A stretch of 64,000 bases of DNA from Fragilaria crotonensis (lineage: Eukaryota > Bacillariophyta > Fragilariophyceae > Fragilariales > Fragilariaceae). Each line of letters starts with the position of its first letter. Position 1 is the first letter of the stretch. A program made the position numbers and the translations under genes. The stretch spans positions 1 through 64,000 of the forward strand of contig JAKSYS010000016.1 of assembly GCA_022925895.1 (NCBI GenBank), written 5' to 3'. The notes under the pieces are model-generated. The model was not told the DNA's origin. It ran no database searches and worked only from the letters and a program-made list of their open reading frames with translations. This document shows, in pieces, positions 1 to 64,000 of the stretch.

Positions 1-145
1 AGCACATGTAGGTGGATTCAGCAGTTCTGGAGACTTGGAAGGCACTCAGAGGAGAATTTGCAATTTTGGACATGGAACGTCCATTATTGCCATTATTGTT
101 TTGCTTGTTCTCCGCCAATTCTTGGTGCCTGAAGTGAGTAGACAT
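1..145 (-). CDS. Unrecognised protein, N-terminal part cut by window edge
   Basis: An open frame runs leftward from an ATG at 145 to the window edge without a stop (48 codons). It begins MSTHFRHQELAENKQ and continues with an Asn/Gly-rich stretch and then Ser/Thr-rich sequence. No domain is recognisable. It may be an exon of the same minus-strand gene as the frame at 240-638, but no intron could be placed with confidence. The function is unknown, and the frame is short enough to have arisen by chance. Confidence 0.25.
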   Translation of the reverse strand, partial: MSTHFRHQELAENKQNNNGNNGRSMSKIANSPLSAFQVSRTAESTYMC

Positions 146-239
146 GTTGTGGGAAGCTCTGGCTTCGCGAAGTGATGTCGTCGTCAGAATCGCTCTTGCG
201 AGCTTCGCGCTTGCAGCGTATTAAAACGTACGTTCTGCG

Positions 240-638
240 CTAATTCTTTGATGCAGTCCACTGTTCGGACAATTTCTCCTCAGGTATTCGTCGGAATTTT
301 GATTGAGGACATGCATTGGAGGCCTTTTTCAAGGCGGTTTGGATGATACCCCTCTTGTCGTAGTGGAGGTCTTCGGCGTTCGTCGCCGGAATCTTGAAAG
401 AGTCGCATTTCGCGACTTCATTGTTGTTCTTGATCTTGAAAATTTGGACATTAAAATTGAATCTGACGTTGGTTCTTGATAGGCCTGTCGTAGGAGGCGA
501 GTTGGAGTCTTCTTGGCGCGGGATGATGGTGGAAGCGGAGGTATTGCGCGCATAATTGTGGCAGATGTCTTGGAGTTCGGCGGCTGCGATGTCGTTGATG
601 GCGCCGTTTTCGATGGAAAGAGAATGGGAGCGACCCAT
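240..638 (-). CDS. Hypothetical protein, possibly an exon
   Basis: This 132-codon minus-strand frame begins MGRSHSLSIENG. Its C-terminal half reads like folded protein (VQIFKIKNNNEVAKCDSFKI, then a Tyr/Asp/Lys-rich stretch). The frame stays open upstream of the ATG for some 90 bases, so the true start could lie further right or behind an intron. A second minus-strand frame, Leu/Pro-rich, lies at 732-1075. No motif, signal peptide or membrane span identifies a role. It is listed because codon use and composition look more gene-like than the surrounding frames. Confidence 0.3.
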   Translation of the reverse strand: MGRSHSLSIENGAINDIAAAELQDICHNYARNTSASTIIPRQEDSNSPPTTGLSRTNVRFNFNVQIFKIKNNNEVAKCDSFKIPATNAEDLHYDKRGIIQTALKKASNACPQSKFRRIPEEKLSEQWTASKN

Positions 639-1139
639 ATCGGTAGATCCTGCTTTGTGGGAGAGTTCGCAGGCGTAGTTAACTCTGTTGTTGGTGTCTT
701 TTTGACTTGGAGGCGTTCTTGATCGATGGTTTCAAAGAAAACGCGAGATGACGGCGGACTCTTGCTCAGGAGTCAGGGCCGTTGCGGTGCGCTGAAAATG
801 GCCTGGAGCTTGCAGGGCTCTTCTTGGGCCTGTAGGTGTTAGATTCAGCAATAGAAGTGGAAGAAGAAGTGTTAGTTGCAGCGTAGTAGGAGGATGCTTC
901 TTGAAAGGTAGGGCAGCATTTTTGAGTGCATCAAATGGAGCTGCAAGAATGTCGCGTCGGCGTGACATAGATTGCCATGTGCTTTGTTGGTTTGACACAA
1001 TGGGTGGGTGGGCAGTTGGCCTCAGTTGGAGGCAAAGGGGTTAGTGCTGGGTTGACCATGGTGAGAGTTGCAAAGTTGAAGGATGAAGGGTGAGTTAGGT
1101 TAGACAAGTTTTGCAAAAAAAGTGAGCACAAGGAATGAG

Positions 1140-3860
1140 AATTTCAATTCTCAGGCAGTAGGAACATGTACTGCTGGTATGAAAGTTGAGCTGGAAGGGA
1201 AAAAGAACAAAGGTTAGAACAATTTAAATTGGTGCTAGGCACCAAATTTAAATTGGGTGAATCAGGGTTTCCTGGCGAGTAACAGGCAGGCAACCAGGAT
1301 AACAACCTGGCGAGCAACCATGATAGGGTTCGGGTTAACGGAACCTGTCGACGCGCATGTCGGCATAGGGTTCAGGTTAAGAACCAGGACGTAACCGTTA
1401 CGGGGTACGCCCCCAGTAGGTAAGTGTCTAGTACGACACTGACTACTGCTTAGTGTGTCTATAAACGGTACAGCAATACAATGCTGTCTACCGCTACAGA
1501 CAACGATACGTATACTATCTGTCGGTCTATCGCTACATAAATGTGCGAGGGACTGACTAGTAATAATATCGCTTTGGTCATAGTGGGCACTGTCTAATAG
1601 TTTATCGTTATGTACGGTAACGATAGACTCAGACGTGCACGGACTATGGCCGGGCAGAGGAAGTGATGTGCAAGAAGTACTGTTGTACTGCTTGCCGTGC
1701 TGTGTGCTGTCGTAATAGTGAGTACCGTCGTACTGACTACTGATATTTGTACAGTATGGTGAGGTTGACAATTTGGCGACCGGCGGTAAAAGGTCGTCAT
1801 GGTCAAATTCATTCATCATGTGCAAATATGTGCAGTATTCAGAAAGGTAAGTGGCACTAAAATGAATTATTTCGACAATTGTGAGAAGAGTGAGGAGTGA
1901 CACGGGATGAGAGGTCTGATAGATGGGAGTGTTCCTTTGGAACAATGAGGAACACTCCTCGTTTCTCGGAGACGTCGTTTCGTGCCGCAGTGTGGTCGTC
2001 GGTACACGAGGCGTTGAGTCTCGTTTGAAAATGAGTGTTCAATCTCATGGGATGAGATGAACATGAAATTCAAACGACGAGAGATTTGATTCCAGTCGTG
2101 CAGTGTCGCAGATTAAATGTTTTACTGTGCACACGGGCGACAGTTAGGGATCAGGATAGATGTAAAAATATGTAGGGCGATACTGGAAGTCTGTCACGTT
2201 AGGCATGAATGTGAGGTATGCCAGCACTCCAGACTAGAGTCGGATGTTTTCGTTCGAAGATTCGTCAGATGCGTCATGGATCATGTGTAAATGCGTACCA
2301 TTAACGTCAAGTATGTCATTAAAACGTTTCGTTGCTCAGTATCATGAATACCACTTACAGCAACGTGCATATGTCCCGTCATGAGGGCATTTGGAGTGCC
2401 TCAAAGGGCATGCAGCATCGCAGCAAATAATGCTGCCATCCTTACTTATCGTCAATTGCGGAAAGTGCATGGTCTTCAGTTTCAGATGTAACCATGCGCA
2501 TGCGTGATTCAACTACGTTGCACTTGAAGCCAATCGCACAGCAACATTGAATAAGAGTTCGCGATTATTCCGCAAAACAACACGACGATGAAAGCACAAT
2601 ACAGACTGGCACGAATGAACAGCCACCTTGTAAAGCAGAAGACTGGCGCTCAAAATGACGTGGCTAACGCACGCCTTGACCTGAGGTAAGTCAGCATATA
2701 CTTCTTTGAGGCGTCGCTTTCCGTCCTTCAAAATTCATCTTCAATCACAATTCTCAATCGCACGCCGCCGCCGCCGCCATGTCAGGGACCAGATTCGAAG
2801 CCACAGGGAGAAGGCCTTCATCAAGTTTCAATCTACCTGTTTGCAGCACGCTTCCCATTGGGCGATCTCTCCCACCGGAGCCGTGTTTCCCTCGATGCGC
2901 TCCTGCTTCAGGCTCGGAATAAGAACTTTTTTCTCTACGTTCTATCTGTATTGACATCACCATGACGAACTGTACATGAAGAAATGAGCTCATTCGCAAT
3001 ATCTTGGTTACTGTACCAACAAAAATGACGGGAAAGCATGTGGACCGACGTCTATTACGGCATCCGCCCTGTTGCCGCAGGAACAGCGACAGTCATGCAA
3101 TATCGCAGGAGATGACACCAGTACTTGTAATGTCACGGTGCAAGTGCTAAACCTCAATCACCACAAAGTGTGTGTCTTTTATTCGGAATTGGTATTATTA
3201 TGGAGACAACAACCTTTCAGAAGGATGGACTTGACGGGGCGATTCACATATTGTATCGGAAGAATGGTATTCACCACAACAAGGACGACTCTCATCTCAT
3301 GACAACCGAATGAACCCACGATTATGGGTGTTACTCTACGATAGTGCCGATCATGTTTTACGTCAACAACAACAGTGATGGTGCCATGAATCATTATATA
3401 ACGACAATTGTTTGGGTGAATGATGGAATTCCTGCCATGTGGACTGACTCGCTCCCCTGTATGCAAACACAAGCCTAAAGCCTACATGCCCCGCAAACTT
3501 GTTGCGCGTGTCCTCTTTATAGGACCCGTCCAACCGTGTGGGTTGAATGTTCTTTCAATCCTGGACTTTGCAAACAGCACGTAGAATAGATGTTGAGTTT
3601 TTTTATTATGCGCTGCAAACTTACATCCGGCGTGGATCTAGTCACAAGGCTGGTGGCAAAGTGCAGCCTCCTGTTCGATGCTTCAGCGCGCACATGCCCG
3701 TGGGTTTCCACAAGATGATCCCTTACGCATAGTTTCCGAACGCAAGACAACATCATGTCACACTGAGAGTCCCCTGAAGAGCACAGCTGTTGAGCGAGCG
3801 TTGCGTAGCTGGTGCCTCTTATAATACATGCATTAGATGCGTCGCGGACGCATGTGGAAT
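1140..3860. other. Spacer without a supportable gene
   Basis: Open frames here (the longest at 1262-1945, minus) have low-complexity Ser/Thr/His-rich translations and no recognisable domain. Much of the DNA is built of short words such as GTAC, TACTG and CGTAC, like other spacers in the window. The stretch 3040-3480 shows short pieces of protein-like sequence in all three plus frames, as a decayed gene would, but I could not name it. Confidence 0.4.
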
Positions 3861-3991
3861 CACATGCGTTAATTGTTTCAATAAGGTGTCCATTATTTCA
3901 GCACTGTTTTTATTTTGAAATGGATGTTGGCCTCCACACTGCCGTCCTTGGAATCACAATACTGACTCTAACACTCCGGATAGAGCACAAG

Positions 3992-5241
3992 CTAATGGAG
4001 TTTGACCTTGGCACCACCGCTTGCAGTCTTGATGGTCTGGACCTGTTTCTTGAATGCCACCATGGATGCAAGGATAACGAGAACCATGACAGTTGGACCC
4101 ATGACTGGTCCAACAAGACACTCGATGAAATAAGTAATCAACGCAATTCCACACAAGCCATAAAATAACACCGTTCCCACTGCCACAACACCAAAGCCAC
4201 GAGTGGTGGAATACATCCACGAGCCGGCGTGTGCGTAGGCACTGGTGATATAGTTCCTTCCTTCATTGTCAACAAAGGTAGCAAACCAGGGAGAGATTCC
4301 AAGAGATGCAAGCCGAATCGGAGTGTGCCTCACATGAGTGAATACATGGTTTGGCAGGATCGTGTACTTGCCCAAGAAATAAATGTAGTCACTTGGTTCA
4401 TCGAGAGAAAACCATGTTTGGAAGACGTAGCTGGAGGCCACAACTCCATTCACAGCGATAGTGCCATCAGCTGTAAGTGGTGCAAATACACCATGCTTGG
4501 TGACAACGTCAATCTTGGTAATCTCAAGCGCGGTGCGAGTGGAATCTGCACCGAGAAGGACATCACCGACCTTCAACAAGGCAGGCACCGCAGGGATTTC
4601 CTGCTGTTCGTAGAGAAAGACATAATGTCGTGATGAGAGCTCGAGTGGTGCAATGGAAGCGTTGGTGTAGAGACGAATATACTGAGAGGTCATGTCAGTA
4701 GACCAGTGACCGAAGGCATAGATAGATTGGAATTTCCCATTCATACCGAGAACACGGTCACCAATATCGAGATCCCTCATTTCCACTTGACCCTTGCCTT
4801 CGACTGTGACGATTGCGTCTCCAGGGAAACAAGAAGCTGACGGATCCTGAGAAGGTGCAGGTGATGCCGAAGGTGCAGGTGACGCTGACGGTGCAGATGA
4901 TGGTGCTTGTGTCGGCTTCTTCGTCGGGTTTCTTGTCGGTTTCTTCGTCGATTTCTTCGTTGGCTTCTTCGTGGGTTTTTTTCGTTAGGGTTCTTCGGTG
5001 GTTTCTTATCTCGGAAAACATTGAGGTCTCGGCGAATCGCCTCATCGTTCTCTCGTTCCAGGAAACAGACCTGGATCCCTTTACCTCGACAGGGAGGGTA
5101 TCTTCGGTTGTAGACTCCATCAAGAGGTCGGAAGTCGTGTCCTCGACAGAGACGGAAATCGTGTCATCTTTGACAGCAATGTCAAGGCCTTGAGCAGAAA
5201 CAGCAAGGATGGCGAGGAGCGAGGAGAAGTGTAAGCTTCAT
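3992..5241 (-). pseudogene. Hedgehog-type Hint (Hog) domain protein, frameshifted paralogue
   Basis: This is a close relative of the intact gene at 23015-24649, with the same order: signal peptide, short acidic N-domain, Pro/Thr-Ser linker, Hog domain, two membrane spans, basic tail ending KVKLH. The Hog part (3992-4825) is open. It starts at the catalytic Cys of CFPGDAIVTVEG and keeps the His of SSRHYVFLY, the block HGVFAPLTADGTIAV, and the later HTPIRLASLG motif. The linker reads KKPTKKPT-type repeats, then APSAS-type repeats, unlike the AAPT repeats of the other copy. Two single-base frame changes separate the parts. One lies just after the ATG at 5241, inside the signal peptide. The other is at the seven-T run 4976-4982 (seven A on the coding strand), where six would keep the frame. 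It is either a recent pseudogene or a gene with homopolymer errors in the assembly. The 3' flank also matches the other copy. Confidence 0.75.
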
Positions 5242-5259
5242 GGAACGTGAATGGGAGGT

Positions 5260-6340
5260 TCAAGGAGACTTTATGGCAGTTTTTGAGGTTTTCAATTGTT
5301 TGCGTGTATCATATCTGGAAGGTTTTTTCCACTAATAATGTGGCATGTGCTTATTGTTGAAGGGGTGCGTATCAGAACTCGAGTACTAGACTACCGAGTA
5401 TAATCTTCGATTATGGAACCTTTGCGGGCGGCTGTCGGAGCAATCCTTCTATCGTAGTTATCCTGACACGCTACTACTACCTTGTACCTTGTACTACTAG
5501 AGAGGGCCGTTTTCAATTTTCGGTCATCCTCGGTCATAATTCCCTAGGTCGCTATTGACATTTGACATCACGTTGGTACGTATCATACAACATCTTTTTC
5601 TGTTCCTGTCGGGGCTCGGGGTTGGTCATTTTCGAGAAACTTCATTCGTTATCCGCCGACGATAGACATTTGTGGCCAGTTTTGTCCAGTGTTATCGCAC
5701 GAAAAGGACTCTAAGGGTCATCATTTCATGAGTGACAATTGACAATACAGATTTGCCGGATAATTGTCCGGGCAGGTAAAGGTGTACCAACTCGGTACAA
5801 GTACAATCGTCTACATCCGACAGATCCGCGACAATGCAGAGAGAGAGAAGGAATCCAGAATCTCGTTGCGTACACTTTTACCGTGCTCATTGCTGGATTG
5901 TACTTCGAGTACTCCAAACTCCAAATAGAGCCTATTGGTACTGCGTTAGTTGCTTATCTATAAATTCCCCATACCCACGGGTGTTTAATTTAGGCGATCT
6001 GGATGGCGCGGCTTCTGACAGCCAAATTAGAACAAATGAAGACGCCAAACTTGGACCTCAAGAAGGCGCAGGGGCTATGTAGGGGGTTCGGAAACTGAAT
6101 TACAACACAATGACATCTGTGCAAGCATTTTGCTCTCAGACCTCCAACTTTGTGCCCCCCCCCATCAGTCAGGAATGAGCATCTTGGTTTTCCTGCCCTT
6201 TTTAGTTGCCATGTTCAGTGTCCCTCCAGCCAAGGACAGCAACAATGGAGTTCATCCCTCTATTCTCCATGTTCATTGGATGCATAAAGTAAAAACGCTT
6301 TCGGACTCGAAGTCAATTTTTTGACAATCGCAATCGCCCA
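5260..6340. other. Spacer without a supportable gene
   Basis: This is the upstream region of the minus-strand Hog paralogue. It contains scattered GTAC/ACTAC words and short frames without recognisable domains. I see no promoter element that I could name. Confidence 0.35.
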
Positions 6341-6349
6341 GCAGTTATC

Positions 6350-8330
6350 TTGGTGGACCCTCTCAGGACTGGTCCTGGTGTGCAGCTACAACTTGCATTC
6401 CCACCTCCAGCCAGCGACCGCCACACCACGCAGCAGCAACAATTTAATAATCAACAAAATAGTAAATCCGACCACTGCCGTGTAATCAGCTATTTTGTTC
6501 ACCAAATTCAAACATCAGTATTGTTAGGTGAACTCAAAGCAGCTCCTAAGAACGTGCTCAAACTCATGAAAAAGCATGATTTTTATGTCAATGAACACCG
6601 CTGGAGCGAAACCGATTGGGAAACAACGCAACTGGATTTTCTTTATGGAAGTGATCCACAATTCCATGAGATTGACCAAGCCACTTACAAGTCACCAAAA
6701 GCATTCAGCAGAGTCGTCCAAGAGCCAAGGTGCCCAAGTTCAAGCTCATTCATTGTTCTCAGAAAGATAAAAAAGGAAACAGCCGTATCTGCGAAGCAAC
6801 AAAAGCATAGTATGCTATAAAGACGCATCACGCAGACCGCGAAGAATTAAGCAAACATCTGAGAACGCCCTATATAAACCAGGGATCGGGAAATACCAAC
6901 CGCACCCCTTCATTCTAGGTATTTGAAACCTATGGTTAGTGACCTAGTATCACAGTACGTCATTGGTTGGTTATCTGGTTTTCTGAAAACGCTGAGGTCG
7001 TATTTCAGTTATTATTCCTGGCCACTTTTGGGTTTCGGTATTGGTCTTTGATAACCGTGATTTTTCGGTTATATACCGCTGATATTGAAAGCATAATACT
7101 GTATCATATACAGTGCGCTGCAACGTAGAGCGTACGTACAAAATGTATACGCATCTTAATTCTACAGTCACTCATCATCTCATCGTACATACATTGGCCT
7201 ACATTTAGTGCGGTCATTGAAAAAAAACACCTGAAAGTAACTACCGCCAATTCTGGTAGTTAATAACCAAACCATCCGGTATGCGGTTTGGTATACCAGA
7301 TGACAGCAGTACATAGTAACGGTAAGGCCTTGACCTTGGGTGACCGGACACGCTCATCGCAACAAACGCAGTTATTGGAGCGCCAAAATAACCGTGGTAT
7401 TTGGTATCCGGCTCCGGTAGTAGTTATTTCCCGATCCCTGATATAAACAACTGTGCGACCTTTGTGCAATTAAAGATACGTGCACGCCACTCACCCAGAG
7501 GCATTCGAAAGATTCATCAGCATGAAGACGCAGATGATTGCCACAAACTGCATCATCATTATAAACCAGCATATTGGTCCAGATGCATGATGATCTGGAT
7601 GACAATGTGGAGATTCTCTTACAGAATCTCAGACATATGGAGGAAATTGCATCAATGCAGATTTGCCCAACGGTCACTGAAGTAGACTTTAAAGCAAAGT
7701 TATGCATCCTGTGGCAAGAAACAACCACAACCTCACCATCTCGTTTGCACCTTGGTAATTATAAAGCACTCATCATAAAAAGACGCCTTCTCATTTATAC
7801 CAGAAGAAGGGGATGAAAACCATAAGAGACAACGCAAGGATCTGGATCGAATGCAGGCAGAATTGCTGGATGTCCAGCCAGCACCTGCAACTTCTCAATT
7901 GTGCATTACAAAGAGGACACTCGTTTTCTAGATGGCCACACGTCGCAAACACGATCATATTCAAGGAACCAGGAAATATTTGAATACACCGCACTCGTGT
8001 GATCCACTATACAAGGGCAATTACAACCTCTTTACTATGGGGTTGAAGTGGAGGTCAGCACTGTATGAGGCCGAGAAGAAGAGACTGTGGAATGAGGATC
8101 AGTATGGTTCATGACCCAGTTGTTAAAATGCTTATGATTCATCAAATAAATGCGTCTGCATTGCTACAAGCTCAACAATATAGGATACGAATGGAATTGG
8201 GACTTGCAGATGAAAGCTATAGTCACTGTCAATCAAATCCAATTTACGGAACTGGACAAGGAAGTGGATGCTCAGCACCAGATATCTGGTGGTGTCGTTT
8301 CTTAGTATCTAGTAGCTATTCATGATTGCT
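6350..8330 (+). mobile_element. Relic of a LINE-like (non-LTR) element with reverse transcriptase remains
   Basis: Two groups of coding remnants lie in the same direction. At 6500-6800 the frame reads LKAAPKNVLKLMKKHDFYVN and then a Trp/Asp-rich stretch, a type I associate with the first part of diatom LINE-like proteins. From about 7930 to 8320 pieces in different frames read PLYKGNYNLFTMGLKWRSAL, then ALLQAQQYRIRMELGLADES, then NPIYGTGQGSGCSAPDIWW. In that reverse-transcriptase family the GTGQGSGNSP block corresponds to the template-grip motif. The downstream catalytic Asp-Asp part was not found. Several stops and frame changes separate the pieces, so the element is dead. No poly-A tail or target duplication was found. 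The assignment rests on remembered family sequence, not a search. Confidence 0.5.
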
Positions 8331-8545
8331 GTGATGCCAAAGCATGTATAAGTCTAAAATTACACGGTTAGGAATACTTGGATTTGTTGATGACTCAAAT
8401 GTCCAAACAAAAAGAAAAGAATGACAATTGACATCACTACAAACCGAGGGTGTAAGTGTTACTCTCCCAAGATATCCAGGAGCAGTTGAGGCGCCCAACA
8501 TGGGTTAAAAAAAATTGGTTGACGGTGAATGCACCAGTGTATAGG

Positions 8546-9062
8546 TGTCACGGTGTACTACACTACGGTATGTGAGTCGAGTACAACAGTAGTAGACAAC
8601 GCACAGTACGTCGAACAGTGTGAGTACAACAGTGCAACTGCAGTATGTCCAGTGCATCGGAGTGAGCCTTGTGGTCACCACGATTGGACAACCATTGGCA
8701 GAAAGGGCAAGTCTGAAAGACCTGGAAGACTTCCCAAGCTGCAGGCTTCTACTCTAGGTGGAGTTAGCCCTTATGGCTGAAGACTGCACGCAAGTAAAAG
8801 CTACTGGAAGTGCAAAATTGGGTTAGGTCTTCAGACGTTTGGATTGTGTAAGGGCTACATGAAAAGTCACTTGTCAGTTGGATTGGAGAGCTTAAAAGCT
8901 CTCATCACTGATGCAATGATGACTTTAGGTTTAGATTGCTAATCTATAAAGCTCACAATACAGGAAAACAGGAAGTGAGTAGAGCGGTCGATCTACTGTC
9001 ACATTCTAGACGAGTATTTTCAGGAAGCTACTGTAGGGTTACTACGGTACGGTGATTTAACA
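8546..9062 (+). repeat. Left LTR of copia element A
   Basis: 517 bp, starting TGTCACGGTG and ending TTTAACA. It matches 20337-20851 almost base for base. It is preceded by the target duplication TATAGG. Confidence 0.93.
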
Positions 9063-9103
9063 CGTTTATAAACGATCAGTTGAACCCGCAAAGTAAGACA
9101 AAA

Positions 9104-10450
9104 ATGGTTACCGATGATTCTGAGTCTAACTTTGGAACTACTGTTCGTGCGTTCGCGTTTAACGGCGATGAGACAAAATTCAGATCCTGGGAAGGGAAGA
9201 CACTTGCTCTCGCTGGGTCCAAGGGATTTTTGCTGGCTCTAACCAAGGCAGAAGCAAGACCGGTACTCACAGTCGAAGAGTATGAGTATGGTGAAGTGGA
9301 AGAGCCGGTCAGGCCAGCCACTGAGCGCCAGTCGCTGGTACGGGTGTAGCGGGGGTTACCGCGGCACCGACCACGACACGCCCAACTACTTCGGTGGAAA
9401 ACCGGAAGTACTTGGCGCGGGCGGCAGCCTGGACATACTTGGTCGCGAGTTGCTCCGACAAGGCTTACGCTTTGATTGAACGGGCTGAAGGTGACCCGTT
9501 CAAGGCTTGGTCGATTCTACAGGAAAAGTACTGCGCCACGGACGCTCAAGAGAACTTTCCCGAGCTATCAGAAGCGTTTGCTAACTGCAAGTTGAACGAG
9601 ACCAAGAAGGATCCCGAGTTGTGGTTTAACGACTTGGACCACTTCAACATGAGGATTGGCCGTATCAATGTCAGGTCCGAGAAGGACGATCTCCAAATGA
9701 AGAGCCACATCATGACCTCTATGTCCTCGGGCTACGATCCCGTAGTACTCAAGTACCGCGGCGAGCTTGCTGAGACCCCGTTGGTCAAGTTGAGGAAGGA
9801 GATCACGCTCCAGTATAAGGCCCTGTTGAATTCGGGGGCAAAGAACAAGTCAGAATCGTCACTGGTCGCTAACGTCAGTAAGCACCCCTACAAGAAGTTC
9901 AAGGGGACCTGCCGTAACTGCGGTAAGGTTGGACACAAGGCCGACGAGTGCCGTTCCTCCAAGACGATCCCTGCAACCGGCACCACCGATAAGGAACCGG
10001 TTGACAAAGCAAATGTGACCTGCTTCAACTGTCAAGAGAAGGGCCACTTTGCTAATAAGTGTACCAAGCCCAAGAAAGACAAAACCGCGAATGACATGGC
10101 AATGTTCTTTGGTGTCAGCTGTGTTGAAGTTGTCAATGACAGTGCCAGCGACGCGATGGAAATCAGCCTAAGTGGCTCTATCCCGGACACGTTCTTCGAT
10201 GACTGGGCCGACGACTCTTGGGAGGAAACACATGGTATTGACGACATGGAGGACTTGACTACTTTTTTCGACAACGACGTCCGAGTACCGGATGAAGTTG
10301 ATACGCATCCGAACGGGACATCGGAATTTGTCAACGTCAGCGCAATTGAGACTGAGTTTGTGGGTACGGCCGCAGCAGACGGTACGGAGGAATGGCTACT
10401 AGATTCTGGCGCTACGTGTGGGGTCACCTACGACAAACGCCTAATGTCGC
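9104..10450 (+). CDS. gag: Element A: Gag with two zinc knuckles, and protease
   Basis: This is the Gag region of copia element A, which would form the particle core and bind the element's RNA. Two CCHC knuckles are visible: CRNCGKVGHKADEC near 9912 and CFNCQEKGHFANKC near 10021. An acidic stretch follows, then the aspartic protease site WLLDSGATCGVTYD near 10393. The order and spacing are typical of Ty1/copia. The region is part of a broken element and is described only as a fossil; boundaries are approximate. Confidence 0.8.
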
Positions 10451-10799
10451 CCATGTGCCGCTCGGACAAAATGATCACCATTGGTAACGGAGCGCAGATC
10501 GCGACTCTCGGCCAAGGAACGGTCACAATGACAGATCAACATGGTGTTCTGGTAACTTTGACAGATGTGTATTATGCCCCCAAGTTTACTAAACATATTG
10601 TCAGCCTTCGCAAACTCATTGACGATGATTGGAAGCTGGACATTGCGGACAAGAGTGAATTTGTCTTGACGGATCCGGGCAGGGGAACGGTGGTTCGCTT
10701 TGCTCGACACGACAACGACCAGCTCTACTACCTTACGGGCATGTGTACTTCGAGCGACGAATCGGTACATAGCCTTACTACCCAGCCGGTAACGCTGGA

Positions 10800-13180
10800 C
10801 ATTAACATTGCACATTCGGTTCTCGGTCATCCGGACACTCGTACGGTTAAGGCGATGGCAACCCGGCACAATTGGACTCTGACCGGGGCGGTGCAACCCT
10901 GTGGATCGTGTGCATTGGCCAAGGCTCGCGCAAAGGCAGTACCTAAATCTACGTTGACTAAGGCAAAGGCCCCCGGCGAATGACTCTTCCTGGATATTTC
11001 GGGTCCGTTCAGTGATTCGTTGAACTCCAACCGGTACTGGCTTCGCATCGTCGACGACAATACTCGCTTTTGCTGGGACAGTTTCCTTCCACGCAAGAGT
11101 GGTATCCATGTACCACTGGAGAGCCTACTGGTGGCTGACAAGGCAGCTGGAAAACCTTGTAAGTTCCTGCGCTGCGACAATGCCGGCGAAAACGAGGCAT
11201 ATGTGCAAAAGGTGTGCGCGGAACACGGAATCACGCTGGAGATGACTGCCCCGAATACGCCACAAATGAATGGTGTCGTGGAACGCAGTTTCGCGACCTG
11301 TAAGGATCGGGCTTTTGCTACCATGTACTGTGCCTGGTTCACACTGGAGTCACAAGGGTTATTGTGGCCGGAGGCTATCAACACCATGACCAAGCTTGGG
11401 AATGCTCTCCCAAGGCCTGGGACTGCTCTGGACCCCTACACTGCTTGGTTTGGGGCTAATGCAGTGCCCAAAATCATCGATTTCCTCCAACCCTTTGGTC
11501 GGATTGCCTATGTGACAGACCGCAGTAAGGTTAAAGCAAAATCGGATGTGCGCGCATCCAAATGCGTCTTCGTCGGTTACGCGAACGACCATTCCGGGGA
11601 CACGTACAAATTCTACAACCCGGCAACGAAGCATACCATACTGTCACGCGACGTGCACCAGTGGATGGAATGGCACGGTCGCATCACGGCTTTGGATGAC
11701 ATGGCACTGTTCAATGAAATAGATAGGATTAAGACGGATTCGATTATCTTACCTGCTTCGCCGGACGTACAACTTTTGCCGGAGGATGACGTTCTTGATG
11801 CTGACGACCTGTGGGACTTGCCGGCTCTTGTACCTGCGAGCACGGAGGATCCGGTCGTGCAACCTGTTGTCCTACGCCCTGCGCGGAGGAATCTGGCTCC
11901 GGAATACGGTTCCGGGGCTGTCACCCGAGCCCGCGCTCGTGCTTCAACCGTTACCTTCGCCGACGGTCCCAGGAACGATGACAATACGGTTGCGATAGCT
12001 ACGTGTACAAGCACTACGGAAGCGGAGGTTATTTTCAACGCACAACTTCAATCGGATCCTCAACCCGGTGTACCCAAGAACTTCAAGGATCTACTTAAGC
12101 TCAATGACCCGAAGTGGACAACTTCGATGCACGCTGAGCTGGAAAACTTTCTCAAGTGTGACGCATGGGAATTCATACCACGCAACAAGTTGCCGAAGAA
12201 TCGTAAGACACTACGTTGCCGTTGGATATTCAAACTAAAGCTTGATGGGACAAGGAAGTCCCGATCCATGATCCGAGGCTACGAACAAGAACCGGGAGTT
12301 GAGTATGTCGAATCGTACTCTCCGCTTGCGACGAACACTACGATCAAAGTGGTACTCGCAGTAACGTTGGAACAAGAAGAAAAGCATGACGACTGGATTC
12401 AGATATTGGTTGATGTTGAAGCGGCATTCCTCAACGCTCTCGTAGACTCCGATGTCTATATCGAATTCCCCGAAGGACTTTTGGAGTACTTAGAAAGTAA
12501 AGGTATCTACCTTGCTGACCATATCATCAAACTCAAGCAAGCCCGGTACGGCCTGGTACAAAGCCCGCGACTTTGGATGATGACATTTGCAAAAATTCTA
12601 ATTAATTTGGGCTTAACTCAGTGCAAAACCGACCCTTGCCTGTTCACGCTGCATGACCCTGATGGAAACCTGCTGCTCCTGGTGGTTGTGTACTGTGATG
12701 ACTCTATCATCACAGGTATCCGAAAACATGTGGATCGCATCAAGAAAGGAATCTCAGACGCGGTTGCCGTCTCTGATCTCGGAAACCTGGTACGTCACCT
12801 GGGAGTGGACTACGAAACTGGTCGAGACCAAACGGGCAAGTACATACGATCTAGTATGACAGACTACCTACAAGCCATCGTACGCGATTTCGAGAATGAC
12901 ATGGAATTGAAGTTGAAGGAGCAGAAGACACCCGGTGCGGCCGTTACCTCCCCTTTGCGCTCCACGGAGGAAGATGAAATTGTCATGCAGGAATTGTATC
13001 GATCCTACGTTGGACGTCTGATGTTCGCTTGTGGTAAAACGGAGCCGACGCTGTCTAACGCGGCGTGTCGCGAACTGACATGTCACTTAAATGCCCCTAA
13101 TGACAAACACTGGAATGCCCTGAGACATTTGATCGGGTATAGCAAGTCGGATCAGTTCCAAGGTGTGAAGATGCGGGCTC
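10800..13180 (+). CDS. pol: Element A: integrase and reverse transcriptase region
   Basis: A pre-integrase region (His near 10810, CGSCALAK near 10903) leads into the integrase core (LDISGPF, then RYWLRIVDDNTRFCW near 11034, with the later DNAGENE and NGVVERSFA blocks). Reverse transcriptase follows from about 12090, with the catalytic YCDDSIITG near 12690. The reading region then meets nested element B at 13186. Family: Ty1/copia, because integrase precedes reverse transcriptase. Fossil; boundaries are approximate. Confidence 0.85.
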
Positions 13181-13185
13181 CTAAA

Positions 13186-13748
13186 TAAAGTTTTATTCGC
13201 AGTGTTTGAGACCGCAAACAAGGGCTAACGACAAATTAGTTATCGCAGGAGCGTTTGTACTCTTTGTAGAAATTCGTTTTACTAATTGTGAGATGCATAA
13301 AACATGCAGAAAATGAAATTGGAATGACTGAATGAGAGCTCTGAAGCTGCACTTTCCTTGTTCTCTCTGTTCTCTGGTTGTTCCTTGATTGTTCTTTGTT
13401 AGTTCTTCAGAATCCCATGGTAGAACGGTTGGTTGAAAGATACTGAATCCCAGATGAATATAATGAAATATAAAGCATGTAAAATGTAGATTTGATGATG
13501 CACCAGTTTGTGTTCTCTTTTGAGGTCGGCTGGCGATTGTGCTTCCCATTTATGTGTCCGCGGAACATTCGACAATGACCGAAGAACAATGACGCAAACA
13601 CTTACGAGAACGCGAACGCGAAGCGTGACTCGATCGTGCGAAAGAGGACCGAACCGTGACTCACAGAAACTTTGGTTGACAAACGGACGGAAGGAGAGGT
13701 AGAGTATGATCCACGACGGTAGACGCCAATACTGTATCTTTTCTTTTA
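13186..13748 (-). repeat. LTR of copia element B (plus-strand left copy)
   Basis: 563 bp, nearly identical to 19260-19822. It is preceded by the target duplication CTAAA. In the element's own direction this is the 3' LTR. Confidence 0.92.
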
Positions 13749-13779
13749 CTCCCTCACTCGCTTGACGAAGTCCTTCGGT

Positions 13780-16700
13780 TACCAACCCATCAATTGCTTG
13801 CGCAACTTGGTGTGAGTCTCTTCATTGCAGATCTTGGTGAGGATATCTGCAAGCATGTCCTCAGTTGAGACAGGATGAATAGAAATAGTGCCATCTTGAA
13901 CCTTGTTCCTGAAATGATGGTGTTTTGGTGTTGATATGGCGCGTTCTGGGACGCATCTTCGGATTCTTGACGCTTGTAGCCAGCTCAATTGCGCCGCTGT
14001 TGTCTTCAAAAACCCGACAATGGAGCCTTGGTGTTGTCGCTGTCAATCCACATCCATGATCTTGCATTTCTTGCACCAACTCCATCAATGGAAGCACTTC
14101 TCTTGTGGCTGTTGAAATTGCCAAATATTCACTCTCTGTTGTTGATAGAGCAATCTCAGACTGAAGCTTGGATGCCCATATGACTGGACATGAGGCATAA
14201 AGGATGACATAGCCAGTTCTTGACCTTGCTGTGTCTGGATCCCATTCTGCATTCTCTGGGTCCCAATCCCCTGTGAATGATGCATCCACATAGACATCAA
14301 AGCTTTGATTGCTGGGGGAATAGATCATGCCTTTGTCCCTTGAACCAACCAGGTACCTCCCCAACCACTTCAATGCCTTGCCATGTTGGAACCTTGGGTT
14401 GGACACAAACCTTGCTCCTTGGTGGACTGCACATGAGATGTCAAGCCTTGAACACTTCTCCAGATAGTTCATCTGACCAATGACACGGCGATAATTGAAG
14501 TGATCATCAAATGGTGGAGAATCCAGATGCCTGGTGAGAGTCTTGCTTGAAGCTCCTGTGGTTTTCTTGATTGCCACATTCTTCCCATCCAGTCTGAGCT
14601 CTTTGATGACATCATTGATGAGGTGAGGTTGAGAGAGGTTGAAGGTGGTTGCATTGACTCTGTCAATTTGAACTCCAAGAAAGTCTGAGATGTCTCCTTC
14701 CACTGTAAGGTTAAGGCCAACTGACTTCATCTCTTGGATAATGTCTTCCAACTCTTGTTCATCTGGTCCTGCCAGAATGGAATCATCCGTGTAGAGAACA
14801 AAAACTGACTTCCCTTTGTAGAAGAGGCATTCATCAATCTCACTTGGAATGAAACCAACCTCCTTGAGCTTGTCCACCAGATGCTGGTTCCACACTCTGC
14901 CAGCTTGCTTCTGACCAAAGAGATTCTTCTTCAGCTTGAGGACATAGTCCCCTTCCACCTCAAAGCCTTTTGGGATGGCCATGTAGAGTTCACACTCCAC
15001 CTCTGCTTGGGTGTAGGCCAACACAAAATCGATTTGTTTGGTGTGCCATCCATGAATCAAGGTTGTGATGAGCACCATCCTGATGGCTGCCCATGATGCC
15101 ACAGGTGAGAATGTTTCCCAGTAGTTGACACCTTCCTCTTGCTTGGATCCATCAATGTTGAGCCTTGCCTTCCACTTGTAAACTTCTCTTGTGGCAATTC
15201 TGCGCTTGCGCTTCATGGCCCACACTGCTGGAAGAATCTTGGTTCCTGGAGGGACTGATGACCTTGGGACCAACTCCCAAACTTCGTTTTCGGTGTGACT
15301 CTTGACCTCCTTCTCCATTGCCTTGATGAATTCGGCGCGATCTGGCTCCCTCATGGCCTCATGGTAGTACATCGTGTCGGGATCTGCGGAGGCGGCAAAA
15401 GCCAGCATGGGATGCTGCTCTCCCTCAATGTCCATCCACTCTTTGATAGCTTCAAAGGCCACATAATAAGGAAGCTTGTCCTCCAACTTGGCTTCAAAGT
15501 TGTGCCACACATCAAAGACCTTGGATCCTGCCTTGCTGGAAGGTTCATCAGAGACTTTTGTTGATGCAGCCCCTTGGATCTTGTTGAGTCTTGGGGACCT
15601 CCTGAGTTGGACAGGAAGTTCTTCACCTTGTTCTCCCTCAGAAACTGGAAGTGGTGTTTGAGATGCTTGAGCCTCTCCCTCATTGACCGATTCTCCAGGT
15701 TCCAGATCAAATTCCATGAAGGGGACACCACATTGCAAACCTTGAGCTTGAGCTGATTGCTTGATGCCTTGAAGCCTGGAAGGTGATGAGGCCTTGAATC
15801 CACAAAGCCTCTGCCATTCTGATGGAGGTGACAGGTTGCCCAGTGACTGCCTGACTGTCTCAAACTTGGGATCAAATGTGACATGAAACTGGGGAGAGAC
15901 ATGGCCAGTCTTGAGGTTGAGAACAAGAGCCACACTGCGGGCATGCTGCATGGATATACCAAGGTAGACTCCCATGCGAGCTCTGACCTCCCACTTGGGC
16001 AATTTCTGGCCAGATTGCATCTTGTTGTCGAGGACAAACACAGGACATCCAAAAGGTTGAAAATGATTCAGATTTGGAGTGACTTCAGACCTTGCAAACA
16101 ACTCAAAGGGAGACTTGTGATCCTCTCTTCCAATTGTTGGTGTAGAGTTGTGAACTTCATTGGCCACTCTGAGAGCATAAGGCCAGAGATGTGCATCAAT
16201 AGCCTTAGGCCACCTGTGCTGAGCATGAATCAACATGGTTCTTGCTTGGTCTTGCAAAGTCCTGATCCTTCTTTCTGCCACAGCATTCTGAAAATGAGCA
16301 TTGACTCCACAGAAAGTGATTGTCTGACCTGCTTCCTTGACAGCTGCCATGAACTTGTTCTCTGCAAACCTGCCATTGTCAGCTTGATAACTCTTGACTT
16401 GGACCTTGAACTTGGAAGCATACCTCTCAAAGGCCAGCTTTGCTTCAAGAGTTTCATCTGCATTGGTTGACTTCTGAAGGTGGATGTAGGACAAACCACT
16501 GAAGTGATCCACAAAGATTGTTGCCACCTTGTACCTTTTCTTGGTGAGCCAACCCTTGATTTGGGCGATGAGCCCTGGAGTACTGGACTCCAACTGATCG
16601 ATGCTGATGCACTGTCCCGGCTCTGAGGCTGTTCGAAGTTTTCCACCTTGTTGACCACCCTTTGGCTTGGTTCTTCATGGTCTTCTGGTGGCCTTTCCAT

Positions 16701-17890
16701 ACAAGCAGCTGGTGCAAGTTGGAACTTGGCACTTGGCCAACTTCTTCGGGAGCAAACCGCGCTTGGCCATGCTTTGCATTTTGGCAGCCGACATGTGATT
16801 CAACTTGTGATGCCAGCGAAGGAACTCTGCAGCAGGGTTCTCATGAACGGCAGTGTCCTCTTCGTCGTCAATGACGACTGGCAAGTCGGTGCGGTCAGTA
16901 GCATCAAGGTCAAATGAGACTGGTGTATTTGGAGGGTGACTCCAATCCACCCCTTGAGATGAGGTATCTGGTGCTTCTGGTTGATGAAGAGGTTCCTGAC
17001 AGTCTTCATTTTCATCATCAGGGATGAGATGGGTTTCCATGTTGATGATTGGGTCATCCTCATCCAGTCCCACCTCACACATGTTGCAGAAGGTGGTGAA
17101 AGCCTTGTAGCTTGGAGCAGTATACATGGTTGCAATGTTGCCACTCCCCTGGTTCAACCTCACTGTTTTGGTGTGCTGTCTTTGAGCCCAGTGTAGTTGA
17201 ATGCTGTCATGGTATGTTGCACACCATGTGCCTCTTGACAAAGGCTTGAAGTCTTGGGCAGTCTGGGCCCAATGCTGTGGAGACAACAGCTTTGAAGGTG
17301 AATCCTTGACATAGAGCCCATGTGGAATGACAATGTCATGAGGAACTCCTGTATCATCTTCAATTGACCACTTGATAGTCCCTGAGTAGATCTCAGTAAG
17401 TGTTCCACCCAACCCCTTCAACTTTTTGTTGACCCTCTTGAGAGGAGTGATGAAGTCTTTCTTGTCATTGGAGATGCAATAGGATGCACAGTTGTCAATC
17501 CTAATAGCCTTGGAATCAGTATCAAAGCTTGCTGCTTCATCTTGGTGGGCTTGCCTTGCCTTCATTGCAATGACTGCTGTCAGGCAGTTGAGTTGAGTGG
17601 AATTTCTTTTGTATCTTGGCCCTTTGCCCTTCATCCAAGGTCTTGGTCTTGGTTGCATGCTGAAACTCCCATCATGCATCCATGACTTGACATATTCAGA
17701 CACTGTGACTGGGTGTACCTTCCAATTTCTCACCTTTCCTGAGGCCTTGCTTGAATTTGGATTGGTAACCCACACCTGAACAGATTGGACAATGGCCTCC
17801 AAGCCATGGCTGAAGAGGTAGCACACGTCTGCGCACCATCTCCGCCACCACTTGAAAATCCAAAGCCCAATGAACACGCAGTCCATTGGG
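13780..17890 (-). CDS. pol: Element B: protease, integrase, reverse transcriptase and RNase H region
   Basis: Reading leftward: a protease-like IRIDNCASYCIS near 17500, in which DNCAS stands where DSGA is usual. Then a pre-integrase zinc region (HHKLNHMSAAK; CTSCLYGKATRRP), and the integrase core (VATIFVDHFSGLSYIHL, QADNGRFAENKF, QNAVAERRIRTLQ). Reverse transcriptase carries the catalytic VLYTDDSILAG near 14800. RNase H has DVYVDASFTGDWD near 14290 and LSTTESEYLAIS near 14140. The order is copia-type. Part of a broken element, described as a fossil. Confidence 0.83.
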
Positions 17891-17899
17891 CGTCCCCAT

Positions 17900-19122
17900 C
17901 ATTCATCATCATCGGAGATGGCTGCGAGAGCTTTGGCCAGTTTCATGCTAGGCTGCTTGGAGTCTTGACCCTTGTTGCCTTGATCCTTCTTGGGACCACC
18001 TTTGAAACCAATACCCTTACAGTCAGAAGGCTTGTGTCTGGTCCACCTGTTGTGATTGGGGCACCAATGGTAGTCCTTGCCTTCAACAGTCTTGGACTGC
18101 TTCTCTCCTTCCTTGGGATGAACATGTACCCATGCTGGAAGATCCTCAACTCTGAACTTGCCTTTACCCTTGTCTTTCTTGTTTCCCTGCTTGTTGTCCT
18201 TCTTTCCACCTCCACTGGTCTTGCCACTTGCTGGATTAGGTTTCTTCTGATTGGACATGAGGGTTTTGACTTGGGATTGCAAGGCGATGATAGTTTCCTC
18301 CTCTGTAGTCTTGAGGCACCACTGCTCTGACTCTTTCCTGGTTTTGAACTTGTTGAGAGCCCAGTCCATGAGCTGTTGATACTCAACTTGGCCACCTTCT
18401 TCATAGAAGTCTTCCTTCTTCTTGATGTAGTCCACAAACTCAGCATCCTTGCAGGCCTTGTAACCTTTGAACAGATTCACCAGGAGATCTTGGGTTTGTT
18501 CACCCCTGGCAGAGAGCTTGCTGACCAATCCAAGGACATAGTCATTAAAGAGTTCAATGTCAGAATCGATATCGCGCATGGCATGATCAAGACTGGAGAG
18601 CTTGGTCCGGACACTAGTGATGGTGGCTCTGGTATCCACATGTGAAACCATGATAATGACCTTGAGGAGGACTGGACCTGATCCTTTACCTCCAAAGATG
18701 AAGGGATGAACATTGCCTCTGGTCCTAACTTGCTTTTGAGCAGCATCAGTCAAGGAGTTCATGAGACAATGATACATCATGAAGGAATCTTGAGCTTCCC
18801 TGGCATCCTCATGCATGTAGGTGAGGGCATGGGCTCTGACCTCCTCATAGGAGATCTCTCCATAAGACTCAATGAGATCCTTGGAATTAGCCACATTGCC
18901 TTGAATGGGAATGCTAAGAATGTTGAGCCAATCAAAGACTATGGATCTATCCCTGGTTTGATCAAGGAAGAGCTGAAGATTGTCTGACTTGCAGTCAAAC
19001 TTGATGGACAAAGCCTCAGTACCAGACTTGAAGAGCTTGGCAGCAGCCTGCTCAGAGTAGTTGAGGACATCAGGATTAGCAAAGGCTGGAGCCAATGCAA
19101 AATGAGGGGCTGGAGCAGCCAT
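17900..19122 (-). CDS. gag: Element B: Gag
   Basis: This is a Gag-like protein region of about 400 residues. It starts with an Ala/Pro-rich N-terminus (MAAPAPHFALAPAF), has a mostly helical middle, and ends with a Lys/Gly-rich tail containing a knuckle-like CPNHNRWTRHKPSDCKG. It lies directly upstream of the protease-integrase region of element B in the same direction. The role (RNA binding and particle formation) is inferred from position and composition. Confidence 0.75.
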
Positions 19123-19259
19123 GGTTGACCTTGAAGCTCAAATGAAGTACTTGACTTGAAATGATCCTGATTGATCAAGGAATGCAGCACTGGGCTTGCA
19201 GGTGAGCTTGAAAGGTCAAAGAATGAAGCACTTGGCTTGTACTTAGCGCAGAGGAAGCG

Positions 19260-19822
19260 TAAAGTTTTATTTGCAGTGTTTGAGACCGCAAACAAGGGCT
19301 AACGACGAATTAGTTATCGCAGGAGCGTTTGTACTCTTTGTAGAAATTCGTTTTACTAATTGTGAGATGTATAAAACATGCAGAAAATGAAATTGGAATG
19401 ACTGAATGAGAGCTCTGAAGCTGCACTTTCCTTGTTCTCTCTGTTCTCTGGTTGTTCCTTGATTGTTCTTTGTTAGTTCTTCAGAATCCCATGGTAGAAT
19501 GGTTGGTTGAAAGATACTGAATCCCAGATGAATATAATGAAATATAAAGCATGTAAAATGTAGATTTGATGATGCACCAGTTTGTGTTCTCTTTTGAGGT
19601 TGGCTGGCGATTGTGCTTCCCATTTATGTGTCCGCGGAACATTCGACAATGACCGAAGAACAATGACGCAAACACTTACGAGAACGCGAACGCGAAGCGT
19701 GACTCGATCGTGCGAAAGAGGACCGAACCGTGACTCACAGAAACTTTGGTTGACAAACGGACGGAAGGAGAGGTAGAGTATGATCCACGACGGTAGACGC
19801 CAATACTGTATCTTTTCTTTTA
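19260..19822 (-). repeat. LTR of copia element B (plus-strand right copy)
   Basis: 563 bp, nearly identical to 13186-13748, followed by the target duplication CTAAA. In the element's own direction this is the 5' LTR. Confidence 0.92.
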
Positions 19823-19827
19823 CTAAA

Positions 19828-20336
19828 GACAGACGTGTCGTGGCATTCGTCGACTCCGACTATGCCAGCGACAGAGGTGATCGGAAAAGTATCTCGGGCT
19901 ATTTAGTAACTATTGGTGGTTGTCTTGTCTCGTGGCAATCTAAGAAACAGACCGGAGTGACCCTTTCGTCGACTGAGGCGGAATTTGTCGCAATGAGCAT
20001 GGCTACAACGGAGGTTAAGTTCATAGTGTCACTGCTAACGGAGATCGGAAATCGGCTACCGGTCCTCCCGAGTATCTTGAAGGAAGACAACACTGGCGCA
20101 ATTTTTATGGCTAAGAATACCGCCATCGGTCAACGAACTAAGCACGTGGATATCCGGTACCGCTTTGTGAACGATATGATCCTGAGCAATGACCTGTGGG
20201 TTGAACACATACGGAGTGGCAACAATCCCAGTGATGCTATGACCAAGAATCTACTGTTGGTCCTATTTGCAAAGCACGCTGCTGTCATATCAGATGGACT
20301 ACTGGGAACGCTCTACGATCCACTGTCCACGGAGGA
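19828..20336 (+). CDS. Element A: RNase H end
   Basis: This is the remaining 3' part of element A, beyond nested element B. It shows the copia RNase H blocks VVAFVDSDYASDRGDRKS, then LSSTEAEFVAMSMATTEVKF and KHVDIRYRFVND. It ends just before the right LTR. It is cut off from the rest of the element's coding region by the nested insertion. Confidence 0.8.
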
Positions 20337-20851
20337 TGTCAAGGTGTACTACACTACGGTATGTGAGTCGAGTACAACAGTAGTAGACAACGCACAGTAC
20401 GTCGAACAGTGTGAGTACAACAGTGCAACTGCAGTATGTCCAGTGCATCGGAGTGAGCCTTGTGGTCACCATGATTGGACAACCATTGGCAGAAAGGGCA
20501 AGTCTGAAAGACCTGGAAGACTTCCCAGGCTGCAGGCTTCTACTCTAGGTGGAGTTAGCCCTTATGGCTGAAGACTGCACGCAAGTAAAAGCTACTGGAA
20601 GTGCAAAATTGGGTTAGGTCTTCAGACATTTGGATTGTGTAAGGGCTACATGAAAAGTCACTTGTCAGTTGGATTGGAGAGCTTAAAAGCTCTCATCACT
20701 GATGCAATGATGACTTTAGGTTTAGATTGCTAATCTACAAAGCTCACAATACAGGAAAACAGGAAGTGAGTAGAGGTCGATCTACTGTCACATTCTAGAC
20801 GAGTATTTTCAGGAAGCTACTGTAGGGTTACTACGGTACGGTGATTTAACA
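20337..20851 (+). repeat. Right LTR of copia element A
   Basis: 515 bp, starting TGTCAAGGTG after a purine-rich tract, and followed by the target duplication TATAGG at 20852-20857. Confidence 0.93.
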
Positions 20852-20857
20852 TATAGG

Positions 20858-22700
20858 AACAGCATGAAGCGAGTTAAGAATACACCTATCGCAGGAGCGC
20901 ATTCTAAAAGGGCGTATTCTGCACCCACAAGGCAAGAGTCATAGAATGGAAAAGGCTACTGCTGGACTTGGCTCTAGCTACAGGGGGTATGTTCAGTCGT
21001 GTGAGCCAATCCTTTTTGTAAGGAAGAAGTGGTGGCAGCACATTTATTAGATGTTTGGTTTTTTACTAAGACATTCTTGCTGGGGGGCATCAATATTGTG
21101 CTGATGATGATGCGCTAGATACTCTTGTGCAAAAGCCAGTATTATGGCATTTTTGGAAACCAAAACAGCAGCAATTATGGACATTCAAACTCAAAGTCTT
21201 GGATTTAATGTTATACAGCAATATGTTTGTTTTATTGCGAGGAATCAAAATCTGATGACTTTTTGGGATAGTAACACCAGAATTCTCATGAGCAATTGTG
21301 TTTTCTGCAATTAATATGACACAGGGAGACAAAATATATTTTCCTGCATTGCTGTCTCCCATTCTACCCTGAGAAGGTCAAACAGTAGTTCCTTCATGAC
21401 TGAGAAGATTTCTATCCTTTGCTCTCATCTGTATGAGTGACTTCTTGCTGAAAGTTCCCATAAAATGAGGTTAACCTGTATACTTCATTCTTTATTGATG
21501 TATAGAAGGAGACTTTGCACGTTGCTACAGACTTGATTACTGGTCGCCTTGTTATGAATAAAACCCTTGATGAGACAATACATTATGGGGACATGGATTG
21601 GTGTTGTATGAACTCCTTCTTGCAATGCAGAAGAGACCATCTGGTTTGTGTTGCTCTCTCATTTTATAAATGACAGTGAAGTCACTCTCAACACTTGATG
21701 TTTCTGGGAAGGACGATGCAGTTCTAGTAGGTTAAACAGAAGGTCTTCAAGTATTCTAATGGAAGACCATTTTATCATTTATAATGTCAATGATGCTTTG
21801 TAAACAAAGAAATGCACAGACTGTGGTATGAAATCCACTGAAGGAATGTGATTCAAGTATACTCCTGGTGTTTGCTCAATATCAAAGACAGCCAGTCTTC
21901 TCTTTCTTTGTAAAATGTTATTGTATGCACGATGACAGCAAATGCACTGAATGCTACGAAAGGCTTTACCAGCTGTAAGACAAAGGCTCATAGCAGTAGT
22001 CTGGAAATGTATTGAATGCTCTAAGTTGGCTTGCATTTGTCACCAAACATCACCATATGGCCAAAATGTACGCTCTTGGATAGCAAACCACAACTTACAA
22101 CACAATACATGCAATTTGCCTGTGTTGTGAAACCTTATGTTGGCTGCAGGCATCAGCTCAAAACAGTCTTAAGTTGTATGTGTGGTTGCCCACTGTAGCC
22201 TTCTTGTGGTAGGCTCCAATCACCCTTTCACTGCCAGAATGCAAACACGACTGTCTTCGTTGTGCTTTCATCGTATTCGCATTCCGTGACGACACCATAC
22301 ACACGGATGCATATACTGTGCACGCGTGTAGATTCTACGGCAAAAAAATCATTGATAATGCTGGCTGCTCCGAGTACTCTACTACTAGCTAGTAGGTGTA
22401 GACTACCATCAAATCCCGCCATGAGAAGTGCTCTCTGTAGTGTGTTCTTGCGACTTGCGTCGGGTCACATGAAGGGCTGCTATATGAAGATGCCCCACCC
22501 CTCAAAATGTTCTTTGTCTTATAGTATGCAATAGAAAGAAGGTAAAAGGTGATTACGAACTTTTCTGAATATGTTACTCGAAGGCATCCTTCATTGGCTT
22601 GGTGCTCTACCCTCTACCATCTGCCATACCTGGTTGTAACTATACCAGTTTCTAAGAAAAGGTAAAAAATCGAGCACGTCGTTTATCTGATGGTCCCTAC
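20858..22700. other. Spacer, possibly a decayed element, no supportable gene
   Basis: Short frames exist on both strands (for example 21090-21362 and 21779-22036, minus), and pieces at 20890-21100 (plus) read like fragments of a degraded coding region. None shows a motif I can name, and no terminal repeats were found. Confidence 0.3.
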
Positions 22701-23014
22701 ACAACTACAACACTCCCATGAAACATCCACAACGGAAGCAGCGTGGACCTCATGCCTCATAATTGAAGATCTAAATTATTCCAGCATGCAAGTTAGAGTC
22801 GATTACTTTAGCCTTCATGCCACTTTGTACTCATACAAACCATTTTAACTAGATCTGCGTGGCTGCCTCTTTCAATACATACAATAAACTTAATTGTTTC
22901 AATAAGGTGGAGTCCGTTATTTCAGCACTGCTTAACTTTGAACTGGATGTTGGCCTCCACGCTGCCTTCCTTGGAATCACAATGCTAACTTTAACACTCC
23001 GGATAGAGCACAAC

Positions 23015-24649
23015 CTAATGGAGTTTGACCTTGGCACTACCGCTTGCAGTCTTGATGGTCTGGATCTGCTTCTTGAATGCCACCATGGATGCAAAGATTA
23101 CGAGAACAACGACACTTGGGCCCATGACTGGTCCAACAAGACACTCGACGAAGTAAGAAAATAAAGCAATTCCGCAAAGTCCATAAAAGAGCACAGTTCC
23201 CAATGCTGTAGTGATGAAGCCACTAGCGCTGGAACGCATCCATGTGACGGCTTGTGCATAGGCACAGGTGAGATAGTTCCTTCCTTCCTGGTCCGCAAAC
23301 GAACCGAACCAAGGAGAGATCCCAAGAGATGCAAGCCGAATTGGACTGAGCCTCAAATGGCTGAAAGCATCGTGTGACATGATCTTGACGATTCCCAAGA
23401 AGTAGACATAGTCACTTGGTTGATCCAAGGAATAAGATACTGGGAAGACGTAGCTGGAGGCCACAACACCATCTACAGCAATAGTGCCATCGGCGGTAAG
23501 TGGTGCGAATACACCATGTTTCATAATAACTTCAATCTTGATGATCTCAAGCGCAGCTCGGGTGGAATCCGCACCGAGAAGGACATCACCAACCTTCAAA
23601 AAGGCAGGCACCGCAGGGATTTCCTGCTGATCGTAGAGAAAGACATAATGGCGTGGTGAAACCTCGAGTGGTGCAGAGGAAGCGTTGGTGAAGAGACGGA
23701 TATACTGAGAAGCCACGTCAGGTGACTTATGCCCGAACGCGTAGATTGGCTGGAATTTCCCACCCATACCTAAAACACGGTCGCCAATCTTGAGACTCCT
23801 CATTTCCACTTGACCGTTGCCTTCGAGCGTGACCATTGCGTCGCCAGGGAAGCATGGTGCTAGGGTAGGAGCTGCGGTAGGAGCTAGGGTAGGAGCTGCG
23901 GTAGGAGCTGCGGTAGGAGCTGCGGTAGGAGCTGCGGTAGGAGCTGCGGTAGGAGCTGCGGTAGGAGCTGCGGTAGGAGCTGCGGTAGGAGCTGCGGTAG
24001 GAGCTGCGGTAGGAGCTGCGGTAGGAGCTGCGGTAGGAGCTGCGGTAGGAGCTGCGGTAGGAGCTGCGGTAGGAGCTGCGGTAGGAGCTGCGGTAGGAGC
24101 TGCGGTAGGAGCTGCGGTAGGAGCTGCGGTAGGAGCTGCGGTAGGAGCTGCGGTAGGAGCTGCGGTAGGAGCTAGGGTAGGAGCTAGGGTAGGAGCTAGG
24201 GTAGGAGCTAGGGTAGGAGCTGCGGTAGGAGCTGCGGTAGGAGCTAGGGTAGGAGCTAGGGTAGGAGCTTTGGTAGGAGCTTTGGTAGGAGCTTCGGTAG
24301 GAGATTCGGTAGGAGCTTTGGTAGGAGCTTTGGTAGGAGCTTTGGTAGGAGCTTTGGTGGGAGCTTTGGTGGGAGCTTTGGTAGGAGCTTTAGTAGGAGC
24401 TGCTGTCTTCTTTTTCTTTGGTTTTCCAGGCACCTTCTTGAGGCCGCGGTCAATTTTCACAGTGCGGGATTTTTCGCTTGTGCGAGCAGAGTCGGCGGCA
24501 TCCTTGATCTCGACATTGAGGGCACCTTCAGTTGTAGCATCCAAGGTCACAACACTCCTGTCCTCGACGATGGAAACGGCATCTTCGACAGTCATGTCGA
24601 GACCTTGAACAGCAACGCCAAGGATGGCGAAAAGAATCGCGAATTTCAT
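23015..24649 (-). CDS. Secreted/membrane protein with hedgehog-type Hint (Hog) autoprocessing domain
   Basis: 544 residues. A signal peptide (MKFAILFAILGVAVQG) is followed by a short acidic domain, a basic GKPKKKK stretch, and about 180 residues of APTK/APTA/APTL repeats. A complete Hog domain begins at Cys266 (CFPGDAMVTLEG). His334 lies in VSPRHYVFLY, where hedgehog has TxxH (Ser replaces Thr). Residues 379-401 read GVFAPLTADGTIAVDGVVAS and then SYV, closely like the end of the animal Hint core, with Ser399 where animals have Cys. The next block, HDAFSHLRLSPIRLASLG, resembles the sterol-recognition start of hedgehog (HSWAHRAFAPFRL). Two hydrophobic spans (about 476-525) and a basic tail follow. 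In animals this domain cleaves itself through a thioester and passes the upstream part to a nucleophile such as cholesterol; here that activity is inferred. The start is fixed by the signal peptide. A frameshifted paralogue lies at 3992-5241. Confidence 0.88.
   Translation of the reverse strand: MKFAILFAILGVAVQGLDMTVEDAVSIVEDRSVVTLDATTEGALNVEIKDAADSARTSEKSRTVKIDRGLKKVPGKPKKKKTAAPTKAPTKAPTKAPTKAPTKAPTKAPTKAPTESPTEAPTKAPTKAPTLAPTLAPTAAPTAAPTLAPTLAPTLAPTLAPTAAPTAAPTAAPTAAPTAAPTAAPTAAPTAAPTAAPTAAPTAAPTAAPTAAPTAAPTAAPTAAPTAAPTAAPTAAPTAAPTAAPTAAPTAAPTLAPTAAPTLAPCFPGDAMVTLEGNGQVEMRSLKIGDRVLGMGGKFQPIYAFGHKSPDVASQYIRLFTNASSAPLEVSPRHYVFLYDQQEIPAVPAFLKVGDVLLGADSTRAALEIIKIEVIMKHGVFAPLTADGTIAVDGVVASSYVFPVSYSLDQPSDYVYFLGIVKIMSHDAFSHLRLSPIRLASLGISPWFGSFADQEGRNYLTCAYAQAVTWMRSSASGFITTALGTVLFYGLCGIALFSYFVECLVGPVMGPSVVVLVIFASMVAFKKQIQTIKTASGSAKVKLH
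23861..24405 (-). repeat. 12-bp coding minisatellite (Ala-Pro-Thr linker)
   Basis: About 45 tandem 12-bp units, mostly GGAGCTGCGGTA on the plus strand, with variants GGAGCTAGGGTA and GGAGCTTTGGTA towards the right. Read on the minus strand they give AlaProThr plus Ala, Leu or Lys. The central block is nearly homogeneous, which suggests recent expansion by slippage or unequal exchange. The length is always a multiple of three, so the reading frame is safe. Confidence 0.95.
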
Positions 24650-25639
24650 GGAAGCTGAAGGTTAGGATAGTCTCTAAACAAATGTGCTTGTTGTGAAATT
24701 CTTCCAGCATATATCCAGAGAGGCAAATCTGCCTTGCTTGTGCCTCGTACTTGGAGGGACGTAGAAACTTTTGGATCCCAAGATACGTTTCAAAAGTTCT
24801 CAAACATGAACATCAGAACGATTCTCATGTTCTCTCAATGGAACATGTGCTCTCAAAGGCAGGACAGGTTTGCGCTGACATCCGACATTTTCATCGGCTC
24901 ATCTCTGATGATAGTGGCGAGTGGCGAGTCGGGAGTATCAGGCGTATGTAATATGGCAAATGTAACATTTGTATGTCATACAAGGTGTCATGGGACATGG
25001 AATACTGTGGTACTCATGTTGACCAATCATATCGTCGTAAATCAAAGTCTGGATATTGATTTCCTGCTCCTTGTACCTGGTATGTACGTGTACTATACAA
25101 AATTTCAACAATGTATTTCATACATGGTTGAAATTTTGCCCAGCACTGACTACTCGTACAAGGCTGGAGTAGTCAAGTAGTCTAACAGACCTGTTGTCGA
25201 AGTTGTGTGAAAAATGAACGGAGGAGTCACGAATACTCGTAGCCAAAACGCCGATCTCGAGAATTCACGCACAACTATGGAGGCGATCGTATGTTGAATG
25301 TCGTCGTCGATTCGAAATACTCTCTCAATTAACCGCTCAGTTGATGTTCTGGGTGTAGAATGCCTTTTTTTATTCTACAGAGCATTTCGCACAATCGCGA
25401 CCTTTCCGCCCGCGTTTTGGTTCGTTCCGCGACCGAAACGACAAGCGGTTCAGACTTCTCAAGTTCTTCGCACGAAACAGTATTGAGGCAGAAATGTCTC
25501 TCATCAGAGACTAAGAGCATCACCACCCCTGAAGCTATTTGTGCCCAATGGTCCAATCGGACCATTTCTGTCCAAAAAAGCAGCAAAAATGCATACCACC
25601 GGTTAGGGCCAAATGTCCGCAATGTCCGCTAATGACCGC

Positions 25640-25747
25640 TCGGGAGCTATTTGACATGGATACATCTGTGCAGGGTGCACAGATTTATCCAAAATTGGGT
25701 AAATCTGTGCACCCTGCACAGATGTATCCATGTCAAATAGCTCCCGA
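25640..25747. repeat. Near-perfect 108-bp palindrome
   Basis: The arms of 48 bases, starting TCGGGAGCTATTTGACATGG, are perfectly inverted around the 12-base centre TCCAAAATTGGG, which is itself almost palindromic. It lies within the Harbinger-type element. As RNA it would form a long uninterrupted stem. Confidence 0.9.
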
Positions 25748-26090
25748 GTAAACCAATAGGATTATGTCACGAGTTCATTTTCAGTCACTGTTTCCATGAA
25801 TGATATTTCAACGTACTAGTACACTAGTACGATGTAGCCCATATCATACTGTACATCAGCATACTTTGTCGTCAATCAATCATCTCGTTCAGACGGTACC
25901 GGTACTGGTACTTGTACTCGCTCCTTTGTTCCGGTTCAACTTCTCATCAGGACTGCAGGACGTATGCATAATCTTCGACTCTGATGAAAATTTATGGCGC
26001 AACCAAAATTTGCGGCGCGCGTCAGTAATTGAATCATGGACCAAATGTGTGTGCTCACGGGTGGTATGATTTGCCTTCAAAGTACCAGGT

Positions 26091-26150
26091 AGCACCCTAT
26101 AGAAACCTAATTTTTATCCATCGGACAAAAATAGGTTTCTAAAGGGTGCT
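26091..26150. repeat. 60-bp hairpin
   Basis: Inverted arms AGCACCCTATAGAAACCTAA and the matching TAGGTTTCTAAAGGGTGCT, with a few mismatches around a short centre. It is inside the Harbinger-type element and may be the remnant of a smaller fold-back insertion. Confidence 0.8.
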
Positions 26151-26193
26151 CGACCAATTTTGCGTGCGCAGATATAGCATCAGGGGTGGTGAT

Positions 26194-26500
26194 CAGAGAC
26201 GGGAATTTCTGAAAACATCAAACCCATGGTACCCGTAAGGCTACCCTGAAGTACCAGCCCAAACCCACCCAGAACCCATACGATCTACCAAGACCTACGG
26301 ACCCAAACCCAGTAGGCAGTACTGGGTACATGGTTCTACTACTACCGGTAGCAAACATCTACTGTCATTTTTTGCTATGATTTGCCGGCCCACCCAGACC
26401 CACCCATGATATCCTGAGCTCACTCAAAACCCACCCTTAACCCAATGGGTTTGGGTGGGCCGTGGGTTTGGGTGGGCTGGGTTTGAAATTCCCGTCTCTG
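26194..26500. mobile_element. hAT-type MITE inserted in another element's terminal repeat
   Basis: 307 bp with perfect 16-bp inverted ends CAGAGACGGGAATTTC and the 8-bp target duplication GTGGTGAT (26186-26193 and 26501-26508). The interior is rich in the words ACCCA and GGGTTTGGGTGGGC near the ends and has no coding capacity. An 8-bp duplication with CAG-type ends points to the hAT superfamily. Confidence 0.85.
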
Positions 26501-26970
26501 GTGGTGATGCTCTAATGGTTAGTCGAATTTGTATGCATACTATAACATTTGTAATCAGCGCGCTACGAGAAATCTCTGTAGAATTCCACTATATCTATAT
26601 CATTTTTGTACATATATGAATAAACATAACACTCAATGAAACACACATGGTGACTCCTGCGAGCCGATTCCAATCGTTAATTCCGAAACCTCGAAAAATT
26701 CCGGTACTCTCTAGAGTACCAGGTACAGTAAAAGTACCAGCAGTCCTGCGCGTTGTAAGCGGAGTATCATACTACTACTATCACCGGTAGTACTAGTATC
26801 TGCAATGCTGAAAGATGCTACTGTACATCTTTGTAGAAGGGTACCACATATCATACTGGTATCATACATGGGAGTACTACTTGTACGTACATAATGAGCA
26901 CAGTAGCAAGTAGAACAGTTTCAAGTTTCAAAGGTGGAACTGGTTTCAGTCACATCCCGCAACCGCAACC

Positions 26971-27004
26971 CTCATGACTCATGACTCATGACTCATGACT
27001 CATG
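26971..27004. repeat. Short tandem repeat, unit ACTCATG
   Basis: The 7-bp unit is repeated almost five times just left of the hAT-type element at 27016. It is a simple repeat with no evident function. Confidence 0.9.
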
Positions 27005-27015
27005 TCACATACAAC

Positions 27016-27594
27016 CAAGGGTGGCAAAAACCTAAATTTTATTTTTTGAATTATAGGTTTAGGTTTAAACCTAGTTAAACCTAGTTAAACCTAGTTAAAC
27101 CTAAATTCCAAACCTGATCTACCGGGCACTGTACCCCATGTACTGTACCACGATGTAAAGGTGCACTGGGAAGAGTCTCACCTCTCAAACTATCTATCTA
27201 CCGGTAGCTGCAACAGTTGCCTGGTCCAGATAATTCATCATTATGCCTGACCCAGCACTACTAATCCGTTGGTTTGATCCTCCTCTGCTGCTGATGAGTA
27301 GTACACACTGCTGTCAGCACCAGACTCCAATACAAATGCAATCTGCAAATACAGCATGGTTGGAATGTGACCAGCACTGTCTTGGGGACATTTGGTCCTC
27401 ATTCTTTATCTTCCTCGCCGATTGTCAGAGTTCGCTCTCGCCCATTCGCCGTAACTAAAGACTTTATAACTTGTAACTAACCCTAAACCCTCGAGTTAAA
27501 CCAAAAACCTAATTATTCGTCTCAAATGAAATCTAGGTTTTAGGTTCAAACCTAGAAAAACCTAGTTGAGTTAAACCTAGCGTTGCCACCCTTA
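27016..27594. mobile_element. hAT-type MITE
   Basis: 579 bp with ends CAAGGGTGGCAA and TTGCCACCCTTA, inverted except for the outermost base. It is flanked by the 8-bp duplication CATACAAC (27008-27015 and 27595-27602). Subterminal copies of AACCTAGTTAAACCTAG stand near both ends, in opposite orientation, as transposase-binding repeats often do in hAT elements. No transposase frame is present. Confidence 0.85.
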
Positions 27595-27948
27595 CATACA
27601 ACACGATTCAAGATGTCTCGGTTCCTTGTTGGTGTGCCGTCCTTCCTCTCACTTTATCAGCGTGAACACTGGCGAGGGAATCGAAAACTCCGTTATCAGG
27701 TGGTGAGTGCTGCAGCAGACTTTTCCGGACTGAAGGAGTCGCTATGCTTGACTTGATTTGTTATGTATTTCCTGTTCAGCCCTCGCCAGTGCCGGGACTA
27801 GGATTTGCATCATCGGTAATCTTGTCGACATCGCAAATGCGTCAACGGTTCAACTCACGTGGCCACACTGAGGAGTGAAAAATCATGCGTCACTAACATT
27901 GTTACTGTTCTACTCCGAAGTTATTCAGCATAGGAAATCTTGTTTCAG

Positions 27949-29187
27949 ATGGAGAATTGTGATCGCCCCAGTGCTCTCGGTAGTGCAACAGCTATCGGTA
28001 CTAAAACTTTGGAACATGCGCCACCGAGCGACCCAATGCATTCACCAGGATTGCGTAAGCTAAAGTCGTTGGAAAACCCTGCAGTTGTTTCTGCGAACAA
28101 TCACGACGTCGTTCCCGGGGCATATCCCGTACGAAACACAGCAACAAGTCAGGCATCAAGGCCTCAAAGTAATGGGTATGCCTTCACCAGAGAGTTTCCA
28201 AATGTTGAATCCATGCAGGAAGATGGTGAGACCGACATGGTAAGAGCATGTACTGGTATGCACGACATTAGTCTCGTGGATGCTGAACGCGGCTTTTATT
28301 TTGTGGAAGCAACACCGGTACCAGATGGAAATGAGGAGGGAACCATGATGGTTGCCGAGGCCCAATACGTTAGAATGAAATGGTACCAACGTCCTGCCTA
28401 TCGATGGATTTTGGTGGGCAGTATCTTGTTTGCATGCGGTCTTGTTGGAGCGGTTGTTGTACTTGTCGTTCGACCAACATCTGTTGCGAGCAGTGCTTCA
28501 TCAACGTTCCCCACCTTGGCCCCAACTACCGGGAGTACGGGGGCCCTCCCCACCACCCCGCAACCAACGTCTGCCTCAACCAGCAGCGCTTCATCAATGT
28601 CCCCCACCACCCCGCAACCAACAATGGCACCGACTACTGCATTCCCTACCTCGAAACCAACGTCGTTGACACCCCGACAAATTGCCTGCAACTTCCTTTC
28701 GATTCCAAACGTGACGGAATGTCGTTCGACAGTAAAGTTTGACTCGGGCAGTTCAGACGACAAAACAACTGGTTCCACAATTCCAAGTGAGATCGGTCTC
28801 TTGACACAGTTGACGTATTTGGATTTCTCAAACAATGCATTGACTTCAACGATTCCAAGTGAGATCGGACTCTTGACAGAATTGACGCTTTTGTCGTTCT
28901 ACATTAATTCGTTGACTTCCACAATTCCAAGCGAGATTGGACTCCTGACACAGTTGACGGGTTTGGATTTCTTCAACAATGTGTTGAATTCCACAATTCC
29001 CAGGGCGATTGGACGCTTGCAAGAGTTGCAGTGGATGGATTTTACTGGCAATGAGTTGAAGGGGACAATTCCGTCATCTCTCTGTTCCCTCCCAACTCTC
29101 GCATCGGCTATCTTTATTGACTGTGGTACCATCACGTGTGCGTCAGGTTGTTGCTCGGATCGTACGGATCATTCGTCCTGTGGGTAA
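27949..29187 (+). CDS. Membrane-anchored leucine-rich repeat protein
   Basis: 412 residues from the ATG at 27949. An upstream in-frame stretch has no ATG, and TTGTTTCAG just before the start could also be a splice acceptor. Residues 1-150 form an unstructured, presumably cytoplasmic part. One membrane span lies at about 153-175 (WILVGSILFACGLVGAVVVL). A Pro/Thr/Ser stalk (TLAPTTGS, TTPQPTMAPTT) follows. An LRR region has a Cys cap (CNFLSIPNVTEC), four plant-type repeats (TIPSEIGLLTQLTYLDF and similar), and a closing cap CGTITCASGCC. The layout suggests a type II surface protein with the repeats outside the cell. LRR proteins with IPSEIG repeats are a large diatom family of mostly unknown ligands. 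A related gene lies at 34299-34961. Confidence 0.82.
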   Translation: MENCDRPSALGSATAIGTKTLEHAPPSDPMHSPGLRKLKSLENPAVVSANNHDVVPGAYPVRNTATSQASRPQSNGYAFTREFPNVESMQEDGETDMVRACTGMHDISLVDAERGFYFVEATPVPDGNEEGTMMVAEAQYVRMKWYQRPAYRWILVGSILFACGLVGAVVVLVVRPTSVASSASSTFPTLAPTTGSTGALPTTPQPTSASTSSASSMSPTTPQPTMAPTTAFPTSKPTSLTPRQIACNFLSIPNVTECRSTVKFDSGSSDDKTTGSTIPSEIGLLTQLTYLDFSNNALTSTIPSEIGLLTELTLLSFYINSLTSTIPSEIGLLTQLTGLDFFNNVLNSTIPRAIGRLQELQWMDFTGNELKGTIPSSLCSLPTLASAIFIDCGTITCASGCCSDRTDHSSCG

Positions 29188-29199
29188 AGGAATGATTGC

Positions 29200-29720
29200 A
29201 CGTTTGAACAAAGTAATGGAGGCACGTTGAATAGTTAAGGGGAAGAATGAAAAAAGAGGCAGCAACGCAAGGCATTGCAGATTAAAGTGAGATGCGCCTG
29301 TTAATTTCGGATACCATGTCGGGAAGCGACCCAGTCGTGTATATATGTGGTAGAGCAAAATTCTAAAGAAGAATTACTTTCTTATCATGGCCGATCGTGA
29401 CAACGTCTCATTGTCCAGACTTACTTTAGAGTCTTGAACAGTGAAACAAAAATGTTGCTATTAAAGAGTGCGCGATCGGAGTCATCAAACTTCTAGGGCT
29501 GATCGCTCACATAGTCGTACATCCACAGTTGATGTGGTCACACGCAGAACCCCATATGTATTCTGTGTTTGACAATGAAGATCACAGCTACTTGCTGTAA
29601 GTCCATTGTTTGTTTTCGCATCATCTATTGATTCCATACACTATTAGTAGTAGTACATTTTTTTCTTGCGTTACACCCTCAAGAGGAGAGCGTTGTTATT
29701 TTGGTGACGAATCCATTCTT
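29200..29720. other. Spacer between LRR and zinc-finger genes
   Basis: The 3' ends of two convergent genes face each other here. I see no coding frame or repeat worth naming. Confidence 0.4.
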
Positions 29721-29726
29721 GGGCAA

Positions 29727-30584
29727 TCATGGATCTTGTCCATTGCCTCTCATTTCTGGTGGCAGACGTGAATGAACAACCTGTAGAATAAAATTGACAC
29801 ACAACGTAGACCCTTGCAGGTGCAGAAGGGGGAATTCGCCATGATTGTATCGTTTGGTTGCTTTACTTTGGGGACAGTTGGGATTAGGACATGAAATGTC
29901 AGGAATGTTATTCGAGGCATGATCATGATGTGCATCTGTCAGATCGGAAGTAGTGTCGTCGCGGACCGGATGTGTTGTTGTCATTATGCTGGAATTTTCC
30001 TCCTCCTTTGTTTTGGTTTCGTTCATGACAAGATTATAGTCATGCCATAGTGCGACGAGAAAATAGTCATTACACGATGTGGACGCCTTCAAATGCATAT
30101 CGTATCCGCGACCAGTGTATCGTTTTGATTTACTCTTGGGGCAGTTCGGATTAGGACAGTGGAAGCCAGGTATTGGTGTAACAACCTTGTCGTATTCGAT
30201 ATCTGTCAACGCGGAAATTAATGAACTATCATCTCCGATCAATGCTGGAATATCTGATAGTGGTGGTATGCTAGAAATGACCCGCATCTTGAGTGGCTTG
30301 TTGAGGAGTGGTTTCTTCTTTGGTGCTGATGGATTCGTTGTTGATTTCTTCTTCGTACTGTCACCGATCATGGCTGGATTCATCAACCCGCATATCGAAC
30401 GTTGTTTGCTATCGCATCCATGAAGTGCAAAACGACAACACCATGGGTCTGCCTTCATGTGCATAATATATCCACGTTCCGTGTATTGTTTTTTCCTACT
30501 CTTGGTACAAGAAGGATTACGACAATATCCAGGAGCATCTGGTTCGGCGTAATAGACTGCCATTAACTTGGTCGAGAGGGTCAT
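29727..30584 (-). CDS. Three-finger protein with CX4CX15HX6C zinc fingers
   Basis: 285 residues. Finger 1 uses Cys21, Cys26, His42 and Cys49 (CRNPSC... GYIMH... C). Finger 2 (CPNPNCPKSKSKRYTGRGYD, then MHLKASTSC) has the same spacing. Finger 3 (CPNPNCPQSKATKRY...) is degenerate, with 17 residues before His. Lys/Pro-rich linkers separate them. The four ligands per unit suggest zinc binding and a DNA- or RNA-binding role, which is inference. The same finger heads the transposase at 47055-49841. The start ATG at 30584 is supported by alignment with the paralogue starting at 32944. It belongs to a local array of three related genes on the minus strand. Confidence 0.75.
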   Translation of the reverse strand: MTLSTKLMAVYYAEPDAPGYCRNPSCTKSRKKQYTERGYIMHMKADPWCCRFALHGCDSKQRSICGLMNPAMIGDSTKKKSTTNPSAPKKKPLLNKPLKMRVISSIPPLSDIPALIGDDSSLISALTDIEYDKVVTPIPGFHCPNPNCPKSKSKRYTGRGYDMHLKASTSCNDYFLVALWHDYNLVMNETKTKEEENSSIMTTTHPVRDDTTSDLTDAHHDHASNNIPDISCPNPNCPQSKATKRYNHGEFPLLHLQGSTLCVNFILQVVHSRLPPEMRGNGQDP

Positions 30585-31161
30585 GTTGTGTTACGCGGAG
30601 AGAAAAACACACACGCAACAACAACGCAACGCAACGCAACCAAACTACGAAGCAGACGACACAATGACTTTGCTGTGGTGTGACTTTCTGGTTATCCCAT
30701 GCGAACAGCGTGCGACGACAGCAATAGATCCACTCGAACAGAGAACTTTGCGAGTGACAGCAGTACACTGGTACTGACGAACGACTACCGGCACATACAC
30801 CTGTAGTAGTACTCGAGTACCTGAAATCTGCTACGGTATGAGATTGTATGATATGTGATATGTGATATGCAATATGTGGAGTGTATTGCGATGGTCCTCC
30901 GAGTACTTGTACTGGAGTATTGGTAAGAACTGTGCTAACGGCAGGACAGTCATATACCGTATCTTACGTTGGTACAACTACTACAGTATGCTGCGTTCCT
31001 CGAAGGCGTACAACATGTCGTACAAAAGCATTCCATGGCGAGGCTCATGTCAAGGAGGAGATGGCGGCAGCAAAGAAAAACAGGATATTGGCTTGTTATA
31101 TAGTACTGCTCCACAGATATAAGGGCCCTCTTGTTTGGCGTTTGTAGAACTGCTTGTACTA

Positions 31162-31500
31162 CTAGTACTCCAAGTTGAGATCTCGTCCGCACACACCATG
31201 TTGTTCCACATTCTTGATTTCCTGACTGCGATACAGACCACGGCCATTTTGTTCTCGAACCATGTCAAAAAAGAACTTGTGACACGACTTGTATGCATTC
31301 ATATGCATTTCGAATCCACCGCTGCTGTATCGTTTGTTTTGACTCTGGGGACACCAGGGATTATGACAAGAGAAGATTTTTGGACGTTGACCGCGGAACT
31401 TCTTGCTCGGGATTGGTTTCGTCGCAGCTGGTGGATTCGGAGGTTTCTTGTGGTCGTCCATCATGATTGTTGGATTGTCTGATGGTGGTGGAGGAGACAT
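31162..31500 (-). CDS. Single-finger CX4CX15HX6C protein
   Basis: About 112 residues from the ATG at 31500; the frame extends upstream to 31593, but the stretch before MSPPPPSDNP looks like leader. One finger, CHNPWCPQSQNKRY... FEMHMNAYKSC, follows a Pro/Lys-rich N-terminus and precedes a short tail. It is the middle member of the local array and appears reduced to one finger compared with its three-finger neighbours. It could be a truncated duplicate or a working small protein. Confidence 0.6.
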   Translation of the reverse strand: MSPPPPSDNPTIMMDDHKKPPNPPAATKPIPSKKFRGQRPKIFSCHNPWCPQSQNKRYSSGGFEMHMNAYKSCHKFFFDMVREQNGRGLYRSQEIKNVEQHGVCGRDLNLEY

Positions 31501-31786
31501 ACTTTTGTCCTGCGTTTGTTTTGCTTTTAGATATGGGGGTGTGGTTGGCAGTTGGAAAGATCGTACAAGTACTTCAACACATCTGATGTGCAAAATTGTG
31601 ACAAGTTGTCATTTGTCAGGCCACAATTCAAAACGATTGGGACGACGACCACCCACACATCAAAAATTATGGCGCGCCTATATTCTGTAAACTGAGTACG
31701 ACGAGTCTACGAGTACAAGTAATGGATTACAGCGTACGGAGTACAAATGTACATCGAGTACTGGAGTACTGAACAATTCATACACT

Positions 31787-31814
31787 CTATGACCTATGAC
31801 CTATGACCTATGAC
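31787..31814. repeat. Short tandem repeat, unit CTATGAC
   Basis: Four exact 7-bp units between two zinc-finger genes. Simple repeat. Confidence 0.9.
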
Positions 31815-32158
31815 CCACGGCCCACGGCATCACACTGCATCTATTATCTATTGTAGGAACTTGTAACAGGCATGGATGTTTGTGGGACTGTGAACTGTCA
31901 GGACGTTCGAAGTTCGGAATACGGTCGTTCGGACTATCAGCATCATGAATCATGAACAACAGACGCGGTTTGCTGGTGTTCATTATCATGCTTGTCTCAA
32001 GTTTAAGCCCAATAAAACTTGAGAGGTTTGATTCCAAACAAACTATTCACACGAGTCTTCCATTGCGCTACTCGTGCACACTCGAGAGGTGCATCATTCG
32101 TTACATATTATTACAAATCATTCTTGGCATAAAATTGTCTTTTTCCTGTTGGCGCTCA

Positions 32159-32944
32159 TCATTCCTGGATTGGCGAGACGACCGTTCCGTGATTCCGAAC
32201 AGCACGTGCAACAAAGATGAAACACGACGTTGACGCATTCATATGCAGGCTGTATTCGTGATTACTGTATCGTTCGCTTTTACTCTTGGGACAGTTGGGA
32301 TTGGGACACGAGTGTTGGCCAGCATGTGGATGATCTTCACCATCATCAGAAAGCACCAAACTATCGTCGCTGACCGGCGTCATTATGCTGGAATCCTCAT
32401 CTTCAGTTATGGTGCGTTTCGCGGGTTTCTCGTGTGCAGCATCCTTGAGATGACGATACTGATACCACAGAGCCATTGCAATGTAGTTATTGCACGACTC
32501 GAATGCTTTCAAATGCATGTTGTATCCACGACCAGTGTATCGTTTCGTTTTACTCTTGGGACAGTTCGGATTTGGACAGAGGTAGCCAGGAATAGGAACA
32601 ATCTTGTCGTATTCGACTTCCGTCAGAGCGGAAATTGTTGAATTATCCTCGTGGACAATTGACGTCGTCATCATCTTGATGGGTTCCTCCTCAGCTGGTC
32701 GTGGACTAGCGTTCTTCTTCTTGTCGCCACAAATCATGGATGGATTACTACCTCGTGGTGTCGTCAGTTGCTTGCCCAAATTCAATGCGAAGCGACAACA
32801 CGACGGGGACGCCTTCATGTGCATAATGTATCCACGTTCCGTGAATTGTTTTTTCCTACTTTTGGTACAACAGGGATTAAGGCAATAACCAGGAGCAGCT
32901 GAAATGGCACAATAGACTTCCAGAAGCTTTGCCGACAGCGACAT
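32159..32944 (-). CDS. Three-finger protein with CX4CX15HX6C zinc fingers (paralogue)
   Basis: About 261 residues from the ATG at 32944. Another ATG lies three codons upstream at 32953, but the paralogue at 29727-30584 aligns from MSLSAKLLEVYC. Three well-kept fingers: CLNPCCTKSRKKQF..., CPNPNCPKSKTKRYTGRGY..., and CPNPNCPKSKSERYSNHEY..., each with the CX4CX15HX6C spacing. The first two fingers and the linker segment TEVEYDKIVPIPGYLCPNP match the paralogue closely. Function is unknown; nucleic-acid binding is the likeliest role from the finger. Confidence 0.75.
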   Translation of the reverse strand: MSLSAKLLEVYCAISAAPGYCLNPCCTKSRKKQFTERGYIMHMKASPSCCRFALNLGKQLTTPRGSNPSMICGDKKKNASPRPAEEEPIKMMTTSIVHEDNSTISALTEVEYDKIVPIPGYLCPNPNCPKSKTKRYTGRGYNMHLKAFESCNNYIAMALWYQYRHLKDAAHEKPAKRTITEDEDSSIMTPVSDDSLVLSDDGEDHPHAGQHSCPNPNCPKSKSERYSNHEYSLHMNASTSCFIFVARAVRNHGTVVSPIQE

Positions 32945-33319
32945 GTTGGACATGTTGATCAGCGTTGCGGAATTATGGTGGTGTCAAGTTTGCCAATGCG
33001 CTCTATGCTCTATGCTCGACCAAATCAAAATCATGGCGCGCCTCATCTCATGCGGCACTGGAATATTGAGTCCTACATAATACTGTTACTACAACTGGAT
33101 GCCTACTCGAGTATTCACGACAACTGTGCAGTACGGTACTAGTACCTGGTTGTAACGCAACGAGCAGGACACTGGACAAGCTGCAGCAGCGCATGTGTTC
33201 GATACCCACATTGGATTCCACGGGATGATTCATATCATATGTCATGCCAAACAAACGCAATACCCGGTTTAGAGTACGACTACAACAGCCTCGCGAGTGT
33301 TGTGTCTACTTCTCATGAG

Positions 33320-33690
33320 GAGCACTTGTCAACATCCACAACGGGCAGCGGCAGAAGCAGTCATGGCCTCGTGCATCATCACATATCAAAAGACGCAAGA
33401 TGTGTCACTGAGCATCTTTGCATCACATGTAATTAAGTTAACTGATTCCACCTAGTAAAGGTTGGAGTAGCTCACTTCAGTACTAATGTCCTTTGAAATG
33501 GATTTTGACTTTCGAACCGTCTAATTCGAAAAATCAATAGTACAAAACTAACTGGAGTACTCCGGTGGAGCGCACCCAAACAGATTTTGACCTTCATGCT
33601 ACCTGGTACCGTCGGCTAACGTATTTGTCTGGCGCATCTTCTTCAATGCCATTATGGAAACTGGAAACAACTGTGACTGGTTATTTGCGG
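33320..33690 (-). pseudogene. Decayed 3' end of a third Hog-domain gene
   Basis: The stretch matches, with many changes, the 3' end and 3' flank of the two Hog genes. TTTGAAATGGATTTTGAC here parallels TTTGAAATGGATGTTGGC at 3915. TCTTCAATGCCATTATGGA parallels TCTTGAATGCCACCATGGA. ACATCCACAACGG is shared with the flank at 22723. Only the membrane-span end is represented; no Hint core is seen nearby. This suggests an old partial duplication. Confidence 0.5.
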
Positions 33691-33699
33691 ACGTAGAAA

Positions 33700-34290
33700 C
33701 TTCGAGAAAACAGTGGGCAGGAGATTCTGAAATATATATAGAGTATTACTCGTTTATGAATAGCTGTGCTAATATAGTATTACTAGTTTATAAATTGTGC
33801 TAATATGGTATCATAATACTCGTTTCTGAATAGTGCTCGATGTAGGTCTACTGGATGTGCTGTACAGGGCGTTTCATCGAAATGCCAGACATCTCTTGAG
33901 TAATATCGTCTCTCGACTCTCGACGCTGGATTCTGGAAACTTACATGAGAAACGAGAAGCAACAGAAGATGAAAGCCTAGAATTACTGCGCATTGAAATT
34001 CTTATCTTGCTATAAGTTTACTACAGTAGAAGAATGCATGTACGCACTGGAGTGCTACGAGTAATGCTCCAGTCGATAAAGTAAAAGTCACGTCCTAAAA
34101 TTCATGTACCATCAACACTCAGGAAAGGAGAATCCAACCCAACGCCAAACATCCAAACCAGAACAGCAGGCGATTCATATTCATCACGGTCACACCGATT
34201 GCCACTCCATTCAAATCAAATCAGGATCTGTAAGAAAGAAGTGAAGGGGGTGTAAAGGTGCCTTGGAAAGTAATCATACCCTTCCATATG
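33700..34290. other. Spacer without a supportable gene
   Basis: AT-rich, with short repeated words such as AATATAGTATTACTAGTTTATAAAT and GAATAGTGCTCGA. No coding frame is supported. Confidence 0.35.
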
Positions 34291-34298
34291 TTTCGTCA

Positions 34299-34961
34299 TT
34301 AGGTGCATGCGGGGTTTGGATTTGCACCCGAGCGGCAACAACCCGGATCGCATGTGAATTGACCGCACTCGACGTATAGTTTAGTGACATGAGAGCAGAG
34401 GGATGACGGGATTGTCCCCGAAAGCAGAGTGTTGTAAAGATCCAATTCTGTCAGCTTTGTCAAGAGCCCGATCTCACTTGGAATCTTTGATTCCAAATCT
34501 TCGAACCTGAAACTCAAGAGTGTCAGCTGCGTCAAGAGTCCGATCTCGCTTGGAATTGTTGACGTCAGCAGATTCTCGTCCAAAGCCAAGAAATTCAGCT
34601 GTGTCAACAGGCCAATCTCACTTGGAATTGTTGAACTCAATTCACTGTCGAGGATGTACAAGCTAGTCAGCTGCGTCAAGGCCCCGATGTCAGGTGGAAT
34701 TGTGGTTCCTGTGAGTGAGTCGCTATTATCTCCATAAAATGAGAGTGTAGATTGGCACACAGACAAGGGTGTTAGCGAAAGAAAGTTGCACGCAACGTCT
34801 TCTGACAATGATTGTGGAGGCTGAGTCAATTTATTCTTGGGAGTCTTCGGCTCCTTCTTCTTCTTCATCATCATCATCATCTGTCCTTTGGGAGCTTTGG
34901 CTGCTCCTGATGAGAGAAGGATGGCCATTGACAGCAACCAGTACAAAAACATGATTGTCAT
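34299..34961 (-). CDS. Secreted leucine-rich repeat protein
   Basis: About 220 residues from the ATG at 34961, chosen because MTIMFLYWLLSMAILLSSGA is a typical signal peptide. The frame extends to an ATG at 35087, which would bury that signal. After a basic linker with five Met and four Lys in a row comes a Cys cap (CNFLSLTPLSVC), four repeats of TIPSEIGLLTQL type, and a closing cap CGQFTCDPGCC. The caps match those of the gene at 27949-29187, but this protein lacks the cytoplasmic part and membrane anchor. It is probably secreted or wall-associated. Confidence 0.72.
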   Translation of the reverse strand: MTIMFLYWLLSMAILLSSGAAKAPKGQMMMMMKKKKEPKTPKNKLTQPPQSLSEDVACNFLSLTPLSVCQSTLSFYGDNSDSLTGTTIPPDIGALTQLTSLYILDSELSSTIPSEIGLLTQLNFLALDENLLTSTIPSEIGLLTQLTLLSFRFEDLESKIPSEIGLLTKLTELDLYNTLLSGTIPSSLCSHVTKLYVECGQFTCDPGCCRSGANPNPACT

Positions 34962-35854
34962 CGAGTTTAATTGTGCGAGCAGTGAAGCCAGTGTCAGAAA
35001 TACTCTGATCAAATCTCGAGTCGCTCCTGCAAGTACGCGAGGGACTGCTATGATTAGAGTGCACAGAGGAACTGGTATGCTGCACATACGGAGGAACTAC
35101 TATAATCCTGCAGGTGCGAAGTGTGAATCAACTGCTATGAGACCGATATGGGCAGGAACACGCGCGTCGCCAAGGCCCTCAGTCATACGTCATACGGCAC
35201 ATAAACGCTTTAGTCCACTTCATTCGCATTACTGGAACGATGGTTGGAGTAAATAATGCGTAGAAAAGGCCATTCCTGATCCCAAGTCGTTGGCCAACCC
35301 GCGGTTGACCGATTCACCCAGTTTCTCCGTTTGCGGTCATTTTTGTGAATTCTTCATTTCTTCATGTCCTCCCACATTGGACATTTTTGTCGAGTTTTGT
35401 CTGACGTGATCACCTCTTGTAGTTCGTCGTAGAAATGGGATCCCACGATCCCACCATAACTTATTACTTAGAACCTGGTACTTTCTGCGGACTCGGAGTT
35501 CTCGATCTCAGGTAGGTAGACGCTAGACGAGTCTGGGACCAGTTCTCGAGCCAGTAACCTTTTTAAATAGATCGACTTGGTGATATGAAATGCCTAATCT
35601 GAAGAACCTCCTGGTACTCTGAGATTATCGCAGATGTCATACGTCATGTACTCCGAATTCCGAATACTTCCTTACCAGCAGACTCGGCTCAGCTTATCCA
35701 TATGACATATATGTATCCATATAAGAATTGACTAAGATGTCGAAGCTATAAAAAATCAAAGCACGATTCAAAATGTGGACAAACATACGCGGGAGCTCCC
35801 CCTGTGTTTATGCCAGTGACGTTGCATTGCCTGACCACGAGCATCAGCGGAGAT

Positions 35855-35886
35855 CCGATTAGGTTTCACCAATTTGACGTCAGCGC
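35855..35886 (+). promoter_or_regulatory. 32-bp dispersed repeat containing a CRE box (TGACGTCA)
   Basis: This 32-bp stretch, from CCGATTAGG to TGACGTCAGCGC, recurs exactly on the opposite strand at 51898-51929. TGACGTCA is the palindromic bZIP/CREB site, and TGACGT-type boxes take part in CO2/cAMP-responsive promoters in diatoms. Which gene it would serve is unclear; it may simply be part of a transposon end. Confidence 0.4.
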
Positions 35887-36045
35887 GTACCAATCAGTAT
35901 CATACAAGTACCTGAGCGGAGTATACACTGCAGTACAAGGATTTTCCCGAGAGTCATACAATTAAAGTATACTTTCCGACCTGCCCTAAGGTCCAGTTGT
36001 GCGTACATTCTGGTACAAACGACACGTAGGAACAAGGGCACATGT

Positions 36046-36075
36046 GGAAAATCATACATTTTTGTATGATTTTCC
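36046..36075. repeat. 30-bp perfect hairpin
   Basis: GGAAAATCATACA and its exact inverse are separated by a few T residues. It may be a terminator-like or small fold-back structure. Confidence 0.85.
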
Positions 36076-36273
36076 GCGCGGCTCTAATCCAATTCACGTC
36101 TGTGTTTTGACGAGCGTTGACAGTTAAAACGTGGTTATTCCCCTGTACTTTCTTCAACATTTTGAATTTCGTGCACTAATCGAGATTGTACAACAGTACT
36201 CGGACTACAGTACGTAAGAAAACGAGCTACAATAATGCAGTACTACAATAGTACAGTACCATTATTATTATTA

Positions 36274-37353
36274 GGGGAAATTACAATATCACGTATTTTT
36301 CAGCCACTTTTCAAAATAGTACAATGACCCTCTATCTACAACTTTACTCTTTACTATATAACAAGTTTGGATTTGACATTTACAATATCACGCATACATT
36401 TGTGCCGAAATTACTAAATCACGTTTTGTCGCCTGCCTCGCCCCGTTTCCACGGATGGTGTGGTACACCAAACTGTACTGATCATCAAGAATGATCAATA
36501 TCCACCATGTCTCCATGAGCTTGTTCTCACTCATTTCCTTGCCAATTCTTTGACTTCCAAGTCATCATCTGCTTGGGACTTGATCATCATCAAGACTCTG
36601 TAGTGGTCATAATTTTCTTTAGAAGTGTTTGATCAACAAATTTGTGTGATTATAAAGGCTCATGATGATGAACTTGTTGCAATTTATCAAGAGGCGCTGG
36701 TAGCGTATGTAAAGTTCTGGTATGCAGTGCGACATCAACAGGAATTTATCTTTCCCAAATGCCTTGTGACATTTGCACAGTTTTCAGGGGAGAAGAAATT
36801 CCCGTGAGTGTCATATTTCAAGATTCCTTTGAGTGTCTGAGTGTCATATTTCAAGATTCCCTAAAGTGTTTGCGGAAAGAAATGCCTATTGATGTTGAAC
36901 TGCATACAGGAACTTTACATACGCTACCAGCGCCTCTTGATAAATTGCAACAAGCTCATCGTCATGAGCCTTTATAATCACACAAATTTGTTGATCAAAC
37001 ACTTCTAAAGAAAATTATGACCACTACAGAGTCTTGATGATGATCAAGTCCCAAGCAGATGATGACTTGGAAGTCAAAGAATTGGCAAGGAAATGAGTGA
37101 GAACAAGCTCATGGAGACATGGTGGATATTGATCATTCTTGATGATCGGTACAGTATGGTGTACCACACCATCCGTGGAAACGGGGCAAGGCAGGCAACA
37201 AAACGTGACTTAGTAATTTCGGCACAAATGTGTGTGTGATATTGTAAATGTCAAATCCAAACTTGTTATATAGTAAAGAGTAAAGTTGTAGATAGAGGGT
37301 CATTGTACGATTTTGAAAAGTGGCTGAAAAATACGCGATATTGTAATTTCCCC
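36274..37353. mobile_element. Fold-back element with arms of about 465 bp
   Basis: The outer ends GGGGAAATTACAATATC and GATATTGTAATTTCCCC begin inverted arms that run to about 36740 and from about 36892, with few mismatches. A 150-bp centre carries two copies of GAGTGTCATATTTCAAG. Nine bases outside each end (TTATTATTA at 36265-36273, TTCTTATTA at 37354-37362) match at eight positions, like a MULE target duplication. There is no transposase. A frame on each arm (36625-36807 and its mirror) is an accident of the inverted repeat. Confidence 0.85.
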
Positions 37354-37362
37354 TTCTTATTA

Positions 37363-37851
37363 TATTATAATAAAATAACTCAGATATTGTCGTACTGTAT
37401 TTTCAAAAGTAATCGTATATATTTATTTTTTAATCCATGTACTGATGTAGCATTTGCGGTACATTAGAAAAGTACATGGTACAAATTTTTCAGTAGAAAC
37501 CTACACGGAAGAAATGTTTCACTGTGTTCAGCAATGTATATTGTATAATGTGGTACGAATCGTTGTGTAGAAAGGACAACAATTTTATGTACAAGTACTC
37601 CGTTAATGCGATATCCAGTTTGTTTGATCTGTCTAGAAATACTGGAAAATGTATTTTGAATTCCAGATTCCAATGCTCAGCAATGTTTATCTTACAATGC
37701 AGCAACATTTCACAGGTAGACCGATACGCTAGTACTGAAACAACCACACTATCAGTACAACAATAAACTCCGCCAGTAGCCCAGATTAAACTAAAGACTG
37801 TAAACATCCCGACAAAATCAACGCGGCCCGGGCCGCACATATCCAGTCTGG
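37363..37851. repeat. 489-bp tandem repeat, unit 1 (uninterrupted)
   Basis: It begins TATTATAATAAAATAACTC and ends with the palindrome GCGGCCCGGGCCGC, eleven bases, then CTGG. The second unit starts at 37852 and is split by the 12.2-kb transposon. This unit therefore shows the empty target site (ATATCCAGTTTG at about 37608). Confidence 0.92.
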
Positions 37852-38106
37852 TATTATAATAAAATAACTCAGATATTGTCGTACTGTATTTTCAAAAGTA
37901 ATCGTATATATTTATTTTTTAATCCACGTAGTGATGTAGCATTTGCGGTACAGTAGAAAAGTACATGGTACAAATTTTTCAGTAGAAACCTACACGGAAG
38001 AAATGTTTCACTGTGTCCAGCAATGAATATTGTATAACGTGGTACGAATCGTTGTGTAGAAAGGACAACAATTTTATGTACAAGTACTCCGTTAATGCCA
38101 TATCCA
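37852..38106. repeat. 489-bp tandem repeat, unit 2, left part
   Basis: It matches 37363-37611 with a handful of differences and stops at ATATCCA, where the 12.2-kb transposon begins. The right part of the unit continues at 50330-50561. Confidence 0.92.
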
Positions 38107-38119
38107 CATCTAAGGGCAC
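38107..38119 (+). repeat. Left terminal inverted repeat of the 12.2-kb transposon
   Basis: CATCTAAGGGCAC, the exact inverse of 50317-50329, preceded by target base pair CA. Confidence 0.9.
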
Positions 38120-38591
38120 CGATACGTAGGATAAAAATATATCCGAAATCTTCGTTTTCAGAACGAGGTCTATTTTTTAACGTATATATTTAGCATTTTT
38201 GTTGTAAATCGTGTTGAGGTACGCACAGTTTTGCGTACTCCTGAGTATACAACAACGTAATCCTGATACATGCAATTCATATTCCTGAATACATTCTTCA
38301 TCTTTATCAAAGAAGGACTCAAGTAAATACGTTTTATTACTGCATATACATTTACCTTAATAATACGTAAAACCCGATATCTGCTTTTCAGGTTGATGCT
38401 ATTTATGACAAAGTGTTCCTGAATTGGCGTGACGCGTTCTGCGGTGTATTATTATCATCTATCTGCAAAGAACTATGCGTCGTTAATAGTAACGGCTATT
38501 CATCTTTCTGAATCATTATAATGCATATTCCCTAAAACCATCACATAACACAACGTTGTATCTCTCTAAAGCCACACAACACGACGCATTG

Positions 38592-40050
38592 TTACAATGG
38601 CGTCATTTCGGGTCTACGATCGAACGCCTGACTCTTTCGAAGATCGTCGCGAGGTTTTCGCTTCTTTGCCCGTTCATTGTTAACCATGGGTGCGTGGGAT
38701 GATTTATTCTTCTGACGCCGTTTCTGGTGAACCTTCAACAACTCCTGATTGAAGGCGTTGCCTCGCAACTGACGATCAACTTCCACAAGATCGTAAAGCT
38801 CGTTATATTTTGCAATGCCATCGTCAGACCATCCAATGCCACCATTGGCTTGCTGCTGGCGACTAACGCGCGAATGCGTATACTTCGGAAGCTGTCGCAA
38901 AAGTGGGATGAATTCGTTAGGGTCGGGCGGGTTGTTCATTGGTCCACATTTACACACGAATAAAATCGTACTTACTGGCAGCTGTATTTCTGCTGCGTTA
39001 TGCATCAAAGGCATCACCTGCATGTTTGTTCGTAAGCAGGTTGACTCGAGCAACAGTTGGCAAACCGCAATAATGACTCACCATCTGCTTTTCCATTTGT
39101 AATTCTGCTGCCCAACGCGCAGCGTAGTTGACCAACACCAACAACATAAACGCTTCGTCACTAATGGTTAGAACATATTCCTGAAAATTGTCTTGATTGT
39201 CGCCACAATACTTGGCCATGAGGGCATCGTTGTTCCACACACTGCTAGAAACAATACAAGGGGCAAAGACATCCATCAACGCAATGTAATGGACCTGATT
39301 CTGTCGCATTTGTAGCATGTAGGCAATGTCGTCATCACTACCGGTAATCCTTTGGTAACCATTGATCTTGCCCGTTTCGCCATCTGTACAATCGGCATTT
39401 GTTAGTCACAAAACAGCATGAGATCTTTTTATTTGGATGGCACATACCTCGAAAACGTAAACGCATTGCTTTAATGCAGTTGTTGCGATGATTTCAAGAG
39501 TGCGTTTAATTTTCTTTCGTGTTTCGTGCCACCATTGCAAGTTTGTTTCGACAGACGAAACGTTGCAGTAATTACGCACCATACCACACACAGACTCCGG
39601 ATTGTAATCATAGTCCCCATGCAAGTCATCGTCAAAAAATTTAACTCTCCGAAACAATTGGTGCTTCACGCAGCCTGTCACTAAAACCTGCAACTGTTTT
39701 GTCGACACGCTCAATGTCATATCACACGGGGCATGGCTTACCGTTGGTTGTAACATGTGCCCACCTACCGCATCTGTTTCAAATTGCACACACATCGGCA
39801 ATGGTGAAACGCGTGCTTGACTTGTTGTGAGATCCGCCGTAATTGACGAAAAGCATCCATTTGATGCCGATGGTTGTGCACCACGTTGATGATGCTGCTC
39901 TGTGTTAGACGCTACTTTTATCGTTTGTTTTTCAGCAACCGCTGGAAGTTGAGCACTTGTCAACGAGGCAAGCAAAGCATTAGTCGGATCAATCTCCATG
40001 GTCCAGGCTTTGTTTGCAGCTGGTTTCCGATTCTGCGTTTTGCGTGACAT
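38592..40050 (-). CDS. Unknown transposon-borne protein with GWSxxGxxxYNEL motif, spliced or broken
   Basis: Three minus-strand pieces probably form one gene. The first (40050 to about 39448, 201 codons) is basic at its N-terminus and ends KQCVYVFE. A candidate 64-base intron GTATGT...ACAG follows (39384-39447); a later acceptor AAG at 39367 would keep the frame. The second (about 39366-38998) reads YMLQMRQNQVHYIALMDVF and LMAKYCGDNQDNFQEYVLTI. The third (about 39050-38592) has KYTHSRVSRQQQANGG, GIGWSDDGIAKYNELYDLVE and a Lys/Arg-rich tail. A frame change, spliced or decayed, separates the second and third pieces. I recall the GWS..G...YNEL motif from other algal element-associated proteins of unknown function. 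It is transcribed away from the small gene at 40253. Confidence 0.55.
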
Positions 40051-40252
40051 TGTGCATTTTTGTGTCTATCCGTTCAAAGCCACCAGGTCTTCTTGCGTGT
40101 CATTTCGTATAAATGTGTTGTGGCATGTAAACCTTTACGTTACCAATGTACGGGCTACACAAGCTTTGAATTGTTATGTTATTTTACATGTCTGAAATCG
40201 AGTATTACAGTATTTAAAACTTGCTTCGTTTACACGTCTGACGTGACCGTTC
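40051..40252. promoter_or_regulatory. Divergent promoter region inside the 12.2-kb transposon
   Basis: About 200 bp between the start codons of two outward-facing genes (40050 minus, 40253 plus). Its short length implies a shared promoter. No TATA box can be assigned with confidence. Confidence 0.35.
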
Positions 40253-40810
40253 ATGCCACCAAGAAATGGCAGCATCAATTTCAATTCCAGGGCCGCACTC
40301 ATGCTAAGCCACATGGAACATGCAGACGTTGCATCTATCGATTCCGCCACACGTCAAGCAATCATGACTTCATCACCCGCTGTTTGCTCATCACCAGTCG
40401 GTTCCGTAAGTTTGTGTCAAGAATGCCCCTCACCGGATGAATTTCACTGTTTTGATCTTCGGTGCTTTGTCCAGCCACTGCCCGTCATTACATCACAGAT
40501 GTTGGAGGCGTTTGCTGACGATATCGAATACGTCAACGAAACCGTATCAAATTCATTCAAAGAAGACAACCAATGTCCACGCCATGCTAGACAAACAGAA
40601 ATATCATTGATCAGTGGTTCCAAACCGCAATCAAAGCAAAATGTTTCCAAACCAAAATCGAATGATTCCATCTCTGTGTCTGTATCGCCGCCCAGCATAC
40701 ATTCCGAGAAACAAAACATGCCGTTTTTTCACTCTAACGAGTCGTATGCTTGTGATCATGGTACTTGTACCGCCCCAACGCCGTTGGCAAAGAAACGCAA
40801 GCTTCATTGA
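40253..40810 (+). CDS. Small unknown cargo protein with C-terminal basic tail
   Basis: 185 residues starting MPPRNGSINFNSRAALMLSH. The middle has a Cys/His-containing segment (CQECPSPDEFHCFDLRCF), then a Ser-rich low-complexity half, and the C-terminus PLAKKRKLH resembles a nuclear localisation signal. No known domain is recognised. It is divergent from the gene at 38592-40050 and inside the 12.2-kb transposon, so it may help transposition or regulate the element. The frame is uninterrupted. Confidence 0.5.
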   Translation: MPPRNGSINFNSRAALMLSHMEHADVASIDSATRQAIMTSSPAVCSSPVGSVSLCQECPSPDEFHCFDLRCFVQPLPVITSQMLEAFADDIEYVNETVSNSFKEDNQCPRHARQTEISLISGSKPQSKQNVSKPKSNDSISVSVSPPSIHSEKQNMPFFHSNESYACDHGTCTAPTPLAKKRKLH

Positions 40811-40829
40811 CGCGTGTTTTGTTGCGGGG

Positions 40830-41796
40830 TCAACGTTCACTGTTACACGATGATGCTGTACTAAGATGTCGAAGTACGAGGACTCCTCGATTGGTAGTAC
40901 TGACTACTGACTGGTGGTGTCGCACTTAGAGTGTGTACTACAGTACTGGAGTAGTACTCCACTACTCGGCATTAGATATTTTTAAATCTCGTTAAATAGT
41001 CGTTAAAAAGACGTTATTTCGAGCGATCTTGTTGTTGTTTGACAGCAAATGCACACAACCTGTCACCTTCAACAGCATACTTCACTCTCTCTTCACACCT
41101 TCCCATTGCCACCTCTTTTCTTCTGAACACCTCCTCTTGATCACCACCATCTCATTGGTCTTATTTGTGTGAGTTCTGTGTTTGTGTTGTTGTTTTTTCC
41201 CCCGTTTATGAATGGACTTCATCATTTTGCTGTTGTGTGAAATCGTCTTGTAACCCGGATATACGAAACTGCCCAGTGCACGTGATTTCTCAATGTCGGT
41301 ACAGTAGGTACCTACAGCAGTACAGTACTGTAGCACAGTACCGCATAACTCCGTACGCAGTATTGTTCTACTGTATCAAGGACACAGTGTTTGATCAGCG
41401 CAACCACTTTTACCGTCCGGTGTGTATACATTTCACACTCACTTCTCTTGTCCTACTTCACCACCTTTACAGTCCTTTGCTTCAACAAGCAACAAAGCAA
41501 GCAACCCTTTTCGAATACCATTGGTCATTCCTTTCGGAAAGACTTGTACCAAGAGTGGGGGCTTGGCGTTACATCTGTTTCTTGTGTGGACGCTGGTCAC
41601 CTGGGGAATCTTGCTTTATTCATTTAAAGTAGTGTGTCCGCACGTCGTGCCTAACCAGCAAAGCACCTGAGACTTAGTGGACGTCCTTGAGGTTGTTGAT
41701 TCAACAAATCCCGGTCATTCTCTAGTGACCGTCCCATTCTTGATACTTGTTCTTTGAAGAAAGGAAGATCAGCTACGAGATCCATTCAATTCAATT
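40830..41796 (+). promoter_or_regulatory. Long leader upstream of the GNAT-Ulp1 region
   Basis: Nearly 970 bp without a convincing gene precede the ATG at 41797. It is rich in CA/CT and TTCTT tracts near 41080-41160 and 41440-41520. The 155-codon frame at 41165-41632 has a Cys/Phe-rich composition and no domain. It probably holds the promoter and 5' untranslated region. Confidence 0.35.
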
Positions 41797-44700
41797 ATGT
41801 CGGTTAATACTGATGATGGATTGACAATAATGGCAACTGCTGCATCGCACGCTGATGCAGCAGTTCGTCTTCTTTCAACTGCGGCAAATTCTCAATCAGT
41901 CAATGCTGCAGCTGTTGAGACAAGGGATAGTGCAGCAAGCAATGCTTCACAAGTACATCGAGCGGTGCATGCTCTAACCACAACGAATTCTCCTACTTTT
42001 GAAGGATCTTTACAATTAGAGACAGGCGAAGAGAAAATGGAATCATACACAGACACAGCTTCATCCAGTCTGGGAGCTAAAGCCCCCCAAAGTTTGTCAT
42101 GCGACATGCCACTTTCTTCTTGGACATATCGCACCGATGCGTACTGCTTCACTGGGCTGTCGGAGCTACAAAAATTGCCAAGTGATGGAAAGCATTCTCT
42201 CCGAGGTGTTGTGCAACGCTTTAAAACGATACGTCGAGTGGGTGTGTTCGAAACGCAATTAGAAAGATTTAAAGGATGGGGCACGGACTTGCGAATGTGG
42301 CGCTTTCTTGAACCGAACGAAGGCGATAATTCAAAGTGGCTCTACAATATCGTTGTTGTCGATCCCAGGGCAACAGTTTTTCATGTTGATAAAATGAAAC
42401 ATGCGGAAGCTTCCTCGGCAAAGCTTGAATTCTTTACAGGTCTTGCAAGAAAGTTTTATTTAACCATGTTTGAGGCAAATGAGGAGAATACCTACAAAAT
42501 TGATCTGTCGCTGAATCGGGATACGACAGTTATGTTATTGGCATCGAAAGTTGGAAGCAAGGACTTGCCCAAATCAACATTTTATTTACGCAAACACGTT
42601 CATGTCGTATCAGCTGCATCGTATCGTTCTGTATGTCCTGATGAAAAAGATGATGACTCCAAGCCCTCTGGATCCATATCTCCGGCTACGTCTACGGCTC
42701 CAAAATCTGCGTCTTTGGACGACGCTGATAAGGAGACCAAGGAGACCAATGTCATGCTAACATGGTTGGCAGTTTCTGACAGGACACATCCGATGCCATC
42801 TATTGCTGCATCATGGCGTCGACAAGGGATTGGCCAGTTCATGTTTATACTCATTATCAAGCAATGTGCAGCATTCCAAGATGGAGTCAATATTGAAGTC
42901 TTTTTGCAATGCCATGAGCCGGGCGCATTCAGATTTTACTGTATGCTGGGCTTCCAACGACTCAATTCTAATCACGACGATGGTTTCACATTGCTTCCAC
43001 AGAAGTTGCAAGACGTCCTATTTGCAGTTCCACCGAATAAGAGAAAGGGAAGTCATCGACAATCTACATTTTCATTCTGGGGTGATGATCCCGAACAAGT
43101 TGGGCAATCCGCCACTAAGTTGATGCACCTGGGCCACCAACAATTACGAACCGTGATTGAAATTGACGACGATGGATCTGTGGTGGTGTTAGAAGCAACG
43201 AAGGAAGGCCTGCAACTGGACGAAAATGTTCACATACCCTTGAAAGCTACGTGGTGTGAGTATCCACCACCACGTTTTGGACCGAATGGGATTCGACTGT
43301 CGTATTCAATTTCTTTGATTGAAAAGCTTCTCAAAGGACTTCCACGCATTCAAGAACTATTACCTCCAACCTATGCAAACCCTGTGCCTGCGACATCTCT
43401 TCCAGTCAAAGGTCACATATCGATATTGCGAAGGATCATACATAGCCACTCTGAAGGCACAACTTGGATGTCATCTAGTGAAATGGACTTGATGGTTGCA
43501 ACTTTGATGCTCGACGGACGTTACGAAGATTCCGCTTTTGTAGTGCCGTTTAGTATTTGCGAAGGCATATCGATTGCCTTTGGTTCATACGTTAGGTATA
43601 AGAAGTTGTTGACGCAAGCCGCAACGCTTCAGGCAATGCTTGATGACGGAACTCGTTCCTTAGAAGACGTGGACGTGGTCGTTAGAGAGAATCTCGGACG
43701 TGAGGTTGCAGATGCATTGTCCGAATACAATAATCACATGAGCAACCTTCTTGTCAAAGTTGTCAGTCGGAATCCTGGTTTGCTTCAACGAAGAATAATT
43801 GTGTTTCCATTTCGTGAAGGTCGCGACCATTGGTCTGCCACGTTTGTGTTCAATGCCGATTCCATTTTTGAAAGCAAAGAACAAAGCGACTCTTCGTCGA
43901 ACACAGGGACAGTCCTGCGACCTTGCTTCTTTCGGTATTGCTCATTGCGCAATGATGGTACACGCAAGGTTGCATTAAATCAAGGTGTCATTTGGTTTTT
44001 GAACTTGTGTGCTTCCTACGAAATGCACATGAAGTCGAACCTGGGAAGTCAACGAATTACATTTATGGAACCTTTGGATCAAATACTGAAGGAGACATGT
44101 TAGGGACCGATCTTTTCCCGCACTGCGCGTCAACGAAGATGGATACTTCCCATTGCAGAGCGATGGCTACAATTGTGGTGTTGGTGTCTGTGCAACAATT
44201 GGAATATTGTTCCGTGAATTTCTCCTCGAAACGACGACTTCTTGTTTGATGATCTTTTTCCAGAGCAAACATGCCTACTTTTGTTGTGAAAACAGTGGCG
44301 AGATTTTTTGTCACATGCCGGTTAGCATAATGACCAAGCTTCCAGGTAATGACGATGCAGTTGGAGCGAAGAAGAAAAAGGAGAAAGACTACCTTTCTTC
44401 AGTAAGAGAGCAGTGGTTTACTTTGTTTGATCGAATGGCTGAATTTCAATTTGTTGGAGGTCCATATATGTTGGACAAGAAAATGAACCAAACATTGCGT
44501 ATGCTTCCACCATGGACTTACTTTCATGGCCTCGTGGTAAAAACGAATTATCTCAAGAGAGACAAAGGAGAAAGCTGCTCTTGTGCTCCGGCAGGCTAAA
44601 CAAGCACCTCCAACAAACCCACCTTTCGTTATGGTAGGAAGTGTTGTGGATTTGACCACACCAACCAAAATGACGCGAGCAGGACATGCAGGAGTTGTCA

Positions 44701-46941
44701 CGGACGTCACAACACCATCTGCTCATGTGCAGGGATCTGATACGAATAATGAATCAGACTTTGTGTTGCAAGATACAGACGATGAACAAGAATTTCAAGA
44801 AGCAAATTCAAGCAATGTCGACGGGTCCAGTAACGACTCAGCTTTTCGTTTAAAAAGCGAAGAAAAGAAACCAGAAATCGGGGATGTCAGGTTTGCATTC
44901 GTAACTCAAAGCCAAGTCAATGCCAATCCCGTGGCTGAAAATGTTGCTGTTCAAACAGCAACATATTCAGCCATCAATGAATTAGGTGATGATGTCACAG
45001 CTGAAATTAGAGATGTCCATGCAGGCAGCGAAGTCCAAAATGAATTCGGTGATAATGTCATGCGTGAGGACCAAGATGAAAGTCATGATATGGACCAAGA
45101 TGAAAATCATGATATTCACGAAACGATAGAAGTCACGAATGGTTTGGGTGAAAAGCAAGATGCTACCAGAGCCAGTGATGAAACTTCTGCCGTGTCCCCG
45201 CCATGTCATGAAACTACTGCGGACGATCCTAACAAGGTGACAGTAAAGTATTTGAAATCTTTCGATCCCAGACGTCTGCGAATACCCAAGCGGCCTTCAG
45301 AGGCAAAAGTGGATTGGATCAAAAGATTGAGACTTGGCTCTGATGATAACGAGGGATTCAAATCTTTAACAGAAAACCAAAAGAAAAGAGCAAGAAATTC
45401 CCGCAAAAAGCAAGTTGAGGAAGAGGAAAAACTTGACGCGATGGAAGCAGAGTACGAGGCTTCGTTGAGAAAGAAGATATGCACCCAATCTTTGAAATCT
45501 ATTAAAAGCTTCCAAGACAAGTATCGAACCGACCATGAGGAAGAAGAGCCTATGGTGAAACGCGATGCCGACTACGAACGTGAGCTCCAGCAATTCATTT
45601 CTGATAGTTTTGAGGCTTGGGGATGGGATTCCGACGAAAAGCATGAGAACCTAATATCTACATGGGCAGCGCAACTACACAACCCCGACAATACCGAAAA
45701 GGAACAACAGTGGATACGCACTCTTATAAAGGCACTGAAGGATGAACGAGCCACATTCAAGAAGAAGCTTACCAAAGAGTTTATGTTTACCAGGCGTTCC
45801 ATGGTAAAAGGTCTCAAATACGTGAGCAGAACCAACACTTTCAAGGCACGTTTGGTATTTTATGATGTTGATCCGGACAACAAAGATAATTTTATAGAAC
45901 AGGAAGAGGAAATGCAGGTGGATGAAGCTTGGGTCCGTGATGAATTTTCCGAAGAAGATGTTCAGCATATTATTAATATGCGCCTTGACAATACTTGGAT
46001 ACAAGCTCCGCGGGACATCGAGGTGTGGATCGGAAAACAAAAAATTGTTCGTGTGCGTTACACTGGACCTCGACAGATGCGCGTCATTGACAGTGAGGCA
46101 ATGACAAAGTATTTGAGAGAGAAGCAGAATAGACGTTCAAGTAGAGCTAGAGCGATTCGTCTGGCATTTAAGAAAAAGACGGGCAAAACCTTTAAAGGAA
46201 CAATCTTTGACGAAGAAGAAGATGACGAACCAGAGCCTCGCAAAACGATCAATATAAAAGAAAAGTGGGTCGGCAGAATGAACAATGGGAAAGAAACAGA
46301 CCTTGACGAGACTTTTGTCAGGAAAATTTCGGTGACGCCTTTGCTAATGAACTTAAGAGTTCGAAGAGAGGTTTCGTGGATGTTCCAGTTGGAGATTTTA
46401 AACATTCTCATCTGCATCTGCATCCTCATTTGGAGGTTCCTGGTGCCCCGACCGTACGCTTCACACAGAAGGATGGCAAGGATTTGTGCGTGTCGAAATC
46501 GTTAGCTTCAGCTCTTCACTCACTTGGATTTGAGAAAGAAGCCGCAGAAATAGATTTCTATGGTGAGGAAATCTTGAAAGGTGCTGTCGTTGATGCTCTT
46601 GATTGCGTGATGCTGCGTGCAAGGAAAATTCTACCTAAGTGGATTGTTATTGACAGGATCCCTAAAAGTTTTGATTGGCAGAAAGATCTATTGATGAGCG
46701 CCATATTTTGGTTGGTGTCTTGTACGCGTCTGACGGCAATTGTTCTCATGCGGTAACAATTCATGGAGGATTTGTGTATGACGCAAATGAAGTCGTTGCA
46801 CTCCCGTTGTGCCAAGAGGCACTTGATTATTGCACTTCAACAGCAGATGTGAAGAGTTCATTTGTTCGCTTTCGTCGTGGGTATTTCCTAAGGTACAAAG
46901 GGACAAAAAAGCACAAACTTGATCTGATGACGCTTGCATAA
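41797..46941 (+). CDS. Giant multidomain cargo region: GNAT acetyltransferase, Ulp1-type protease, charged middle, papain-like end
   Basis: About 1,700 codons from the ATG at 41797. Residues about 325-400 are a GNAT acetyltransferase: SWRRQGIGQFMFILIIKQCA is the acetyl-CoA loop, followed by FRFYCMLGFQRL. From about residue 670 an Ulp1/C48-like peptidase shows GRDHWSATFVFN (His678) and, at 44153-44190, LQSDGYNCGVGVC with the catalytic Cys; YCSL stands where DSL would supply Asp. A long acidic/basic middle (44700-46330) follows. The end has CVSKSLASALHSLGF (Cys at 46487), SHAVTIHGGFVYDAN (His at 46747, Asp at 46780) and FRRGYFLRY, a Cys-His-Asp order like papain-fold peptidases. The frame shifts by one base at about 44100, 44565, 46315 and 46678, with no intron signals there, so it is either decaying or has assembly errors. 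The role in the element is unknown; removing SUMO or ubiquitin-like marks is one possibility. Confidence 0.7.
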
Positions 46942-47054
46942 GGAACTACAATCTATGTGAATGATTTACATTACGTATGACATTCATTTGATTGCTTTAC
47001 ATTAAGTTGATTGCTTTACATTAAGTTTGACATTTAATTTCTGATCTTATTAAT

Positions 47055-49841
47055 TTAAGTTGAATTCTGTGATGGATAGTGATAGAGAGTGGTAAACTGG
47101 GCGGGCCACTCGTCATACGGTTTTGTTACCAAAACTTTTGAATCATCATCCTTAATGGAAACCACAAAACAAGGGGAATCAATTGCGTTGGGTGATATGG
47201 TCAGGTAGGTGCTTGACCAACTCCATTCTGTAAATAAAACGGAATCAATGTGCGACCGTTTCATTGCTGCCTGAACAACCAAAGCAAATCGCTCCGGGTT
47301 GTTTGGATCGTCATCCAATACAACAACGGCAGCTAATCGACAAGGACAAATACTATCATCATTGAACTGGACATTCATCCAATCGTAGACAGCTCCGCCA
47401 GATTGGTAGGCAGGATGACATCGAAAAGTATAAATGTGCCGCACATATTCAGTTGCAATGCGGACATGAAGACCAAAATGTTCAGTCAGAAACTCGAGCA
47501 ATGCTGTTGGCAATCGCATCCGTTGAAGGTCAGTACAGCTATGCCATACCACTCGAGGCACTCCAAAGACGCACGTCACGGTTGCAAACGTGGCGTGGCC
47601 AGACGTTTGCAAAATGGCAGATTCGGTTGTGTCGTCATCATCATCGCTGTTTACGTCGGAAACGCTTGAGTTATCGAAAACTTCATTGTCACCCCAGATA
47701 CGTGTGTGAACCAAATTAATGATATGGGAGTCTGCAAGTCGTTGTGCAGATTGCAGTTCATACAAAATTCCTGCATGTCGTTTTTGTGCCCGACGCCCAG
47801 GTCGTTTGGCTGCATAAATCAATAGCGATTCTGGTCGTTCGGCATTAAAGTTTCGTGGTGCCCCAAATCGTTCGATGTCATCAACAATGTGCAACAATTC
47901 ATGAAACTTTGGAAATTTCCAACAATTTTCCTTCATTGCAGGGATATTGTTTTACACAATTTTAATAACGCTTCGATCGACGAACGTGCCGATTGAATTG
48001 CGGTCGTGCTGTTGGAGCTGTCCCAAAATGTGTCCTGCATAAGCCAGGCATCAAAACAGAGAAGTGCTTCGAACACTTCAACAATGTTTTTCACAGTGGC
48101 AATGCTTCGGCGCTCAAACGTGTGGTCCAAAATATCCCAGCCTTCATCATATTGAGACAAAATAACAAATAGAAAACCAATCCGAGGCGTTCGCGCGCTG
48201 TTACCTTTGTTAGATTGGTCACCCACGGCTAAAATCGGTAGCCGGATATTTTCTGCGATACGTTTGCCGGTGGCGGAGATGAAATTGAATTGCAAGATTG
48301 TCCAAAGCTGCTTTGCGAGATACCGGAACATTTTCTAACACCAAAAAGGTAACGTGCTCAATTAAACCTTTGCGAAATGCATGCATGGTTTCCACAGGAG
48401 TTGCACCAAAGATACCTCGTACATGATCAGCAAGCACTTCGTCTTGAAAGGCATTGTGCACTGCATGTTGCGACCACCGTACACGAATTGCCTTGTCGTC
48501 ACTGGAGGCAATCATTGCCATTGGTGCGGCATACAAGTACCGACACGTAAAATAAGGAGAATCTAAATCTTCATAACTGACATTGCATGATCGACAGTGG
48601 CGTTGCACCTGCGGCGTGTGGGGGCCATAACGACCACATAGAGCATCCCCTTCTTGCATGTCTTGTATCACAAAAAGAATGCACGTAACAATATCAACAT
48701 GAATAGATCCGGTTGGTCCTAATGGTAAATGGACATTGCGTAGGCGCGAAGACGACGTCCGAAATGAGGATAGCACAACCTGTAACTGCGCATGATAGTT
48801 GCGAATGTTGTCACCAAGTTTGAATGTCTGATTTTGCGCAGAAGAAGTTTTTGGTTTTGGCAAGAATCCATGAAATCCCCATGCGGGGATGGTGCGTCGA
48901 AATGGCTCAGCAAATATGGCAGGAGTAAACATATACGGTTTGAGTGAAAATCGGTCATTCCCGGTGACAGATGTACGATCAATCCATTGTATGATTGGGA
49001 CAAAGAGTTGACGTTGAGGATTGGTAACAAGGCGTTGATACGCATCTTGATACACCTGACCGGACAAAGCTTCGCCTCGAACACCATTGGGACTGGTGTA
49101 CGGTCGCAATGGGTCCTGCACATCAATAAGGAGATTTTCCTGGGTCATAATGGTTCGATTTTGTAACAATTGTAACAGTTGAGGAACAAAATCAAATGTT
49201 ATGACATCACACGGAGGACCGTGTGGCACGTCAACCCTGCGTACAGATGGCAACAGCTGCGTGGCATTATTCATCATAGCATAAAGTCGATCAACATTCC
49301 TGCGATGTGTTTTGCCTCCTTCTGGTTGAAAGGAAAAGCCGTCGGCGATGGCCGCACGTGCCCATGTTAGAATTGCTTCGAAAGCATAGTCCGGTGCATT
49401 CATATCATTCAGAAGTTTAAGTAGTGCCACAGTCCACTTTTGGTTTGTTGAGAATGGAAAAGAGACAGGCGGAGGCGGCACTGCACAAGATTGGTGTGGC
49501 ACATTTGGTGGACACGGAACATGGTGAAAATTGCCGTCTTCAATTGGAAAAGCAGTTGATCCTGATGAAGAGAAATTGTCGTTTACAAAATCACAACGTA
49601 GCGGCACAGCGCGTTGAGAGCTTGCGTAGACGGCGTTAGCGTCTTCCGCCGCACGGTTTGTTGGGCAGGGCACCATAACGCAACTAGTGTCTAACGCGGA
49701 ACCTTTACCTGCAGACATACGGGCACGAAAGAAATGCCAACACGAAGTGGATTTTTGTAAATGCATTCCAAACGATTTCTCGCTTACAAACCGCCGACGG
49801 CGTCCGCTGCAGTGAGGATTGAGACAGACAAAAGATGACAT
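47055..49841 (-). CDS. CACTA/Plavaka-like transposase with N-terminal zinc finger, frame-broken
   Basis: It starts at the ATG at 49841 (the frame extends further upstream, but MSSFVCLNPHC opens the conserved part). Residues Cys6, Cys11, His27 and Cys34 form a CX4CX15HX6C finger. Further on are FVPIIQWIDRTSVTGNDRFS, DALCGRYGPHTPQVQRHC, RGIFGATPVETMHAFRKG, then FELLHIVDDIERFG-type text near 47900 with ERPESLLIYAAKRPGRRAQK. These blocks match a large diatom transposase family that I know as Plavaka/EnSpm-like. Frame changes of one base occur near 48235 and 48195 and around 47940, with no good splice sites. With these the protein would be about 920 residues. It reads towards the cargo region, and the two 3' ends nearly meet at 46941/47055. 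Confidence 0.72.
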
Positions 49842-50316
49842 GACAAAAGAAACAAAACAATATCTCAGCAGCAATCGTGCAACCAGAAACGGATGCAAAG
49901 TGGCAATTAGTAACAAGGCGAAATACTGGTTGTGGTGGCTGCTCTATCAGGCAAAGGCAATCAGTGTGATAGAGTGCCATTATAAACCTGATCAGAGATT
50001 CAGATTCCTGAACTCACACTCGTAGTAACCGAGAACAAAAGCACAGATTTCATTAACAAAAATCACGGAATAATGAAATTGTTGCAGAAAATGAACTAAA
50101 CGCGTAAAACTTGGTATCATTACGTACGTATGAGAATGATTAACTTCATACCCCGGCATATGTATTGCGTATGTAAGAAAACAATGAATAACGGCTTTTT
50201 AATTTACTCAGATTTACGCAAACACATCACCGAATAACGAACGGAATACATACATATGTAGTTTAATTCATTTAAATGAAAAAAAACTTAAGTTAATAAT
50301 GTTGAACCTCATCCTT

Positions 50317-50329
50317 GTGCCCTTAGATG
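50317..50329 (-). repeat. Right terminal inverted repeat of the 12.2-kb transposon
   Basis: GTGCCCTTAGATG, the exact inverse of 38107-38119, followed by the duplicated CA. Confidence 0.9.
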
Positions 50330-50561
50330 CAGTTTGTTCGATCTGTCTAGAAATACTGGAAAATGTATTTTGAATTCCAGATTCCAATGCTCAGCAATGT
50401 TTATCTTACAATGCAGCGACATTTCACAGGTAGGCCGATACTACTGAAACAACCACACTATCAGTACAACAATAAACTCCGCCAGTAGCCCAGATTAAAC
50501 TGAAGACTGAAAACATCCCCGCAAAATCAACGCGGCCTTGGGCCGCACATATCCAGTCTGG
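50330..50561. repeat. 489-bp tandem repeat, unit 2, right part
   Basis: It continues the unit begun at 37852 and matches 37610-37851. It ends with the hairpin GCGGCCTTGGGCCGC, eleven bases and CTGG, followed by T, as in unit 1. Confidence 0.92.
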
Positions 50562-51890
50562 TTGTATAAATTTAAAAAAATTCAACTAATTATAGGGCAT
50601 TGTATCCAGCCTTGTGTCATGGCAGTTTGTGTTGTCAACAACTAATACAACTATGCATGTTGAGAAATATTCAATAATAACAAGTCGCTCAATTTAACCT
50701 GCTACCACTATGCCTAAGATGAAGGCATTTGACTACTAACATAGATAGGCACTACACTGGTGGGATCTTCAGTCATTTTCCATTGGGTGACATCGTCATG
50801 ACAACCAAATTAAAGAATTTTCTCTGATAACAAGTCAATAACTTTTCCAAAACAAGATAGGCACATGAATCGCCACCAATTTTGGTGACTCCTACTAGGG
50901 AATGTTGGTTGTGATTGGAAATGTCTTGATGTGACTACTGCTGAACTTTTGTCTCGTACTGCATTGAATGAGGATGTCAGTACTAGATCTCTGTTAGCTA
51001 ATTGCTGGCGCATTTCGCGTTTTGCGGCCTCTGCTTGGGTGATCTTGAAGTGCCCGTGTGTCTCTTGATTCTGCTGTCTCTAAAGCTGTACCATTGTTCC
51101 AAACATATGAGTTGGATTAAATTTGCCTGCCATGCTGGTGCTGAGCTATATTGATCGAGCGAGGTCATTGTGTCAGCACCTCATTGAGGCAACAAGTAGC
51201 ATTGCTGGTGTTGACTCCATCCCATGCTAAATCTCCTCCAAAATAATGGGGCCCATCCAATCCTGTTTTGTTGTATGATTATGTGTTGCACTGTGGGGTG
51301 ATTGTTCTCACCACATATTGGTTCAGGAGCAGAACCAGCACTGGTATAACCCGCTTATCCAACAATAGGGCAGCACAAGAAAGCAGCGGGAAGGTGTTTG
51401 ACTGAAGAAAGAAATTCCAAGTTAAGTCCAATCAAGAACTGATTGTGCTATTCTACTATGCAATTGCTAAGCTCAGCACAACATAAAGTAGTAGTACTAG
51501 TAATGCTGTGGCTGGAAGTGATCCTTGTGCATTCTTGAGTGGCTGCGCCCCCCCCCAAATCACACCATTGATTTCCGCCATCACATTTGTTTGCTTGATA
51601 AGGAGCTTGACCACATGAGTATGGGCCACTAAAGTCTGGTGAATTATTATAGAATGAGCTTCCCAGTTGATCACTTTAAGGGTAGACAGATTCCATGCAT
51701 TCTTTTGTCAAAGGTTTTGGCAAATGCCCCATGAACAGTAGTTTGTTTATCCACCAGTGATGGGCCAATTGGGGAGGAATAAATGGACTCAAGGAGGCAT
51801 GAGAACAATCTGACAGAATGCTCTCAGTATGTTACTGTCTTACTGTAGTACTGTATGTCATTACGTTGAACGTGAAGACATCAGTACTGT
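50562..51890. other. Spacer without a supportable gene
   Basis: AT-rich DNA with short frames only. No domain, terminal repeat or RNA gene was recognised. Confidence 0.35.
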
Positions 51891-51897
51891 GGCGTGG

Positions 51898-51929
51898 GCG
51901 CTGACGTCAAATTGGTGAAACCTAATCGG
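51898..51929 (-). promoter_or_regulatory. Second copy of the 32-bp CRE-containing repeat
   Basis: Exact inverse of 35855-35886, containing TGACGTCA. It lies about 135 bp upstream of the broken gene at 52064. Confidence 0.4.
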
Positions 51930-52063
51930 TCCCATCAGCCATCAGTGAACGCAGTGCGCAGACCTCCAAGAACTTGTTATTTATAAGAAAACAAGAGTAC
52001 TACTTCATGATGAGCTCAGATGCAGCTTCATTTCGCCCCGTCTCATGATGACTCGACGAAACC

Positions 52064-52430
52064 ATGTCGCCCTTGAACATTGCACTTCAAGATGCCTCCC
52101 ACCTCCCATACTCTTCTGTGGAGACTGTTCAGAGGCTGCTGAAAAAACACAAGATCGAGACACGTCGAGTTTAGAAATGCCAGTGAATGCAGCTACAATT
52201 GAAAACGTACAATGTCATGGTGTTGATTCTGAATCAAATTCCAATGAGGAGCTGCCATCACCGTCGCAGCAACAAGAACCCCGCAACAACAACATTGTGA
52301 TGGTACTAATCAAATCAAATGGCTGCCAAGGATTCTGAGGAGGACCCCATCATGGTAGACTTTCTGGAAGCTCAAAATCGATCTCCTCCTTCATTGAATT
52401 TTGATGATTGCGCACGTCTGATTACAAGCC
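52064..52430 (+). pseudogene. Broken duplicate of the gene at 62855-63247
   Basis: It begins MSPLNIALQDASHLPYSSVE, parallel to MSTLNIALQDASQILLEAVE at 62855, but stops after about 36 codons. The rest of the match lies in another frame: EEDPIMVDFLEAQNRSPPSL, then NFDDCARLI near 52400. Similarity starts upstream of the ATG (CTTCATTTCGCCCC / CTTCATTCCGCCCC), so the promoter was copied too. Confidence 0.6.
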
Positions 52431-52454
52431 GACATTCCAAACTCCTAAAAGGCC

Positions 52455-52660
52455 AATCCTTATCGTGACGAAAATCTCGACGGAAACGAAAACGAAAATG
52501 AATTTCGTTTCCGTTTTCGTCATTTGTGGACCCTTATCGTACGAAAATCTCTGACAGAAATGAAAAAAATTCTCGTCGGACGCTTGGAATCTTGCTCTTC
52601 CGACGGAAATCGAAAACATTTCCGTCGGCAATTTCGCACCAGCGAGAATTTAAATGAATA
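52455..52660. repeat. Palindromic CGAAAAC/GTTTTCG-rich repeat
   Basis: CTTATCGT(G)ACGAAAATCTC occurs twice (near 52459 and 52532). Between them, inverted stretches of GGAAACGAAAACGAAAATG and TTTCGTTTCCGTTTTCGTC can fold back. It may be a small degraded MITE next to the insertion site of copia element C. Confidence 0.5.
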
Positions 52661-52750
52661 GCCGAAACTCTACATTCTGTACTTTGACTAGTTCGATTAG
52701 TATTCAGTGCGCTCCAATTTTGTCATTTCCTGTCAAGAAAAGAATCGGAC

Positions 52751-52992
52751 TGCTAATTCCCAGCAGCCTGGAAACCAATGTCCACAACCGCGTCAGAGCG
52801 TCGGTCATTATGCCAGACGCCAATGACCTTCACCAAGGCCACTCAATGGCTCCACTCCCAAGTCCAGCTACAACATTACCATAATTTATGTAGCTCACCT
52901 TTATGTCGACATCATCGTGATCAACAGAGCTACATAAATCTTCTCCCCCCTCGTGCCGCCTTCGCCTCCGCTGCGAATCCCCCGGCACCCCA
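52751..52992 (+). repeat. Left LTR of copia element C
   Basis: 242 bp, TG...CA ends, with no difference from 58045-58286 that I can see. It contains an inverted ATTTATGTAGCTC / GAGCTACATAAAT pair. Confidence 0.93.
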
Positions 52993-53087
52993 CTACACAC
53001 TACTGCCTCCGTCGCTGTGTCGTGTGTTCCTTCCGCTCAACTGTGCCAGCCTGCACCGCCTTGAGCGCCTAATTTACCTCTCGCACA

Positions 53088-54200
53088 ATGAGCACTCCCG
53101 CGTCCACGACGCTTCCCTTCCCGCATCCTGTCCTAACGTCTATCCCCTCGGAACCAACGAACAAGACTTTGCAACTCCTCCAACAGGAGCTCTATGCCAA
53201 TGCCCGTGCGATCCATTCCACACGAGGCGGCGGCGAAAACGGCCATTTGGCCCTCGTGATGCCGCCAGACCTTTATCTCACACGCACAGGTATGGCCTTC
53301 ACGACGCCGATACATCCTGGCGATCAACCTATCCACTTCCCCGGTGCCACTTCCGCCCAGATTACGGAGACCAATCGTCAGTATGCCGCTTCCCTCGACG
53401 AGCATAGACGCTACACCACCGTGGCCCAGGAATTGAAAAAACAACTGCTCCTGGCTGTCGACAAAACATATCTCTACATTCTCGCGGACGCCGACTTCGG
53501 TTTCGCCGACGTCTCCTGTGCCACAATGCTCCACCACCTTCGCTCCACCTACGGCCGCATCACACCCGAGGAACTCGAACGTAATCGTGCGCTCCTCTCC
53601 GCCGACTGGAATCCCGACGAACCGATGGAGGGTTTCTGGTTCATGATCAAGGAGGTGCAACGTTACGCTGTCGCTGGTGCCGAACCCATCACTGACGCCG
53701 CCGTCATTCGCCTCACCCTCCCTGTTTTCGAAAAAACTGGAGTATTTATCACTGCGGTAGAGAAATGGCGCGACCTTGATGAAACCGAGTGGACCATGCC
53801 GCGCTACCAATCGCACTTCCAAAAGGCGAACAAAGAGCGCCTCCGCAAGTTGACTGCGTTGACAGCGGGATATCATGGTGCCCACGCCGCCATTACCACA
53901 CCTCCCGGCCCTGCACCGCCGCTCGCCGCCGCTGCCGCTGCTGCTCTCCCTTCCTTAACCACTCCTCCACCTGGCCCTACTACGACGACGATCGCCGACG
54001 GTCAGCCTTTCTTCTATTGTTGGACACATGGTTTGGGTACCAACCGTACGCACACCAGTGCCACTTGCAACCGTCCCGGTCCTGGCCACCAAACAACGGC
54101 AACCACTCGCCACATGATGGGTGGCAATAACACCATCCTACGCGGCGGTCGCACCCCTCGCGGCAGCGGTCCCGCTTCCGCACCGCCACCTACATCCTCC
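53088..54200 (+). CDS. gag: Element C: Gag
   Basis: A Gag-like protein of about 370 residues starting MSTPASTTLPFPHPVLTSIP. The helical middle (YNGRITPEELERN-like text, LRSTYGRITPEELERNRALL) is typical of copia Gag, followed by a Pro/Ala/Thr-rich tail with a His/Cys-containing segment (FYCWTHGLGTNRTHTSATC). RNA binding and particle formation are inferred from position in the element. Confidence 0.75.
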
Positions 54201-54349
54201 GCCTGACCCGGTGGGAAGCCTACACATCCCGCCACAGCCCAGTCTTCTAGTGTAAGCCGTAACGACGTTATAGTTATTCCCGTTGCCAGCCCACCAGAAC
54301 CCACTGCTCTTGCACCCGTAGGTCCTCCCACCATCGCTCTGCCTCCGTC

Positions 54350-57300
54350 CGTCCCCGCCATTGCCGACACCGGTAGTACGGCACACTTCTGCACTATCGA
54401 TGCACCCGTCATAAACCGACGCCCAACATCGTGTCCGATCTCCATCCACACACCTGGAGGCACCATTTTGACTTCAACGCATGAAGCCGAATTGGACTTG
54501 CCATTCCTTCCACTGGCGGCTCGTCATGTCCATATTGTACCATCACTTGCCACCGCCTCCCTCCTTTCCATTGGTCAATTGTGCGACGCTGGTTGCGTTG
54601 CCGAATTTACAGCCACCACATTGACAGTCACCTTTCAACACACCATTGTACTTACTGGCACCCGTACCCTTGCCACACGCCTGTGGCATGTGCAGTTACC
54701 CGCTGCAAGCCCATCCCGCGTCGATCATTCCGCATTCTCCGCCATCGGCTCTGCCACACCTGCCCAACTCGTAGCATTTGCCCATGCAGCACTCTTCTCG
54801 CCGGCCCTCTCTACGCTTGACCAGGCTCTCGCAAAAGGATACCTCACTAACTTTCCTGGCCTCACCCGTGAACTCCTCCGCAAACATCCACCTCATTCTC
54901 CTGCCATGATCAAAGGCCATCTTGATCAGAGTCGCCAACACCAACGCTCCACCAAGCTAACTCAAGGATCGTCCGGCGCCCCCATCCTGGAACTCGAACA
55001 CGACAACGAGGCCTTTCCTGCACCAGACGACGCCCTCCCTCCTGGCGCACGTTCTCACTTTTGCTACGCCGCAGTCATGGAACCTACCGGCCAAGTCTAC
55101 TCAGATCAAACTGGGCGTTTTATCACGCCATCAAGCACTGGGAATAACTACCTTATCATTGTCTATGACTATGACAGCAATTGCATTCTCGCAGAGCCAA
55201 TTCGGGATCGCAGTGCCAACGCAATTCTACAAGGCTATAAAACCTTGCATACCCAGTTATGTAATGCAGGTCTCCGCCCTGCTCTCCAACGCCTAGACAA
55301 CGAATGCTCCGCACCGCTCAAAAGTTTCCTTCACGACGAGGGAATTGACTTTCAGCTTGCACCACCCGGTGTCCATCGCCGCAATGCCGCCGAACGTGCT
55401 ATCCGCACCTTCAAAAATCATTTCATAGGGGGCCTTTGCAGTGTCGACAAACACTTCCCCCTCCACCTCTGGGATCGTCTCCTCCCCCAGGCTCTTGTCA
55501 CACTCAACCTGCTTCGGAGCTCCCGCATCAATCCAAAGCTGTCCGCTTGGTCACAGCTCCACGGGCAATTCGATTTCAATCGCACTCCCATTGCTCCCCC
55601 CGGCATACGCGTACTCGTTCATGACAAGCCTGCTACCCGCGGCACCTGGGCACCCCACGCACTGGACGGCTGGTATGTGGGTCCTGCCTCGACTCCTACC
55701 GCTGCTACTCTGTCTGGATGTTCGACTCCGCGCAACTCGAATCTCCGACACCCTCGTCTGGTTTCCGACACAGATCCCGATGCCCATTGCATCCTCCACC
55801 GATCTGGTCCTTGCGGGCATTGCCGACATTCACCATGCACTCTCCAATCCATCCCCCGGCTCCGCACTTGCGCCCACTACTGCTAGTCAAGTCGCTTCCC
55901 TTAAGCTCCTCACCAATCTCCTCAGCAACATTTGCGCTCCCACGGCTACACCACCGCTGCCAAGTCCACTGCCGGCACCTTCCCCAGCCGCGCATCCAAC
56001 ATCACCGCTCCTCGTGCACGTCGACGACGCTACCGAGCCCGCACCCGTACCCCTCACGCCACCTCCACTGCCTCCGACCGCAGTCCTTGCCGCACCTCTG
56101 AGGGTGGAGCTGCCACCATCCCCCCCCTTGTCGAGCGCGCCCATCACATACGCTACCGCCACACGCCGGTCACGACGTCGCCGCAAACCACCCGCCCATC
56201 TGGCCGCCACAGCAGTCACCGCCCACTCTGCCCATCCCGCCCACTACGCGCTGCACGGCAATGCATTCAATCCTGATACCGGCCAACTTGCCGAATATCC
56301 GGAACTCAGTCGCAGCAGCGAAGGGCCCGAATGGATCGCATCCATGACCGACGAATTCGGACGCCTCTGCCAAGGCCACGCAACCATGCCCACCGGCACA
56401 AACACCATGTACTTCATTGCCGTACGCGATATCCCTAAACATAAAAAGCCAACGTACATTCGCGTCGTCGCAGCCCTACGGCCCGAAAAAAGCAACCCCC
56501 GTCGCGTTCGCATCACTGTCGGTGGCGACCGTATCGAATACGATGGCAACGTCAGCACCAAGACAGCCGACCTCACTACCGTCAAAACCATGCTCAACAG
56601 TGTCATCTCTACCGTGAATGGCCGCTTCATGACGGGCGATCTGAAAGACTTTTATCTCGGCACACCCATGACCGAATATGAGTATATGCGCATCCCCATC
56701 TCCATGATCCCTCCCGCAATCATGGAACACTACCAGCTCACGCCACTCATTCACAACGGCCATGTCTATGTCGAGATCCGAAAAGGCATGTACGGATTAC
56801 CGCAAGCTGGCATACTGGCAAACGACCGCCTTGCCGAATTCCTGAAACCCCACGGCTATAGTCCTGTCCCCCTCACCCCCGGCCTCTGGCGCCACGCCTC
56901 CCGTCCGATCGCCTTCACACTCGTCGTCGACGACTTCGGGGTCAAATACACACGCCGCGAAGACGCCGAGCACCTGATGAACTCCCTCCGCTTACAATAC
57001 GCCGTCTCGGAGGATTGGACCGGCGCGCGATACTGCGGCCTCACGCTCAACTGGGACTATACCCGAGGCACCGTCGATATATCCATTCCCGGCTACGTTG
57101 CACGGGCACTTAAACGCTTCGAACACACAACACCCACTGTTGCCCAACATTCCCCCCATGCGTATATCAAGCCCACCTTTGGTGCCAAGCAACAGCTCAC
57201 ACCACTGCCGGATGCATCACCTGCCCTTGACCTCGCTGACACCAAACGCGTCCAAGAAGTGCTCGGCACGTTCCTCTATTATGCTCGTGCCGTTGACTCC

Positions 57301-57990
57301 ACCATGCTAACTGCCATCGGCACACTCGCGACACAACAGGCCCACGGTACAAAATCAACCATGCACGCCCTCACGCAATTCCTTAATTATGCGGCAAGCA
57401 ATCCCGAGGCCACTGTCCGCTACGTGCGCAGCGACATGGTACTCCACGTTGAAAGTGACGCCTCCTACCTCTCTGCTCCCAAGTCACGGTCCCGCGCCGC
57501 TGGCTACCATTACCTAAGCAGTCGCCCTCCCGATCCAACCAAACCGCCTCCCGCCAACGCCACTCCTCCCCCTGGAAATGGCGCCATTAATGTCCTTTGC
57601 CAAATCCTGAAGGAAGTCGTGTCCAGTGCCGCCGAAGCCGAGCTCGCCGCTTTATTTCACAACGGGAAAGAGGCCTGTCCCCGCGTACCTGCCTTGAGGA
57701 ACTTGGACATCCCCAGCCCCCCACTCCTATCGTCACTGACAATAACACGGCCGCCGGTATCGCCAACGACACCATGAAACAACGCCGCTCTAAGGCCATC
57801 GACATGCGTTTTTACTGGGTCCGTGACCGCGTTCGCCAAGGTCAATTCATTGTTTACTGGCGTCGCGGTGCACTCAACAAGGCCGACTATTTCACGAAAC
57901 ATCATCCTGCCTCTCATCACCAAGAAATTCGATCCAGCTATTTGCATGCCGTCACGAATCCGTCACGCAATTACTTTGAATGTCTTCAAG
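54350..57990 (+). CDS. pol: Element C: protease, integrase, reverse transcriptase and RNase H region
   Basis: Protease site AIADTGSTAHFCTI near 54360; integrase with SSTGNNYLIIVYDYDSNCIL near 55130 and GVHRRNAAERAIRTFKNHF near 55370. Reverse transcriptase has GDLKDFYLGTPM near 56640, IRKGMYGLPQAGILANDRL near 56780 and the catalytic FTLVVDDFGVKYT near 56920. RNase H has VESDASYLSAPKSRSRAAGY near 57450, and a tail resembling KADYFTKHHPASHH near 57880. Copia order; part of a fossil with a few breaks, boundaries approximate. Confidence 0.82.
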
Positions 57991-58044
57991 ATACGCTCGT
58001 CACCCCTCGCGCTCCATCGCCTAACTCGGTTGCCGGTGAGGGTG

Positions 58045-58286
58045 TGCTAATTCCCAGCAGCCTGGAAACCAATGTCCACAACCGCGTCAGAGCGTCGGTC
58101 ATTATGCCAGACGCCAATGACCTTCACCAAGGCCACTCAATGGCTCCACTCCCAAGTCCAGCTACAACATTACCATAATTTATGTAGCTCACCTTTATGT
58201 CGACATCATCGTGATCAACAGAGCTACATAAATCTTCTCCCCCCTCGTGCCGCCTTCGCCTCCGCTGCGAATCCCCCGGCACCCCA
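58045..58286 (+). repeat. Right LTR of copia element C
   Basis: 242 bp, apparently identical to the left LTR. It is preceded by a purine-rich GGTGAGGG tract. The adjoining 58287-58460 is GC-rich like the element and may be a remnant of a related one. Confidence 0.93.
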
Positions 58287-58814
58287 CTCGTTTCGTTGTC
58301 GCCACTCTACCAGATGCCATCATTGCATGCACCTCCTTCCAATCCCCTTCGCAAGTCCTCGCACACGCCAATGGTCAGCGTGAAAGCTCCTGCATATGCA
58401 CCCCTGGTCTCCCATTGCCAAACCTGATACCCACTTGCCGACTACTCCTACAAGGTGCAGCACATTGAGAACAGATTCGACGACATTTCTTGTCTAATGT
58501 GAGAGTGCTGCTCTCCTCCTTGTGCATGTGATCGTTCCAGAAGCGCAAACAAATGGGGGATATTGAGGCAGCTCATGAAATGCCAATAGCATATGCGATG
58601 AACATGTAGCCCCTTGCAACAACGTTTGGGGCATCGCCCATCGGTCATCGTCGTTTCGTTCGCACTACCGTAGTCCTACACTAGTATACTATACTACTAG
58701 CTACGGTGTTACTTCGTTGTATTGTTCGATTGTAGAATTGCACTGGTTATGTGTACATTGTTTTCGTAAGATTCATGTACTAGTAGCGTACGAATGTATG
58801 TCATAATCACACTA

Positions 58815-61800
58815 TGGCTTGTTTCGCTTCGTAGCAAAATATAGTGCAACTCGTGTAGGATCAGTACAAAATCCGTGACGTCTTCGTTTTATGCCAGGGG
58901 ATGGCAGCCTCGCACATCGAAACAAGACGATCGAAACCACACCAAAAAAAGTTGTTCGGACCATGATATTGTAACGACAACTTCACCAACTTACACTTCG
59001 TAACTGCCGAGCCTTTTGTTGCGACTGGATCAATAATATACTTCAAGGCAGAGTTTAACTTGCGAGGGTCGGCAGTTGAGACATAATGAAGACGCTCGCA
59101 ACGTATTATCAGTGTTGGCTTGAAATCACCAAGCAACAACGATACCGAGACAAATGGCTGTCAGACGAACTCTATTTCCGTGCAATCAATGCCCAGTTTC
59201 CAACTCTCAAGGCCCTTGGATTCGATAGAGGCATGTTGAACAAAGCAATTTCATCATGCGAAGGCGCAACACTTGATGACTTCACAGAATTGAATGATAC
59301 TGGCCGATTCGGAGGTCAGCCAAAGGCCTTGATATCTTCGGCAATCCAAAACGAAAGATCTGGGGATACTACGTAACAGATCCCGGAGGATTGGTCGAAC
59401 GTCCGCCAGATGGAAAGAAATGTTTCTTGTCTCTGTTGCAAGACGCAGGAATAAATGATCGCTATAGTGTGGCACGTGGTTCATCGGAAATTGTGGATCT
59501 GACGACGGAAATTCATATCCAATCGAGAGCAAAGAGGAAAGCTGAAGCAGGTGCAGCTGTTGCGGCACAATCTCCTGGTAGTCAGAAGAAAGCAAAGGCT
59601 TCTCAACTTGCTTCTGGATCTGATTCGGCAATTATCTCGGTAGAGAGCTACTGGGACAGTCCGGAGGCAAAAAAGCTCTTCCTTGGGAGCTCAACCGACA
59701 ACCGAAGCGTTGTTGATGTTCTTCAGCAACGTATAGAAAGGCTGCAGCAAGTCAATAGAAGTCCTGACGGGTGGAGAGACCTCATTGATAAGCATGATGT
59801 AGACAATCTCTGTTCTCCGTATGATATCTTCATAATACGACAGCGATGCTCCATTCTTTGCTTAGCATATATCATGGCCTTGGAGGAGATGAACTCTGCT
59901 CGGTGGGTAGAAGATTGCTGCTCCCAGGCTGTCTATGATAGCAATAGGATGGGCATTGAAGCCGCAACCAGCAAGCTTACAGTTGCAGGCTGGAATATCC
60001 TACTGCGAGCGAATCGCGAGCACTTTCCGTTACCAGACCCGAAGATACATAAACAAAAGAAACCACTCCCTGATCTTCTAGAGTACTTCCGTGAAGAAAT
60101 CACATTACCATGGATTGACTACTGTATTGGAAGCCTTGCTGACCTAACAGTGGAATCGGCACGTAACGAGCTGATCACTAAGATAATTCCTAACTATTGT
60201 TCGCAGGTGAATGACGATGACACGGAGGAGAATGCAACAAACGAGAACGGTGAATCTAGTACTACAATTAAAGACTGCTGCCCACTCCTTCAGACGTATC
60301 TAGATTCTCCTATCTCATTGACGACAACCTGGCGATGGCTTCGACGTCTCGGCTTTCATTACGACAGTCGCAAGAAATCCTTCTTTGTTGATGGGCATGA
60401 GAGACCCAATGTCGTATTCCACCGGAACGAGTTCTGCACGAAATACCTATCGAAGCTTGAACCTCGAACCCATCGATGGATTCAAGTGAGAAGAGAAACT
60501 GTGGAAAAGTGGAAGTCAGAGAAAAGAATTTCAGACGACGTCGGAGGTCAAGGATATTCTTACCAAGAGCAGCCTTCGGGCAAAGAAATGATTGAATTCC
60601 ACGTGGACGATTTTGATTTTCTTCATTCGGTTGCGGAGGAAATGGGCTTTGGTATGTTTGAGGGAACCTCAGCGTTCGCAAGCCGCTAGGTCTGAAACCA
60701 CTGATGATCTTCGGCCAAGATGAAAGCGTGTTCAACCAGTTTCTGCTCAAATCACGCCAATGGGTTGGGCCACTAGGTCAACGTCCACTTTTGCCAAAGA
60801 CGGACGGAATGAGCCTCATGCTCTCCGCAATTCAATCGCGTGAAACCGGATTCGGAGTTCCGATCAGTCGGATTCAGATGGAAGAAATAAATGAGACTCG
60901 TCGTGGTCATAACTATGTTGACCTTGATGCAGCGATTGCAGTTCATGGCCAAGTGTCCAAGAAAGACCTGGAAGAATCGCCATTTGTTGTGAGTTTCGAA
61001 TTGGGAGCAAACAACGAAGGGTATTGGACTTACAATCACATGAGCATGCAGTTTGAGGACTGCGTCGACTGCATCAAAGTTATATACCCCCAATTTGACT
61101 TCGTTTTTCTGTTTGATCATTCGCAGGGACATTCAAAGAAATTGACGGGCGGTCTAGATGCTTACAGTATGAATAGAAGCTATGGAGGAGCACAACCAAT
61201 AATGCGTGAGTCAAAAATAAAGGAACACGATGGGTACCTCGGGATGCATGCTGCACGAACCTTAAACGTTGGCGACACACAATCTTTGTGTTTACCTCGG
61301 AGGATGATGGTCCATTCTGGATGTCACCACAAGAACGGGAACTTAACCGTGATGACCGCATACTCCCATCTCCGGCAGGCATTCCGCGAATGCGAAACAA
61401 AACCATCGCTGAACTCAAATCGGAGCTCGCTCCACTCAATATCTTGAGCAATCGCCGCCAATATCGCCTGACCGAATTACAACAGATTGCAAGGGATAAC
61501 AATTTGGATCCAAAAGTGGAAAGGACAAGGGAGAAAAAGGTTGGTTAGGCCAGCCGAAAGGTCTCATGCAAGTCCTTTGGGAGCGAGGATGGATAGATGA
61601 AGGCAATATTGACAAGTATACAATGGATATTGCGAAGGACAAGAATGATGGTGAAGATATGGAGGATGCCGAAAATTGGAGCTTAAAATATCTGATGGCA
61701 TCGTGTCTTGACTTTGCTGAAGAGATGACAGCGTTGCAGCATGTGGGACATGCACTTGGAGTTTCGGTCCTCATCACTCCAAAGTTCCACGCCGAAATGG

Positions 61801-62489
61801 CCGGCGAGGGAATTGAATACAGTTGGGGGTGTCGAAGAGTGTCTACCGCAAAATGCCACTGGATTCTAAAGGGAAAGACATCTTTCAAGGCGTTAGTGAA
61901 AGAATGTACAAGCAGAGATGTCCTCAAAACAGTGACAGTGCGAAAGCTTTCACGACGGGCACGATCATACATATGTGCATACTTTGTCCTTCATCAACAA
62001 AACCTGAACAGTTGCGAGGACAGTATTCCTACAGCACTCACCTTGCCTCGGATTGAACGCGTCAGGAAGGAATTCAAACCCACCGAGCTGTAGTTGACTT
62101 TGATGCTGGCTTTGTGCAAAGCTTTGTCTCGCCTGCAATAGAGGACGTTGTTCTGATGGCAGCAAAGAATGAAACGCCAGCAGCAGGAGTATAACGTCTG
62201 AGACGCTATCGGTACTTTCGGAAATGCAAGACCGATAAAGACGAATCTGTTCAACGTGCAGCTCACCTTCAATTATTCTCGTTGCTTCTTCATCGTTTCG
62301 GCCTCGTAGTGCAAATAGATGCGAATGAAACAGATTGTCGAAGATATAGATTTATGGATCATACCGAATTCTTGTTCTATTTTGAGGAGACTGCCGGAGG
62401 ATTGGAGGCAGTTTCTCAGTTCAACTAAAATTTTAGAATACTGAGTCTACGTGCTCCTACCATATATTGCCTCATGGTGAAACAAGCCA
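58815..62489 (+). mobile_element. Tc1/mariner-IS630-type DNA transposon, decayed
   Basis: 3,675 bp with perfect 11-bp inverted ends TGGCTTGTTTC (weaker similarity continues for about 40 bp, including GCAA.ATAT.GT), flanked by TA on both sides (58813-58814 and 62490-62491). The interior is a single transposase gene with about six frame breaks. TA targets plus a DDE protein ending in an IEYSWG motif fit the Tc1/mariner-IS630 superfamily. Confidence 0.75.
59086..62093 (+). pseudogene. DDE transposase of the Tc1/mariner-type element
   Basis: The reading region of about 1,000 codons starts at the ATG at 59086. N-terminal part: MKTLATYYQCWLEITKQQRY. A helix-turn-helix-like stretch (PISLTTTWRWLRRLGFHYDS near 60310) is followed by VDGHERPNVVFHR. 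Catalytic region: FGQDESVFNQF near 60708 (first Asp), FVFLFDHSQGHSKK near 61100 (second Asp), then GDTQSL, DDGPFWMSPQEREL, GQPKGLMQVLWERGWID, and KFHAEMAGEGIEYSWG near 61785, supplying the Glu. Single-base frame changes occur near 59325, 60662, 61284, 61540, 61830 and 61890. It is therefore inactive as it stands, or the assembly has errors. The family is common in algal and fungal genomes by my memory of its motifs. Confidence 0.7.
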
Positions 62490-62854
62490 TACTAGTACCA
62501 GGTACTCTCTAGTAGCCTGCGCAGTACTGTACAAGGATCTCTTGTATATATCAGTTGTCCATATAACGATCCATGGACATGACGTTTCATTGAAATGCCT
62601 GATTTTTTGGTAAAAAGATACTTGTATGCTGTATACTGGATATTGGTCAACGCACGACTCATACGTAGCCGAACGAAGCACCAGGTACAATATGATACAG
62701 TACGAACAACTGCCCTCTCACAGCACCAATCAGCATCAAGTGCTCCGTGCTAGTAGTACTTCTTGGCGAGCTGATGTAGTCTACTAGTAGAGAGAGCTGT
62801 GCTGCTGCTGCGTCTTCATTCCGCCCCATCCCATTAAAATGACTCGACGGGACG

Positions 62855-63247
62855 ATGTCGACCTTGAACATTGCACTTCAAGATGCCTCTCAGATTCTTC
62901 TCGAGGCTGTGGAGAAAGCAAAAGTTCGAGACGCGTCGAGTACAAGAATGAATGCAACTTCAACAACAACACTGCCCTATGCTGTTGCTGATCATGCTGA
63001 ATTGAATTCAAGAGAGGAACTGTCACAAGCACAATCATCACCACCATCACAACAGCAGAAACAATGTAATCGTAGTAGGAGTAGTTGCAATGGAAAGGAT
63101 TCTGATGAGGAGGAGGATCCAATCATGGCAGCCTTTTTGGAAGCTCAAAATCGTTCTACTCCGTCATTGAATTTTGATGATTGGGCGCGTCTGATTGTGT
63201 TATTGTCGTCGAATGGAACAGTTCTGAACCATGGGAACGTTCAATGA
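62855..63247 (+). CDS. Unknown acidic protein with FLEAQNRSxPSLNFDDWARL motif
   Basis: 130 residues, starting MSTLNIALQDASQILLEAVE with an amphipathic helix, then a Ser/Gln-rich middle, an acidic run (KDSDEEEDPIM), and the conserved FLEAQNRSTPSLNFDDWARL. No known domain. A broken duplicate lies at 52064-52430, and conservation of this last block between copies, while the middle drifts, supports a real gene. It could continue through an intron after the last conserved block. Two DNA elements and copia C lie between the copies. Confidence 0.5.
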   Translation: MSTLNIALQDASQILLEAVEKAKVRDASSTRMNATSTTTLPYAVADHAELNSREELSQAQSSPPSQQQKQCNRSRSSCNGKDSDEEEDPIMAAFLEAQNRSTPSLNFDDWARLIVLLSSNGTVLNHGNVQ

Positions 63248-63541
63248 TGAGAATGCTAGCCATACGTTCCACATGAAACAGAACTGCAACGATCGTTTTA
63301 TAATAGGAATCTACTCAAGTTCTTGCCATTGGTGACGATTTATACACGGGTCCGAATTGAGTGAAGCCTTTACAACTAAAGAAGCAGTACGTCATTAACA
63401 AGCAGCAACGATCGCGCATTGTTAACTATAAATTGCAATGATTTTATAGCTCCTTTCTGAAAACCACAAAACGAAGGAACATCATCGAGATATTGTCTCT
63501 TCCTTTAGTAGCTCCTCCTGCCTGTGCACGTTTGCAGGAAA

Positions 63542-64000
63542 ATGGTGGTAGCAAGACTATGTACATGGTTTGATCACACACACACCAATGCCAGACGTGA
63601 CGAAAGTCATCAATTTTTGCAACAAACTCTTGTGTGTGTGTGTTGTGTCACCTCTCATGCTCGTTTTTATTTCCTCCCGATGAGATTTGCAGATTATTGT
63701 TTTCACACGACTTTTTTCGTGACGAACAAAGACGCTTTCGTAACAGGGACGAACAGCTCGTTGTTGTTGTTGATGATTTGGTATTCACGGCAGTGGTGGT
63801 TCCATTCGATGCTCGTTCACGTGCCTTGACAGCATCAACTTTGGAACATGCGATTGATATACGATATAGACTAATGGAATCATTGATCCCCATGGCTTGG
63901 AGAGACTTGTATTCTCCCACCACAAAGCGGACAAACGTTCGAACACGATGCCGCCGTGCCTTGAAGGATGCTTTCGATTCGATATCGTCGTCGTCATCAT
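63542..64000 (+). CDS. Unrecognised gene cut by right window edge, probably spliced
   Basis: The last 340 bases are open in one plus frame, with gene-like text (EQLVVVVDDLVFTAVVVPFD, LEHAIDIRYRLMESLIPMAW). That frame has no ATG at its left. A first exon from the ATG at 63542 (MVVARLCTWFDHTHTNARRD) could join it through an intron from about 63634 (GTGTGTGTG) to 63691 (GATTTGCAG), with phases matching. The C-terminal side is truncated by the window. Function unknown. Confidence 0.35.

Follow-up and report, generated by a model that had tools for sequence, protein, structure and literature searches.

A Plavaka-type transposon of the diatom Fragilaria crotonensis carries a multidomain accessory gene with GNAT, Ulp1-like and papain-like regions

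A complete Plavaka-type element and its accessory gene

The window, the whole stretch of DNA that was analysed here, covers 64,000 nucleotides of Fragilaria crotonensis (assembly GCA_022925895.1, contig JAKSYS010000016.1, positions 1 to 64,000). Its ends, a target-site duplication, an empty site and a transposase profile identify positions 38107-50329 as a complete 12,223-bp DNA transposon of the Plavaka type, bearing out the proposal of a first-pass annotation of the sequence that the gene described below belongs to a transposon. The left 13-bp terminal inverted repeat, CATCTAAGGGCAC (38107-38119, + strand), is an exact inverted match to the right one (50317-50329, - strand), and the target-site duplication CA flanks the element on both sides (38105-38106 and 50330-50331). 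An unoccupied version of the insertion site lies in an adjoining tandem duplicate, at about 37617, and alignments to the copies at C454, C2 and C589 begin at 38107, 38106 and 38101, respectively. Four insertions, each with different flanks, show 2-bp target duplications (CA, TT, TA and CA) and the element ends CATCT..AGATG. With its PF18759 transposase, 2-bp duplication and short CATC..GATG-type ends the element resembles Plavaka of the CMCT clade, and its termini are close to those of PlavakaB, for which the available sections of the source give 2-3 bp duplications and CATCA..TGATG-like ends (PMC12730594); the fifth terminal base differs (CATCT here, CATCA as printed for PlavakaB), and the host is a diatom, not a fungus.

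The transposase gene (47055-49943, - strand) is spread over frames of 574, 133 and 298 aa, matches the Plavaka profile PF18759 (E = 7.1e-10, 39 bits against a curated cut-off of 26.3) and is convergent to the accessory gene; at L013 the C-terminal parts of the transposase are united in one frame. Plavaka transposases are further characterized by DDE residues with C(2)C and H(3-4)H motifs. The element also contains a second accessory coding region (38592-40065, - strand; frames of 219, 135 and 161 aa), for which a Pfam scan returned no significant match and whose 219-aa frame has relatives at 38-39% in L019 and L021, and a 185-aa open reading frame (40253-40810, + strand) without a match in a Pfam scan.

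The main accessory gene (41797-46941, + strand) comprises about 1,715 codons and encodes, in order, a GNAT domain, a conserved middle region, an Ulp1-like domain, a linker and a papain-like domain. Its motifs WRRQGIG (42814-42834), FRFYCMLGF (42928-42954), DHWSATFVF (43825-43851), LQSDGYNCG (44153-44179), DGKDLCVS (46472-46495), DGNCSHAVTIHG (46732-46767) and VYDANE (46774-46791) all lie on the + strand in the order originally reported. The window copy is frameshifted and has no single open frame; instead, the gene is covered by five frames (41797-44103, 44090-44599, 44541-46505, 46307-46756 and 46675-46941). It is about 99.7% identical to the copies at C2 and C454, with differences in the accessory gene that are mostly single-base length changes. 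In the C2 copy one frame of 1,077 aa holds the GNAT domain, the Ulp1-like domain and the start of the linker, another of 702 aa holds the remaining linker and the papain-like domain, and the 654-aa frame of the window copy spans the point at which the C2 copy is split, so that no domain junction is interrupted in every copy. L013 is open from the GNAT domain into the linker (1,414 aa) and L014 from the linker through the papain-like domain (567 aa). Among the copies read, none has the whole region from the GNAT to the papain-like domain in one frame, and 41797-46941 may contain an intron or comprise separate genes.

Affinities of the three domains

The acetyl-CoA loop of GNAT enzymes follows the pattern R/Q-x-x-G-x-G/A. 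The domain at 42508-43035 (+ strand) carries WRRxGxG and FYxxxGF motifs, and in its RRxGxG loop the first R and first G are conserved in 14/14 aligned rows, the second G in 13/13 and the second R in 13/14. A family profile (A8) compared with solved structures reached NAA50 at E = 2e-5, and among the matches listed 25 of 30 chains were named acetyl- or acyltransferases. In Pfam, the relative L017 exceeded the Acetyltransf_10 cut-off (24.5 bits vs 23.6) and L045 that of PF00583 (25.1 vs 20.7); the window copy alone stayed sub-threshold (E = 0.061), and the domains of L013, L014, L016 and L022 were also below the curated cut-off. Overall, the GNAT identity, first suggested by the fold motifs, is well supported by these sequence comparisons.

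The second domain (43753-44543, + strand) was recognized by motifs: HW at 43828, CFFRYCS at 43924-43944 and the LQSDGYNCG given above. The catalytic set of C48 (Ulp1) peptidases is His-Asp-Cys with an oxyanion Gln. His is present in 16/16 aligned rows, Cys in 15/15 and Gln in 12/14 (the last two each in 11/11 once frameshifted or fragment rows are excluded), but CFFRYCS stands where a canonical member has Asp-Ser, and the position of the catalytic Asp is occupied by Cys in 14 of the 15 rows that cover it, so the full set of C48 is absent. The C48 profile was matched below its cut-off only (best E = 0.11; 2/13 and 2/20 members; 11.4 bits against a curated cut-off of 20.7 for L016). A profile of the region compared with PDB gave no C48 structure among the 16 sequences listed at E up to 10, and when it was compared profile to profile with 10 C48 fragments from this genome, the match was short, in the correct register and insignificant (E = 0.13). 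On the sub-cut-off profile and the altered triad C48 membership is rejected, and the label of Ulp1-type protease in the first-pass annotation is not supported as given; the domain is called "Ulp1-like" here.

Clan CA (papain-like) peptidases present their residues in the order Gln, Cys, His, Asp/Asn. The third domain (46254-46941, + strand) shows a Gln-Cys...His...Asp-x-Asn arrangement, with Gln and Cys in 14/14 and His, Asp and Asn in 13/13 of the rows holding the domain (15 aligned rows, of which L027, without the domain, was left out and L018 stops before the His; as some of them are near-identical copies, the rows are not independent). The domain may thus be called papain-like by motif only. 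Nothing significant was found in Pfam (weak matches of single members, best 0.0053), PDB (best 1.4 and 0.51) or NCBIfam, and the domain of the window family had no match in PHROGs, where L033 and L034 gave weak matches to families of unknown function. Of the earlier proposal of a second cysteine-peptidase-like domain, the conserved residues stand, but no peptidase-family profile matched; taken over all three domains, profile searches confirmed GNAT but neither C48 nor a papain-like family. An OTU identity was rejected, its comparison with 5 such fragments from this genome being insignificant. A viral origin was rejected too: viral contigs scanned under profile guidance yielded 75 and 42 pattern matches but no relative, and a protein search of phage records with the papain-like domain gave none either. 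The domain represents a conserved family that has no name in the libraries searched and occurs at about 72 places in the genome.

Recurrence, constraint and a second carrier superfamily

Numerous further places in this genome match regions of the accessory gene, with identities of 27-100%. At 43 of the 72 papain-like places an Ulp1-like region lies upstream on the same strand, and at 26 a GNAT region does so, all 26 having the Ulp1-like region as well, in the same order; the domain order described at first reading is therefore a recurrent one. A convergent Plavaka transposase accompanies 51/72 places, while 11/72 show none of the three. Some of the places at which no Ulp1-like (29/72) or GNAT region (46/72) was detected may owe this to contig ends and to the fact that only best candidates were scored. 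At C253 a single frame combines the C-terminal transposase part with the middle and Ulp1-like regions, an arrangement that ties the module to transposition; the linker and papain-like frames come next on the same strand.

Selection was estimated from pairs with dS below 1.4. Among 36 GNAT pairs 15 qualified, of which 12 gave dN/dS of 0.10-0.31 and 3 gave 0.47-0.51; values for the Ulp1-like region were 0.21-0.27 (3/36 pairs), and the single measurable pairs gave 0.20 for the middle region (1/15) and 0.10 for the papain-like domain (1/28). Within the window family, the pair C2-C664 gave 0.39, 0.54 and 0.32, indicating weaker constraint. In all pairs with unsaturated dS the ratio was below 0.6, and the module is under purifying selection where measurable. 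Recurrence in the genome, the profile match of the GNAT domain to solved acetyltransferases and low dN/dS together argue that the motifs are more than chance; on this evidence the observation of a multidomain transposon gene is confirmed.

PIF/Harbinger-type elements, which have other ends and 3-bp duplications, contain the GNAT domain, the linker and the papain-like domain as well. The element at C312 (37167-48457) is complete; its ends read GGACAT..., CAG flanks it on either side, and it has a DDE_Tnp_4 transposase above cut-off (E = 4.7e-13) and a GNAT domain above the PF00583 cut-off (25.1 over 20.7); GNAT and linker-papain lie in separate ORFs. A whole-genome search with the window family reached its papain-like domain at E = 1.9e-16, and its linker and papain-like parts were matched by a profile built without the C312 sequence. 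The charged linker (44544-46253 in the window, + strand) has a conserved part, and its profile A2 matched the same region of the Harbinger-borne L032 at E = 1.5e-10, a value that refers to a small set of ORFs. The link rests on the whole-genome search and the A2 rows and not on the A4 values, which, like the 1.8e-57 obtained for L032 by profile-profile comparison, are circular, L032 and L033 being inside the alignment. The element at C317 (61933-79098) has both ends, CTG on both sides and a transposase of the same sequence as the DDE_Tnp_4 of C312/C687; C687 has DDE_Tnp_4 above cut-off and the left end alone, and at a fourth place, C55, no transposase of this type was seen. The Harbinger-type and Plavaka-type GNAT domains are moderately linked (E = 2.5e-4, probability 43%). 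The Harbinger-type stretch between GNAT and linker looks alike to the Ulp1-like region by eye, but the similarity was not significant, and homology is not claimed. PIF/Harbinger transposons are characterized by a second protein with a Myb/SANT domain; no such domain was matched in the subset of neighbouring ORFs scanned near these carriers. Nuwa also has such a protein, according to the sections available (PMC12730594). These sequence comparisons show a homologous GNAT...linker-papain region common to the Plavaka and PIF/Harbinger superfamilies in one genome. Related genes in many elements and in a second kind of transposon suggest that these elements share a means of acting on proteins.

Possible roles of the module

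Transposons with deubiquitinase- or deSUMOylase-like genes are already known. The original description of KDZ/Plavaka is reportedly that of Iyer and colleagues in 2014. We found no description of a GNAT, Ulp1-like and papain-like combination in the open-licence PMC literature, in agreement with the initial impression of novelty. Ginger1 is likewise a DNA transposon with an Ulp1-type domain, but there a C-terminal OTU or Ulp1 domain (pfam02902) is fused to a Gypsy-integrase-like transposase, and an acetyltransferase is not mentioned in the accessible text (PMC2836005). CryptonF and CryptonS of oomycetes are also stramenopile transposons, some with an extra C48-peptidase protein, and CryptonS is present in one diatom too; they are, however, tyrosine recombinase elements, again with no acetyltransferase mentioned in the portions available (PMC3212892). 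The fungal transposons that carry TET/JBP are similar in that one accessory enzyme gene is found across several transposase lineages. This gene is present in Plavaka families from two Agaricales species, a difference from the window element; TET/JBP acts in DNA demethylation, in contrast to the protein-modifying domains of the diatom module, and the available main text mentions neither ulp1 nor an acetyltransferase or protease (PMC12730594).

We consider it possible, at a probability of roughly 0.4, that the module encodes an accessory protein whose task is to edit the modifiers attached to host proteins or to the transposase. Its product would be a factor acting on such proteins and not on DNA. 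The Ulp1-like domain, whose triad is altered, would most likely dock on conjugates of SUMO- or ubiquitin-like type; cutting would fall to the papain-like domain, in which the Gln-Cys-His-Asp/Asn set is complete; and the GNAT domain would acetylate the same or neighbouring proteins, such as histones, the transposase or silencing factors. Modified, silenced chromatin or transposase would thereby be reset and kept permissive for transposition, and at the level of protein modification the accessory protein would parallel the TET/JBP enzymes found on several unrelated fungal transposon types. SUMO or chromatin editing by the module is what we infer from its domains. More tentatively, acetyltransferase, altered Ulp1-like reader and new papain-like family may form an undescribed anti-silencing or licensing module exchanged between Plavaka and PIF/Harbinger in diatoms. 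If so, the exchanged module would do at the level of protein modification what TET/JBP are thought to do for DNA methylation. An ordered, constrained module with an added acetyltransferase and two carrier superfamilies offers a testable case in which the accessory protein, and not the transposase, is selected.

Other functions would fit parts of the same evidence. The papain-like domain could be a maturation protease that cuts a giant self-processing polyprotein, including a joined transposase part of the C253 type, into working parts; the very long product, the C253 arrangement and the retained residue set speak for this unlikely reading, but at the 51/72 places with an opposite-strand transposase there is no transposase fusion needing cleavage. 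Equally doubtful is an aid to repair or timing, in which the targets modified by the module would be the transposase or proteins of DNA repair, while excision takes place or once it is over; a proposal of this kind exists for Ginger1 transposases and their Ulp1 and OTU domains (PMC2836005). Two transposase types as carriers fit such a general aid to transposition, although nothing in the sequence separates it from anti-silencing. A split of the region into two or three adjoining genes (GNAT-Ulp1-like and linker-papain-like), in place of one gene for a single protein, agrees with the lack of a copy open throughout and with the distinct ORFs at C312, but is improbable given that the positions of the breaks vary by copy, as in L013, L014 and the window frame over the C2 break. 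Finally, passenger DNA, in the sense of pieces of host genes that the element has captured and that do nothing for it, would suit the many frameshifted copies, including that of the window, but is very improbable and was rejected on the order kept at 26 places for three regions and at 43 for the Ulp1-like and papain-like pair, on conserved motif residues and on the low dN/dS, and the GNAT, linker and papain-like parts recur in a second superfamily.

A Plavaka-type transposon carrying the accessory gene

Three other copies align to the window from 38107 (contig C454), 38106 (C2) and 38101 (C589) to 50329, 50329 and 50331, respectively; the C589 copy is internally deleted, and the part of it examined includes just 8 bases of left flank. 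A fourth one, on C664, shows ~92% identity to the window element. The element ends form an exact inverted repeat, CATCTAAGGGCAC, and 2-bp target duplications were found at four insertions (CA in the window, TT in C454, TA in C2 and CA in C589). The window element sits inside the second copy of a tandem duplication of ~489 bp (37363-37859, then 37852-38106 and 50330-50569). Since its flanks lie within this duplication, the first tandem copy preserves the site without an insertion, at ~37617; when the two flanks are joined, 475 of 499 aligned positions agree with this empty site, with CA present once. A frame at 48219-49943 (-) encodes a Plavaka transposase (PF18759, E=7.1e-10), and the element is similar to PlavakaB (PMC12730594) in its ends and in the length of its duplication. 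Based on these features, the element is a 12,223-bp Plavaka-type transposon (38107-50329) with its accessory gene convergent to the transposase. The transposon contains a second accessory coding region, 38592-40065 (-), which is also conserved; its 219-aa frame has relatives at 38-39% in two other loci (L019 and L021), and Pfam profile search matched the region to no known family.

The first-pass annotation had placed a GNAT domain, an Ulp1-type protease and a second cysteine-peptidase-like domain in one giant transposon gene (41797-46941, +). The window copy itself is split by frameshifts, and the breaks fall at different points in different copies. In the C2 copy (~99.7% identical) the region is covered by frames of 1,077 and 702 aa; the window's 654-aa frame matches the former over residues 1-130 and the latter over residues 131-595, thus bridging the C2 break. 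In another subfamily, an open frame of 1,414 aa in locus L013 extends from GNAT into the linker, and one of 567 aa in L014 runs from linker sequence through the papain-like domain. We infer a single predicted product of ~1,715 residues.

Domains of the predicted product

The GNAT assignment held up. Of 13 members, 10 matched Pfam Acetyltransf_10 with E no higher than 5 (lowest, 2.9e-5), and the window copy matched weakly (E=0.061); among five members scored singly, L017 exceeded the curated cut-off (24.5 vs 23.6 bits) and L013, L014, L016 and L022 fell below it. A profile of 11 GNAT regions retrieved NAA50 from PDB (E=2e-5). Among the 30 PDB chains listed with E no higher than 1, 25 bore acetyl- or acyltransferase names; the remaining five were KacT, two BH1408 chains, MAEA and a "transcriptional regulator". 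The RRxGxG loop is almost invariant across aligned rows.

The proposed Ulp1-type protease was not supported as such. The domain shows the order hydrophobic strand, HW, strand, Q...CG, which fits the Ulp1 family, and in an alignment that includes near-identical copies the His is kept in 16/16 rows, the nucleophile Cys in 15/15 and the Gln in 12/14; Cys and Gln are both 11/11 once frameshifted or fragment rows are removed (L018, L020 and the first frames of L025 and L034). However, Pfam C48 gave sub-threshold matches only (2/13 and 2/20 members, best 0.11), and the catalytic Asp position is Cys in 14/15 rows, the exception being frameshifted L025. A profile comparison with 10 C48 fragments from this genome aligned the Cys motif in register, but at an insignificant E=0.13. 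Against PDB, no C48 peptidase appeared among the 16 sequences listed with E no higher than 10; these included a viral non-structural protein and a chaperonin subunit, and the best E was 0.1. Given the sub-threshold C48 matches and the replaced Asp, we name the domain Ulp1-like rather than a C48 member and suspect that proteolysis is altered or lost.

The papain-like domain is the most conserved part, with 45-69% identity to the window family among Plavaka-type rows. The GNAT-Ulp1 region, by comparison, shows 26-36% in rows from beyond the window family. Where the domain is present, Gln and Cys are kept in 14/14 rows and His, Asp and Asn in 13/13, the Gln-Cys-His-Asp-x-Asn signature of papain-like peptidases. 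None of the libraries searched (Pfam, PDB, NCBIfam, PHROGs) names the domain, and the papain-like fold is putative, assigned from this signature.

Recurrence, selection and a second carrier

With the GNAT-Ulp1 region as query, genome searches gave at least 87 match pieces; the papain-like domain gave at least 104 and the transposase at least 88. Co-occurrence was counted from 69, 104 and 67 rows, respectively, the 104 being merged by hand into 72 places. At 43 of these, an Ulp1-like region is encoded on the same strand no more than 7 kb upstream, and at 26 GNAT is present as well; a convergent Plavaka transposase lies within 6 kb downstream at 51, and 11 places have none of the three. In a variant on C253, the transposase C-terminal part, middle region and Ulp1-like region share one frame, directly preceded on the same strand by the earlier transposase part (PF18759, 28.9 over 26.3); searching with the GNAT-Ulp1 region found no GNAT there. 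Pairwise dN/dS was 0.10-0.51 for GNAT in the 15 of 36 pairs that had dS <1.4 (12 of them 0.10-0.31), 0.21-0.27 for Ulp1-like in 3/36, 0.20 for the middle region in 1/15 and 0.10 for papain-like in 1/28, remaining pairs being saturated, near-saturated or too similar. Between C2 and C664 it was 0.54 for the N-terminal part up to the GNAT start, 0.39 for the middle and Ulp1-like side and 0.32 for the linker up to the papain-like start.

Four of the 11 places lacking all three matches (C312, C317, C687, C55) are preceded, in the same orientation, by a diverged protein that bears GNAT; in C312 this GNAT exceeds the Pfam cut-off (PF00583, 25.1 vs 20.7). The window-family papain-like query detected C687 (E=1.1e-17), C317 (4.7e-17) and C312 (1.9e-16) genome-wide. 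A profile built without these members (A2) matched the ORFs of C312 (3.2e-33) and C687 (2.7e-32), and separately the C312 linker (1.5e-10), with E-values for a small ORF set. A DDE_Tnp_4 transposase is present in C312 (E=4.7e-13), C687 (1.2e-16) and C317 and was not seen in C55. The C312 element (37167-48457) has imperfect GGACAT... ends with CAG on either side; that of C317 (61933-79098, 17,166 bp), its interior known from matches alone, is flanked by CTG. Only the left end of the C687 element was located; C505 contains the C687 left flank as far as CAG and then runs on without the element, as would be expected of an empty site, judged from the left flank alone. The ends, duplications and transposases described here are PIF/Harbinger-type features. 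Direct profile comparison of the two GNAT groups gave E=2.5e-4 (probability 43%). Since the sequence that separates GNAT from the linker in the Harbinger group has no significant similarity to the Ulp1-like domain, we claim only GNAT, linker and papain-like domain as apparently common to both carriers. The Harbinger-type linker-papain ORF of C312 (L032:1816-3528, -) begins with a Cys/His-rich stretch, PHD-like by eye and matched by no profile, which is absent from the Plavaka-type gene as far as seen.

Possible role and genomic surroundings

The protein-acting domain kinds, the strand opposite to the transposase at 51/72 places and the carriage of the module or parts of it by two transposase superfamilies fit an accessory factor that acts by editing proteins of the host or the transposase; its targets, and a purpose in anti-silencing, repair or processing, are conjectural. 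The closest described cases are Ginger1 with Ulp1 or OTU (PMC2836005), Cryptons with C48 (PMC3212892) and TET/JBP transposons (PMC12730594). Neither "acetyltransferase" nor "Ulp1" occurs in the main texts of PMC12477816 and PMC11244446, and open-licence PMC titles and abstract openings yielded no description of the GNAT/Ulp1-like/papain-like combination.

The genome analyzed comprises 62.1 Mb in 881 contigs (window, C87:1-64000). It is probably that of a diatom: profile searches found 19 silicon-transporter (PF03842, best E=4e-193) and 61 light-harvesting (PF00504) matches; silicon transporters occur outside diatoms too. One 1,456-aa frame (C97:29749-33762) holds three silicon-transporter repeats. 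In the window, two Copia-type retrotransposon coding regions (9394-13188, +; 13861-19122, -) contain RVT_2, gag_pre-integrs and zinc knuckle, and a further RVT_2 match at 55441-57777, within a 58% GC stretch, is under the curated cut-off (26.3 vs 31.6 bits). An ORF at 23015-24649 (-) carries a Hint module (E=1.9e-22) and a PT disordered repeat. Directly adjoining the tandem duplication entered by the transposon, an inverted repeat at 36263-37364 (485-nt arms, 96% complementary, 132-nt spacer) looks like a foldback element. Genome-wide, C48 (Ulp1) gave 63 match pieces with E no higher than 1 (e.g. L035-L044), several of them scoring identically; they may represent further transposon families. 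The pieces at C509 and C631 are ~5.5 kb away from DDE_Tnp_4-like genes.
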